A stretch of DNA of 48,641 nt, taken from Candidatus Brocadia sp. WS118. GTDB lineage: Bacteria; Planctomycetota; Brocadiia; Brocadiales; Brocadiaceae. Each line of letters opens with the position of its first letter. The stretch's first letter is position 1. Positions 1-48,641 of the stretch are shown here, piece by piece. Position numbers and translations under genes: made by a program. Where the stretch lies: NCBI GenBank assembly GCA_007618135.1, contig PHFX01000158.1:1-48641 (forward strand), in the 5' to 3' direction. The notes below the pieces were generated by a model. The model did no database searches and was not told the origin of the DNA. It was given only the letters and a program-made list of their open reading frames with translations.

Positions 1-204
1 TGGTATAATAAAGGGGTAGCGTTGGGCGAGTTGGGCCGCTATGAAGAAGAGATTTCCTGCTACGATGAAGCCCTGGCGATCGACCGGCAAGTTGCCCCGG
101 CCTGGTATAATAAAGGGGTAGCGTTGGGCAAGCTGGGCCGCTATGAAGAAGCCCTTCCTTGCTATGATCAAGCCCTGGCGATCGACCGGCAAGATGCCGA
201 GGCC
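1..204. repeat. Tandem 102 bp coding repeat
   Basis: Two direct copies of a 102 bp unit (1-102, 103-204), each one TPR, sharing about 90 of 102 positions by hand count. A third, eroded copy starts at 205. Copy number is likely unstable in frame. Confidence 0.8.
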
Positions 205-351
205 TGGCAAAATAAAGGGGTAGCGTTGGCAATGTCAGGCCGTTTCCGGGAGGCGCTGGAAAGTTTCAAAGAAGCCCAGCAACTTGGTAACCCGATGGCC
301 GCGCAAGGCATCGAAATGTGCTTGCAAGACCTGAAGCAACAAAACCAATAA
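1..351 (+). CDS. TPR-repeat protein, 3' end only
   Basis: The reading frame is open from the first base of the window to the TAA at 349-351, so the gene begins upstream and only its last 116 codons are seen. They hold three 34-residue tetratricopeptide units, each opening with W(Y/Q)NKGVAL and the first two continuing LGRYEE...CYDxALAIDRQ. The first two units (1-102 and 103-204) are near-identical at DNA level, about 12 mismatches in 102 by hand count, so they are a recent internal duplication. The third unit is more diverged and leads into a short helical tail. TPRs are protein-protein docking helices. No catalytic domain is visible, but the missing N-terminal part could carry one. The partner is unknown. 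It runs towards the minus-strand gene ending at 407. Confidence 0.85.
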   Translation, partial: WYNKGVALGELGRYEEEISCYDEALAIDRQVAPAWYNKGVALGKLGRYEEALPCYDQALAIDRQDAEAWQNKGVALAMSGRFREALESFKEAQQLGNPMAAQGIEMCLQDLKQQNQ

Positions 352-381
352 AGCAAGGAGTCTTCCTGTGCAATCTCCCTG

Positions 382-395
382 GCAAAACTTTTTGC
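382..395. terminator. Short inverted repeat between convergent genes
   Basis: GCAAAA and TTTTGC are perfect complements separated by CT, and lie inside a wider GTGCAA (368-373) / TTGCAC (392-397) pair, between the ends of two convergent genes (351 and 407). The position suits a bidirectional terminator. The stem is AT-rich, its loop is too tight and there is no clean U-run, so this is a weak call. Confidence 0.25.
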
Positions 396-406
396 ACTAC
401 CACATT

Positions 407-808
407 TTATAGGTATTTAGAGGGATCAATCCCCATCCCCATACTATTCGCCTGATTGATATAACCAGCCATAGTGAGTTGATGGTCCTGACGCTCCAGG
501 CTGCTCAACTGTCGCATCGTACTCATCTGGTTAAATGCATTGGTACCGGATATTAGCGCCACCAGAAACAGTTTTTGGAGTTGCTCCTTTTGTGCCGGAG
601 TCAGGCTCTCATAGCGCTGCTTTAGTTGTTTAAGGATATTCTCCATATCGGCAGCGGATTTATTAAACTCTACCTTTAAGTTGCGATATGCTTTCACCCC
701 TTTACTGATACCAATTGCCGCGGCGATAACATATAAAATGGGTAATATAATCGGTGAAAGAATAAAAAATAGAACCATTAATCCTAAAATAGTGAATATA
801 GCCTCCAT
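407..808 (-). CDS. Small membrane-anchored helical protein, unknown function
   Basis: A 133-residue protein not recognised as a named family. Residues about 5-35 are strongly hydrophobic and read as one long or two closely packed transmembrane helices. The rest is polar and helical, with a coiled-coil-like stretch around residues 45-80 (KVEFNKSAADMENILKQLKQ), then a Met/Asn/Gln-rich tail. A strong ribosome binding site, GGAGGG, sits 6 bases before the ATG and supports the start. It is the last gene of the minus-strand block, 169 bp downstream of a CHAT protease gene, so it may be a membrane partner of that protein. Neighbour context is the only hint of role. Confidence 0.75.
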   Translation of the reverse strand: MEAIFTILGLMVLFFILSPIILPILYVIAAAIGISKGVKAYRNLKVEFNKSAADMENILKQLKQRYESLTPAQKEQLQKLFLVALISGTNAFNQMSTMRQLSSLERQDHQLTMAGYINQANSMGMGIDPSKYL

Positions 809-977
809 AGAATCCCTCCAAATTTTTTAGTCTTGATAATACTTGCCACAGATACAACTAAACAAATTCCATATAGCGTTTTGAATAATTGTTCTTTATT
901 AATACATAGGTGAGCCGTAAAGGAAAACTCTCAAACATTTTCTAAATTTTATAAAACATCTTCAACAACTCTATAAG

Positions 978-2063
978 CTACTTAACTTTTCCTTTTGCAT
1001 ACAACACCGGCACTAAATATTTAGGTAAACTTTTCAATTGAATCGCATTACGACCCAATTCGAATGCTCGCTCAATCATCTTGCCAGTCAACGGATTACT
1101 GGCGGCAAGACTATCATAAAATCCGATAGAAAATTCGATAGCGGCTTCATCGCTGATGTTTTCACGCATACCAATAACGTAAGGGATGTGTTTGTTTATG
1201 GCCCGGGCCTGAGACTCTGAGAAGCAGGAATTCAGTAGTACGCATATAATCTTATCCGCCAATATCTTAAATAGAGTGGATAGTCCCTCCGGATTTACCT
1301 TTACGGCATTTCCACTCTGGTCTTCCACAATAATTCCTTTGATTCCGCTATGGCCGGAAAAATGAACGATATTCGGTTCTTCATATAACAATTCGCGGCG
1401 AATATCTTCAATTTGCACTGCCGGCTTATATTTTAGCATAAAGAGATCGCGGTGTTTAGCGAGACGGATTCCATGGTCAATTTCACGCATTTCCTTATCG
1501 ATTCTCAAGCGGGTTGTTTCTTTGGGGTTTGCTGCCATAAACAAGATTTTTATGGCCCCATCCGTTTTACTTACAGAAAGTTTATCGGCTAAAATTTGTT
1601 CTGTTTTTGAAATTGTATCCCCCAACAACCCCTCAAGAATCCTTCCCTTTTCCAATTCAAAGTTTTTCCATTTAATTCGAACCTTCGCTGAAGCTAGGAT
1701 TACCATAGAAAGTGCCATCCCTATCTCAATCAGCGGGGGCATACCGAGTTTCTGGTCTTTATATTGGCTCAGCGCCTGCTCCAGCAAAGGGGCTAATTCA
1801 GGATCTTCACTCCAATAATTTAGAATTGTTTGCGCAACCGCCACCGCTTCTTCCGAAGAAAGTTTTTCTTCGAAAGTCTCTTCAGAGATTGTTCCTATTG
1901 AACCCAATAAATTATCAGACTTCCATCTGACCGGAATTCCATCCAAAATTTCTTCCGGGCTTGCTTCCATTTTATTGATGATTTCCTGGCTGAACTCATG
2001 AAAGAATTGCAACAGTTGATAATCTGTCAATATATTGATCCGTTTCTTCAAGGCTTCACTCAT
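978..2063 (-). CDS. CHAT-domain caspase-like protease with helical N-terminal region
   Basis: A 361-residue protein. The C-terminal half (about 170-361) is a compact CHAT domain of the subfamily beginning IKILFMAANPKETTRLRIDKE. The catalytic pair is visible: His238 in VHFSGHS and Cys280 in LLNSCFSE, followed by the usual YVIGM and FYDSLA segments. CHAT proteins are clan CD cysteine proteases related to caspase and separase, usually switched on by a partner. The N-terminal 165 residues are helical, with a hydrophobic stretch near 110-127, and look like an effector-associated adaptor region, though I cannot name a family. GGAGGATACAG precedes the ATG. It follows another CHAT gene by 22 bp, suggesting co-transcription. 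The substrate is unknown. Confidence 0.9.
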   Translation of the reverse strand: MSEALKKRINILTDYQLLQFFHEFSQEIINKMEASPEEILDGIPVRWKSDNLLGSIGTISEETFEEKLSSEEAVAVAQTILNYWSEDPELAPLLEQALSQYKDQKLGMPPLIEIGMALSMVILASAKVRIKWKNFELEKGRILEGLLGDTISKTEQILADKLSVSKTDGAIKILFMAANPKETTRLRIDKEMREIDHGIRLAKHRDLFMLKYKPAVQIEDIRRELLYEEPNIVHFSGHSGIKGIIVEDQSGNAVKVNPEGLSTLFKILADKIICVLLNSCFSESQARAINKHIPYVIGMRENISDEAAIEFSIGFYDSLAASNPLTGKMIERAFELGRNAIQLKSLPKYLVPVLYAKGKVK

Positions 2064-2085
2064 CTGTATCCTCCTTTTTTAACAG

Positions 2086-3666
2086 TTAACGCCAGTCACC
2101 GGAAAGGCTGAATGGCGCCCAATAGTATGCATGATTTTTTTCCCCTTCCGGCGGCTTATGCAAAATTTCTAAAACACTTTCCCGCCATGCCTGGGCACGC
2201 GACCGTTTTTTCATTAGCCAGCGATCATAAAAACTTGTTGCGAACTGTCCTGAAATCTGAGCATCAACATTCCAGTGAGATGACAGTAAACTGCCAACAC
2301 CGAGGTACATCAGTGCCCAATCCAATCCAAGCAAATCGTGCCCGACCCCTTCCTTTGAGAGGCCAGAGACACATGCCTGCAATGTTACATGACTGTTATT
2401 TAAATTCGGTTTATTTTCCAGAAGTTTTTCCGGGCTAAGAAGATGTGCGATGTCAACATTCCGCACTTCTCCAGGAACTTCGGGCAGTTCTCCATTTGCA
2501 GCCAGCAGTAAACCGCTCCATTTATATGGATTTTCTTCATAGTTCTGATCAAAAATCCCGTGAGTCGCAAAATGGACAATTTTTTCCTGAAAGTTACTTC
2601 GTAAGAGTTTTTCCATCTCTGCCTTTATTCCGTTGATTGCTTCACCTTCAAGATATTGAGCCAACCATGAAGGGGCTATCGCAAAAGAATCTATTTTCTC
2701 CTTCTCCTCAAGATCAAGTTGAGTGGGCACTTGAAACGCTATATACCGGTTAAGTTTGACTGGCTTCCGGTTGAGTGTTTCCAACAGCAGGTGTGCTCCA
2801 TGGATGCGCGAGACCGAAAAGCGATTAACCAGAGGTTCATCTTTAAAAGTAATATAATGTAGAGGAAACAAATGCAGAATCCCATCCGAACAATAACAGA
2901 TATGGTCATTTTTTTCAAGGAGTCCCTCATCAAAGAGTGGTTCAATCCAGGATACAAGTGGGCGGAGCACTTCAGCCATGTTTCTCAGGGAAGACTTTCT
3001 AAACAGATTTGCCTTTTCAATCCACTGTTCAGGATCAATATAATATATCCATTTTCTTAATTGATTCTCTGAAATGTCAATCCGGCTCTTTGTAAAAGTA
3101 CCCTTTTTACTCACCAAAACTGCGTAAATAACATCTCGATCTACCAAAAAGCTTAGATAATGAATACCCTCTTTATGAACAATACCAGGTAACCTGTCAA
3201 CAACCTGAGCAAAAGATTCAATGGTATGTCCCTCATTTTCTGCTGAAGCTATTGTCTCGATCAAGAAACGACCTTTACCCCTTTCAATGGTTTGAAGAAG
3301 TTCTCTTGGAGTAGCATGATCAAATTGCAGACTTGCCAATATGCGATACATATTTGGAAACTGTCCGTGTAAACCGGCGCGTTGGGCGGGATTTGCAATA
3401 CGGGCCCGGGCTGTATCCAGACTTCGCGAAAGTTCTGAAAGGGTAATCAGTGCTTCGTTGTCTTCCTGCAATTGAAGATGACAATGGATTTTATACCATA
3501 ACACGTTATTATCATGGTCAGGAAATCGATTCTTTGTAAAAGAACGTATTTCTTCCAGTTCAATTAATTTCGCTTTAATCTCGTCAGGCCCGCTTTTTTT
3601 AAGCCGCCCCATAATGAAGGCCATAATTGAAGCCGATCTTTTCCTGATCTGAAATTCACTTATCAT
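2086..3666 (-). CDS. CHAT-domain protease, second copy, partner of the overlapping upstream gene
   Basis: A 526-residue protein. The first 130 residues are helical and end in the pattern (LLQTIERGKGRFLIETIA) that usually links TPRs to the CHAT fold in TPR-CHAT proteins. The CHAT domain covers about 155-526, with His369 in IVHFATHG and Cys432 in VTLQACVSG, then the conserved LSSHWNVDA and YYWAPFSLSGDWR endings. It is a predicted cysteine protease with an intact dyad. It has no signal peptide or membrane helix, so it is probably cytoplasmic. Its ATG lies 11 bp inside the end of the upstream gene, so the two are probably translationally coupled. The architecture suggests a TPR-CHAT enzyme divided over two open reading frames, with the sensor part encoded upstream. 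Confidence 0.92.
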   Translation of the reverse strand: MISEFQIRKRSASIMAFIMGRLKKSGPDEIKAKLIELEEIRSFTKNRFPDHDNNVLWYKIHCHLQLQEDNEALITLSELSRSLDTARARIANPAQRAGLHGQFPNMYRILASLQFDHATPRELLQTIERGKGRFLIETIASAENEGHTIESFAQVVDRLPGIVHKEGIHYLSFLVDRDVIYAVLVSKKGTFTKSRIDISENQLRKWIYYIDPEQWIEKANLFRKSSLRNMAEVLRPLVSWIEPLFDEGLLEKNDHICYCSDGILHLFPLHYITFKDEPLVNRFSVSRIHGAHLLLETLNRKPVKLNRYIAFQVPTQLDLEEKEKIDSFAIAPSWLAQYLEGEAINGIKAEMEKLLRSNFQEKIVHFATHGIFDQNYEENPYKWSGLLLAANGELPEVPGEVRNVDIAHLLSPEKLLENKPNLNNSHVTLQACVSGLSKEGVGHDLLGLDWALMYLGVGSLLSSHWNVDAQISGQFATSFYDRWLMKKRSRAQAWRESVLEILHKPPEGEKNHAYYWAPFSLSGDWR

Positions 3667-4540
3667 ATTTTTCTTTTTTGCGTTTATTATATTCTTCTAT
3701 CTCTTTTTGAACATCAATATTTTCACCTTTCATAAATCTCTCCAGCCGCTCCATCATATAATCCAGATTATCCAAATCTATTGGTCTGTCCTTTTCATCT
3801 TCCAGACGCTTCTGAAGTGCCTCCACAATCCATTTCTCATCATTTCCCAGAAAACCTCCCATTGCTTTGATGCTTTCTGAGAGAGCATCAAAGCGCTTAT
3901 CAAGAGTATCTTTATCTGTCTGCGGCATTCTACCTGGTCCAGCTTTCTGTTCTTTCAGTTTGAATTCCGCATTCTGATAAGCAATTTTATCCGCTATATT
4001 CAGATTATGAACAAAAGTTCGATTCAGTTCTTTATAAACTTCCTCAGCCTGGTCATAATCTTGTTGATTCAAATAAGCTTCCATTCTCTTCAGCAAAAGT
4101 GATGCACATGACTCTTTATCACCCTTTGTGCTTAACCAGGCAATTGCTTCATCTGCAAACTTGTGCAGGGCGTCATAGCTATCTCCCCCAAGCTGAAGCA
4201 GGCAATTGGTATAAGAGGCCGCACTAGTGCCAACATTAGAGAGGATTGTCTGACGGCTTATTTCAGAAATATCCTCCCGTTCACAGGTTTCTTTGGCCAA
4301 TTCATAGCATGCCTGGCTGGTCACCATACCATATACCAAACCTTCACCAATTCCCTGTGAATAAGCTGCTGCCATAGAATTCAACGCCATCACCGGCGCC
4401 TCAACTATGTTCAACCCTACCAGCATCAAAGTCTGCTCCTGTAGTCTGAAGTAGGGCGCTTTTCTGACGAACGCCTGCATCTCCGCTTTATTGCCACTGC
4501 GAAAAATGCGCAGTATTTCATTTTTTTCGGGAATGTTCAT
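3656..4540 (-). CDS. Helical TPR-like protein coupled to the CHAT protease
   Basis: A 294-residue, almost entirely helical protein of no family I recognise. Residues about 100-190 carry two to three degenerate TPR-like hairpins (for example AYLNQQDYDQAEEVYKELNR). The C-terminal 100 residues are highly charged, coiled-coil-like, and end KKEKYDK. An alanine-rich, mildly hydrophobic stretch (about 40-80) is too polar for a confident membrane span. AGGAGG precedes the ATG at good spacing. The stop overlaps the start of the CHAT gene by 11 bp, so the two products are probably made together and may form one complex, with this protein as the regulatory or recognition subunit. That role is inferred from the overlap and from TPR-CHAT fusions in general. 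Confidence 0.8.
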   Translation of the reverse strand: MNIPEKNEILRIFRSGNKAEMQAFVRKAPYFRLQEQTLMLVGLNIVEAPVMALNSMAAAYSQGIGEGLVYGMVTSQACYELAKETCEREDISEISRQTILSNVGTSAASYTNCLLQLGGDSYDALHKFADEAIAWLSTKGDKESCASLLLKRMEAYLNQQDYDQAEEVYKELNRTFVHNLNIADKIAYQNAEFKLKEQKAGPGRMPQTDKDTLDKRFDALSESIKAMGGFLGNDEKWIVEALQKRLEDEKDRPIDLDNLDYMMERLERFMKGENIDVQKEIEEYNKRKKEKYDK

Positions 4541-4600
4541 CGATGGTCCTCCTTTGAATTTGGGTAAATTGAATGGTTCAAATTCTCCTCTTTATATTAT

Positions 4601-4626
4601 AGAGAGAAACCCCTTGGATTCTCTCT
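4601..4626. promoter_or_regulatory. Inverted repeat in the leader of the helical-CHAT pair
   Basis: AGAGAGAA (4601-4608) and TTCTCTCT (4619-4626) are perfect complements with a 10-base spacer, 61 bases upstream of the minus-strand ATG at 4540. On the minus strand a TATAAT hexamer (plus 4596-4601) abuts it, but no convincing -35 box was seen. It may be an operator or a leader hairpin. The rest of the 277 bp gap (4541-4817) shows nothing I can name. Confidence 0.35.
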
Positions 4627-4817
4627 GGTGTTTTACAAAAAGACGTGCGTTAGCAAATGAGATTATAATAAGCTATTCTTTTATTGTTAATAAGCCGAAT
4701 ATTTTTTCAAACCCTCAAATTGATTTTAATGTTCCATCAGCACTTGTCTTTCCTCAAAAAAGTGAACACCAACTTAAGTTGTATTAATTGGATTTAGTTT
4801 TCCAAATTAAACCGGTG

Positions 4818-6335
4818 TCATATATCCAATCGTTGAATGTCTCTTGACTCTATTACCGTATGGTACTGAATCTTCTTCAGCCAATCATAATAAGTCAGCT
4901 TTACGCTATTGCGCATTAATTCTAATAAACAAAATCCATGATTCCCCAAATCCGGTCTTAAGCCGGTGGCCTTCGGAAATTTGAAACTGAGATCCACCCA
5001 TTCTGCTGTAGGAATGTTCGCATTTTTTCGCACAATGCGCTGGTGCTTGTCGGTATTCTCTTCAACATCATGTTTGTATATTGGGTGGCCGCCATGACCA
5101 ATGCAACTGCCAATAAATGGCGCTTTACCGCTGGGTTTAAATAAAGCGCAATAATGGGTATTGCCCCAGAACCAAACATCAATTAGTTTTTCTCGGACAA
5201 ATTCTTCCAGATCATAATACAGGCCGCTGAATTCATCCTTCCCCAGTTCATAGGGTTCGTTCGGGCTTAACAGAATATTGATGCGTTTGGGATTCGCTTC
5301 CTTGCCTTCCCGTAATCTTTTACCAAGCCAGCTATTTAACGCTTGCTCGGGGTGCCGCCCGTCTTTGTGGTAGGCAGTATCGATGCCAATAATTTGGTAT
5401 TTCTCGCTGCGGATGCAAAAGTAACTACCCTCCTGTTCCTGTTCGACCCAGCCCGTTCTCCGGTTTCGTTTTTGAAAGATATAATTAAAATAAGGAAATG
5501 CCCCGGAAAACATCTCGTGATTGGCATTCATGGTAAATACCCGCGCTTTATTTAAGACAGGCGCCAATGGTTCCTCAAAATGATACCTGAATTCCGAGAA
5601 TCTGCCGGCGTAATAAACATCCCCCAAATGAATAACATAATCCGGATCCAGGCTGGCGATATTCCTGGCAATATATCTCGAGTGATATAGACCGGTACCA
5701 AAATCGGCAAGAAGCGCTATGGTGATTTTATCATCCACACCGGCGATCTCATCTTGCTGGTTTTTCATAGTATAAATAAAATTACCGGGAAATTCACTGT
5801 GTAGCGGGAAATCCGCTTTTAAGTGTTTGGGATTTACTTTGTCGCGCAGAATGTAATAGATAGAATTGAAAAACCAACCGAGTGCATCAGCTACTGGCTC
5901 AAATTTATGGCTGTTGGGTTCGATGGGAATATCCGGGTATAAAATCAACTCATCCGGAATTGTTGAGGCGCTGCGGGTTACTTCTCCCCGGGTTACGCGA
6001 GTATCAGGTTCCGCTAAATCCTTGCTGCGTTTGGCTCGAATTTCTTCTACAAATCTACCGGGTGAATCAAAGGCTCGTCTGGCTTCGCTAAGGGTCTGTT
6101 GAATTTGATCGTCAGTTAAAGGGTAACTGAAATTCCGCTTTATCTGGGACAGGATTTCTTCCGGTTTGTCTTTTAAAAGTGTTTCAATTACTTTCAAGCC
6201 GGATTCATCTAAGGGCTGAAGCTCGGTTTGTGGAAATTGTTCCGGTTCCGTATCACCCCGGGTCACTTCTTCTGACGCTTCGACAATGCCGGTGTAGCCC
6301 AGTTCTTTATATAATGCTTTTAATTCTTCATTCAT
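4818..6335 (-). CDS. Calcineurin-like metallophosphoesterase with atypical metal ligands
   Basis: I chose the ATG at 6335 (505 residues) because GAGGGG lies 6 bases before it. The in-frame ATG at 6353 lacks any ribosome binding site. Residues 1-130 are a polar, Thr/Arg/Glu-rich, probably flexible region. The phosphoesterase core spans about 205-505. Its motifs are ADFGTG (Asp211), GDVYYAG (Asp239), MNANHE (Asn272-His273), ILLSPNEP, and WGNTHYCALF (391-400). Classical enzymes have DxH, GNH(D/E), a lone His and GHxH. Here DxG, ANHE, Ser and GNTH replace them, so metal binding is altered or uses other residues (for example the later GHGGHP). It hydrolyses a phosphoester if active, and the substrate is unknown. 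It lies between two CHAT protease units. Confidence 0.85.
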   Translation of the reverse strand: MNEELKALYKELGYTGIVEASEEVTRGDTEPEQFPQTELQPLDESGLKVIETLLKDKPEEILSQIKRNFSYPLTDDQIQQTLSEARRAFDSPGRFVEEIRAKRSKDLAEPDTRVTRGEVTRSASTIPDELILYPDIPIEPNSHKFEPVADALGWFFNSIYYILRDKVNPKHLKADFPLHSEFPGNFIYTMKNQQDEIAGVDDKITIALLADFGTGLYHSRYIARNIASLDPDYVIHLGDVYYAGRFSEFRYHFEEPLAPVLNKARVFTMNANHEMFSGAFPYFNYIFQKRNRRTGWVEQEQEGSYFCIRSEKYQIIGIDTAYHKDGRHPEQALNSWLGKRLREGKEANPKRINILLSPNEPYELGKDEFSGLYYDLEEFVREKLIDVWFWGNTHYCALFKPSGKAPFIGSCIGHGGHPIYKHDVEENTDKHQRIVRKNANIPTAEWVDLSFKFPKATGLRPDLGNHGFCLLELMRNSVKLTYYDWLKKIQYHTVIESRDIQRLDI

Positions 6336-6441
6336 TTTGTTCCCCTCTTTCATTTAAAATTTCTGTTATTTTTGGCTAACTTTGATGCTCTTGAATTTTG
6401 AACCCTTTTATAAACAATAGGGTTTGAATCGTTAAAAAATT

Positions 6442-9400
6442 TCATTTTATTCTCTCCGTCTCATTCACTGTTCGAGTTTTAGCGCGCTTGCGAATGAGAA
6501 AGAATAAGAGTATGCTTCCCGGGATTATTATGATGATAAATAAAATGATATATAGGGTTGAATTGTGTATTGAATTGAACGAACCCCCCGGATCACCATA
6601 AAGAATAAAGGGAGCCCAATAGAATGGATGCTGATAATATATGGAAGCACCTTCTGTATTTCGCTTCCCAATGAGATTCCGCTTGGCCCGGGCGAGCGCT
6701 TCTGCCTTGGTTAGTTTCTGATTCAGAAGATAATCATAGAAATTTGGCATCAGCTCGGAAGCGAATTTATCATCCACTTTCCATAATGTCATGATCACTG
6801 ATTTTGCACCTGCGCCAATAAAAAGACGCGGCAGCGCCAGAACGCCCTCTCCCACAACGAACTTCCCACGGCCGGTTTCACAGGCGCTTAAGGTTACCAA
6901 ATCGCAATTAAAGGGAAGATCTAATATTTCGTAACCCATAAAGAGACCATCATCCGTTGAATCGGGTCCAAGTGCCAATGCCAGGCCTGAAAACGAATCA
7001 AATGTTGAATCCACAAAACCATGAGTGGCAAAATGGATAATTTGATGGCGGGGGATTTCCTTGATCAAGGCAGATTTCGTCGCCTGGTCACGTTTCCGGA
7101 TATCGGTATTGGCATGAACTCGTTTAATCTGCTCTGCTTCCCATTCAGCAAAGAATAGCGGTGTAAAACGCCAACTGTATCGCTGCTGAGCCCTGGTCTG
7201 ATTGAGTACTAAATCTTCTGCTTTATAGTAAAACGGATTTGCAACTACCATCACATTGGGGTTGTCAGTTACCGGAGAGGCTTCTTTTGCAAGCAGTAAA
7301 GATGTGCTCGGGCTATAAGTGAAGGTATAGCGATGTAGCAAAAACCAGTCAGCGTAAGTCGGTAAATCCCCCGGTGTATATTCGGCAGAGTCCGGTTTGC
7401 TCGTAAGCAACATTTCAAAAGGCAAATTTGTTAATGATAAATCCGGAACTACAAAAAGTTGCCGTGGAAGATGAAACCTCTCTTCTACCGGTTTGATCAA
7501 TGCCTGATAAAGGCGAAACGCCGTTTCCGCTTTAAAAGGGATTTTCTGGATTAACCCCGCTTCGGCATTATGAAAAGGTTTCATGAGGGATTCAATTGCA
7601 GATTCAAGTGAATCAGGATTTAGGTTGAGTTGCACAATTTCCACCTTATTTTCAGCCGCAGCCAGAACAAAGGAGACTTCTTCGGAGATATGGTATAGTA
7701 ACAACCCCAAATGTGATTTTTCCAGATTTTTAAGTATGGTTGATAAGTTAGAAAAAGCGGGAGGTTTTGTTATTTCAGGAGAGTGTTTGTCAGGCAGTGA
7801 ATTTAACTGTTGCGCCAGCATGGAGAGACGAACTAATTCGAGTTCGTTTTTTAGAGATTCTATTTCCCGGGCGGGGCGAAATTGATCTAATTTTAAACGG
7901 ATGCTTCGCTGCAATAATCGCAATCGATTGCGTGCTTGCAGGTATTCATGAGTGTAGTGAGTAACACCTCGATTACTCAATAAGTCTTGCAGCGCCCGGC
8001 TCCGCCCCATTTCGTGATAATAGAATACACTATCCAAATCAGATGGATTATCTTGTTTCCAATAGCGCTGCAAATAACAATACACCAGGCTCTCATATAC
8101 GGCATATCCGTCAACAAAATAACCGATTCGTAACTGATCGACATTTAATTCACTGCGAGTATCTTCAATGATCTTTACTGCCTGACGATAGGCAGAAATA
8201 GCTGCTTCCAGTTTTCCGGCTTTTTTGTAGGCATTCCCATATCCTTCATAAATTTCCCACAGCATTTCTGTGATACCCTCTTCCGAGGCTATTTTTAAAG
8301 CGGCTTCATATTTAGTAAATGCAGTATCGATATTTCCCAAATGCAATTCCGCATCTCCAATGTGGAGCAAATACCAACCCTCAAAAGCAGTTGCTTCGGC
8401 TTCTTGAGCGGCTTTAAACGCTTTCTGAAATTCTACCCTTGCCTGTTCATACTTTTTCTCTACAAGATAAATGTTAGCAACTCGTCCAATCCACAAATAG
8501 ACATCTTTACGATATGCAGGATTTTTACTCAATATATCAATATACTCTTCGAATAGCTCTCTTGCTTCAACGTAGTTTCCTTCTAACATAAGAACTTGCC
8601 CGAGTTTAGCCCGGGCAGATTCCTGATGATTCCTTAATTTGTTTATTACGGTTATATTCAATACTTCTTTTAAGGTTGCTTTTGCCAACAGTAGTTGTTT
8701 AAGGGTAATATATAATTCTGCTTTATCTAGCAGGGTTCTCACCAAAAGTTCAGTGTTTTTTGAGCGGCGAGCCAATGCTTCACTGCTATCAATAGTGGCT
8801 AAGGCTGATGTATATCTACCCAAATAGTACAGGGTCATCGCATATCCCCGGTACCAATCCCACAAAAATCGGTAATTTTGGAGTTTTGAGCAGATATTTA
8901 TTGCTTCCTCAAAGTATTTTACCGCTTCCTGGTAATTCCCCTGGTCTCGGTATAAAAAGCCCCGATAACCGGAGAGTATTTGCAGGCGATAATAATCATT
9001 GATCCGAGCGGCAATTACGTAGGCCGAGTCATAATAGGCTAACGCCAAATGGTAATCTTTTGCTACCTGTTTTGCAAGCAGTCCAAGATTGGATAAAAAA
9101 CGGGTCTTGGCTCTCAAGTTTCCTTGTTGGCTGGCTATCCGGTATCCAAGACGCCATATCGAATCAGCTTTTATGGGCCTTGAGCTATAAAAATAACAAT
9201 ATCCCCAGATATCGAGAACCACCGGATGATGAGTGATTTTATCAGGAGATTTTGAGAAAATTTCAATTGCTTTTTCATCTTTCTGCCGGAAATAGTAATA
9301 AAATGCGGAGGCAATTTCTCGAATTTCCTGCGCCAGCGATAATTTCTGGATGATCGCTTCTCCGTTAAATTTACCGACCTGATCGTTATCGAGATTGATA

Positions 9401-9843
9401 AATTCCTTCAGCAACAGCAGTGAAGGTGGACCGGTTTTCAAAGCCTGAACATAAGCCTTGAATGCAGATGAAGAATCGCCTTTCAGTTGATATGCTTTTG
9501 CGATCATCCAAAAAGCATGTTGCCGATATTCCGGTTCAGCACTCAATTGCTGAAAATAGCCCTGCGCTTTATCGATTTGTCCATTATAGACATACCAATC
9601 CAATAGCGTCAAGTACACTTCCTCAAAGCTCGGATGGTTAAGTAAAAATCGCTGTAGTGTGTCAAATCGCTGATCTAAAGAAACCGCTTGCAGAGAGTCC
9701 AGAAGCGCATAATAAGATCGATATATTCTTTCTTCACCTGCAGACGATGCCTGAATTGTGCAGAAAAGAAGAAGATCGAATAGTAATGTTAAGGCACGAG
9801 TTGTAAATACGTTTTTTACTGTAAAATTTTTACCATTCTCCAT
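6442..9843 (-). CDS. Exported, membrane-anchored TPR-CHAT protease
   Basis: A 1133-residue protein. A basic N-terminus and hydrophobic core (about 16-35, ending near ASSA-GEE) form a probable signal peptide. Residues about 40-600 are TPR-type helical repeats (for example KYFEEAINICSKLQNY, AISAYRQAVKIIEDTRSELN). The CHAT domain covers about 720-1085, with His941 in IIHFATHG and Cys988 in VTLSACETG, followed by IMTLWKVDD and FYWAPFILYGDPG. A transmembrane helix at about 1097-1118 is followed by RKRAK, so the protease faces outside the cytoplasmic membrane and a short tail faces in. It starts 20 bp after a tiny membrane protein gene, downstream of a sigma/anti-sigma set. The obvious inference is an envelope-sensing caspase-like protease. 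The substrate is unknown. Confidence 0.92.
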   Translation of the reverse strand: MENGKNFTVKNVFTTRALTLLFDLLLFCTIQASSAGEERIYRSYYALLDSLQAVSLDQRFDTLQRFLLNHPSFEEVYLTLLDWYVYNGQIDKAQGYFQQLSAEPEYRQHAFWMIAKAYQLKGDSSSAFKAYVQALKTGPPSLLLLKEFINLDNDQVGKFNGEAIIQKLSLAQEIREIASAFYYYFRQKDEKAIEIFSKSPDKITHHPVVLDIWGYCYFYSSRPIKADSIWRLGYRIASQQGNLRAKTRFLSNLGLLAKQVAKDYHLALAYYDSAYVIAARINDYYRLQILSGYRGFLYRDQGNYQEAVKYFEEAINICSKLQNYRFLWDWYRGYAMTLYYLGRYTSALATIDSSEALARRSKNTELLVRTLLDKAELYITLKQLLLAKATLKEVLNITVINKLRNHQESARAKLGQVLMLEGNYVEARELFEEYIDILSKNPAYRKDVYLWIGRVANIYLVEKKYEQARVEFQKAFKAAQEAEATAFEGWYLLHIGDAELHLGNIDTAFTKYEAALKIASEEGITEMLWEIYEGYGNAYKKAGKLEAAISAYRQAVKIIEDTRSELNVDQLRIGYFVDGYAVYESLVYCYLQRYWKQDNPSDLDSVFYYHEMGRSRALQDLLSNRGVTHYTHEYLQARNRLRLLQRSIRLKLDQFRPAREIESLKNELELVRLSMLAQQLNSLPDKHSPEITKPPAFSNLSTILKNLEKSHLGLLLYHISEEVSFVLAAAENKVEIVQLNLNPDSLESAIESLMKPFHNAEAGLIQKIPFKAETAFRLYQALIKPVEERFHLPRQLFVVPDLSLTNLPFEMLLTSKPDSAEYTPGDLPTYADWFLLHRYTFTYSPSTSLLLAKEASPVTDNPNVMVVANPFYYKAEDLVLNQTRAQQRYSWRFTPLFFAEWEAEQIKRVHANTDIRKRDQATKSALIKEIPRHQIIHFATHGFVDSTFDSFSGLALALGPDSTDDGLFMGYEILDLPFNCDLVTLSACETGRGKFVVGEGVLALPRLFIGAGAKSVIMTLWKVDDKFASELMPNFYDYLLNQKLTKAEALARAKRNLIGKRNTEGASIYYQHPFYWAPFILYGDPGGSFNSIHNSTLYIILFIIIIIPGSILLFFLIRKRAKTRTVNETERIK

Positions 9844-9863
9844 AAACTGATTTGTCAGGCTAT

Positions 9864-10139
9864 TTAGCCTCTTGTCGGCTTGTCATCTTTGTCGTCTTCT
9901 GTATCTTCTAAATCCTCACCCCGTCCTTCTCCTTTTCCCGGACCCGCATTCCCAGGATCAGCACGGGTTATTCGTTGGGATTGGCTTTCCCCTCCCCGCC
10001 CTTCTCCTTTTCCCGGTCCTGCTTCCCCGGGATCATTTTGCGATGCAACCCCTGATTTACCTTTATTAACTTTCTTAAAAATAAAAACCGCGAGAGCAAT
10101 TACTACGATTACGATAAGCAGCCAAGCTACGGGTGTCAT
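9864..10139 (-). CDS. Tiny single-pass membrane protein with duplicated Gly-rich motif
   Basis: A 91-residue protein. Residues 4-20 form one transmembrane helix followed by KKVNKGK, which by the positive-inside rule puts the tail in the cytoplasm. The tail contains a 14-residue motif, DPG(E/N)AGPGKGEGRG, repeated twice, then an acidic run (EDLEDTEDDKDDK) ending PTRG. It is low complexity and probably disordered. AGGAGA precedes the ATG. It lies 20 bp upstream of the exported TPR-CHAT protease, so it may be a tether, regulator or substrate for a system in the same operon. No family is recognised. Confidence 0.7.
   Translation of the reverse strand: MTPVAWLLIVIVVIALAVFIFKKVNKGKSGVASQNDPGEAGPGKGEGRGGESQSQRITRADPGNAGPGKGEGRGEDLEDTEDDKDDKPTRG
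9916..10034. repeat. Two 44 bp direct repeats inside the tiny membrane protein gene
   Basis: Copies at about 9916-9959 and 9991-10034 encode the two DPG(E/N)AGPGKGEGRG segments. They are mostly identical, C/T-rich on the plus strand, and stand out against the surrounding composition. Confidence 0.65.
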
Positions 10140-10277
10140 AATATTCTCCTAAAATTTAAATGAGTGTTAAGGGTTTAAGTTCGAATAACCGAACCGTGTT
10201 AATACATTCTCAATCTTACCTTTCAATAAATTGAATGAATTTTTTGGCTCTCTTTAAATTCAGCACTATCCGTTTTA

Positions 10278-11429
10278 TCACTTGCCGGATTCCCGAATCA
10301 GTTTGCGGCTATCTTTATAAAACTCACTTTCGGGTTTAATTTTATGGAATTGAGCGATTGCTAAATCAATGTTACCGGCAAAATCATAAGCTAATCCTAA
10401 AAAATATATTTCCCGATCGTTATTCGCAAGGTTATTTCCGAGGGCGATTGAATCGGCACGCGATAAATAGCGGATTGCTTTGTTTAAATGCCCTGATTTT
10501 TCCTCGTCCGAAAATACTTGCTTTTGAGAGAGAGCTAAGTGCGATAATCCTAAATAGAAATAATAATTGCGAATTATTAATAACGTGTTATCATTTGTTG
10601 ATTTGGATAGAAGTTCTTGTGCGATAGAATCAAGAGGTTCCAGGGTCTTGATGGCTTCCTTATATTCCATTACTCTATAACTCCCCAGGGCGGAGTTAAA
10701 TATATTTACAAACTGATAGAGTATGGTATCTTTTGTGGCCTCTTTCTCAACATCCCGTAATTCGGCAGAATTTATCTCATACGGTATCTTATCGTCATAA
10801 ATGTAATACCTATAAGTAACTGTTTGTATAAAATTGAAATAAAAAATTAAGCCAACTAAAATCGCTAACGTTACTCCTCCCATGATTAAAGCCGGCTTGG
10901 GAAAGCCATTTTGTGGTTTAAATAACCACTTTAATCCCTTAGCAATTCCTGGTTTTCCATTTTGGGAAATTCGCTCAATCTCCTGTGGTTGCTCCGGCAC
11001 TGCCTTCAAGATACCGGCATTTATTAAGATTTCATCATTTTCCTTTATTTCTATTTTGGCAAGTTCAGGTGTTTTCCGGGGAACCATCAGGGAACCAATT
11101 TGAGAAAGCTTTAACAGCAAGCGATCGTAAAATTCCGCTGAATGAAGTAAACCATAGGCAAATTTTTGCACTGGCCTTTCATGCAGTTGGCCGGCCAGAA
11201 TTTCCATCAAAACATCTTCGATCTCCTCAAAGGTCATCCGTATATCTTCAGGGACGGATAGCTTTTGAAAATCAATATTATTTTTTAGCTTCCGGATGAC
11301 TTTGAAAAGAAGGTTGTTTATGGGGTCATCCTTTTGAGCTTCCAGGACACGCCTCTCTTCAGACGTATCGAGTTCATCTCGTAAATATGCCGCAATCGTC
11401 TGGTGCGAAATTTTAGGAATTTGATTCAT
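10278..11429 (-). CDS. Membrane-spanning anti-sigma-like protein with outside TPR-like region
   Basis: A 383-residue protein. The N-terminus (HQTIAAYLRDELDTSEERRV) matches the helical opening seen in many anti-sigma factors, but lacks the zinc-binding Cys/His set. One transmembrane helix lies at about 179-201. The C-terminal 180 residues, on the outer side if the N-terminus is cytoplasmic, are helical with TPR-like hairpins (YYFYLGLSHLALS, EIYFLGLAYDFAGNIDLAIAQF). The start shares one base with the stop of the upstream gene (TAATG), indicating translational coupling. By family logic it would hold the neighbouring sigma factor at the membrane and release it on an envelope signal. The sigma-binding role is inferred from gene order and the N-terminal pattern. 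Confidence 0.7.
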   Translation of the reverse strand: MNQIPKISHQTIAAYLRDELDTSEERRVLEAQKDDPINNLLFKVIRKLKNNIDFQKLSVPEDIRMTFEEIEDVLMEILAGQLHERPVQKFAYGLLHSAEFYDRLLLKLSQIGSLMVPRKTPELAKIEIKENDEILINAGILKAVPEQPQEIERISQNGKPGIAKGLKWLFKPQNGFPKPALIMGGVTLAILVGLIFYFNFIQTVTYRYYIYDDKIPYEINSAELRDVEKEATKDTILYQFVNIFNSALGSYRVMEYKEAIKTLEPLDSIAQELLSKSTNDNTLLIIRNYYFYLGLSHLALSQKQVFSDEEKSGHLNKAIRYLSRADSIALGNNLANNDREIYFLGLAYDFAGNIDLAIAQFHKIKPESEFYKDSRKLIRESGK

Positions 11430-11830
11430 TATTCTGACTCTCGAGGCTTAACAAGGTTCTGATATGCCCGGGAATAATCTCTTAGTGTAGAGGAGAAAAT
11501 CTGCGCACATTGGAAACAATCGTTCAGATGTTCGAACAAACGCGAACAATCTTTCCCCGTTCGATTATCCAGGAACAAAATCAGGAAAAAATCTACATTT
11601 TTTAAGAGGTATGGTTTATCTAAATTGCACCCCAGAGAAGGGATATTCCCAAAGATATTGCCATTCCCTTCATCGGATTGGAGAGATTTCAATCTTTCTT
11701 GCAACGTATTCAAATACTCTGCCGCACCCGGGGAAAGTTGTGGCCAGGTAAAGTCCCGCGAGTGTTGGGCATCTTTTAGCAAGGCTAAAGCTTGCTCGAG
11801 GGATATTTCTAAGGAATCGGTCTTAGACAT
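11429..11830 (-). CDS. Small zinc-finger protein, HC2/anti-sigma-like
   Basis: A 133-residue soluble protein. Near its C-terminus it has C-SRLFEHLNDCFQC, a His-x3-Cys-x2-Cys arrangement like the zf-HC2 (ZAS) fold of anti-sigma factors. The preceding 90 residues are helical with no hydrophobic span. GAGGT precedes the ATG. It sits between the sigma-like gene (81 bp upstream) and the membrane anti-sigma-like gene, which it overlaps by one base. One reading is that the anti-sigma function is divided, with a zinc module here and a membrane module next door. It could also be an unrelated zinc protein, as only the short Cys/His pattern supports the family call. Confidence 0.65.
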   Translation of the reverse strand: MSKTDSLEISLEQALALLKDAQHSRDFTWPQLSPGAAEYLNTLQERLKSLQSDEGNGNIFGNIPSLGCNLDKPYLLKNVDFFLILFLDNRTGKDCSRLFEHLNDCFQCAQIFSSTLRDYSRAYQNLVKPRESE

Positions 11831-11910
11831 GATACCTCAGCAATTTTAATGTATTGCAAGTTTTTTCTCTACTTTAAATAGAGGAATCCGGAGGAGATTC
11901 TTTCATTCTT

Positions 11911-12579
11911 TTACAAATTAGCCGTTTTTCTTAGAAAAGAGCGGAATCTATGAATCACATTATCAATATTGCCTTCATTAATGTTCGGATCATCTGCAAA
12001 ACAAGGGTGGCCGTTCGCAATTATCTGCTTCGGCAAATCCGCCCAAACGTATAAATAAAAAATATGAATATCGCGTTCAACATTTCGTTTTTGCTCGCCG
12101 GAAGTTCGTAAGATCAATACTAAATGTTCATATAATTCAAAGCGGGTATCTATTTCAAAAGTGCGAATATATGTCTGAAATCTTTCGGTGGTTTTTTTAA
12201 GATCTTTTTCGACATCCTCTATCTCTTCCGCTATAAATGCGGCGATAGAACGGCGCTTCATATAACTACCGCTGGCGCGATTGCAGACCGTGGCTAACCA
12301 GTACCGGAAATTTTGCTCGCCCTCCTCAACCCGATAGGTATATAATTTGTTTAACAAAATAATATACACTTCAGAAACAATATCATTCACCACATCATTA
12401 AGCTGCATTCCCAGGCGCTCTACTTTCCAATTAAAGCAGCGGTTTACCACAAATTTATAAATCATCTCTTTGTAACGGTTCAAAAACTCATCCCAGCCTG
12501 CCTCCCAATAAGGGGAGGTTTGATCGGTGCAACATTCCAAAAGTGCGCTAAATGAGGGAGAATTCTGAAAGCGTAACAT
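11911..12579 (-). CDS. ECF-type RNA polymerase sigma factor
   Basis: A 222-residue protein. Residues about 30-110 resemble sigma-70 region 2 (FLNRYKEMIYKFVVNRC ... DVVNDIVSEVYIILLNKLY ... FRYWLATVCNRASGSYMKRR). The C-terminal 60 residues look like a diverged region 4 helix-turn-helix (LPKQIIANG ... EGNIDNVIHRFRSFLRK). ECF sigmas redirect RNA polymerase to a small regulon and are usually held by a co-encoded anti-sigma factor. Candidates follow directly downstream. It is the first gene of the minus-strand block, so it probably drives its own operon, including the exported CHAT protease. It is divergent from the kinase array. The sequence is far from model ECF groups, so the specificity is unknown. 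Confidence 0.8.
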   Translation of the reverse strand: MLRFQNSPSFSALLECCTDQTSPYWEAGWDEFLNRYKEMIYKFVVNRCFNWKVERLGMQLNDVVNDIVSEVYIILLNKLYTYRVEEGEQNFRYWLATVCNRASGSYMKRRSIAAFIAEEIEDVEKDLKKTTERFQTYIRTFEIDTRFELYEHLVLILRTSGEQKRNVERDIHIFYLYVWADLPKQIIANGHPCFADDPNINEGNIDNVIHRFRSFLRKTANL

Positions 12580-12818
12580 ATCCGATTTCTCTTACGAACC
12601 TGAGAGTTTGAAAAGAAACAAACACTTCATCCGTTAAACGGTTTAATTTAGCAGTTAAATTGGAAAAAACAAAACCATCTCAAGGCAATTTTTCATAAAA
12701 TTAAACAGCACGATGAAAATTTTTATATTGATAAGCCCTATATATTTTAGTAAGGTGAGGTAACAACGAATTTAATGAAATAAACTTCAGATCTATTTAA
12801 TCCAGGGAGTATGATATT
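12580..12818. promoter_or_regulatory. Divergent control region between sigma gene and kinase array
   Basis: This 239 bp AT-rich gap must hold the promoters for both the minus-strand sigma operon and the plus-strand kinase array. A short palindrome, CCGTTAAACGG, lies at 12631-12641. AGGGAG at about 12804-12809 is the likely ribosome binding site of K1. I found no standard -35/-10 pair that I would defend on either strand. Confidence 0.45.
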
Positions 12819-15086
12819 ATGGCGATTCATCGCTCCGGAAGTATCATCAACAACCGCTACGAAGTAGTGCAAGGCCCCCATGAGAAACCCAGCCTGGCCG
12901 GCGGCATGGGGCTGGTTTACCTCTGTGTGGATCACGGAAAAGACGGCCGCCCGGTGGCTTTGAAGACCTTCCGCCCGGAGTATCTCCCCAACCGGGAGGC
13001 CCGCGACCGCTTCCTGCGGGAAGGCACTACCTGGGTGCAGTTGGGCAGACATCCCCACATTGTCAGATGTCATGAAGTCATCAAAGGCGCGGTCGGGTCA
13101 GAAGTCTTCTTTGTGCTGGATCTGGTTGCGCCGGCCGAAGGCAAGCGCGACGCCTCATTACGCTCCTGGTTGATCTCCGGCAAACCGCTGCCGGTTGAAC
13201 AAGCCCTGCTCTTTGCCCTGCACCTCGCCCGGGGCATGAAACACGCAACGGAGAAGCTCCCCGGCCTGGTTCACCGCGATCTGAAGCCGGAGAACGTGTT
13301 GGTGGGGCGGGATGGATTGGCGCGGATTACCGATTTCGGCTTGGCGAGCGCGATTCAGGAAACAGGCGACCAACTGCCAGTGGCAGACGCTAAAGAAAGC
13401 GAGGAGAGCGGGTTGGGAAGAACGCAGTTGACCCAGGGTGTGGTGGGCACCCCGCTCTACATGGCCCCGGAACAATGGACCGGCGGAGAGTTGGATGCTC
13501 GTAGCGATATCTACGCTTACGGGTGTATTCTATTTGAAATGCTGGCCGGGAAGCGGGTAGTGAGCGGTAACACTATTGCTGAGATAGAAAAAGCCCATCG
13601 GGAAGGCCGGGTGGCGGAAATATCTTTCAGGTTACTCGATCATCTTGGCCAACTCCTGCAAGGTTGTGTCAAGGTGAACCGGGAAGAACGGTATAGCAAC
13701 TGGTTGGAACTGGAATCCGAAGTTGCCGAGGCCTGGAAAGTCGTTATGGGTAAAGAAGCACCGGCTGCCCCGGATAGTTCGCCAGACCTGCCTGCCCGAC
13801 CAGGTCGTTCAGGTGGGCCTGCCGAGCGGGTGGCTGCCGGGGGGTCTTACAATGCCATGGGAGCATCGTACTTTGACATTGGCAAGTTTTCCGTGGCACG
13901 GGACTATTTTGAGAAGGCGCTGGCGATCGGGCGGCAAGAAGGAGAGCGCTCTTTGCAAGCTGTTGCATTGGGCAACCTGGGCAATGCTTATTGGGGGTTG
14001 GGCGATACGCATAGCGCGATTGGGTATCATGAGCAGTCATTGGCCATTGCCCGGGAAATCGGAGACCGCCAGGGCGAAGGTCATTCATTGGGCAATTTGG
14101 GTAATGCTTATTTCCTATCGGGCGATGTACAGAGCGCGATTGGATATTTTGAGCAGTGTTTGGCCATTACCCGCCATATAGACGACCACCAAGGTGAAGG
14201 TGTAGTGTTGGGCAATTTGGGCAATGCTTATCGTCGGTTGGGCGATGCACGTAGGGCGGTTGGGTATTATGAGCAGCGTTTAGCCATTTCACGGGAAATT
14301 GGTGACCGGCACGGTGAAGGTCAGGCGTTGGGCGACCTGGGCAATGCTTATTCGCAGTTGGGCGATGCGCGTAGGGCGATTGTGTATCATAAGCAGTCAT
14401 TGGCCATTGCCCGGGAAATCGGTGACCGTCGGGGCGAAGGTGCGACGTTGGGCAACTTGGGTACTACTTATAATCAGTTGGGCGATGTGCGAGGCGCAAT
14501 TGGTTATATTGAGCAGTCATTAGCCATTGACCGCGAAATCGGTGACCGCCATGGCGAAGGTAATACGTTGGGTAACCTGGGCGGTGCTTATTGTCAGTTA
14601 GGCGATGCGCGGGGAGCGATTGATTATTTTGAGCAGTCATTGGCCATTGCCCGGGAAATCGGCGACCGCCATGGCGAAGGTGTGGCATTGGGTAACCTAG
14701 GCAGTGCTTATTTGCAGTTAGACGATGCTCGCGGTGCGATTGGTTATTTTGAGCAGTCTTTGGCTATCGCCCGCGAAACCGGCGCCCGTCAGAGTGAAGG
14801 TCAGACGTTGTGCAACCTGGGTGTTGCTTATCGTCGGTTGGGCTATACACAGCGAGCCATTGAATCCTATGAACGATCTTTGGCAATCCTGCGGGAGATT
14901 GGCGATGTTATGAGTGATGCATCAATCAGTCTCAACCTCGCCTATCTGTATTCCGAACAAGGCAGCTTCTGGGAAGCCCGGCCGCACGCCCAATATGCCC
15001 AACAAGTGTTTAGCCAGGCAGGGCATGCTAAATATGCCGCAAGAGCCCGGCAATTGCTACAGGAGATCGAGCAGCAAATGAAATGA
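12819..15086 (+). CDS. Ser/Thr protein kinase with TPR array, K1
   Basis: A 755-residue cytoplasmic protein with no membrane helix. The kinase domain spans about 13-310. Visible motifs are the Gly loop LAGGMGLVY (first Gly replaced by Leu), Lys49 in VALK, HRDLKPEN (Asp154, Asn159), DFG (172-174), MAPEQW, and Asp230 in RSDIYAYGC, so it should be active. An Ala/Pro-rich linker (310-345) leads to ten 40-residue TPR units. Eight are crisp (LGNLGNAYxxLGDxxxAIxYxEQxLAIAREIGDRxGEG) and the first and last are degenerate. Such arrays bind partner proteins. First gene of a nine-gene array; K2 follows by 37 bp. With K3 and K9 it shares the VQET...LPV activation segment and the KVNREERYSNW ending of the kinase. 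Confidence 0.95.
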   Translation: MAIHRSGSIINNRYEVVQGPHEKPSLAGGMGLVYLCVDHGKDGRPVALKTFRPEYLPNREARDRFLREGTTWVQLGRHPHIVRCHEVIKGAVGSEVFFVLDLVAPAEGKRDASLRSWLISGKPLPVEQALLFALHLARGMKHATEKLPGLVHRDLKPENVLVGRDGLARITDFGLASAIQETGDQLPVADAKESEESGLGRTQLTQGVVGTPLYMAPEQWTGGELDARSDIYAYGCILFEMLAGKRVVSGNTIAEIEKAHREGRVAEISFRLLDHLGQLLQGCVKVNREERYSNWLELESEVAEAWKVVMGKEAPAAPDSSPDLPARPGRSGGPAERVAAGGSYNAMGASYFDIGKFSVARDYFEKALAIGRQEGERSLQAVALGNLGNAYWGLGDTHSAIGYHEQSLAIAREIGDRQGEGHSLGNLGNAYFLSGDVQSAIGYFEQCLAITRHIDDHQGEGVVLGNLGNAYRRLGDARRAVGYYEQRLAISREIGDRHGEGQALGDLGNAYSQLGDARRAIVYHKQSLAIAREIGDRRGEGATLGNLGTTYNQLGDVRGAIGYIEQSLAIDREIGDRHGEGNTLGNLGGAYCQLGDARGAIDYFEQSLAIAREIGDRHGEGVALGNLGSAYLQLDDARGAIGYFEQSLAIARETGARQSEGQTLCNLGVAYRRLGYTQRAIESYERSLAILREIGDVMSDASISLNLAYLYSEQGSFWEARPHAQYAQQVFSQAGHAKYAARARQLLQEIEQQMK

Positions 15087-15123
15087 GCTTAAACCGCCAC
15101 TTTCAAGAAAAGGAGTATCGGCA
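15087..15123 (+). repeat. 37 bp conserved intergenic leader, copy 1 (K1-K2)
   Basis: Reads (G/A)(C/T)TT(A/G)AACCGCCAC then TTCAAGAAAAGGAG and 9 bases to the next ATG. AAGGAG is the ribosome binding site of K2. Copies of identical length lie at 17392-17428 and 25907-25943. Confidence 0.85.
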
Positions 15124-17391
15124 ATGACGATCTACCCATCCGGCAGTATGATCAACAACCGCTATGAAGTGGTGCAAGGCCCCCATGAAAAGCCCAGTTT
15201 AGCCGGGGGCATGGGGTTGGTCTACCTCTGTGTGGATCACGGGGAAAACGGCCGCCCGGTGGCTTTGAAGACCTTCCGACCGGAGTATCTCCCCAACCGG
15301 GAGGCCCGGGACCGTTTCCTGCGCGAGGGCAGCACCTGGATGGAGTTGGGCTACCATCCGCACATTGTCAGGTGTCATCAAGTATTCAAGGTTGATGTTG
15401 GCTCAGAGGTCTTTTTCGTTCTGGATCTGGTTGCTGCTGCCGAAGACAAACACGACGCCTCCTTAAGGGCCTGGCTTACTCCCGGCAGACCCTTGCCAGT
15501 GGAGCAGGCATTGCTATTTGCCCTGCACATTGCCCGGGGTATGAAACACGCCACTGGGAAGATCCCTGGCCTGGTTCATCGCGATCTGAAACCGGAAAAT
15601 GTATTGGTGGGGCGGGATGGTTTTGCCCGAGTAACCGACTTTGGATTGGCTGGCATCCTGAGCAATCTGTCCGAAGCTATTCCAGAGCAAGTGCAAGCTG
15701 ACCCATCGTTAGCCCAGCGTAGATTGCTGACCTTCACAAAAGGTTTTGTGGGCACACCTGAATATGCTTCACCAGAACAGTTTGATGGCAAAGAATTGGA
15801 TGAGCGTAGCGACATCTATGCCTTTGGCTGTATTCTCTTTGAGATGCTAACCGGGCAGCCACCTTTTATACAAAAATACAAGACACCAGAAGAACGATTG
15901 TTGAAATACCAGCAATGCCATAAGAGCGAAGAGCCAAAACCGCCGAGTTCCATTATTCCGACGTTGACAGGCAAATTAGAGACAATTGTGACTCGATGTT
16001 TACGAAAAAGACCGGATGAGCGGTATACAAGTTGGGGGGAAGTAGAAACAGTGCTGGCGAGTGCGTATCGAGTGGTGGCCGGGAAAGAGGCGTTGAGCGA
16101 AATAACGACCGAGGGCGAAACACGTGCCGAGCTTGTGACCCTGGGATGGTCTTACAATGCTATGGGAGGATCGTACTCAGACATTGGCAAGTTTTCGGTG
16201 GCGCGGGAGTATTTTGCGAAGGTACTGGCGATCGGGCGGCAGGAAGGAGAGCGTTCTTTGCAGGCTGCGGGGTTAGGCAACCTTGGCTATGTTTATCGCC
16301 AGTTGGGCGATGTGCGCAGCGCGATTGGGTATTTTGAACAGCATTTGGCCATTGCCCGAGAAACTGGCGACCGTCAGAGCGAAGGTGTGGCGCTGGGTAA
16401 CCTGGGCAATGCTTATCGCCAGTTGGGCGATGCGCATAGGGCGATTGGGTATTTTGAACAACATTTGATCATCGTCCGCGAAATCGGCGATAGGCAGGGC
16501 GAAGGCCAGGCGTTGGGCAACCTTGGCATTGCCTACCGTCAGTTGGGCGATATACATAGGGCAATTAAGTATTGTGAACAGGATTTGGCCATTGCTCGCG
16601 AAATTGGTGACCGGCAGGGCGAAGGCCAGGCGATGGACAATCTGGGTATTGCCTATCGTCAATTGGGCGATGCGCAAGGCGCAATTGGGTATCATGAGCA
16701 GCATTTGGCCATTGCTCGCGAAATCGGTGACCGGCAGGGCGAGAGTTTGGCATTGGGCGGTTTAGGTAGTGCTTATTTTCAATTGGGTGATGCGCAGGGC
16801 GCAATTGGATATCATGAGCAGCATTTGGCCATTGCTCGCGAAATCGACGATAGGCAGGGTGAGGGCAAAGCGTTGGGCAATTTGGGCAATGCTTATTTGC
16901 AGTTGGGTGATGTGCATGACGCGATTGGGTATTATGAGCAGTGTTTAGCCATTTCCCGCGAAATCGGAGACCGCCAGGGCGAAGGCCAAGCGATGGGCAG
17001 TCTAGGCATTGCTTATCGTCAGTTGAACGATGTGCGTAGGGCGATTGAGTATTATAAAAAGTATTTAGCCATTTCCCGCGAAATCGGCGACCGTCAGAGC
17101 GAAGGTACGGTGTTGGGCAATTTGGGCAATGTCTTCGCTCAGTTAGGCGATGTGCATGAGGCCATTAACCATTATAAGCGATCTTTGACGATCCTTCGGG
17201 AAATTGGCGATGTCATAAATGAGGCATCATTCAGTTTAAACCTTGCAATCCTGTATTCCCAACAAGGCAGCTTCCGGGAAGCCCGGCCGTATGCTCAATA
17301 TGCCCTGGAAGTGTTTACCAATGCGGGATATCCTCAGTATGCCGCAAAAGCCCGGTATTTCTTACAGCAGATCGAGCAGCAAATGAAATGA
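15124..17391 (+). CDS. Ser/Thr protein kinase with TPR array, K2
   Basis: 755 residues. Head block as in K1 (Lys49, HRDLKPEN, DFG all intact). The second half of the kinase differs clearly from its neighbours: the activation segment is EYASPEQFDGKELDERSD, followed by a TGQPPF loop and a C-lobe (LETIVTRCLRKRPDERY) closer to ordinary bacterial Ser/Thr kinases. A common head is therefore joined to a different C-lobe. Ten TPR units follow, 40 residues each, several with MDNLG or MGSLG in place of LGNLG. AAGGAG at good spacing supports the ATG. The gene ends IEQQMK like K1 and is followed by the same 37 bp leader. Presumed active; targets unknown. Confidence 0.94.
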   Translation: MTIYPSGSMINNRYEVVQGPHEKPSLAGGMGLVYLCVDHGENGRPVALKTFRPEYLPNREARDRFLREGSTWMELGYHPHIVRCHQVFKVDVGSEVFFVLDLVAAAEDKHDASLRAWLTPGRPLPVEQALLFALHIARGMKHATGKIPGLVHRDLKPENVLVGRDGFARVTDFGLAGILSNLSEAIPEQVQADPSLAQRRLLTFTKGFVGTPEYASPEQFDGKELDERSDIYAFGCILFEMLTGQPPFIQKYKTPEERLLKYQQCHKSEEPKPPSSIIPTLTGKLETIVTRCLRKRPDERYTSWGEVETVLASAYRVVAGKEALSEITTEGETRAELVTLGWSYNAMGGSYSDIGKFSVAREYFAKVLAIGRQEGERSLQAAGLGNLGYVYRQLGDVRSAIGYFEQHLAIARETGDRQSEGVALGNLGNAYRQLGDAHRAIGYFEQHLIIVREIGDRQGEGQALGNLGIAYRQLGDIHRAIKYCEQDLAIAREIGDRQGEGQAMDNLGIAYRQLGDAQGAIGYHEQHLAIAREIGDRQGESLALGGLGSAYFQLGDAQGAIGYHEQHLAIAREIDDRQGEGKALGNLGNAYLQLGDVHDAIGYYEQCLAISREIGDRQGEGQAMGSLGIAYRQLNDVRRAIEYYKKYLAISREIGDRQSEGTVLGNLGNVFAQLGDVHEAINHYKRSLTILREIGDVINEASFSLNLAILYSQQGSFREARPYAQYALEVFTNAGYPQYAAKARYFLQQIEQQMK

Positions 17392-17428
17392 ATTTGAACC
17401 GCCACTTTTAAGAAAAGGAGCATTGGCA
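17392..17428 (+). repeat. 37 bp conserved intergenic leader, copy 2 (K2-K3)
   Basis: Same length and almost the same sequence as the K1-K2 gap, including AACCGCCAC and AAGAAAAGGAG, which places the ribosome binding site 8 bases before ATG 17429. Confidence 0.85.
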
Positions 17429-19306
17429 ATGGCAATTTACCCTTCCGGCAGCATTATCAACAACCGCTACGAAGTGGTGCAAGGTCCCAACGAGAAACCC
17501 AGCCTGGCCGGGGGCATGGGGCTGGTGTATCTCTGCGTGGATCACAAGGAAAACGGCCGCCCGGTGGCCCTGAAGACCTTCCGCCCGGAGTATCTGCCCA
17601 ACCGGGAAGCTCGCGACCGCTTCCTGCGTGAAGGCACTACCTGGGTGGAGTTGGGCAATCATCCACATATCGTCAGATGCCATCAAGTCATCAAAGGTGC
17701 GGTCGGCTCAGAAGTCTTTTTCGTTTTGGAACTCGTTGCTGCGGCGGAAGGTAAACGCGATGCCTCGTTAAGGGCCTGGCTTACTCCCGGCAAACCCCTG
17801 CCGGTGGAGCAGGCATTGCTATTTGCCCTGCACCTCGCCCGGGGTATGAATCACGCCACCGAGAAGATTCCCGGCCTGGTACACCGGGATTTGAAGCCAG
17901 AGAACGTGCTGGTGGGGCGGGATGGGGTGGCGCGGATTACCGACTTCGGCTTGGCAACCGCGGTGCAGGAAACAGTCAACCTGCTACCAGTGGCTGGCGC
18001 TAAAGAAAACAAGGAGAGCGGGTTGAGAAGAACCCGGTTGACCCGGGGTATAGCAGGCACCCCGCTCTACATGGCCCCGGAACAATGGGCCGGCGCAGAG
18101 CTGGATGCACGCAGCGATATCTATGCTTATGGGTGTATTCTTTATGAAATGTTTATCGGGAAGTTCGCTGTGGCCGGTAACACCCTTAAAGAGATAGAAA
18201 AAGCCCATCGGAAAGGTCTGCTTGCTGAAATATCTTCCACTTTACCCGGCCCTCTGATTCAACTGCTTCAACGATGTGTAAAGGTGAACCGGGAAGAACG
18301 CTATAGCAATTGGTTGGAATTGGAATCCGAAGTTGTCAGTGTTTACAAAACCGTTATGGATAAAGAGACACCAGCCAACGCGGGTAGCTCGCCAGACCAG
18401 GCTGGCGAGTCGGCGGTGGGTTGGTCATATAATGTTATAGGGTTATCTTATCATGATATTGGCAAGTTTGCAGTAGCGCAGTCTTATTTTGAGAAAGTAC
18501 TGGCTATTTCTCGCTCCAAGCAGGATCGTTCTATGGAAGCTGCAGCTCTGGGCAATCTGGGTAATGCCTATTATCAGTTAGGTGAGGTGCGGAAGGCGAT
18601 TGTTTTCTTTGAACAAGATCTGAAGATTGTTCGGGAGATCGGCAACCTCTACGGGGAAGAAACAGCTCTGAGCGGTTTGGGCAATGCCTATGCAAATTTA
18701 AACGAGATTTCAAAAGCGATTACTTTTTTTGAACAACATTTGGCCATTACTCGACGTATCGGCGACCGCCACGGGGAAGGCGGGGTTCTGGGTAATCTGG
18801 GCAGCCTCTATTATCAGGAGGGTGAAATGAGGAAAGCAATGGACTTCTACCAGCATGCTCTGATCATTGCCCGCGAAATCAGGGATCGTCATGGAGAAGG
18901 TCTCGCACTGGGTGGTTTGGGCAATGTTCACCTTCAGTCTGGTCAAGTTCTTCAGGCGATTAGATATTTTAAGCAACATGTGGCTATCGCCGAAGAGATC
19001 GGCGACCGCCATGGGGAAGGTCAGGCTCTGGGCAATTTAGGAAATGCTTATATTCAACTGGGAGAGATTCCGCAGGCGATTGATTTTTATGAGCGTGATC
19101 TGGTGGTTGCCCGGGAAGTCGGTGACAGACGCGGGGAAGGTGCAGCTCTTGGGGGTTTAGGTATCGCTCATGCTATGTTGGGCGATTTACGCAGAGCGCT
19201 TATGTATGCGGAAAATGCTTTTCAGGTATTCACCCAGATTGGGCATGTTCAAGATGCTGCCCAGGCGAAGGAATTGATCAATCGTATAAAAAAGCGATTG
19301 CCGTAA
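17429..19306 (+). CDS. Ser/Thr protein kinase with TPR array, K3 (shortest)
   Basis: I chose ATG 17429 (625 residues), aligned with the MAIYPSG start of its paralogues and with AAGGAG at 8 bases. A TTG two codons earlier is ignored. All catalytic motifs are intact (VALK, HRDLKPEN, DFGLA, MAPEQW). The C-lobe, linker (ANAGSSPDQAGES) and first TPR are nearly identical to K9: 13 mismatches over 275 bases (18281-18555 against 31229-31503). After that point the TPR arrays are unrelated in detail and in number, seven units here and thirteen in K9. The tail ends INRIKKRLP instead of IEQQMK. Presumed active cytoplasmic kinase with a short docking array. Confidence 0.94.
   Translation: MAIYPSGSIINNRYEVVQGPNEKPSLAGGMGLVYLCVDHKENGRPVALKTFRPEYLPNREARDRFLREGTTWVELGNHPHIVRCHQVIKGAVGSEVFFVLELVAAAEGKRDASLRAWLTPGKPLPVEQALLFALHLARGMNHATEKIPGLVHRDLKPENVLVGRDGVARITDFGLATAVQETVNLLPVAGAKENKESGLRRTRLTRGIAGTPLYMAPEQWAGAELDARSDIYAYGCILYEMFIGKFAVAGNTLKEIEKAHRKGLLAEISSTLPGPLIQLLQRCVKVNREERYSNWLELESEVVSVYKTVMDKETPANAGSSPDQAGESAVGWSYNVIGLSYHDIGKFAVAQSYFEKVLAISRSKQDRSMEAAALGNLGNAYYQLGEVRKAIVFFEQDLKIVREIGNLYGEETALSGLGNAYANLNEISKAITFFEQHLAITRRIGDRHGEGGVLGNLGSLYYQEGEMRKAMDFYQHALIIAREIRDRHGEGLALGGLGNVHLQSGQVLQAIRYFKQHVAIAEEIGDRHGEGQALGNLGNAYIQLGEIPQAIDFYERDLVVAREVGDRRGEGAALGGLGIAHAMLGDLRRALMYAENAFQVFTQIGHVQDAAQAKELINRIKKRLP
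18388..18409. repeat. Inverted repeat in the kinase-TPR linker of K3
   Basis: CTCGCCAG (18388-18395) and CTGGCGAG (18402-18409) are perfect complements with a 6-base loop. They code for part of SSPDQAGES between kinase and TPR array. The same hairpin is at 31336-31357 in K9. Confidence 0.7.
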
Positions 19307-19338
19307 TATATTTAATTACGAGAAGAAAGGATTTATCC

Positions 19339-21336
19339 ATGTTTATCTATCCATCGGAAAGTATGATCGCGGGCCGCTATGAAGTCGTGCAAGGTCCGCT
19401 CGAGAAACCCAGTCTGGCCGGGGGCATGGGGCTGGTTTATCTCTGTGTGGATCATAGGGAAAACGAACGCCCGGTGGCCTTGAAAACCTTCCGCCCGGAG
19501 CTGCTTTCTAACCGGACGGCCCGGGATCGCTTCTTACGGGAAGGCACCACCTGGATGCAATTAGGGAAATATCCTCATATTGTTCAGTGCCACAATGTAA
19601 TCAAGTTTGAATTTGGCTCTGAGGTCTTTTTTGTTCTGGAACTTGTAAACAAAGCAGATGATAGAAATAACGCTTCACTGCGTTCATGGTTAATTGCAGG
19701 AAAGCCTTTATCTATAGATCAATCCTTAATCTTTGCATTGCATATCGCCCGTGGAATGAAACATGCAGTCAGCAAGATAACAGGGATAGTTCACCGAGAC
19801 TTGAAACCAGAGAATATATTGGTGGGCCAGGATGGTTTAGCTAAAGTAACTGATTTTGGTTTAGCAACTGCTTTAGGGGTAGAGAATAATCAGTGGAATC
19901 TTTCTAATTTCTATACGAATGACGAAATAAGCCTGGAAAGAACGCAGTTAACCCACGGTATTGTTGGCACACCGCTTTATATGGCGCCGGAACAATGGGA
20001 AGGCGCAGAACTTGATGAGCGGACGGATATATATGCTTTCGGTTGTATACTTAATGAAATGCTCACCGGCAATTTTGCCTTTTTCGAGAAAAATTTAAAA
20101 AATTTAGAGAAAGCCCATAGAACTGGACGGTTTCGCAAATTACCTTTAGGACTTCACACCGATATTGTCCAGCTTCGGAATTCCTGTATAGCAAAAAATC
20201 GAGAAGAAAGATATCCTAGTTGGAAAGAATTGGAAGTGGAATTAACCAATTTATATAAAAAGATTATTGGTAAAGATGCCCCCCAAACACCAGATTCTCT
20301 TGTTGAGACTCGCGCTGAACGAGTGGCTTTGGGATGGTCTTATAATAGTATGGGATTATCTTATAGGGATATTGGAAAATTCGAGGTGGCAAGAGAATAT
20401 TTTAACCGGGCGACAAAGATAAGTAGAACAGAGAAAGAACTTAGAATGGAAATAATGGCATTGTCTAATCTTGGAAATGTTTATTTACATATAGGAGATA
20501 CCGATCAAGCAATCAAAATTCACGAACAGAGTTTGGTACTTGCACGTGAAATCGGGGAGCGCGTCGCAGAAGGGATGGCTCTTAATAACTTAGGTAATGC
20601 TTATAACAAATTGGGTAGAACAAATAAAGCAATTGAGTGTTATGAAATGCGTATTCAAATTGCCCGTGAGGTTGGGGATCGACATGGAGAAGGAAATGCA
20701 TTAGGCAATTTAGGAAACGTTTACTTCCAGTCAGACAATTTTCGCTATGCGATAGATTATCATGAAAAACGATTAGCAATTATGCGTGAAATTGATGATT
20801 TAAGTGGTGAAGGAGAATCTCTTGGAAACTTGGGGGCTGTTTACGGACAATTACACGATATGCAACGTTCGATTCGTTACTACGAACGATGTCTTATCAT
20901 TATGAGAAAGCTTGGTAACCCTCACGGCCAGCTAACCGCTCTTGCAGGGATCAGTGCTGCATACTCCGAGTTGGGTGACTATTGGCAAGCAATAAATTAT
21001 TTGGAGCAGCGTCTAAATGTCGCCCGAGAGATTCATGATCAACGGGGAGAGTGGAGTGCTATTCGTGACATGGGGTATGCCTACCTTAAGCAAGGAAACT
21101 ACAATTTAGCGATTGACTTCTATGAACAGGCTATAGATTTAGCGCATGGAATTGGCGACACAGTCGGGGCAGCAAGAGACAGTTTCACCTTGTCGATATT
21201 ACTGTCTCATACGGGTCGTACTACAGACGCCTTATCCAAAGCTGAATATGCACTGGAAATTTTTGAGAAATTCGGACACGAAGAATACGCTGCAAATGCA
21301 AGAAAACTGATACATGATTTTCGAGAAAAATTATAA
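19339..21336 (+). CDS. Ser/Thr protein kinase with TPR array, K4
   Basis: 665 residues starting MFIYPSESMIAGRYEVV, with AAAGGA before the ATG. The head block is GC-rich and like its siblings. From about 19590 the gene becomes clearly more AT-rich and diverged in sequence, a visible composition break inside the kinase domain. Catalytic motifs are intact: VALK, HRDLKPEN, DFGLA, MAPEQW. The C-lobe has its own features (SCIAKNREERYPSW). Eight TPR units follow, the middle ones irregular (LAGISAAYSELGDYWQAINY, IRDMGYAYLKQGNYNLAIDF). Last residues are LIHDFREKL. This copy looks older or differently derived outside the head block. Presumed active; partner unknown. Confidence 0.94.
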   Translation: MFIYPSESMIAGRYEVVQGPLEKPSLAGGMGLVYLCVDHRENERPVALKTFRPELLSNRTARDRFLREGTTWMQLGKYPHIVQCHNVIKFEFGSEVFFVLELVNKADDRNNASLRSWLIAGKPLSIDQSLIFALHIARGMKHAVSKITGIVHRDLKPENILVGQDGLAKVTDFGLATALGVENNQWNLSNFYTNDEISLERTQLTHGIVGTPLYMAPEQWEGAELDERTDIYAFGCILNEMLTGNFAFFEKNLKNLEKAHRTGRFRKLPLGLHTDIVQLRNSCIAKNREERYPSWKELEVELTNLYKKIIGKDAPQTPDSLVETRAERVALGWSYNSMGLSYRDIGKFEVAREYFNRATKISRTEKELRMEIMALSNLGNVYLHIGDTDQAIKIHEQSLVLAREIGERVAEGMALNNLGNAYNKLGRTNKAIECYEMRIQIAREVGDRHGEGNALGNLGNVYFQSDNFRYAIDYHEKRLAIMREIDDLSGEGESLGNLGAVYGQLHDMQRSIRYYERCLIIMRKLGNPHGQLTALAGISAAYSELGDYWQAINYLEQRLNVAREIHDQRGEWSAIRDMGYAYLKQGNYNLAIDFYEQAIDLAHGIGDTVGAARDSFTLSILLSHTGRTTDALSKAEYALEIFEKFGHEEYAANARKLIHDFREKL

Positions 21337-21410
21337 GGGGTTGGTTTCCTTTTGCTGCCTATTTGAATAAGATATTACGTTCATTTTGGATATCAGATGA
21401 GAGCTTAGCC

Positions 21411-23525
21411 ATGAATATTTACCCTTCAGGAACCATCATCGCCAACCGCTACGAAGTGGTGCAAGGCCCCCATGAGAAACCCAGCCTGGCTGGAGGCATG
21501 GGGCTGGTTTACCTCTGCGTAGATCACTCAGAAGACGGCCACCCGGTTGCCTTGAAGACCTTCCGCCCGGAATATCTCCCCAACCGGGAGGCCCGCGACC
21601 GTTTCCTGCGGGAAGGCAGCACCTGGATTCAGTTGGGCAAACATCCGCATATTGTCCGCTGTCATCGAGTCTTCAGATCCGAAGTTGGCGCAGAAGTCTT
21701 TTTCGTTCTTGAGCTCATTGCCGCCTTTGAAGATAAACGGGATGCTTCTTTGCGTTGCTGGCTTACACCAGGCAAACCACTACCTATTGCGCAAGCTTTA
21801 CTATTTGCACTGCATATTGCGCGCGGTATGCAGCAAGTCACAACGGAAATTCTCGGTTTGGTGCATCGCGACCTGAAACCGGAAAATGTGCTCATTGGTC
21901 AAGATGGCCTGGCGCGCATTACTGACTTCGGGCTGGTACAGGTCATTGAGGAAATCAATAAAACTTTCATAGCGGGTTCACCAGTCGAAATTGAGATGTC
22001 GGTTTTACAAAGAACACAAAAAATGCACGGCATCGTGGGCACACCACGTTACATGGCACCAGAACAATGGAAAAGTGAAGCACTGGATGCACGCACCGAT
22101 ATCTATGCTTTCGGTTGCATACTCTTTGAAATGACTACCGGTAAGTTCGCAATTTCCGGTAACAATCTTGCCGAAATTAAAGCCGCTCAAATGGCCGGTA
22201 AGAATTGTGAAATACCGATTGATTTGCCGGAAAACCTCCGAAAGCTATTGTCTCAATGTTTGCGTGTGGATCGGAACGATCGGTTTCGAGAATGGAACGA
22301 AGTGGTCACCAATATGGCCGAGGTGTATGCAAGGATTACCGGTAAAACGCCTCCGGAATCGATAGATTTTGCTACCGATGCTTATGCGGAGCAGTTGGCG
22401 GCTGGACTGTCATATTATGCGATTGGTATTTCCTACACAGATATTGGCAAGTTTCCAGTAGCTCGTGCTTATTTTGAAAAGGTCTTGAGTGTCGCTCATG
22501 CAGCAAAAGAGCGCCGTTTAGAAAGTGCAGCACTGGGCGGACTTGGCAATGTTGCCACACAACTCGGCGACGCCCACCGTGCTATTGAATTCTATGAGCA
22601 ATACCTGGCAATTGCGCGGGAGATTGACGACCGCCATGGTGAAGGAGTGGCTCTGGGTAATTTAGGCAATGTCTATCGTCGACTCGGTGATGCGCGCCGT
22701 GCTATTGCATTCTATGAACAGCATTTGTCGATTGTTCGAGAGCTTGGCGACCATTATGGCGAAGGTGCCGCCCTCGGTAATCTCGGCACAGTTTACGAAT
22801 TGCTCGGCGATACGCACCGTGCTATTGCATTCTATAAACAACGTTTGGCGATTGCGCGTGTGCTTGGCGACCGTTATGCCGAAGGCCGGACCCTCGGCAA
22901 TCTCGGTAATGCTTACTTTCAACTCGGCGATGCCCGCCAGTCCATTCAATTCCATCAGCAAGACTTGGCGATTGCACGTGAACTTGGCGATCGCTATGGT
23001 GAAGGTGTCGCCCTTGGTAATCTGGGTAACGCTTATGCGCTGTTGGAGGATTGGCGTAAGGCCAGTGAATGCTTTGCGCAATATTTGGTCATTGCGCGTG
23101 AGCTTGACGACCGCCGGGGTGAAGGTATTGTGCTCGGGAATCTCGGTAGTGTCTACGCCAATCTTGGTGATGCGCAGCAGGCCATAGTATGCTATCAACA
23201 GCAGTTGACGATTGCGCGCGAGCTGGGTGATCGGCGTAGCGAAGGCGGAGCACTCGGCAATCTGGGCAGTACCTATGCTGATCTCAAGGAGGTGGAAAAG
23301 GCAATTGAATACAGCGAGCAAAGTTTGGCCATAGCACACGATCTCGAAGATGTTGTCGGCGCTGCAATGACAAGTTTTAATTTAGCGATTCTTCTGCTAC
23401 AGAAAGGCCAATTGAATAAAGCGAAAGATTATGCTGAATACGCTGTGCAGGCTTTCACGCAGATTGGGCACAGCCAATATGCCGCACAGGCACAGCAAAT
23501 ACTTGATCGCATTCAGGCACAATAA
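21411..23525 (+). CDS. Ser/Thr protein kinase with TPR array, K5
   Basis: I chose ATG 21411 (704 residues, MNIYPSGTIIANRYEVV) by alignment with its paralogues. A longer frame from TTG 21363 would add 16 residues with no homology to them. GAGAG lies about 9 bases upstream. The catalytic motifs are intact (VALK, HRDLKPEN, DFGLV, MAPEQW). The activation segment contains EIEMSVLQRTQKMHG. Nine TPR units follow, with AREL(G/D)DR(Y/R)GEG as the usual helix-B ending in place of AREIGDR. The gap from K4 is the longest in the array (74 bp) and lacks the 37 bp leader, so a secondary promoter could sit there. Presumed active kinase. Confidence 0.93.
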   Translation: MNIYPSGTIIANRYEVVQGPHEKPSLAGGMGLVYLCVDHSEDGHPVALKTFRPEYLPNREARDRFLREGSTWIQLGKHPHIVRCHRVFRSEVGAEVFFVLELIAAFEDKRDASLRCWLTPGKPLPIAQALLFALHIARGMQQVTTEILGLVHRDLKPENVLIGQDGLARITDFGLVQVIEEINKTFIAGSPVEIEMSVLQRTQKMHGIVGTPRYMAPEQWKSEALDARTDIYAFGCILFEMTTGKFAISGNNLAEIKAAQMAGKNCEIPIDLPENLRKLLSQCLRVDRNDRFREWNEVVTNMAEVYARITGKTPPESIDFATDAYAEQLAAGLSYYAIGISYTDIGKFPVARAYFEKVLSVAHAAKERRLESAALGGLGNVATQLGDAHRAIEFYEQYLAIAREIDDRHGEGVALGNLGNVYRRLGDARRAIAFYEQHLSIVRELGDHYGEGAALGNLGTVYELLGDTHRAIAFYKQRLAIARVLGDRYAEGRTLGNLGNAYFQLGDARQSIQFHQQDLAIARELGDRYGEGVALGNLGNAYALLEDWRKASECFAQYLVIARELDDRRGEGIVLGNLGSVYANLGDAQQAIVCYQQQLTIARELGDRRSEGGALGNLGSTYADLKEVEKAIEYSEQSLAIAHDLEDVVGAAMTSFNLAILLLQKGQLNKAKDYAEYAVQAFTQIGHSQYAAQAQQILDRIQAQ

Positions 23526-23569
23526 AGGTGAAGTTTTAGAACTCTTGGAATCATAATTTGGTGAATAAA

Positions 23570-25906
23570 ATGCCTATTTATCCTTCTGGAACCCTCATCG
23601 CTAACCGCTACGAAGTAGTACAAGGTCCCCATGAGAAATCTACCCTGGCCGGGGGCATGGGGCTGGTCTATCTCTGCGTGGATCACGCAGATGACGGGCG
23701 CCCGGTAGCCCTGAAGACCTTCCACCCGGAGTATCTACCCAACCGGGAAACCCGCGACCGTTTCCTGCGGGAAGGTACTACCTGGGTGGAGTTAGGCTAC
23801 CATCCTCACATTGTTCGCTGTTACCGGGTTGATAAAGTAGCTATCGGCTTAGAAATCTTCCTGGTGTTGCAACTGATTGTCGCGGACGAGGGAAAGCGTG
23901 ACGCTTCACTACGTTCCTGGCTCATCCCTGGCAAATCACTTCCGGTCGAGCAAGCCCTGCTATTTGCCCTGCACATTGCCCGGGGTATGAAACACGCCAC
24001 TGAGAAGATCCCCGGCCTGGTTCATCGCGACCTGAAGCCCGAGAACGTGCTTGTCGGTCGAGATGGGTTGGCGCGGATTACCGATTTTGGGCTCGCAAAA
24101 GCAATAGACAGTTATGAAGGTATCTGTAGCAATTTCAATTCGATGAAAAGCGACGGTTTGGGGCGGCAGCGTACCCTGTTAACGCAAGGGATTGCCGGCA
24201 CCCCACGCTATATGTCTCCGGAGCAGTGGGCTGGCGAGACATTAGATACCCGCAGCGATATCTATGCCTTTGGCTGCATCCTTTATGAGATGCTCAAGGG
24301 CGAGTTTGTCATCTCCGGCAAGGGACCCGAAGCGGTTCCTGAGGAGCAATTAAAAGATCTGCCCGGTAGTGTGGAAGAACTGTTGGCTGGTTGTTTAAAC
24401 TTTAAGCGAGAGGAGCGTTTTGCCGGTTGGGCTGCTGTGGAGATTCGATTAGGGGAGGTCTATATGAAATTGACCGGTGAGACTACATCGGCAGCGTTGG
24501 AGAGCGAAGACGGTGAAGAAGGAGAGGCAGTAGCGGTGGGTTGGTCGTATATTGCTCTAGGTCTATCTTACCTGGATATCGGCAAATTTTCTGTGGCGCG
24601 GGATTATTTTGTGAATGTATTGGAAATTGCCCGGGACCAGTGGGATCGTTCTTTGGAAGCCGCCGCCCTGGCCAATCTGGGCATTGCTTATCGTCAGTTA
24701 GGCGATACGCGACGGGCCATTGAGTTCTTTGAACAGGATCTGGCAATTGCCCAGGAGACAGGAAACAGACGCAGCGAAGGGCGTGCTTTGACCAACCTGG
24801 GCACCGCATATTCAGATTTAGGCGATGCACGGCAGGCCATTCAATTCTATAAGCACCATCTAGCGATAACCCAGGAGACTGGCGACCGGCACGGTGAAGG
24901 CATGGCTATAGGAGGGTTGGGTTCTGTCTATCTTCAGTTAGGTGAAGTGCGACGGGCTTTTGAATTCTTTGAACATCATTTGGCTATAATGAAGGAAACT
25001 GGTGACCCGCACGATGAATGTATTGCTCTGGGTAATTTGGGTATTGCCTATTTACATTTGGGTGAAGCACGGCGGGCCATTGAATTGTTTGAGCATTATC
25101 TATCTATAATGAGGAATACTGGCGACCGGCATGGGGAAGGTATGGCCTTGGGCAGCATGGGTAATGCCTATTTTCAGCTAGGTGAAGTTTGGAAAGCGAT
25201 CGAATTTTATCAGCAGCATCTGGCGATTACTCAGGAGACTGGTGATCTCCTTGGTGAGAGTAAAGCACTGGGCAGCCTAGGCAATGCCTATCGTCAATTA
25301 GGCGATTCGCAGGGGGCGATTGAGTTCCTTGAACAATGTCTGTCTATTACCCGTCAAACCGGTGATCGGCAGGATGAAGGCACCACCCTCGGTAACCTGG
25401 GTAATGCCTATTTTCACTTAGGCGAAACACGACAGGCCATAAAATTCTATCAGCAGCAACTGGCGATTACCCGGGAGACCGGCGACCAGCATGGTGAAAG
25501 CATTGCACTAGGCAACCTGGGCAATGCATATTTATATTTAGGTGATACACGACAAGCCATTGAATCTTTTGAACAAGTTCTCACTATGATGAGGAAGACC
25601 GGCAACCGCTACGGTGAAGGCGCCACCCTGGGCAACCTGGGCAATGCCTATGCAGACTTAGGGGATACGAAACAGGCAATTGAGTATTATGAACAATGCT
25701 TGGCGATCAAAGAGGAGATTGGTGATGTCATGAATAAGGCAGGTTTTAGCCTCAATCTTGCAAACCTGTATGCCAAACAAGGCAGATTCCAAGAAGCCCG
25801 GTCACACGCTCAATATGCCCTGCAAGTATTTAGTCAGGTGAGGCATGATCAATATAAGGCGGATGCCCAGAATCTTCTGGATGCAATCGAGGGTCAGATA
25901 AAATGA
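23570..25906 (+). CDS. Ser/Thr protein kinase with TPR array, K6
   Basis: I chose ATG 23570 (778 residues, MPIYPSGTLIANRYEVV) over TTG 23558 because it aligns with the family start. The ribosome binding site is weak (GGTG). Kinase motifs are intact: VALK, HRDLKPEN, DFGLA, MSPEQW. The activation segment SMKSDGLGRQRTLLTQGIAG is shared with K8, and in shorter form with K7, so K6, K7 and K8 form a subgroup of neighbours. Eleven TPR units follow; helix B often reads QETGDRHGEG. The C-terminus (LDAIEGQIK) and the 37 bp gap to K7 match the K1-K2 and K2-K3 junctions. Presumed active cytoplasmic kinase. Confidence 0.94.
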   Translation: MPIYPSGTLIANRYEVVQGPHEKSTLAGGMGLVYLCVDHADDGRPVALKTFHPEYLPNRETRDRFLREGTTWVELGYHPHIVRCYRVDKVAIGLEIFLVLQLIVADEGKRDASLRSWLIPGKSLPVEQALLFALHIARGMKHATEKIPGLVHRDLKPENVLVGRDGLARITDFGLAKAIDSYEGICSNFNSMKSDGLGRQRTLLTQGIAGTPRYMSPEQWAGETLDTRSDIYAFGCILYEMLKGEFVISGKGPEAVPEEQLKDLPGSVEELLAGCLNFKREERFAGWAAVEIRLGEVYMKLTGETTSAALESEDGEEGEAVAVGWSYIALGLSYLDIGKFSVARDYFVNVLEIARDQWDRSLEAAALANLGIAYRQLGDTRRAIEFFEQDLAIAQETGNRRSEGRALTNLGTAYSDLGDARQAIQFYKHHLAITQETGDRHGEGMAIGGLGSVYLQLGEVRRAFEFFEHHLAIMKETGDPHDECIALGNLGIAYLHLGEARRAIELFEHYLSIMRNTGDRHGEGMALGSMGNAYFQLGEVWKAIEFYQQHLAITQETGDLLGESKALGSLGNAYRQLGDSQGAIEFLEQCLSITRQTGDRQDEGTTLGNLGNAYFHLGETRQAIKFYQQQLAITRETGDQHGESIALGNLGNAYLYLGDTRQAIESFEQVLTMMRKTGNRYGEGATLGNLGNAYADLGDTKQAIEYYEQCLAIKEEIGDVMNKAGFSLNLANLYAKQGRFQEARSHAQYALQVFSQVRHDQYKADAQNLLDAIEGQIK

Positions 25907-25943
25907 GTTTGAACCGCCACATTTAAGAAAAGGAGCATTCACA
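25907..25943 (+). repeat. 37 bp conserved intergenic leader, copy 3 (K6-K7)
   Basis: Same length as the K1-K2 and K2-K3 gaps, with AACCGCCAC, AAGAAAAGGAG and the next ATG at the same offsets. Its presence far from the first two copies shows that stop-to-start junctions were copied together with the genes. Confidence 0.85.
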
Positions 25944-28067
25944 ATGGCAATTTACCCTTCCGGCAGTATCATCAACAACCGCTACGAAGTGGTGCAAGGC
26001 CCCCATGAGAAACCCAGTTTGGCAGGAGGTATGGGACTGGTCTATCTCTGCGTTGATCGCAGTCAGGGAGGTCTTCCGGTTGCTTTAAAAACCTTCCGCC
26101 CGGAGTATCTCCCCAACCGGGAGGCCCGCGACCGCTTCCTACGCGAAGGCAGCACCTGGGTGGAGTTGGGCTACCATCCTCACATCGTGCGCTGTTACGG
26201 GGTGGTAAAAGCCGTGGTTGGCCCAGAAGTATTCCTGGTACTACAACTAGTAACCGCAGCAGAGGGCAAACATGACGCCTCTTTAAGAGCCTGGCTCACC
26301 CCCGGCAAACCTCTGCTTCCAGAACAGGCGCTCCTGTTTGCCCTGCATATAACCCGAGGGATGCGATGGGTGACGGAAAAGGTGCCCGGTCTGGTGCACC
26401 GCGACCTGAAGCCGGAGAATGTGCTGGTGGGCCGGGATGGCCTGGCACGGATCACCGATTTTGGGTTAGTGCAAGTTCTGACGGGTGAAGACAGTATCAT
26501 TAGTAAATTTGATATAGGGGATGACAGTGGAGAAAGTCGGCAGCGCACTCAATTGACGCAAGGTATTGCCGGTACCCCGTGCTACATGTCTCCCGAGCAA
26601 GGGGCAGGCGAGACCTTAGATGTTTGCAGCGATATTTATGCGTTCGGTTGCATCCTCTACGAGATGCTCACGGGGGAGTTTGCCGTCGTAGGAAAGAATA
26701 TTGAGGAGTTTCTGCAAGCCCATCGGGAAGGACGATTGAGAGCGATACCTACCCAGTTGCCCGTGGATACCCGCCAACTGTTAGAGAGGTGTTTGGCCCG
26801 ACAGCCGGAGGATCGCTATAGAAGTTGGGAAGGGGTAGAGAATGCGCTGGTACAAGTTTATCACTCACTGAGCGGCAGCGTTCCGCAACAAATAACCGAC
26901 CGGGATCAGGACGCGAACCGGGTGGAACGGTTAGCGCTGGGCTGGTCTTATAATACCATAGGCGTGTCTTATTATGATATCGGAAAGTTTGGGATTGCGA
27001 AAGGGCATTTTGAAAAGGCATCGGCCATTGCCCAGGAGATAGGCGACCGGTACGGAGAAGGATCAGCCCTGGGCAACCTCGGCAATACTTATCTTGAGTT
27101 GGGGGATGTTCGCCGGGCGATTGATTTTTTTGAACAAAATCTGGCGATTACCAAGGAGATCGGCGACCACCACGGGGAAGGAACGGTTTTGGGTAATCTG
27201 GGCAATGCCTATCTTCAATTGGGAGATGCCCGGCGGGCGATTGGGTTTTATGAACAGGACCTGGCGATTGCCAGGGAGATCGGCGACCGTCAAGGGGAAG
27301 GTAGATCCGTGGGCAATTTAGGCAATGCCTATTTTCGATTGGGAGATGCTCAGCGGGCAATTGATTTTTTTGAACAGCGACTGGATATTGCCAGGGAGAT
27401 TGGCGACCGCCATGGAGAAGGCCAAGCGTTGGGGAACTTGGGCATTGTCTATGAGCAGTGGGGAGATGCCCGGCAGGCGATTGGATTTTATGAACAACAC
27501 CTAACCATCGTTCGGGAGATGGGTGATCGCCAGGGGGAAGCCGCCGGCCTGGGCAACTTGGGTGTTGCCTATCGTTTGTTGGGGGATGCTCACCGGGCGC
27601 TCGGTTTTTTTGAACAGTCTCTGGTGATCGCCCAAGAGATTGGTGATCGCGGTAGAGAGGGAGTAGCCCTGGGCAACTTAGGCAATGCCTATTTTCAGTT
27701 GGGGGATGTTCAGCGGGCAATTGGCTTTTATGAACAACACCTGACAATTGCCAAAGAGATCGGAGATCGTTATGGAGAAAGCCAGGCCCTGGGGAATCTG
27801 GGCAATGCCCATTTTCAATTGGGCCATATCCAGCGGGCGATTGGATTTTACGAACAGCGTCTGGCAATTGCCTACGATATTGGCGATGTGATGGGAGCGG
27901 CGAAGACCAATCTCAATCTGGCGCGGTTGCTTTTAGACCATGCCCGCCCTATAGAAGCCCTCCCCCATGCCCAATCCGCTGGGCAGACGTTCGAGAAGGC
28001 CGGGCACATTCAGTATGCTGTCAAAGCGCAGGAGTTAATTGAGCAGATCAAAACTTATATGGGGTAA
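25944..28067 (+). CDS. Ser/Thr protein kinase with TPR array, K7
   Basis: 707 residues starting MAIYPSGSIINNRYEVV after AAGGAG. The catalytic set is present (VALK, HRDLKPEN, DFGLV). The segment after the activation loop differs from siblings: YMSPEQGAGETLDVCSDIYAFGC has Gly for the usual Trp after PEQ, and Cys for the Arg before SDIYA. Neither is a catalytic residue, but both sit in the APE-alpha F region that supports the activation segment. Nine TPR units follow. The first is more regular than in other copies, and most end EIGDRxGEG. Grouped with K6 and K8 by its QRTQLTQGIAGTP segment. Probably active. Confidence 0.93.
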   Translation: MAIYPSGSIINNRYEVVQGPHEKPSLAGGMGLVYLCVDRSQGGLPVALKTFRPEYLPNREARDRFLREGSTWVELGYHPHIVRCYGVVKAVVGPEVFLVLQLVTAAEGKHDASLRAWLTPGKPLLPEQALLFALHITRGMRWVTEKVPGLVHRDLKPENVLVGRDGLARITDFGLVQVLTGEDSIISKFDIGDDSGESRQRTQLTQGIAGTPCYMSPEQGAGETLDVCSDIYAFGCILYEMLTGEFAVVGKNIEEFLQAHREGRLRAIPTQLPVDTRQLLERCLARQPEDRYRSWEGVENALVQVYHSLSGSVPQQITDRDQDANRVERLALGWSYNTIGVSYYDIGKFGIAKGHFEKASAIAQEIGDRYGEGSALGNLGNTYLELGDVRRAIDFFEQNLAITKEIGDHHGEGTVLGNLGNAYLQLGDARRAIGFYEQDLAIAREIGDRQGEGRSVGNLGNAYFRLGDAQRAIDFFEQRLDIAREIGDRHGEGQALGNLGIVYEQWGDARQAIGFYEQHLTIVREMGDRQGEAAGLGNLGVAYRLLGDAHRALGFFEQSLVIAQEIGDRGREGVALGNLGNAYFQLGDVQRAIGFYEQHLTIAKEIGDRYGESQALGNLGNAHFQLGHIQRAIGFYEQRLAIAYDIGDVMGAAKTNLNLARLLLDHARPIEALPHAQSAGQTFEKAGHIQYAVKAQELIEQIKTYMG

Positions 28068-28101
28068 GCATTTTCATCTATACCACAAAGGAGCACTCAC
28101 C

Positions 28102-30336
28102 ATGTCTATTTATCCCTCAGGAACCGTAGTTGTCGGTCGCTACGAAGTGGTGCAAGGCCCCCACGAGAAACCCAGCCTGGCCGGGGGCATGGGGTTGGTT
28201 TACCTGTGCGTGGATCACAGGGACAATGGCCGCCCGGTGGCCTTGAAAACCTTTCGCCCGGAGTATCTCCCCAACCGGGAGGCCCGCGACCGTTTCCTGC
28301 GTGAGGGTAGCACCTGGGTAGAGTTAGGTTATCATCCCCACATTGTGCGCTGTTACCAGGTGGCAAAACCTGATATCGGCTCGGAAGTCTTCCTGGTGCT
28401 GCAACTGATTGCCGCGGCGGAGGGGAAGCGCGATGCCTCCCTACGGGCTTGGCTTACTCCCGGCAAACCCCTGCCGCTAGAGCAGGCGCTTCTGTTTGCC
28501 CTGCACATTGCGCGAGGTATGAGGTTCGCTACCACCAGAATTCCCGGCCTCGTTCACCGGGATCTGAAACCAGAGAATATACTGGCCGGGCGGGATGGAT
28601 TGGCGCGAATCACGGATTTGGGGCTGGCAAAGGCTCTGGGCAAGACTAAGAAAGCCAGCAACGAATTCGATTCCATGGAAAGCGATGGAACGGGGAGACA
28701 GCGTACCCTGCTGACCAGGGGAATTGCCGGCACCCCACGCTATATGTCTCCGGAGCAGTGTGCTGGCGAGACATTAGATGCTCGCAGCGATATCTATGCC
28801 TTTGGATGCATCCTCTATGAGATGCTCAGCGGAAAATTTGCTATAACTGGTAATAATATTAAAGAGATAACCACCTTTCACCGGAATAATCCTGAATATG
28901 AATTGCCGCCCGATCTTCCGGCCGAACTTGGTATGTTGTTGAAAAGTTGTTTAGCCGCAAAACCGCTGGGTCGCTATAGGAATTGGGAGGAATTATCCTA
29001 TGCGCTTGAGATCGCGTATGAGGCAGTAAATGGTAAACCTGCTCCGGCCAGGGTAGATGATAGTGAGGAAGAAGATACCGTGGCAGCAGGCTGGTCATAC
29101 AATGCCCTGGGCTTATCCTATATGGATATAGGTAATTTTGAAGTGGCAATACGCTATTTCGAACGAACGCTGGAGATCGGCAGGACGGAAGAGGAGCGTT
29201 TGATGGAAGCAGCCGGGCTGGGAAATCTTGCCAGTGCTTATCTCCGAATGGGCGATGCGAAAAAGGCAATTGAATTTTACAAACAGGATTTGGCTATCAT
29301 CCGGGAGATGGGTGAGCGACAAAGTGAAAGTATTGTATTGGGAAACCTGGGAAACGCGTATCGCCAATTAGGTGATGTACATGCTGCAATTAACTTCTAC
29401 CAACAGAGCCTAAGCATCGCGCACGAATTAGGGGATCGATATTCAGAAGGTAACATGCTAAGTAACCTGGGTAATGCCCACAGTGATCTTGGTGACATAA
29501 GAAAAGCTATTGAATTCTACGAAAAGCATTTAACGATTGCTCGCGAGTTTGGCGACCGCCGCAGTGAATGTGCAGCTTTGGGAAACCTGGGAGGCGCCTA
29601 CCAGCAATTAGGAAAGCCAGTTCAGGCGATTGAGTTATTTAAGGATGCTCTGATCATTATGCGGGAGATTGGAGACCGTCACGGGGAAGGACTGACGTTA
29701 GACAACCTCGGCCTTCTCTATAAGAATAATGGTGATTTGCAGCAGGCAATTCAGCATTACAACCAGGCATTACCCATCATTCGTGAAGTGGGCGACCGCT
29801 ATGCGGAAGTGAAATCGTTGGGAAATTTAGGGGTAATTTATAACAGAATAGGTAATCCATCCCGGGCAATAGAGTATCTTGAAAAAGCATTGTCTAATGC
29901 TCGTGAAATAGGTGATCGACGTGGAGAAGGGTTAACCTGGGGTAACCTGGGAAATGTTTATATGAACATGGGTAATATAATTCGTGCAAAAGAGTGTTAT
30001 GAACAAGATTTAGCCATAGCAAGGGAAATCGATGATCGGCATGGTGAGGGGTATGCCCTGGGCAATTTGGGTAATGCTTACAAATTATTAGGAGATTCCT
30101 CCTGGGCAATAGAATATTTTGAACAACACCTCACTATCGCACGAGAACTTGGTGATATGATTGGAGCAGCGATGACAAGTGGTAATCTGGCATTATTGCT
30201 CTATGATCAAGGTCGTTATACAGAGGCATTGTCTTATGCCGAATTCGCAAGAGATGTTTTTATACAGGCTCAAAATATCCCCATGGTTCAGCGTGCTAAC
30301 CAGCTTATTGCCCAAATTCAAAGCAGATTGCGATAA
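28102..30336 (+). CDS. Ser/Thr protein kinase with TPR array, K8 (DLG variant)
   Basis: I chose ATG 28102 (744 residues, MSIYPSGTVVVGRYEVV), preceded by AAAGGAG. The frame could begin at TTG 28039, but that lies inside the end of K7. Lys49 and HRDLKPEN are intact, but DFG reads DLG (residues 172-174; Leu codon TTG at 28618-28620), one base from Phe. The metal-binding Asp is kept, so activity is likely but its regulation may differ. The Trp of PEQW is Cys. The activation segment SMESDGTGRQRTLLTRGIAG is shared with K6. Ten TPR units follow, AT-richer and more irregular than the head block (for example LDNLGLLYKNNGDLQQAIQH). Confidence 0.94.
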   Translation: MSIYPSGTVVVGRYEVVQGPHEKPSLAGGMGLVYLCVDHRDNGRPVALKTFRPEYLPNREARDRFLREGSTWVELGYHPHIVRCYQVAKPDIGSEVFLVLQLIAAAEGKRDASLRAWLTPGKPLPLEQALLFALHIARGMRFATTRIPGLVHRDLKPENILAGRDGLARITDLGLAKALGKTKKASNEFDSMESDGTGRQRTLLTRGIAGTPRYMSPEQCAGETLDARSDIYAFGCILYEMLSGKFAITGNNIKEITTFHRNNPEYELPPDLPAELGMLLKSCLAAKPLGRYRNWEELSYALEIAYEAVNGKPAPARVDDSEEEDTVAAGWSYNALGLSYMDIGNFEVAIRYFERTLEIGRTEEERLMEAAGLGNLASAYLRMGDAKKAIEFYKQDLAIIREMGERQSESIVLGNLGNAYRQLGDVHAAINFYQQSLSIAHELGDRYSEGNMLSNLGNAHSDLGDIRKAIEFYEKHLTIAREFGDRRSECAALGNLGGAYQQLGKPVQAIELFKDALIIMREIGDRHGEGLTLDNLGLLYKNNGDLQQAIQHYNQALPIIREVGDRYAEVKSLGNLGVIYNRIGNPSRAIEYLEKALSNAREIGDRRGEGLTWGNLGNVYMNMGNIIRAKECYEQDLAIAREIDDRHGEGYALGNLGNAYKLLGDSSWAIEYFEQHLTIARELGDMIGAAMTSGNLALLLYDQGRYTEALSYAEFARDVFIQAQNIPMVQRANQLIAQIQSRLR

Positions 30337-30376
30337 TAATTGAGAAATTGAGTAATATTGAAAAAAGAGTCAATCG

Positions 30377-32974
30377 ATGGATATTTATCCCTCTGGAACT
30401 ATAATTTCCAGCCGCTACGAAGTAGTGCAAGGCCCCTATGAGAAACCCAGTTTGGCTGGGGGAATGGGGCTGGTTTACCTCTGCGTGGATCACGGGGAAG
30501 GCGGCCGCCCAGTGGCCTTGAAAACCTTCCGCCCGGAGTATCTTCCCAACCGGGAGGCTCGCGACCGCTTCTTAAGGGAAGGTACTACCTGGGTGCAGTT
30601 GGGCAACCATCCCCATATCGTCAGATGCTATCAAGTTATCAAAAGTGCTGTCGGATCGGAAGTCTTTTTCGTTCTCGAACTCGTTGCTGCTGCCGAAGGC
30701 AAACGCGACGCCTCGTTAAGGGCCTGGCTTACTCCCGGCAAACCCCTGCCGGTGGAGCAGGCATTGCTATTTGCCCTGCACCTCGCCCGGGGCATGAAAT
30801 ACGCCACCACAAAAATACCTGGCCTGGTTCACCGTGATCTGAAGCCGGAGAATGTGTTGGTAGGGCGGGATGGATTGGCGCGAATTACCGACTTCGGTTT
30901 GGCAACCGCGGTGCAGGAAACAGTTGACCAGCTACCAGTGGCTGGTGCTATAGAAAGCAAGGAGAGCCAGTTGAGAAGAACCCAGTTGACCCGGGGTATA
31001 GCAGGGACGCCGCTCTACATGGCCTCGGAACAATGGGCCGGCGCAGAACTGGATGCGCGCAGCGATATCTATGCTTATGGGTGTATGCTTTATGAAATGC
31101 TCACCGGGAAGTTCGCCGTGCCCGGTAAAACACTTGATGAGATAGAAAAAGCCCATCGGAAAGGTCAGGTGGGTAAAATACCTTCAACTTTACCCCATCA
31201 TCTGACCCAACTGCTGCAGCGATGTGTAAAGGTGAACCGGGAAGAACGCTATAGCAATTGGTTGGAATTGGAATCCGAAGTTGTCAGTGTTTACAAAACC
31301 GTTATGGATAAAGAGGCACCGGCCAACGCGGGTAGCTCGCCAGACCAGGCTGGCGAGTCGGCGGTGGGTTGGTCATACAATGCTATAGGGCTATCTTACC
31401 ATGATATTGGCAAGTTTGCAGTAGCGCAGTCTTATTTTGAAAAAGTGCTGGTTATTTCTCGCTCAATGCAGGATCGTTCTCTGGAAGCTGCAGCTCTGGG
31501 CAATTTGGGCACTTCCTATCGTCAGTTGGGTGATTCTCTGCAAGCAATCGAGTTCCATAAAAAACATTTGACCATTGCCCGAGGGATGAATGACCTTCAT
31601 GGAGAAGGAGTTGCACTGGGCAACTTAGGCATTGCCTATCATCAGTTGGGTAACCCTCAACAAGCTATTGAGTTCTTTGAAAAAGATTTGCTAATTGCTC
31701 GCAAAATCGGCGACCGCTCGGGGGAAGGTGCAGTTTTCGGCAATTTAGGAAATGTCTATTTAGATTTGGGTGAACCACTTAACGCCATTAAATACCATGA
31801 AAAGAGCCTGGTAATTTCCCAGGAGACTCGAGATCGCCAGAGGGAAGGCCAGGCGCTGGGTAACCTTGGAAATGCTTACCATCAATTAGGCAATCCTCGC
31901 CAGGCGATTGAGTCTTATGAAAAAAGTTTACTGATTGCCCAGGAGATAAGTGACCGCTATGGGGAAGGGAAAGCACTGGGCAGCATGGGCAATTCTTACC
32001 TTCGGCTAGGCGATCTCCGAAGAGCAATAGAGATGTATGAAGGACAATTAGCAATTGTTCAGGAGATTGGGGACCGCCATGGAGAGAGCCAGGTGATGGG
32101 TAACTTGGGTAATGTCTATTTCCAGATGAGTGATTATCAACAGGCGATATTGTTCTATGAAAAAGGATTGGCACTCTCTCACGAGATTGGAAACCGCGAT
32201 GGGGAAGGAAAAGCATTGGGTAATTTGGGCAATGCATATCGCCAGTTAGGTGATCCCCGCCGGGCGATTGAGTTCCATAAGAAACATCTGGCAATTGCGA
32301 GTGAGATTGGCGATCGCCGCAGTGAAGCAGCCGCGCTGGGGAATTTGGGTGTTGCTTATCGACAGTTGAATGATCCCCATCAGGCAATTAAGTATTACGA
32401 AAAAAGCTTGGATATCCTCCGCAAAATCGGAGATCGCCAGGGAGAGGGCCAAACCCTGGGTAACCTGGGCAATGTCTATGCTAACCTGAGCGACCCCCGT
32501 CGAGCGATCGAATTTCATGAAAAGTATTTGGCCATTGTACGCGAAATTGGTGATCAGCAAGGAGAGGGCGCAGCGTTGGGCAACCTCGGCAATGCGTACC
32601 GCCAGTTGGGTGATCCTCACCAGGCAATTGAGCTCTATAAAAAAAGTTTGGTGATTGCTCAAAAGATTGGCGACCGGCAAAGAGAAGCGAATGCGCTGGG
32701 CAACCTCGGTAATGCTTATGGTGATATAGGGCAAACGGATCAGGCAGTTGTATTCTATAAAAAAAGTTTGACAATGATGCACGAGATTGGCGACCTTGTC
32801 GGTACAGCATTCACAAGTTTTAATTTAGCGTTACAGCTACTAAAACAAACTCGCCTAAAGGATGCCCTTGACCATACCGAATATGCTAAACAGGTATTCT
32901 TAAAAATCGGCTATAACGAGTATGCGGCAAATGCACAGAATTTGATTGATCAGATTCAATCAAATTCATCATAG
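30377..32974 (+). CDS. Ser/Thr protein kinase with TPR array, K9 (longest, ASE variant)
   Basis: 865 residues starting MDIYPSGTIISSRYEVV. VALK, HRDLKPEN and DFGLA are intact, but the APE motif reads ASE (MASEQW; Ser codon TCG at 31025-31027), a single C-to-T change from the K3 sequence. The Glu that anchors the activation segment remains. The kinase half and first TPR are near-identical to K3, but thirteen TPR units follow against seven in K3. Helix A here often reads LGDPxQAIEFHKKHL, a flavour not seen in K3. Last kinase of the array. A relic of another kinase lies 30-106 bp beyond its stop codon. Probably active. Confidence 0.94.
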   Translation: MDIYPSGTIISSRYEVVQGPYEKPSLAGGMGLVYLCVDHGEGGRPVALKTFRPEYLPNREARDRFLREGTTWVQLGNHPHIVRCYQVIKSAVGSEVFFVLELVAAAEGKRDASLRAWLTPGKPLPVEQALLFALHLARGMKYATTKIPGLVHRDLKPENVLVGRDGLARITDFGLATAVQETVDQLPVAGAIESKESQLRRTQLTRGIAGTPLYMASEQWAGAELDARSDIYAYGCMLYEMLTGKFAVPGKTLDEIEKAHRKGQVGKIPSTLPHHLTQLLQRCVKVNREERYSNWLELESEVVSVYKTVMDKEAPANAGSSPDQAGESAVGWSYNAIGLSYHDIGKFAVAQSYFEKVLVISRSMQDRSLEAAALGNLGTSYRQLGDSLQAIEFHKKHLTIARGMNDLHGEGVALGNLGIAYHQLGNPQQAIEFFEKDLLIARKIGDRSGEGAVFGNLGNVYLDLGEPLNAIKYHEKSLVISQETRDRQREGQALGNLGNAYHQLGNPRQAIESYEKSLLIAQEISDRYGEGKALGSMGNSYLRLGDLRRAIEMYEGQLAIVQEIGDRHGESQVMGNLGNVYFQMSDYQQAILFYEKGLALSHEIGNRDGEGKALGNLGNAYRQLGDPRRAIEFHKKHLAIASEIGDRRSEAAALGNLGVAYRQLNDPHQAIKYYEKSLDILRKIGDRQGEGQTLGNLGNVYANLSDPRRAIEFHEKYLAIVREIGDQQGEGAALGNLGNAYRQLGDPHQAIELYKKSLVIAQKIGDRQREANALGNLGNAYGDIGQTDQAVVFYKKSLTMMHEIGDLVGTAFTSFNLALQLLKQTRLKDALDHTEYAKQVFLKIGYNEYAANAQNLIDQIQSNSS
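31336..31357. repeat. Inverted repeat in the kinase-TPR linker of K9
   Basis: CTCGCCAG (31336-31343) and CTGGCGAG (31350-31357) with a 6-base loop, the same hairpin as in K3. It is retained with the surrounding near-identical linker DNA. Confidence 0.7.
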
Positions 32975-33003
32975 ATTCACTAAACAAAAGAGAGAGGTGA
33001 TCT

Positions 33004-33080
33004 ATGAACATCTGATCTTTCAGGTATTGCAACCAATTGCTGCATCCTAAGGCAAGCGTTATACTTCCTTACGAGTCTGT
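33004..33080 (+). pseudogene. Relic of a tenth kinase gene
   Basis: GAGAGGTG is followed by ATG AAC ATC T at 33004, which resembles a kinase-gene start (compare MNIY of K5), but a TGA follows at 33013. From 33015 to 33080 the DNA aligns without gaps to K6 at 23855-23920, 44 of 66 positions by hand count. Read in the kinase frame it gives IFQVLQPIAAS, a stop, then GKRYTSL, against IFLVLQLIVADEGKRDASL in K6. So the start of a kinase gene seems fused by deletion to its hinge region, then cut off. It lies between K9 and the radical SAM gene. Confidence 0.7.
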
Positions 33081-33111
33081 CGTGCCACTTGAAAAAATTG
33101 GAGAGTTAATT

Positions 33112-33753
33112 TTGAGATATCGTGAATCTTCATTGGCTAATAAATTACGCATTTATATGACTATTCCTGTAACTCATACGTTAGGGCCTTATGCGCGCTT
33201 TGCAATTTGGGTTCAGGGTTGCCCGTTTCGCTGCCCCGGTTGTATGACTCCGGATTCTCTTCCGATGACAGGAGGAGAGGAAATTGACATAGAAGTATTG
33301 GCCAAAGCGATCTTGAACGAATCAAAAATAGAAGGAATAACTATTAGTGGAGGAGAACCTTTTCTACAAACGCCAGGCTTAGTTCAATTGATCGATCTGA
33401 TTAAAGCAAATAGAGATATTGGAGTAATTGTATATAGCGGTTACCAATTGAAAAAATTGCGTTCCATGGCAACTGAAGAGGCGGGAGAAAGCATCAAAAA
33501 ATTCTTAAAAAGAATTGATATATTAATTGATGGTTTATATATTAAATCACTTAATGATGGTCTTAGTTTACGCGGCTCTTCCAATCAAAAAGTTCATCGA
33601 TTGACTAATAGATACTCAGAGATTTTCGAGTATTATTATGGAAGAATGGAGCGCCAGGTAGAGATTCATATTCATCGAGATGAAATGAAAATTGTCGGAA
33701 TTCCTGGCCAAGAAATGCTTCAACAGTGGCAGTCAAAATTTTCTAAACCATAA
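33112..33753 (+). CDS. Radical SAM activase, NrdG/PflA-like
   Basis: The core motif is WVQGCPFRCPGC, a CX3CX2C cluster site for 4Fe-4S and S-adenosylmethionine, followed by TISGGEPFLQ and a short (beta-alpha) barrel typical of anaerobic activating enzymes. The frame is open from TTG 33037, but its first 15 codons overlap the kinase relic, so I prefer TTG 33112, which has GGAGAG 6 bases upstream and gives 213 residues. The first Met (in RIYMTIP) would cut into the conserved LRIY start. Such short activases usually install a glycyl radical or modify a partner, but no glycyl-radical enzyme is present here. It heads the TIR/GTPase block. The substrate is unknown. Confidence 0.85.
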   Translation: MRYRESSLANKLRIYMTIPVTHTLGPYARFAIWVQGCPFRCPGCMTPDSLPMTGGEEIDIEVLAKAILNESKIEGITISGGEPFLQTPGLVQLIDLIKANRDIGVIVYSGYQLKKLRSMATEEAGESIKKFLKRIDILIDGLYIKSLNDGLSLRGSSNQKVHRLTNRYSEIFEYYYGRMERQVEIHIHRDEMKIVGIPGQEMLQQWQSKFSKP

Positions 33754-33782
33754 ATTCAAACCTTGCTAATTGGGGGTACACC

Positions 33783-35201
33783 ATGAGTGGTGAAAAAGAC
33801 TATCCGGTTCAATTAAGGCGCTCTGAGTATGATCGATTAATGAGAAATGCCAGGCGAACGGAAGAAATTGAAAAGGACGTTCGAAATCGAATGGGTCGAT
33901 ACTCTGACGAACTTAGAAAAGATTTTCTAAATCGTATGCAATCAACAGAAAGGCGCTTAAATACCTACGATCAACAATTGTCAGAATTCCATGAGGATAT
34001 CAGAGAACTTGAGAAAAAACAAAATCGCAAACTTCGTGAACAGGCGGAAAAATTTCAGAAGGGACTGAATTCTCTGCAAAGCCAGGTGACCGCTAACCGG
34101 GAAGAATACCTCAGAATGTTCGATCAGCAAAGAGAAGAGTTCTCAAACGCATTGGAAGCCCAGCGTAAAAACCTGCAATCTCAAATTTCTGCATTAAATG
34201 ATCGATTGGCAAAGAAAGAAGCGAACGAACAGCAATTAGCCCAAACCTGGATTGAGAATACAAAAACCCTGATCTCTTATATTGATGAGCATCAAAGCCA
34301 TGAAAAGTTTAAACCCGGTGCATTAGAGAAAATCCGGGCGGAGTTACAACTCAGCGAAGGAAATTTCAAGCAGGGTGTTTATCAGGCGGCTATTGCTTCA
34401 GCGCAACAATCTTTTATTCGAGCATCGGAACTCCGCATTGAAATCGAACAATTGGAAGTCGAGTGGAGCGCATATTTGGAGGCTGCCAAGCAAAGCGCCA
34501 CAGAATTGCTGGCCACTTGTGAAGCGCAAGAATCTTGCAGATTTGCACTAGATACGGAAGATGGTTCGATAGAAATGGAAGGGCAAATTGATTTTTGGAC
34601 TGAAGGTGCACTTAGCGGTTTGAAAAAGAATGCAAAAAATGAATTAAAACGGCTGGGTAAACCGGATGATTTAGCATTGGAGGAATTAAAAGCATCGATC
34701 CGGCAATCGGAGCAATGGAAGGCAGAGTGCCTAACTTTGACTGAAAAGGCCAAACAAGCACTTATAGCCTCCCAATTGCGCAACAATATGGCTCAAACCA
34801 TTGCCAATGCCCTGGAAAATGCCGGCTGGGAGGTAACCGATTCCACTTATGAAGGAGAGGATCATCGTGGAGCCATACATGTGAAGTTGGAAAATTATAG
34901 CGGGGATGAGATCGTAACCATCATCACCCCGGAAGAGGGGGAAGATGATACCATCTATAACCGGGTACATGTCTCCTTTTTTGATCGCACTTCTAATGAT
35001 GAAAGCTTCCGTCAAGAGCGACTGAAAATGATTACAAATACTCTTCAGGAAGAAGGCCTGGAATGTGGTGAACCTAAATGTGAGCCGGGTACAGAGAATA
35101 AACCCAGCCAGGATGAGCGTAAACTAGATTTCAAAGAAGTAAGGAAGGCAAAGCGCAAATTGCCTCAATCTCAAGAAAAGACGAAAAAAACCAGTAAGTA
35201 G
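33783..35201 (+). CDS. Long coiled-coil protein, unknown function
   Basis: 472 residues. About 20-160 is a continuous charged coiled coil (EKKQNRKLREQAEKFQKGLN and similar). A helical middle region (160-340) follows, then a small alpha/beta domain at about 340-425 (NALENAGWEVTDSTYEGEDH ... IVTIITPEEGEDD ... NRVHVSFFDRT). The tail is Lys/Gln-rich and basic. GGGGGT precedes the ATG. No enzyme motif or membrane helix is seen. Its position between the activase and the WD40-TIR gene suggests a scaffold or filament-forming component. The Gly-Trp-containing alpha/beta domain could be the substrate or docking part. I do not recognise a named family. Confidence 0.85.
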   Translation: MSGEKDYPVQLRRSEYDRLMRNARRTEEIEKDVRNRMGRYSDELRKDFLNRMQSTERRLNTYDQQLSEFHEDIRELEKKQNRKLREQAEKFQKGLNSLQSQVTANREEYLRMFDQQREEFSNALEAQRKNLQSQISALNDRLAKKEANEQQLAQTWIENTKTLISYIDEHQSHEKFKPGALEKIRAELQLSEGNFKQGVYQAAIASAQQSFIRASELRIEIEQLEVEWSAYLEAAKQSATELLATCEAQESCRFALDTEDGSIEMEGQIDFWTEGALSGLKKNAKNELKRLGKPDDLALEELKASIRQSEQWKAECLTLTEKAKQALIASQLRNNMAQTIANALENAGWEVTDSTYEGEDHRGAIHVKLENYSGDEIVTIITPEEGEDDTIYNRVHVSFFDRTSNDESFRQERLKMITNTLQEEGLECGEPKCEPGTENKPSQDERKLDFKEVRKAKRKLPQSQEKTKKTSK

Positions 35202-35213
35202 GAAAGCCAGTAT

Positions 35214-38180
35214 ATGAAGCAGGAACAGAGGGAGACCGTGCCTCTTATTCCAAAAGGGATGGAACTCCGGGGCATATTACAAGGGTACGAAGAGGCTATT
35301 TGCCAGATTGCCTGGTCGCCAGATGGAAAGATGATAGCTTCTCCATCTCTTGACGGGACTATTCGAGTGTGGGATGCTGAGAGCGGAAAAGAATCTATGG
35401 TGCTTACAGGACATCAAGGTGCTGTCTATAGTGCCGCATGGTCGCCAAATGGTCAGAGGCTCGCCTCGGGTTCCGAAGATAAAACTCTGCGGATTTGGGA
35501 TGTTAAAACTGGGGAAACAATTTTCGTACTGGATGAGCATAAGGGGCCGGTTTATAGTGTGGCATGGTCGCCGAAGGGGCAAGGTTTGGCTTCAGGTTCC
35601 GCAGATAAAACGATTAAGCTATGGAAAATCAATAAACGCACAAAGCAACAAATCTGCGAGTACATAGGGCACTCCAATGCAATATATTGTCTGGCCTGGT
35701 CTCCGGACGGAGCTCTGCTTGCTTCAGGGGCGGAAGAGCCAGACAATATGTTGCGTCTGTGGGATGTCAAGACAAGTGATGTGCCTCGGATCTTAAATGG
35801 GCATACTTGTGGGATCTTCAGCGTTGTCTGGTCGCCCGATGGAAGGGTACTTGCATCAGGAGGTGGAGAAACCGATCAGCGGATAATGGTTTGGAAGAGA
35901 GATTCCGAGTTGCCGGAAAACATTCTTGAGGGTCATACCGGCAAAATCTGGAGTCTTTCATTCTCTGCGGACGGGCGCTTATTAGCATCCAAATCTCATG
36001 ACAGCACGGTACGGTTGTGGCGTACCGACACTTGGCAGGAGGCCGCCAGACTTCAAGAACCCAGTTCATTAACTGACTTGGCGTTTAATCCTGTTTTACC
36101 GGTTTTAGCCACGCCGGGAGAATATGATCAAAATATCCACATTTGGGATCTAAAGTACGATCTTATACTAAATAGTTCAGAACTCGCCGAGCCCGTCTAT
36201 TATCAGAATGCCAAGGTTATAATGATTGGGGATACTGAGAGTTTGCAGTCGCTGTTGACAGCAGAAAACATGGTGAAACCGGTGGATAAACTCCATATTT
36301 GGTCTTTTGAGATGAAAGAAGAATATTCTAAAGATTCACCGCAAGAGATTCGAGAAATTTTGTTTCGGGAACTGAGTGGCGACCCCAATTACCAATTGGA
36401 TCATCGCATGGAGTTAAATGGAGCGGCATTGATCTTAATGGTTCTCAAGACTCCTGTGGAAAAGAACCAATTTGATGGAATACAACTATGGATTCGTACT
36501 ATCGCGCAAGCCCAAAATCGTCAGAGTAATCTCACAAAGGTATTGAAAAAGTTTCTCATCGTTATCAAAAAAACTACTGATAGAAATTCTACCAGCGACG
36601 AATACATCCGAAAAACTAAAGAAAAGATGAGATTTGATGGCTTTTTTGAGATTGATCCCGAGAAAACTGAAAGGCTGAAGAAACTTAGTAACGCAATTTG
36701 TGAAAGTATCGCTTGGAATGCGCTTCCCAGGACTACTTCAACAAAAATTTTTCAGCAAATTCAGGAATTTGTTCTAAATGAAAAAAAAGATGGACGTCTG
36801 CTTAGCACCACAGAAGATTTATTTCGCATATTTTGCAAAACCTATCCGGACATTCAGGATAATGAACTGAAAAGTAAATTTGATACTTCCATATTTTATT
36901 TGCAGAACCACGATCTGGTACGCTTTCTTTATGAGAAACACTTCATTCTGTTTCAGCCGGAAGTGTTTCGAGGATACGCTTCTTCAATTATCAACGCTGC
37001 CGCGCAGGATCCGGAAAAAATGGGTTCTATCGCCGAAGAAAAAACTTTAAATGGCATATTTAGTATTCCGGAAAAACTAAAAATTTCCAATAAAAGTATA
37101 GAAAAACTCATACTTTACCCTGTCATAGAAGAACTGTTATTTCACGAATTAGTTTTCAAAGAACCTACCGGCGACGGAGCTTATTTTGTCTTTCCCTCCC
37201 AGTTTGGCCGTGATTTAGAAAAGAAAGCGTTGATCATAAAAGGTAGATCAACAATATTTCGGTTCAGAGGAGCATTACAGAATATCTATACAACGCTTGT
37301 TGTGCGTCTCGCTAATACCAAACTGTTTTTAACCGAACGAACAGATATGGGGCAAAATGCTGTAATATACAATGACAGGGATGGCGGTGCCTGTGGTATT
37401 CATTTGCAGAAAAAGAAGTGGGAAGGGGAACTAACGCTTTTTTATGCGAAAGATACTTCCCCGGTGACCCGTTTCCTTTTTGAGGAGTTTATTTTTCGTC
37501 ACTTGAAACGCCATGGTGTTAGTAAAATTAAACGCCTGTTTGTTTGCCAACATTGTGGTAGTACTATCCAAAAGGATTGGGCTGAAGGCCGTCTGAGCCG
37601 CGGTTATGATCAGATCGAATGTGGAAAATGTGGAGAATCTGTTTCACTCTCATTGCCAAAAGAACAACTCAAAAAAATGCTAATTCAAATTGCAAGAATG
37701 GATGAGTATGCTGATAAAGCAAGGGAATATGAATCTTTAGAAGAAACCTTACGACGCAAGGAGGAAAATAAGGAATTCGATGTTTTCTTTAGCTATAATC
37801 ATAAAGATCAAGCAGCGGTAATAAAAATCGGAAAGGAGTTAAAGAAATGGGGTATCCTACCCTGGATTGATCTATGGTATATTTTGCCTGGTCAATCATG
37901 GCAAAAAGAAATTGAGAAACAGATCAAGAATAGTAAGGTTGTGGTAGTATTCATAGGGCCAAACGGTTTGGGTCGCTGGCAAGACAAAGAATACATGGCC
38001 TTTATGCGCAAATCCGTTGAGTGCGGCGGTAGAGTGATTCCGGTTATGCTTCCTGATTTTTCTAAAAAACCCGAATTGCCCTCTTCTTTTCTGGAAGAAT
38101 TTGAGTGGGTGGATTTTCGAAAAATCGAAGTTGAATATGATCCCCTTAAACAATTAATTCGCGGAATTGAAGGAAAGTAA
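35214..38180 (+). CDS. WD40 propeller - Zn ribbon - TIR effector protein
   Basis: 988 residues. Seven WD40 blades at about 12-320 (GHQGAVYSAAWSPNGQRLAS and six similar) make one complete beta-propeller. Residues 320-775 are a large mostly helical region of unknown type. A zinc ribbon follows at 778-806 (CQHC ... CGKC). The TIR domain is at 855-988: FDVFFSYNHKD, WIDLWYILPGQSWQ, and WQDKE, whose Glu926 aligns with the catalytic Glu of NAD+-cleaving TIRs such as SARM1. Likely role: sensor and scaffold (propeller) controlling NAD+ depletion or signal production by TIR. It starts 12 bp after the coiled-coil gene. It is the clearest candidate toxic effector of the plus-strand block. Confidence 0.92.
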   Translation: MKQEQRETVPLIPKGMELRGILQGYEEAICQIAWSPDGKMIASPSLDGTIRVWDAESGKESMVLTGHQGAVYSAAWSPNGQRLASGSEDKTLRIWDVKTGETIFVLDEHKGPVYSVAWSPKGQGLASGSADKTIKLWKINKRTKQQICEYIGHSNAIYCLAWSPDGALLASGAEEPDNMLRLWDVKTSDVPRILNGHTCGIFSVVWSPDGRVLASGGGETDQRIMVWKRDSELPENILEGHTGKIWSLSFSADGRLLASKSHDSTVRLWRTDTWQEAARLQEPSSLTDLAFNPVLPVLATPGEYDQNIHIWDLKYDLILNSSELAEPVYYQNAKVIMIGDTESLQSLLTAENMVKPVDKLHIWSFEMKEEYSKDSPQEIREILFRELSGDPNYQLDHRMELNGAALILMVLKTPVEKNQFDGIQLWIRTIAQAQNRQSNLTKVLKKFLIVIKKTTDRNSTSDEYIRKTKEKMRFDGFFEIDPEKTERLKKLSNAICESIAWNALPRTTSTKIFQQIQEFVLNEKKDGRLLSTTEDLFRIFCKTYPDIQDNELKSKFDTSIFYLQNHDLVRFLYEKHFILFQPEVFRGYASSIINAAAQDPEKMGSIAEEKTLNGIFSIPEKLKISNKSIEKLILYPVIEELLFHELVFKEPTGDGAYFVFPSQFGRDLEKKALIIKGRSTIFRFRGALQNIYTTLVVRLANTKLFLTERTDMGQNAVIYNDRDGGACGIHLQKKKWEGELTLFYAKDTSPVTRFLFEEFIFRHLKRHGVSKIKRLFVCQHCGSTIQKDWAEGRLSRGYDQIECGKCGESVSLSLPKEQLKKMLIQIARMDEYADKAREYESLEETLRRKEENKEFDVFFSYNHKDQAAVIKIGKELKKWGILPWIDLWYILPGQSWQKEIEKQIKNSKVVVVFIGPNGLGRWQDKEYMAFMRKSVECGGRVIPVMLPDFSKKPELPSSFLEEFEWVDFRKIEVEYDPLKQLIRGIEGK

Positions 38181-38216
38181 GAAGAAATTTATTAGCAAAG
38201 GTATGGAAAAAGCGCT

Positions 38217-41200
38217 ATGAATCAACTACTGAGTCATTTCACTAATTATGATGAGCGATTCTTTTTCCTGTACGGTAAGACCGACGACGAATTTTGCTGG
38301 CCAAGCCTGGAAATCCTGAATTTTGAGGAAGTGCTCCATCGCCATTTAAAAACGTTAGGGTATCAACGAATTATTTTCTTTAACGGTAAACGGAAAGTTT
38401 ATTTCTTTGATTTTGAGAGCAAAGAATTGATAACACCCAAATCAGCTAAGAAAGAGGAAAAGGGTGAAAGCGATTCGAGCCATCGCCAAAACAGAAAGAT
38501 AGCTGCCGGGCCATTGGGATACAGGTTTGTTTCATCGAAAGATTCCCCTGGCGTAAGCAAAAGTGGTAGGAATATGCTGGAGAGTGGTAACGCTCCACGT
38601 GATAATTCGCTGAACCTGGGTGGAATGCGTGATATCGATATGATCGGTTTGGTTGATAAATGTATCAGGGAAACTCATTGCAAAACGACAGTGGTGTTTT
38701 CGGATGGATTTGATTTCATAAATAGCACCGACGCCAATGCGGTGCGGCATCTGGCAGCAGATCTGTCAAACTGGAAAGCACTGGGCGCGGAAAATGAGAA
38801 CATTTGTTTGTTTATTTTCCCGGCAATAAATGTTGAACATATCAACGGGCTCTTGTCGCATCACCCGGAATGGAGGTTTCTGTTCGGATTAATGTTTGAT
38901 GGCGAAAACCGGCTTTCCAGGCAGATGATTCAAATTGGCGCACCGCAGCGAGACGAATGCGAGTATCTGATTCACTATCATCGTCTTACGCGCATGCTGC
39001 CAGTCGATTGGGATTATCTGCCAGAGGCAGTCACCCAATTAACTCGCCAATTACGCGCCGAGGGAATTGATCTGAAAAAAATTAATGTCAGATTGAAAGG
39101 AATTAAATCGCTGAATAAACCAGATCTCGAAGGATTGTGGGGCCATTTAGAAAAGGTCCCGGCGCTACAACGATTGCGCAGATTGAGAGGCGTCGAAGCA
39201 GTTCGAGAAAGAATGGAGGCGTTATTGCAGCGCCAGAAGGAATATGAGGAAACCGTAGAGCAACGAGAACCGGTGAACGCCCTGACAAATAGCGTTTTTC
39301 GTATCTGGCCAATCCCGCCGCAACTTAGTGATAAACCCACTCTACATATCGCCCTGCGAGGCAACCCGGGAACTGGCAAGACCATGGTTGCCAACCTGTT
39401 AGGAGAAATTTACCGCGACGCCGGGTTATTGGAATTAGGCCATACGGTTAAAGTCACCAGAAAAGACCTTGTGGCAGAATATGTAGGCCAAACAGCGATC
39501 AAAACGGCTGAAAAAATAGACAATGCCCGAGGAGGGATGCTTTTTATTGACGAGGCCTATCAACTATCTGAAGGAGGAGAAGGAGATTTTGGTAAGGAAG
39601 CGATCGAAGCGATTATGGAAGCAATGTCAATTCGCAATGGAGAATTTGCTGTGGTGATTGCAGGTTACCCTGGTAAGATAGATCAGTTTTTAGACACAAA
39701 TCCCGGTTTAAAGAGACGTTTCGGAGAAAGTAATATCATTACCATTGCTGATTATAAACCGGATACCCTTCAATACATTTTTGAACAGAAAGCTCGGGAA
39801 GCAAATCGCACTATTGATCCTTTACTCAAAGAAATGCTGCCACATTTTTTTGCAAACTGGCATGCGGCCCGAGATCCTCAAACCTTCGGGAATGCCGGAG
39901 AGGTGATGAATTTATACCAGGAAATGGATGAACTGAGAGTTAAACGGGTTGCCGAAAAAGAATTAACCGGCGAACAGCGCTTCACCTTTACTATTGACGA
40001 TATACACGAACGATTGCGAAACCATCTCAAAACTCCCAAACCCACTACGGTGGAAGAGGCGTTGAAACTGTTGGATGATCTGGTGGGTTTAGAACGAGTA
40101 AAGACATGGTTGGAAGAAAGAACCAGCCATATTCAAGTTATCCAACAAAAACGTGAAAGGGGATTAAAGGTGCAGAAGCCTCTTCCCGGCCATTTCATTT
40201 TCGTCGGCAACCCGGGAACCGGCAAAACCACGGTCGCCCGACGTTTCGGTGAAATTATGCATCTGCTGGGCCTTCTGGGAAGGAGCGAGCCACTTATGGT
40301 TACAGCAACAGAGTTAATGGATCCGCATATTGGAGCTAGCGCAGAAAAAGCGCTTAAGGTTTTCAGAAAGGCTCTAAACGGAGTTTTGTTCATCGACGAG
40401 GCGCATCAGTTGGCTGAGAACCCCAGCGGGGAAGAAGTAATCAAGGCGTTGGTGCCTTTTATGTCTGCCAATGCCGAACATCTATGTGTAATCTGCACTT
40501 CTTATCCCGGTAAATTACATGACTTTTTTAAGGTTGACCCGGGCCTGGAAAGACGCTTTACAGAAGTTATCGAGTTTGAAGATTTTGATGAAAAAGCTCT
40601 TTTTGAAAAATTTGTTAATGTATTAGAGGTGAATCATGAATTTATGGGCGATGGATTGGAAGAAGAGATCCAAAGGCTGTTTGCCGTCTGGGTAGTTGAC
40701 AAAAAGGCCGGCTTCGGCAATGCCAGCGCGGTGGAGAGATTAGTACAGCGTATGCGGGAAAAGCAGGGGGTACGGATTGCAGAATACCAGGTAGTTTCAT
40801 TCTCCGACAGGGATTTACAAACCTTATTGCCCGAAGATCTCCCTGAAAATGAACGTCACAGAATTGGCTACAAACCCCAAACACCGGAGACCGTTCTGGA
40901 AAGCCTTGATTCGCTGGTGGGCTTGCAGCAGGTGAAAGAGATGATCCGTACTATTATCAATCAGCTTAAGATGGAGAAGTTGCGCGGCGGCGACATGGCT
41001 TTAGCTCCCGGCCATTATGTATTTAGCGGTAATCCCGGAACCGGGAAAACCACCGTGGCGCGAAAAATGGGCGAGATGTTCCGGGCGCTTGGCATCCTCA
41101 AAAAAGGTCACCTGATCGAAACTGCCCGCGCCGATTTGGTGGCCGGATATGTGGGACAAACCGCAATCAAAACTCGAGAGATATTGGAATCTGCTCTTGA

Positions 41201-41723
41201 CGGCGTTTTGTTTATCGACGAGGCATACGAGTTGATTTCCGATGAGCGTGACAGCTTTGGCAAGGAAGCGGTCAACACCCTGGTGGCGTTTATGGAAAAT
41301 AATCGCCATCGTTTATGTATTATCGTCGCCGGTTACCCGGAACCTATGCAGCGTTTTTTGAATGCTAATCCTGGCTTAAAATCTCGTTTCGCACAAATAC
41401 TTTTTTTTGAAAATTACAATGGGGATGAAATGCTGCAAATCTTTCAACTCATGGCGGAACAAAGAAAAAGAATGCTCGGGCCAGGAGTGGAAGAGAAACT
41501 GCTGGCAATTTTCCGCCAATGGGAAAGAACCGCCGACCAACAGTTTGGAAACGGGCGAGCGGTTCGTAACCTGCTGGATGCAATGATGGCCAAGCAAGAC
41601 AATCGTCTGGCTAAAGTTGCGGATCAATTTAAAGTAGATGATGAACAGCTTTATCGATTAGAAATTGAAGATATTCCTTTTTTTTCAGATGATCCTAGAA
41701 GCAGTAAAAAAGGAGAGGTTTAA
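38217..41723 (+). CDS. Triple-AAA+ ATPase, CbxX/CfqX (SpoVK) type
   Basis: 1168 residues. Three AAA+ modules are seen, each with Walker A GNPGTGK(T) at about residues 382, 664 and 938, and Walker B (M/V)LFIDEA(Y/H). Modules 1 and 3 share VAGY/AEYVGQTAIKT and the GYPxxM/IxxFLxxNPGLKxRF segments of the CbxX family. Module 2 lacks the VGQT motif (HIGASAEKAL), so it is diverged. The N-terminal 300 residues look like a degenerate fourth module with an FSDGFDFI segment but no Walker A. CbxX-type ATPases remodel target proteins. Here it probably remodels other members of the operon. The stop overlaps the Hsp70 start (TAATG), so the two are coupled. Confidence 0.93.
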   Translation: MNQLLSHFTNYDERFFFLYGKTDDEFCWPSLEILNFEEVLHRHLKTLGYQRIIFFNGKRKVYFFDFESKELITPKSAKKEEKGESDSSHRQNRKIAAGPLGYRFVSSKDSPGVSKSGRNMLESGNAPRDNSLNLGGMRDIDMIGLVDKCIRETHCKTTVVFSDGFDFINSTDANAVRHLAADLSNWKALGAENENICLFIFPAINVEHINGLLSHHPEWRFLFGLMFDGENRLSRQMIQIGAPQRDECEYLIHYHRLTRMLPVDWDYLPEAVTQLTRQLRAEGIDLKKINVRLKGIKSLNKPDLEGLWGHLEKVPALQRLRRLRGVEAVRERMEALLQRQKEYEETVEQREPVNALTNSVFRIWPIPPQLSDKPTLHIALRGNPGTGKTMVANLLGEIYRDAGLLELGHTVKVTRKDLVAEYVGQTAIKTAEKIDNARGGMLFIDEAYQLSEGGEGDFGKEAIEAIMEAMSIRNGEFAVVIAGYPGKIDQFLDTNPGLKRRFGESNIITIADYKPDTLQYIFEQKAREANRTIDPLLKEMLPHFFANWHAARDPQTFGNAGEVMNLYQEMDELRVKRVAEKELTGEQRFTFTIDDIHERLRNHLKTPKPTTVEEALKLLDDLVGLERVKTWLEERTSHIQVIQQKRERGLKVQKPLPGHFIFVGNPGTGKTTVARRFGEIMHLLGLLGRSEPLMVTATELMDPHIGASAEKALKVFRKALNGVLFIDEAHQLAENPSGEEVIKALVPFMSANAEHLCVICTSYPGKLHDFFKVDPGLERRFTEVIEFEDFDEKALFEKFVNVLEVNHEFMGDGLEEEIQRLFAVWVVDKKAGFGNASAVERLVQRMREKQGVRIAEYQVVSFSDRDLQTLLPEDLPENERHRIGYKPQTPETVLESLDSLVGLQQVKEMIRTIINQLKMEKLRGGDMALAPGHYVFSGNPGTGKTTVARKMGEMFRALGILKKGHLIETARADLVAGYVGQTAIKTREILESALDGVLFIDEAYELISDERDSFGKEAVNTLVAFMENNRHRLCIIVAGYPEPMQRFLNANPGLKSRFAQILFFENYNGDEMLQIFQLMAEQRKRMLGPGVEEKLLAIFRQWERTADQQFGNGRAVRNLLDAMMAKQDNRLAKVADQFKVDDEQLYRLEIEDIPFFSDDPRSSKKGEV

Positions 41724-43351
41724 TGGGCAGAATAGGACTCGATTTCGGTACAACCAATAGCATCTTGAGTTATTATGATGAGAACGAGCGGGAATATAAA
41801 ACCTATCGAATGAAGGGTGCAGGAAGTACAGATTATATCCCTTCTTACGTTTCTTACAAGAAAAAAGATGGGCAAATCGCTATTGGCCGCGCCAGCCAAA
41901 AACGGTGGGATGATCCGGATTATGAAACCTACTCGCGGTTCAAAATTCTGTTGGGAGAAAAGAATCAGGAAAGATTAGCAGAAAACAATTATGGGTTGAG
42001 AAACCCCAAAGATGTCGCCAAAGATTTTATAAAATATTTGATTGAGAGTTACCAAAAAGAACAGTTGAACGGTGAACCCATCGAAAGTATGGTCATCACT
42101 GCGCCGGAGATCTGGATAAAAGATAACCAGCACTTAGCCCGGGAAAGATTGAAGCAAATCTGCGACGAATTGGGAATTACCTCCAGTTTTTTAAGCGAAC
42201 CGGTTGCAGCCGCCGTTTACTTCTGTTACCTTTACAAGAAAAGAAATGGAAAAGCCTTCCACGGTCATATTCTGGTCTGTGATTACGGAGGGGGAACATT
42301 AGACCTCAGCCTTTGCCGGGCAGAAAAGTATAAAGAACTAAAAATACTGGAAAGAACCGGAAAAGGCTATTCGCCTGACACGATCGGGAAAGCCGGAATC
42401 GCTTTTGATGAGAAGGTTGTCATGGATATCTATGAACAAACTAATAAAAAATCGCTCTCTCGCAGCGAAGAGCTTTATTATACATTAATGAAAGAATTCG
42501 AAGAAAAAAAAATCGATCTTAAAGATGATGTGGATAGGGCATTGGAACAATATCTAAACAGAAAAACATTCAATGATTCCATATTTGATCTCTATAAGCA
42601 ATTTAAAATTAAACCCTCTGACCTTGTTACTGCTTTTCGAAAAGAAATTGAACCGGAATTGAGAGAGGCTTTGGAGGAGATGAAAACCTATTTGGCCAAT
42701 TATTATATTGATCTGCACAGTACTGATCACTTTAAGATTCTGATGGTTGGCGGATTTAGCAATTTTTACCTGGTGCAAAAAACCGTTAAAGAGGTATTTG
42801 AATCATCCAATTCGGATGAACTCTTTGCCTCTTATCTTTCCATAGAAAACAGGGCTCTTGCCATTTCAAAAGGAGCGGCAGTGGTTGCCAATGAAGATTA
42901 TGGAGTCCATGCTACCTGCCCGATCAGCGTAGGGATACGAATTTTGGCCGATGACACGGGTGAATTGAGACCGAGCGATAAAATCATTTTCCAAAAGGGC
43001 GAAATACTATCCAATCATAGCAAACCTCGCTATCTCTCTTACTCGCTTGAATTTCATGAGGACAAGCCCGCGGACCAAATCAGTGTGGAAATCTTTTTGG
43101 GCGATGATAAAAATCGAGTATATCTTAACCTGAGAAAGGATTTGGGAGAAAAAATCGATCCGCTTTTTCCAAATCATTATAAAAAGGGAAATCGTTGGAA
43201 AATTGGCTTTTCGGTAGATGAAGATTCCATCTTTACGCTGCACGTGAAAGAAGACCGCGATAATGGCCAGGAAACCAAGACGCGTTTGGGAGACTTGTTG
43301 GAAAAAATCAGTTTGCCGAAAATAAGCTCCCAACCAGCAAAAGGAAACTGA
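41723..43351 (+). CDS. Hsp70-like chaperone ATPase, short form
   Basis: 542 residues against about 640 for DnaK. The actin-like ATPase motifs are clear: GLDFGTTNS at the N-terminus, VCDYGGGTLDLSL near residue 190, and ILMVGGFSN near residue 335. After about residue 400 comes a short beta-rich region (CPISVGIRIL, YSLEFHEDKPADQISVEIFL) in the position of the substrate-binding domain. The helical lid is absent or much reduced. It is a specialised Hsp70, not the housekeeping DnaK, since no dnaJ or grpE is adjacent. The TAATG overlap with the AAA+ gene implies a fixed stoichiometry. The client is probably a member of this operon. Confidence 0.92.
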   Translation: MGRIGLDFGTTNSILSYYDENEREYKTYRMKGAGSTDYIPSYVSYKKKDGQIAIGRASQKRWDDPDYETYSRFKILLGEKNQERLAENNYGLRNPKDVAKDFIKYLIESYQKEQLNGEPIESMVITAPEIWIKDNQHLARERLKQICDELGITSSFLSEPVAAAVYFCYLYKKRNGKAFHGHILVCDYGGGTLDLSLCRAEKYKELKILERTGKGYSPDTIGKAGIAFDEKVVMDIYEQTNKKSLSRSEELYYTLMKEFEEKKIDLKDDVDRALEQYLNRKTFNDSIFDLYKQFKIKPSDLVTAFRKEIEPELREALEEMKTYLANYYIDLHSTDHFKILMVGGFSNFYLVQKTVKEVFESSNSDELFASYLSIENRALAISKGAAVVANEDYGVHATCPISVGIRILADDTGELRPSDKIIFQKGEILSNHSKPRYLSYSLEFHEDKPADQISVEIFLGDDKNRVYLNLRKDLGEKIDPLFPNHYKKGNRWKIGFSVDEDSIFTLHVKEDRDNGQETKTRLGDLLEKISLPKISSQPAKGN

Positions 43352-43355
43352 GAAA

Positions 43356-44489
43356 ATGAGAAATTGGCAAAAGTTCGAGCAGTTATGGAAAAATATCAAA
43401 GCGGAATCCGATCAGGATAAGAGAGATCAATCGTTTCTCAACTTAATCAATCATTTACTCGCTGATATAGTTTGGGAAAATGACCGTATTCAAGAGATGA
43501 TAACCCGGGACCCTCTGACAGTTAAAGATTTCTTGATTGAGTACTTGAATATGGCCGATCAAATCTACCGGTTTTTTACTATAGCAAATCCATTTCTAGT
43601 CATCGAGTTTAAGAACAGCGAATTTTTAAAGGATGTCGAAGAAGTACAACGGCGTCTAAAAGAAATGCAAAGCAAAACGAAGCGCTGGCGTGAGAAGCAT
43701 GCAGAATTCTTGCAAAACCAGGAGAGGCTGGAAAAAGCAGAGCAAGAATATGATTCCCTGGAAGAAGAGGCGGCGCGGTTTCAGGAAATAAAGCAAAAAG
43801 CTACCCCGGAGAATCTGAAAAAGTTAAGAGAAAAAGTAAATTCATTAAAACAAGCGTCCAAAAAATATAAAGATGAAATAGAAACTTTAGAAAAACTGAA
43901 TCACTCTCTTTCAGCAGAGTGCGGCGTTTTTGAAAAAACTTTATCTTCTTTAAACCAACAGAGCCAGAACAATATTAAACAATGGATGGAACTTATTAAA
44001 AGGTTAGTATCCACTCTAAATGAAGAATGGCATGCCCTGGACAGGCGTTTTGTAGCGAAGTCTAACCAAACCAAGCAACTAACTCAACAATGGCAGCAGA
44101 AAGTAAAAGAATATCAACAGGTGGAAAACCGGTGCAGAGAGATGATCGAAAAGTTAGATAATTGTATGGAAGCCTTAAACCATGTTTCTGAGGTAGAACA
44201 GGCAAACCGTAATTTATATGCCGTCCATTTTGCAGCAGATGCGCAAACGCGAAAAAGAATGCAAGAGGCATATAAAGCTCACTGGTCAAAATATAATGGA
44301 AACATCGAAAAGGCACCTGAAGTTACAATGCTGCCCGGCCTGCAAAAGCTTCATGAGTGCTCCGAGCGAATCTCTGCTGATCTGAAATTGCTCGATGAAG
44401 GTCTTGGCGAATTGATTCAATTAAGTAAGAGCTTGCGGGATGGCATTCGACGATTGACGGAAGCCGGACAGTCGCAAAAAGTTAGTTGA
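43356..44489 (+). CDS. Coiled-coil protein following Hsp70
   Basis: 377 residues, mainly helical. Residues about 90-270 form an extended coiled coil (EEVQRRLKEMQSKTKRWREK, ENLKKLREKVNSLKQASKKY). The C-terminal 100 residues are a helical bundle. No enzymatic motif or membrane helix is seen. The gene starts 4 bp after the Hsp70 stop, so it is almost certainly in the same transcript. Its position next to Hsp70 invites comparison with nucleotide-exchange or co-chaperone coiled coils such as GrpE, but I see no specific GrpE signature. Role unknown; a scaffold or chaperone adaptor is the simplest guess. Confidence 0.82.
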   Translation: MRNWQKFEQLWKNIKAESDQDKRDQSFLNLINHLLADIVWENDRIQEMITRDPLTVKDFLIEYLNMADQIYRFFTIANPFLVIEFKNSEFLKDVEEVQRRLKEMQSKTKRWREKHAEFLQNQERLEKAEQEYDSLEEEAARFQEIKQKATPENLKKLREKVNSLKQASKKYKDEIETLEKLNHSLSAECGVFEKTLSSLNQQSQNNIKQWMELIKRLVSTLNEEWHALDRRFVAKSNQTKQLTQQWQQKVKEYQQVENRCREMIEKLDNCMEALNHVSEVEQANRNLYAVHFAADAQTRKRMQEAYKAHWSKYNGNIEKAPEVTMLPGLQKLHECSERISADLKLLDEGLGELIQLSKSLRDGIRRLTEAGQSQKVS

Positions 44490-44539
44490 CTTCTATCTGG
44501 TTATTGAATAGATGCAATTAAAAGAGAAAGTTTTGGAAT

Positions 44540-45550
44540 ATGAATAGAAACTTAGAAGAGTTTGTCTCTGTTTACTGCCCGGTATGTAAAACAGAATATA
44601 AAGAAAAAGAACAAGTAGATGTCTGCAAAATTTGTGGATGGGAATTTACTTATTCTGCCGATGTGGACTTTCCCCCAAATTTACAACAAAGGTATGAACA
44701 GCGGTTACGAGTTATGAGAGAAAATTGGGGACAATTGCAACAGGCAAAAAAAATGCTTCTGGAAGCGGAGCCGTTAATGAGGAATTTGGAACAGCAGTTA
44801 AACCAAATAACTCGGGAAAGCGAGGAAAAAGGGAAGAAAGTAAACGAGCTTGAACGAAACCTGCAAAGCGTCCAAAAGAAACTACTTGCTGTAGAGCAAC
44901 ATGGAGAAAGGCTTCAGAAAGAGTTGGATACAGCCAAAAAGATGTCCGTAAAACGCCCTGAGTCTCCTCGCAGTGCCCGGGTTACCTTGCTGGAAGACGG
45001 AGCTGCTTCCTTAAAGTGGACTGCCGTTGCCAATGAACAGGATATAAATTACCTGATTGTCAGGAAAACAGCAAGCGCTCCCAAATCACCGGTTGACGGC
45101 GATATTGTTGGGTGGGTTCTGGATACTTCTTGGATCGATAACTCCCCGCCCCAGGATGTACAGATTTATTATTCGATCTTTGCCTTGAAAAGCAAAGCCT
45201 GTTCCGCCCCGGCTCAAACTTCGCACATTATTATCAACTCGCAGGAAGCCCTGCCCCCAATTACCGGGTTGGAGGTTTGGGATCGCCGCCATTACCTGGT
45301 ATTATTATGGGAATGGCCACTGGATGTCGCTAAAGTCTGGGTAAGCTGGCGCCACGATAAATATCCGGAAAGGCCAAGCGATTCAATAGCTCAAAGTCGG
45401 GATATTACCAAAGGAGAGTATGATTCCTCCGGCGGGTTCCAGATCAAAAACCCGGAAGATAAACCGTACTGGTTTGCTGTCTATGCTTATGATAATATAG
45501 GTAAAAAAAGATATGGGCCGGGGGTTTACGTTACCCTTCGAACAGACTAA
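44540..45550 (+). CDS. Zn ribbon - coiled coil - fibronectin-like protein
   Basis: 336 residues. A zinc ribbon opens the protein (YCPVCKTEYKEKEQVDVCKICGW, positions 13-36 with four Cys). A coiled coil follows at about 55-135. The C-terminal 190 residues hold two beta-rich segments with Fn3-like spacing (ARVTLLEDGAASLKWTAV ... NYLIVRKT ... YYSIFAL; then TGLEVWDRRHYLVLLWEWP ... YWFAVYAYD). There is no signal peptide, so the Fn3-like part is probably intracellular. Proteins of this build often occur beside the zinc-finger GTPase and GAP1-type genes that follow, so it is likely a component of that complex. Its exact function is unknown. Confidence 0.82.
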   Translation: MNRNLEEFVSVYCPVCKTEYKEKEQVDVCKICGWEFTYSADVDFPPNLQQRYEQRLRVMRENWGQLQQAKKMLLEAEPLMRNLEQQLNQITRESEEKGKKVNELERNLQSVQKKLLAVEQHGERLQKELDTAKKMSVKRPESPRSARVTLLEDGAASLKWTAVANEQDINYLIVRKTASAPKSPVDGDIVGWVLDTSWIDNSPPQDVQIYYSIFALKSKACSAPAQTSHIIINSQEALPPITGLEVWDRRHYLVLLWEWPLDVAKVWVSWRHDKYPERPSDSIAQSRDITKGEYDSSGGFQIKNPEDKPYWFAVYAYDNIGKKRYGPGVYVTLRTD

Positions 45551-45596
45551 TTCAGACTACTAATATGAACAGATGTAATTTGAGGAGAGGTAAAAT

Positions 45597-46850
45597 ATGA
45601 AGGAATTAACTTGCTTATACTGTTTTGAGACATTCTCGCCGTCAGAAGTGGTATTCCGTTGTATGAATCCGGATAGTAAAGCCTGCGCACCAGAACAGGA
45701 TGAAATGCTCGGAAAGTACCAGCGAAAAATTGGTGACTCACCTATTCTGCCCAGAGTTGTTGAACCGTCTAAAAATTTGCCAACTAAACCTAATAAGGGA
45801 TGGGATAAAATCAAGGGCACGCTTTCTTCAAACAGAAGCCAAATGCTGGCGTTTGCAATTTGCCAGTGTGGATTTAAGACCAGCAAGCGGCTTTGCCCGC
45901 ACTGCCACAATGAGCTACCCAGGCAGTTTGGAGAAACCGACAGTCATACCATTGCGCTGCTAGGCACTATAGAATCCGGTAAGAGCCATTATATAACCGT
46001 GCTTATCCATGAATTAAAAAAACACGTTGCGGCTGATTTCAACGCAGCATTCAGTGAAATGGATGACCAAACCATTAAACGATATAAGGAAGATTTTCAT
46101 AAAAGACTCTATATAAACCGAGTTGTTATTAAAAAAACTGCCTCTGCAAGGACTGATATTTCTGTACGTTATCCATTAATCTATCGTCTTAGTATAGAGA
46201 AAAAAAAACAAATTCAGGCAAGTTCGATGGTCTTTTTTGATACCGCAGGCGACGATTTAGAAGAAATGGATAAAATGGAGACTGAAACAAAATATATAGC
46301 CCGGGCGCAAGGGCTTATATTCCTCATTGACCCGTTGCAGATTCCTCAACTTCGTGACCGGGTTCGCGATAGGAATGTTCTAATACCTCGGGAAATAATT
46401 GATCCGGGCCATATCGTAACCCGGCTCGCCAACCTGGTTCGGGATAGCAGCGGGATAGCTCATGATGCAAAGATTGATACTCCAATAGCTTTTGCTTTTT
46501 CCAAGATCGATGCGGTATTACCGTTTATGCAGCCAGATACCCCAGTGAAATGGGATTCCAACCATGGGGGCTTTTTTGATTTGGAAGATTTTGAACAGGT
46601 GAATGAGAGCATGCATGACCATTTGGCGAACTGGATTGGCCGCGGATTCGAAATGTTTTTAAGGCATAACTTTACCAATTATGCCTTCTTTGGGGTATCG
46701 GCATTGGGATCCGCGCCGGATGAGAGCGGGCAAATCCGCAAAGGGATTGCTCCTCACCGGGTAGTAGATCCCTTTCTCTGGGTACTTTACAAGTTAGGTA
46801 AAATAAAAGGATCAAAGGGTTCTCAAGCGCCTTTGAGCTTTGAAATATAA
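45597..46850 (+). CDS. Zinc-finger P-loop GTPase of the GAP1-associated type
   Basis: 417 residues. The N-terminal 115 residues carry paired zinc fingers (CLYCFETF ... RC; CQCGFKTSKRLCPHCHNELP). The P-loop is at about 121-130 (GTIESGKSH, G1). VFFDTAGDDLE near 218 is the G3/Walker B region, and FAFSKID near 300 is an NKxD-like (SKID) specificity element. It therefore resembles a TRAFAC-type GTPase. GAGGAGAGG precedes the ATG. The gene is 18 bp upstream of the GAP1-N2 gene, the arrangement known from GTPase-centred conflict systems, where the GTPase acts as a switch. The lack of a canonical NKxD Asn makes base specificity less certain. Confidence 0.88.
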   Translation: MKELTCLYCFETFSPSEVVFRCMNPDSKACAPEQDEMLGKYQRKIGDSPILPRVVEPSKNLPTKPNKGWDKIKGTLSSNRSQMLAFAICQCGFKTSKRLCPHCHNELPRQFGETDSHTIALLGTIESGKSHYITVLIHELKKHVAADFNAAFSEMDDQTIKRYKEDFHKRLYINRVVIKKTASARTDISVRYPLIYRLSIEKKKQIQASSMVFFDTAGDDLEEMDKMETETKYIARAQGLIFLIDPLQIPQLRDRVRDRNVLIPREIIDPGHIVTRLANLVRDSSGIAHDAKIDTPIAFAFSKIDAVLPFMQPDTPVKWDSNHGGFFDLEDFEQVNESMHDHLANWIGRGFEMFLRHNFTNYAFFGVSALGSAPDESGQIRKGIAPHRVVDPFLWVLYKLGKIKGSKGSQAPLSFEI

Positions 46851-46851
46851 T

Positions 46852-46871
46852 CATAGAAAAAAAATTCTATG
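46852..46871 (+). promoter_or_regulatory. Hairpin hiding the start codon of the GAP1-like gene
   Basis: CATAGAA (46852-46858) and TTCTATG (46865-46871) are perfect complements around an A6 loop. The last three bases of the right arm are the ATG of the next gene, and no Shine-Dalgarno sequence is visible. The GTPase stop codon is only one base before the stem, so ribosomes finishing the GTPase would open it. Confidence 0.55.
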
Positions 46872-48641
46872 CCGCAATTTTATCAGGTTTATTATACATC
46901 ATGCGTAACCGGTTTGAGCGGTTCAAGCGGGTTTCAGTTTAACGCGGCTTCCCCGGAGCTTGAACCGCACCTGCTCCGGTTGATCGAGCGGTTTTGCGTT
47001 TATGTTCCTCCTGCCTCCGCGCCGCCACAACCTTCACCAGCAGAGATTGAAAATTTGCCGGTTTCCCTATTCTATTCCCCATTACAGGAAGGCGGAGGGG
47101 TGATCGCTCAAGCCAAATATTTGGGCAAGGACTATTCAAATCGCTATGGCAATTATTTTGTGCATGCCCTGGTTGCCAAAGAATCCGATTTACTTATTGA
47201 GAATTTCCCGCCCATATCATTCTGGCGTTTTTCGCACTGGAAAACCCAGGAACAAAGTTCTACCGAATTACCGGCAATCGAAGTCGGAGAATTAAAGGGG
47301 GGAATTCAGATCCTTGAGGTAGCGCAGTTTCTTAAGGATGGTGATCGCCTAAAACATTTGCCAGCTTTGCTAACCGCAGTGGAGGACTCGTTTCGTACCA
47401 AACGTCCACTCATTATTGTGGACGATAACAAGTCGATTGCATTATGGATTGCTGCCATCTTTTATGCCTTTCCCCTACACATTGCGTTGCGTCTATCTTT
47501 TAACACTTACGTTAAAAACCCCTATCAGGCTGATTTTAAAATTATCGGCACTACTCCTGACTCAGACTTTCGTTTTTCCCAGAATGAAATGGAATACCAG
47601 TTTTATGTTTTCGATTTTAAAGGCAATCGATTTAGTTCGATCCAAAATGTCTCTGGATTTGCTGAGAAAATAACCTACCTGTATAAGCAGAAAAATTTAG
47701 AGGAAATTATCGAATTTAATTCTCCTGGCAAATATATTGATCCTGCGTTGCCCATAGAAGATTTAGACTCTGCGCTCTCATATTACGCCTTGAATCGAAA
47801 TTTAGATGTTCCGGGTATTCATGATCGGGGAGCTCTGGCCTTGTACACTAAGCGCCTCTCTACAACTGATCCAGGATCAATTGATCCCATATTTTTGAAT
47901 GAACTTTTTAATTTGGTAATCCAGAAGCATGCTCCTGATTTAACCTTGCTGGAAGTATGCACGGAGTTTTTCCGCACGGCAATGCAAGTGGAAACTATAA
48001 GAAACCGGCCAGGAATTTGGTCTGCTATTGAAAGATCCTATCTTACCTGGCTTCTCGATAAGGCCTTCCGGGTAATTTCACTCGAACAGCTTAGCAAAAC
48101 CCTCGCTAACCTTGAATTTTCCGATAGCGCAATTCGATCCACAAGCCAGCTAAAGGGAATCTGGATAGAACGCTTTGAGCATATTCAAAGCAAAGATCCG
48201 ACAAATTTGTTGGATTTAATCCATTTCGGAGAAAAATTTGGTTTCCTATCCGAGAAGGAAAAAGGGTTAGAAAAAATAGGGAAAGATATAATAGCTCCAA
48301 ATTTAAACAATTTGCGCATTCAAAAAATGCTATTTCAACTCGCGTCCGAACCGGTTGGCAAGAATATTATTGCTGGCATTTGCGAAAGTCTTACCGAAAA
48401 CCTGGAATTACCTGAAACTCAGGATCGTCTAGAATTATTAGTTTCCAACCAGGATATTTTTCCGGAATTAAGAAGAATTGCACTGGAGAAAAACTACTTG
48501 AAGCTTTATTATCAAATTATACAAATTGATCTTGTGGAGAGCCGAGAACAACCGTTCGATGCATTCAAAAAATATATGGAAGATATGTATAATTTAAAAC
48601 AGTCCGGGCACAGTTTAAGCTTAGAATTAGTTGATTCAATT
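46869..48641 (+). CDS. GTPase-associated protein 1 (GAP1-N2 type), N-terminal part
   Basis: The frame stays open for 591 codons to the window edge, so the gene is truncated here. The opening (QFYQVYYTSCVTGLSGSSGF, then AASPELEPHLL) is characteristic of GAP1-N2 proteins. It continues with SLFYSPLQEGGGVIAQAKYLG, NRYGNYFVHALV and FWRFSHWKTQE, typical of that domain. A P-loop-less alpha/beta segment (RPLIIVDDNKSIALWIAAIF, then ALRLSFNTYVKNPYQADFKIIG) follows, then a helical middle region as in GAP1-M. These proteins partner with the preceding zinc-finger GTPase in conflict systems, though their biochemical activity is not settled. The start codon lies in a hairpin with no ribosome binding site, suggesting coupling to the GTPase. 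Confidence 0.9.
   Translation, partial: MPQFYQVYYTSCVTGLSGSSGFQFNAASPELEPHLLRLIERFCVYVPPASAPPQPSPAEIENLPVSLFYSPLQEGGGVIAQAKYLGKDYSNRYGNYFVHALVAKESDLLIENFPPISFWRFSHWKTQEQSSTELPAIEVGELKGGIQILEVAQFLKDGDRLKHLPALLTAVEDSFRTKRPLIIVDDNKSIALWIAAIFYAFPLHIALRLSFNTYVKNPYQADFKIIGTTPDSDFRFSQNEMEYQFYVFDFKGNRFSSIQNVSGFAEKITYLYKQKNLEEIIEFNSPGKYIDPALPIEDLDSALSYYALNRNLDVPGIHDRGALALYTKRLSTTDPGSIDPIFLNELFNLVIQKHAPDLTLLEVCTEFFRTAMQVETIRNRPGIWSAIERSYLTWLLDKAFRVISLEQLSKTLANLEFSDSAIRSTSQLKGIWIERFEHIQSKDPTNLLDLIHFGEKFGFLSEKEKGLEKIGKDIIAPNLNNLRIQKMLFQLASEPVGKNIIAGICESLTENLELPETQDRLELLVSNQDIFPELRRIALEKNYLKLYYQIIQIDLVESREQPFDAFKKYMEDMYNLKQSGHSLSLELVDSI

Follow-up and report, generated by a model that had tools for sequence, protein, structure and literature searches.

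A chimeric Ser/Thr kinase of Candidatus Brocadia sp. WS118 and an NB-ARC protein carry a colinear TPR array

How two kinases of one tandem family come to share a nearly identical segment while carrying different TPR arrays is the question raised by a stretch of 48,641 nucleotides from Candidatus Brocadia sp. WS118, which is analysed here as a whole and called the window. The window contains nine head-to-tail Ser/Thr kinase-TPR genes, K1-K9, at 12819-32974 on the + strand, with gaps of 32-74 nt. Kinase motifs are present in all nine genes, with DLG in K8, and their VAIK lysine, HRD aspartate and DFG aspartate mark the products as bacterial Hanks-type Ser/Thr kinases. K3 (17429-19306, + strand) encodes a protein of 625 aa with intact VALK, HRDLKPEN, TDFG and APEQ motifs (Pfam Pkinase, PF00069, 5e-36; TPR_12 9e-57). 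K9 (30377-32974, + strand) encodes a protein of 865 aa in which VALK, HRDLKPEN and TDFG are intact and APE reads ASE (Pkinase 7e-36, TPR_12 4e-96). The TPR units are 40 residues (120 nt) each, and unit parsing gives seven units for K3 and thirteen for K9 when the C-terminal cap unit is counted. These numbers, and the five kinase-TPR paralogues K4-K8 (19339-30336, + strand) that separate K3 and K9, agree with what a sequence-only reading of the window had reported.

The segments 18281-18555 of K3 and 31229-31503 of K9 align in register and differ at 12 of the 275 positions. The sequence-only reading had counted 13 differences; the near-identity that it described stands, and the count does not. 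When the genome is searched at the DNA level with the K3 segment, K9 is the top match (96%, E 3e-125) and the runner-up, on contig C284, reaches 74%, so that the similarity is not due to chance. At the 3' boundary, a two-rate change-point places the drop in identity from 0.958 to 0.618 after position 18556 (interval 18552-18561; logL gain 50), at the ALGNLG motif that opens TPR unit 2. Identity indeed collapses once the second TPR starts, as had been noted, but the breakpoint is not at the kinase-TPR junction, where it had been placed: it maps one TPR unit farther inside the array, and unit 1 (18425-18544 in K3 and 31373-31492 in K9, both + strand; 92% identical by unit parsing and the unit matrix) travels with the kinase. 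Position 18281 corresponds to residue 285 of K3, and the Pfam Pkinase match spans residues 28-293 in both K3 and K9. The segment consists of the last residues of the kinase, the linker and TPR unit 1, and ends four codons into unit 2. The earlier description of one kinase cassette holds for a shared 3' part of the kinase, but not for a whole kinase within 18281-18555. GC3 drops at the kinase-TPR border from 62 to 44 in K3 and from 57.5 to 44.6 in K9, and is higher in the kinase half than in the TPR half in all nine genes.

Past unit 1, the arrays are of different flavour, as had been stated. No K3-K9 unit pair exceeds 70% identity in the unit matrix, synonymous sites between K3 and K9 units have reached saturation (mean pS 0.73), and the order of the units shows no colinearity (p 0.97). 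Gradual decay with a one-to-one alignment of units, which the sequence-only reading had named as the contrary pattern, is not seen. Units 2-7 and the C-terminal tail of K3 (18545-19303, + strand) have no close copy in the genome, in which longer matches to the K3 array are at 64-70% and only short ones (less than about 100 nt) reach 78%. The internal units are on average 61.5% identical at the nucleotide level in K3 and 61.6% in K9, with mean pS values within the array of 0.65 and 0.74 respectively. The internal units are therefore old, which means that the arrays were not built up in situ once the kinase ends had separated.

The kinase domain upstream of the segment does not have a uniform age. 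K3 and K9 are mutually closest at residues 81-180 (89% nucleotide identity) and 181-284 (88%). The N-lobe is alike across nearly all paralogues, and in it K3 and K9 are not the closest pair, with 83% identity as compared to 87% for K3-K1 and for K3-X1, X1 being a kinase of the same family on contig C284; this lower identity is suggestive only, because the AU test does not reject a K3/K9 grouping in the N-lobe (p 0.24). Along the K3/K9 pair, dS drops from 0.78 in the N-lobe to 0.40 at residues 81-180, 0.22 at residues 181-280 and 0.06 at 18272-18430, and is 0.25 in unit 1. The tract 18272-18430 (+ strand; 31220-31378 in K9, in register because the K3/K9 alignment is gap-free) covers the kinase tail, the linker and the first codons of unit 1, and is probably a product of gene conversion. 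Its identity is 98.1%, as compared to 87.1% just upstream, with a change-point after 18271, and it includes an exact repeat of 96 bp (18272-18367). When polymorphic columns are permuted against the other paralogues in a GENECONV-like manner, none of 10,000 permutations reaches the K3=K9 tract 18272-18427 (p about 1e-4). From these steps in dS along the kinase, the shared kinase/unit-1 segment is the older part (dS about 0.2-0.4), and a conversion tract of much younger age is nested in it. The 96% figure is raised by the young tract and gives no date for the difference between the arrays. Of the fairly recent array swap that had been proposed, the part that holds is one kinase 3' part on two unrelated arrays; a single recent cassette does not fit dS values that range from 0.06 to 0.78.

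The sequence-only reading had suggested asking whether the K9 array has a closer match elsewhere, and such a match is found in the same genome. TPR units 4-13 of K9, including the cap (31733-32955, + strand), are colinear with positions 2860-4082 (- strand) of contig C240, within a gene for an NB-ARC protein, at 88.96% identity over 1223 bp. The diagonal of the unit matrix is at 79-95% for units 4-13, whereas off-diagonal values are mostly 50-72%. The 5' border of the match lies at 31735-31757 by change-point analysis; the ungapped 3' border lies at about 32919, at a 3-nt indel, and the gapped match runs to 32955, just short of the stop codon. The gene on C240 (L130:2841-6110) encodes a protein of 1089 aa with, over L130:2844-6110, NB-ARC (PF00931, 4e-10), TPR_12 and, below its cut-off, HEAT_2 matches. 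Its NB-ARC NTPase and superstructure-forming C-terminal repeats are those by which STAND proteins are defined, and the protein is one of them. The gene adjoins NACHT and NB-ARC genes, in a genome with only four NB-ARC places. An island of NB-ARC, NACHT and TPR genes (L130 200-9535) surrounds it. Between units 4-12 of K9 and those of the NB-ARC protein, dS is 0.38 and dN is 0.053 (dN/dS about 0.14). The array common to the two proteins is under purifying selection, which suggests that a binding function has been kept.

Units 2-3 of K9 (31493-31732, + strand) form a transition zone whose identity to K3, and likewise to the NB-ARC protein, is about 55-67% by the 60-nt profile and the unit matrix; neither parent matches it above about 67% in register. 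By its sequence, K9 is a three-part chimera of a K3-like front, two unassigned units and an array shared with the STAND protein; the breakpoints and the shared array are directly observed. No donor for the K9 array is found among K1-K8 or on contig C284, where matches are at 64-79%, and nothing above 54% is found in 294 genomes of the phylum. Among the loci compared, no other kinase shares an array with another protein class at 80% or more. Scans in which the kinase alignment and the K9 array were run against viral contigs confirm no viral source, and the search for array sharing inside Anaerolineae genomes yields nothing beyond the query gene and relatives of it. GC content does not tell whether K9 or the NB-ARC gene received the array.

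These results are probably best explained by TPR sensor cassettes that are exchangeable through in-frame recombination between units, together with gene conversion at the kinase ends, within a tandem kinase family. Units of equal length (120 nt) with a motif of the ALGNLGNAY type would let recombination between units of different genes preserve the frame, so that any front half could be joined to any array and arrays would be portable. In K9, the join would combine a kinase, linker and unit 1 of the K3 type, the two unassigned units, and units 4-13 common to the STAND protein. As a separate layer, gene conversion between tandem paralogues would overwrite kinase segments, with the K3/K9 tract at about 18272-18430 as the latest case. 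Unit-to-unit recombination would be the mechanism, and it is supported by breakpoints that are sharp and fall on or close to the first positions of units. The K9/NB-ARC match is not recent (dS 0.38), which blurs the exact event; later changes may also have moved the breakpoints.

Exchange in other paralogues is supported by the mixing and matching of C-lobe with unit 1 and cap among K1, K2 and X1. K1 (12819-15086, + strand) combines a kinase C-lobe of the K3/K9/X1 type with a TPR array of the K2/X1 type, according to segment matrices and the AU test: the C-lobes of K1 and X1 group with those of K3 and K9 (support 100/98), whereas unit 1 (87-88%) and the cap (74-78%) are common to K1, K2 and X1, and the AU test rejects a single clade of K1, X1, K3 and K9 when it is run on unit 1, the penultimate unit and the cap (p 8e-5). 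K2 (15124-17391, + strand) has unit 1 and cap like K1 and X1, with a divergent C-lobe and linker. The C-lobe/linker region of K2 at 15660-16120 is 43-51% identical to all paralogues, has a 6-residue insertion and is flanked by K1-like sequence; it has possibly been replaced from outside the family. K2 is not claimed as a proven recombinant, because the AU test does not reject a K1, K2, X1 clade over the C-lobe and linker (p 0.14).

Further features of the cluster are as follows. The stretches 13820-15650 and 16125-17955 form a 78% direct repeat that crosses gene borders (K1 TPR to K2 N-lobe and K2 TPR to K3 N-lobe), and duplication or conversion breakpoints therefore lie inside genes. The kinase cluster has a GC content of 50.6%, as compared to 41-43% in its flanks. 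On contig C284 (L029 2580-11340), a TIR gene is followed by three kinases of the same family, X1-X3, and then by a transposase-like gene. The end of a TPR array at 1-386 of the window is 77-89% identical to arrays on contig C34 (L030 1-7398), which carries a second tandem kinase-TPR family with shorter TPR units; the window's contig and C34 may be neighbours that are split by assembly-breaking repeats. Outside the genome, the closest relatives come from Anaerolineae and other Chloroflexi; they are likewise kinase-TPR genes, at 50-53% in the kinase part. As a control, two single-copy Anaerolineae relatives from two genomes (L034 and L035) align over the whole gene, array included, at 67-87% per window with 3 gap columns, which is the pattern left by descent without exchange.

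An account by gene conversion at the kinase end alone, under which each of the two old paralogues K3 and K9 has retained its own array and only the kinase, linker and unit 1 were copied, is given somewhat less than an even chance of being the whole story of the pair. It accounts well for the drop in similarity on both sides of the segment (dS 0.78, 0.40, 0.22, 0.06, and then saturation) and for the young tract nested in it. Similarity that fades in both directions fits this account at least as well as it fits an array swap. However, conversion alone leaves the colinear K9/NB-ARC array unexplained, for which array movement is needed. Conversion at the kinase end does not conflict with movement of arrays, and events of both kinds are likely to have taken place.

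An artefact of assembly or binning is unlikely. The assembly consists of 299 contigs with 3.4% contamination, which might have brought C240 into the bin. Close relatives of these genes are absent from the genus mates, in which no kinase exceeds about 35% identity to K3. TPR repeats do break contigs, as seen from the first 386 bp of the window, and the 96-bp exact repeat might mis-join K3 and K9 or be collapsed to one consensus. Nevertheless, the K9 array differs by 11% from the copy on C240, which excludes confusion by the assembler. On either side of the 96-bp repeat, K3 and K9 also align in register: identity per 60 nt is 77-98% upstream, and downstream it is 88-95% as far as unit 1. A mis-join at this repeat would merely swap which 5' half is paired with which array. 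By tetranucleotide profile, the C136 flanks correlate with C240 at 0.86-0.90, as other contig pairs of the bin do with each other. C136 and C240 are not surely from one organism, and if they are not, the sharing may represent horizontal transfer. Growth of the arrays in place, by unit gain, loss and fast evolution in recent duplicates, is suggested by the unit counts of 7 and 13 and by the instability of repeat arrays in fungal NLRs (PMC2873952), but has almost no probability left: new units should show about the same similarity as the kinase ends do, the best K3-K9 unit pair is at 70%, the K9 array was already formed when it came to be shared with the NB-ARC gene, and the saturated unit divergence (pS 0.73) and absent colinearity (p 0.97) rule it out.

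K9 is followed at 33037-46850 (+ strand) by genes for a radical SAM protein, a coiled-coil protein, a WD40-TIR protein, a triple AAA (CbbX-like) protein, an HSP70-like protein, a second coiled-coil protein, a Cys-rich protein and DO-GTPase2 (PF19993, 1e-8). The DO-GTPase2 gene adjoins a gene for a GAP1-N2/GAP1-M protein (46869-48641, + strand; GAP1-N2, PF20013, 1e-37; GAP1-M, 1.5e-18), which is cut by the window end. Intergenic gaps are from -1 to 74 nt across the whole co-directional run. The kinase-TPR genes, which are adjacent to the GAP1-N2 system and co-directional with it, may be a functional part of it. A GAP1-N2 protein beside a DO-GTPase marks GAP1-N2-centric conflict systems, and the run is probably one of them; no Pfam match to FNIII is found in 44540-45550 at E 0.01, and the locus continues beyond the window. 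A conflict role of the kinases is likely, because they lead into a run that matches the GAP1-N2 systems of PMC7159879, and they may feed this adjacent system. By curated model cut-off, the kinases do not qualify as the known anti-phage kinases MADS6 or PD-T4-6: the NCBIfam model MADS6 gives 90 bits, below its cut-off of 460, and PADLOC kinase matches, which have no cut-off, are confined to the kinase domain. Rfam gives no match in the window. To the left of the kinases (978-9843, - strand), a divergent block encodes CHAT-domain proteins (two clear and one below cut-off) and a calcineurin-like phosphoesterase.

Several known systems resemble this one in part. In the hnwd/NLR genes of Podospora, which have a modular architecture, shuffling and exchange of STAND sensor repeats take place inside genes as well as from gene to gene (PMC2873952, PMC4986451). 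The K9/NB-ARC array resembles them in repeat exchange between different genes, but the exchange crosses here from a kinase to an NB-ARC protein. The WD, TPR and ANK units of that family are nearly identical within a gene (about 85%) and are under positive selection, whereas K3 and K9 units are about 61% identical and purifying selection acts on the K9/NB-ARC array; concerted evolution of the hnwd type, with internal repeat identity of about 85%, is not seen in K3 (61.5%) or K9 (61.6%). In a multicellular bacterium, the sensor regions of DGR targets recombine with distinct N-terminal domains, and STAND TPR-array sensors that bind phage proteins are described in the same paper (PMC10907252); in the DGR case a retroelement hypermutates a C-type lectin that serves as the sensor, whereas the sensor here is a TPR array. 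Exchange of variable modules between parallel GAP1-N2/DO-GTPase systems is proposed in PMC7159879, and GAP1-N2, DO-GTPase2 and HSP70-like genes of the kind treated there stand immediately downstream of the kinases, within the same co-directional run. The section of that paper on a kinase theme gives it as actinobacteria-restricted (a kinase fused to a zinc ribbon or to TM helices) and has no tandem kinase-TPR arrays. PknG is a Ser/Thr kinase with a C-terminal TPR domain that is proposed to couple signal detection to phosphorylation (PMC8546545), but it is a single regulated kinase that carries additional regulatory domains, whereas nine tandem paralogues with 7-13 units are present here. By sequence, the closest natural solved arrays are of the LGN/Pins type (PDB 3sf4 and others), from eukaryotic G-protein-signaling modulator and Partner of Inscuteable proteins, with no functional link implied. 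That a Ser/Thr kinase shares a long TPR array with an NB-ARC protein, with the joints mapped, looks like a new form of such module exchange; no such case is found in the open-licence literature searched.

The K9 array recurs unit for unit on an unrelated, NLR-like NB-ARC protein, and sensor arrays therefore appear to be exchanged between different signalling machines. The TPR arrays presumably act as ligand sensors, and the K9 kinase and the STAND protein may respond to the same ligand. We tentatively suggest, as a possibility that we rate below an even chance, that one array kept by purifying selection on a Ser/Thr kinase and on an NB-ARC STAND protein gives one ligand two outputs, and that the kinase cluster is a reservoir of arrays across signalling classes. 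The finding addresses the open question of how bacterial conflict systems alter what they sense, with sequence-level evidence and mapped breakpoints for a whole TPR array joined in frame to a kinase and to an NLR-like protein. Should a common array reflect a common ligand, the two proteins could be used to test directly if recognition is set by TPR arrays alone, and the array common to the two receptors could be used as a bait for ligands.

Follow-up and report, generated by a model that had tools for sequence, protein, structure and literature searches.

A kinase relic between a kinase-TPR array and a radical SAM gene in "Candidatus Brocadia" sp. WS118

The window, by which we mean the whole 48,641-nucleotide stretch of "Candidatus Brocadia" sp. 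WS118 DNA that was analyzed, carries nine related kinase-TPR genes (K1 to K9), and behind the last of these a radical SAM gene belonging to a functionally different cassette. At the joint lie 66 bases that resemble a part of the kinase genes. Are they what is left of a tenth member of the array, and where does the adjoining radical SAM gene begin?

Kinase homology of the 66-base scrap

Positions 33015 to 33080 (plus strand) align without gaps to the hinge region of K6, from position 23855 on, with 44 matches of 66, which is exactly the alignment of the original prediction. The gapless scores against the rest of the array are 43 (K8), 42 (K3), 41 (K7 and K9), 40 (K2), 39 (K1), 38 (K5), and 29 (K4), and all nine matches are in codon register. 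By comparison, dinucleotide shuffles of the scrap (n = 500) gave a mean of 31.2 with a standard deviation of 1.2 and a maximum of 37, and the best of 5,106 window 66-mers taken off the array as a control (step 11, both strands) scored 39. An nhmmer DNA profile was built from 12 kinases, the nine of the window and three of contig C284, and was run against the window, all of C284, and 20 kb of the 24.5 kb of contig C252. Its sole significant match outside the 12 intact kinase genes was 33016 to 33079 (E of 1.4e-5), no further kinase scrap being significant in these targets; the target file also held a duplicate stretch, in which the relic site appeared at an E of 1e-5. The homology of the scrap to the K1-K9 family is above chance. 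In a whole-genome BLASTn search with 699 bases of K8, only matches with an E of 0.13 or worse were found beyond the 12 genes and their pieces, in a search that did not list the relic itself and that equally decayed scraps elsewhere could escape.

In the hinge frame, the scrap reads IFQVLQPIAAS*GKRYTSLRVC, the K6 counterpart being IFLVLQLIVADEGKRDASLRSW. As had been noticed from the sequence before, the kinase register is kept and is interrupted by a stop, a single TAA at 33048 to 33050 (plus strand); the reading frame is further disrupted in that the ATG at 33004, discussed below, is out of the hinge frame.

The scrap also carries a subgroup signal. Four alignment columns separate K6, K7, K8, and C2 from the other eight kinases; the relic has the base of the former group at three of them and disagrees with it at the fourth (33050). 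Because K9, the neighbor of the relic, belongs to the group of eight, the relic is not a scrap of K9. Its mismatches with K8 are distributed over codon positions 1, 2, and 3 as 7, 3, and 13 (P = 0.019). This third-position lean reaches a P value below 0.05, uncorrected, in 4 of the 12 kinase comparisons and is not significant against the two closest kinases (K6, P = 0.079; C2, P = 0.163). Relic changes that are seen in no kinase, the stop included, fall mostly at positions 1 and 2 (3, 3, and 1). Taken as a pattern, the mismatches would fit a kinase-coding past followed by release from constraint, a lean rather than a proof in so small a sample, and the third-position lean suggests a coding lineage of the relic's own.

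The upstream joint and the origin of the relic

K9 (30377 to 32974, plus strand; Pkinase and TPR matches, 12-kinase profile) is the last intact kinase-TPR gene of the array. Its stop is followed after 29 nt by the ATG at 33004, the gaps within the array being 32 to 74 nt. In front of this ATG is a very strong Shine-Dalgarno sequence (32995 to 33003, plus strand), whose duplex free energy of -19.6, calculated with the standard anti-Shine-Dalgarno sequence, is stronger than that of any other of the 19 starts scored (among random 20-mers, 1% reach -12.7). The codons ATG AAC ATC TGA (33004 to 33015, plus strand) probably represent the beginning of the lost kinase gene, with a stop as codon 4. From the A of the start codon to the hinge there are 285 bases in each of the 12 kinases and 11 bases from ATG 33004. 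A kinase-like start of this form, ATG AAC ATC T, had been proposed originally, and it is present at 33004 to 33013, at a fitting distance from K9 and behind a strong Shine-Dalgarno sequence; its frame, however, is not that of the hinge and stops at once (MNI*). The start pattern is weak evidence by itself, since ATG NNN AT[CT] T is shared by 32 of the 878 plus-strand ATGs of the window, most real kinase starts and ATG 33004 among them, and by eye the leader of ATG 33004 has no visible likeness to the kinase leaders. Considered on its own, the segment from 32990 to 33015 is a nearly perfect Shine-Dalgarno sequence before a four-codon frame (MNI and a stop) that is in phase with the radical SAM gene. 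Searches of the leader for a promoter and a terminator found none.

The scrap is probably what remains of a separate, once functional tenth kinase of the K6/K7/K8/C2 subgroup that suffered two deletions and point decay. According to this history, K9 and the radical SAM gene would once have been separated by a tenth kinase-TPR gene of that subgroup. One illegitimate deletion would have joined its start region to the hinge, with a loss of 274 bp if ATG 33004 was the start, and would have shifted the frame so that a TGA at the joint closes codon 4. Another would have removed what lay between the hinge and the radical SAM gene, namely the rest of the kinase and the TPR part. Point mutations, the TAA included, would have followed, leaving a scrap without a product beside a radical SAM gene that probably starts at about 33112, with a ribosome-binding site of its own. 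As the scrap is short and its flanks hold no further kinase sequence, it is by inference that the donor is taken to be a complete gene at exactly this site, and the same holds for the succession of the events and for ATG 33004 as its start. The original view of an array that once reached further and lost a member by internal deletion thus stands insofar as a further kinase is the best explanation of the relic, with the amendment that a single deletion does not suffice and that at least two, together with point decay, are needed.

The scrap might instead never have been a gene here but filler DNA, a short copy of part of an existing kinase that was inserted where the DNA had broken or been rearranged. 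We regard this as unlikely. In its favor, the match is limited to 66 bases between two unrelated flanks, and third-position mismatches are not significantly concentrated in the comparisons with K6 and C2, the closest kinases. However, a recent copy should differ very little from its donor, whereas the relic is as distant from every intact kinase (29 to 44 of 66 matches) as many of these are from one another (36 to 60 of 66); furthermore, the third-position lean implies a coding lineage, and a kinase-like start with a strong Shine-Dalgarno sequence lies at the expected distance. More doubtful still is the idea that the leader (Shine-Dalgarno sequence, MNI*, and scrap) has been retained as an element that loads or couples translation for the radical SAM gene. 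Its Shine-Dalgarno sequence is indeed the strongest of those scored, and ATG 33004 shares the radical SAM frame with one TGA in between, but about 97 nt lie between this TGA and the radical SAM start, which is far for coupling; the RNA fold of the leader is not unusual (z = +1.86; equaled or surpassed by 194 of 200 shuffles), no Rfam family matched it, and no relative was found that could show conservation.

With the tenth kinase as the preferred origin, the event is ordinary gene decay in a tandem array. Like truncated pseudogenes in other tandem paralogue arrays, the relic is a short decayed piece with frame loss and a stop that lies beside intact paralogues at array spacing. In kind it is no different from such gene remnants; what sets it apart is its very small size and its place where the array meets a functionally different cassette.

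The start of the radical SAM gene

Downstream of the scrap, positions 33081 to 33135 have no detectable kinase similarity above shuffles. A candidate second relic block at 33081 to 33114, which by eye and with one base skipped resembles the ATEKIPGLVHR stretch, was rejected, because its local alignment was not above shuffles: with the segment chosen in three ways, 32, 8, and 47 of 60 shuffles did at least as well as the best score. In the spacer from 33081 to 33111 (plus strand), GGAGAG is at a good distance from TTG 33112 (dG of -6.7) and probably serves the radical SAM gene as ribosome-binding site. The radical SAM frame is open from 33016 (245 codons), and the original prediction considered TTG 33037 as its apparent start. 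This codon has no Shine-Dalgarno signal (dG of -3.9, versus a random median of -3.8). The gene (33112 to 33753, plus strand) most likely starts at TTG 33112 or, alternatively, at TTG 33133.

Homologues of the radical SAM protein (n = 29, at an E of 1e-12 or better) agree with such a start. The first cluster cysteine is 36 codons past TTG 33112 and 29 past TTG 33133, and candidate starts in most homologues are found about 25 to 36 codons before this cysteine (the motif could be placed in 28 of the 29). An in-frame stop is present within 61 codons before it in 18 of the 29, the count for homologue L039 being taken from the match start. The peptide encoded by 33037 to 33111, whose frame on the relic is shifted by one base from that of the kinase, resembles none of the 29 homologues better than shuffles do (best upstream score, 24; shuffle mean, 24.9); its conservation there had been named as the observation that would contradict a relic. 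The lack of a Shine-Dalgarno sequence, the lack of a counterpart in the homologues, and the wrong frame together indicate that the N terminus from TTG 33037 is leftover DNA. It had been described as leftover kinase DNA, which is demonstrable for 33037 to 33080 alone. A reading of 33037 to 33111 as a true N-terminal extension, with a kinase match due to chance, can practically be dismissed: the open frame would permit it, but the kinase match is significant by both shuffles and nhmmer, and the absent Shine-Dalgarno signal, the homologue peptide scores, and the in-frame stops all oppose it.

The radical SAM protein has Fer4_12 and Radical_SAM matches. It is like the anaerobic ribonucleotide reductase activase NrdG in its CX3CX2C radical SAM core and in that nearly the whole TIGR02491 model is aligned; by this curated model, however, it is not NrdG, as it scores 92.5 bits against a cut-off of 126.1. 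The cluster cysteines C69, C73, and C76 are invariant in 25 aligned sequences, all preselected for the motif. The alignment used 24 of the 29 homologues (L045, L047, L048, and L051 were left out, and L039 was lost when the motif pattern failed) and its rows began no more than 36 codons ahead of the first cysteine, for which reason only the start survey and the peptide comparison bear on the far N terminus.

Of the 21 stretches with radical SAM homologues that were scanned, that of C252 included, one has a kinase-like frame no more than 3 kb upstream (a generic kinase, E of 1.4e-10, at locus L119 of genome G117), and a second has one about 9 kb away. Thus, there is no general linkage of kinases and radical SAM genes. 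The former locus (contig C89, 4997 to 13456), a distant one in the same phylum, has the order vWA, FHA, kinase, unknown, radical SAM, unknown, and AAA_2-type ATPase.

The array, the cassette, and the meaning of the relic

To the right of the relic are genes for coiled-coil, WD40-TIR, multi-AAA, HSP70-type, DO-GTPase2, and GAP1-N2/GAP1-M proteins. The DO-GTPase2 gene (45597 to 46850; E of 1.4e-8, above the cut-off) adjoins the gene for the GAP1 protein with an N2-type N-terminal domain (46869 to 48641, running off the contig; GAP1-N2 E of 1.4e-37 and GAP1-M E of 1.5e-18). No FNIII-repeat protein was seen among the window genes scanned, which are a part of the genes on a contig that ends inside the GAP1 gene. 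The WD40-repeat protein of the cassette (35214 to 38180) ends in a TIR domain, and upstream of the array, on the minus strand at 2086 to 9843, there are two CHAT-domain genes and a calcineurin-like phosphoesterase gene. A second radical SAM/coiled-coil/AAA/GAP1-N2/DO-GTPase2 set exists in the same genome (contig C252, 3330 to 15950, locus L116); the two radical SAM proteins are about 41% identical, and the AAA protein of this set is extended by NB-ARC and TPR matches. There, the GAP1-N2 gene is beside the radical SAM gene, with no kinase.

The gene content of the cassette and the second set place the locus with the GAP1-N2-type DO-GTPase conflict systems (Kaur et al. 2020, PMC7159879), with which it has in common the DO-GTPase2, GAP1-N2/GAP1-M, HSP70-type, and AAA ATPase components found right of the relic. 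In that source, Chloroflexi are among the groups named for the GAP1-N2 type, HSP70 themes are assigned mainly to actinobacteria and firmicutes, and radical SAM proteins are tied to another subsystem, the FtsH ternary one; a kinase-TPR array, a feature of the present locus, was not met with in its passages on the GAP1-N2 type.

The kinase family has 12 intact members, three of which are in a row on contig C284 (3281 to 9938, locus L117) without the radical SAM cassette. Between 12819 and 32974, the nearest paralogue shifts from one 90-base block of the kinase domain to another; for example, K6 and K8 are 94% identical in one block and 62% in the preceding one, which suggests, as judged from sequence comparison, that gene conversion has occurred among the array members. 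At an E of 1e-45, searches of 75 genomes of the class and of 59 relatives, two overlapping sets that each include the genome itself, found the family in none of the 74 and 58 others. In the genome_contigs set, the kinases found were 40% identical or less, and scanning this set with the radical SAM protein gave no match.

Tentatively, the kinase-TPR row may be a turning-over receptor repertoire plugged into the DO-GTPase/GAP1-N2 conflict cassette, with members that are duplicated, shuffled by gene conversion, and deleted, in a manner that can be likened to birth-and-death immune families. The changing nearest paralogue along the kinase domain, the three members on another contig, and the class relatives without the family lend some support to this possibility. 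If it is true, the relic would be the fossil trace of a single deletion where the row joins the conserved cassette.

For annotation, the relic gives the radical SAM gene a corrected start, and gene-calling programs should avoid taking the scrap as the beginning of the radical SAM protein. It marks the border between the kinase array and the DO-GTPase/GAP1-N2 cassette, and it indicates that the array has lost at least one member, which implies that not every member is indispensable. In this sense the relic is an ordinary sign of the gain and loss of members of the row and a hint of turnover in the array.
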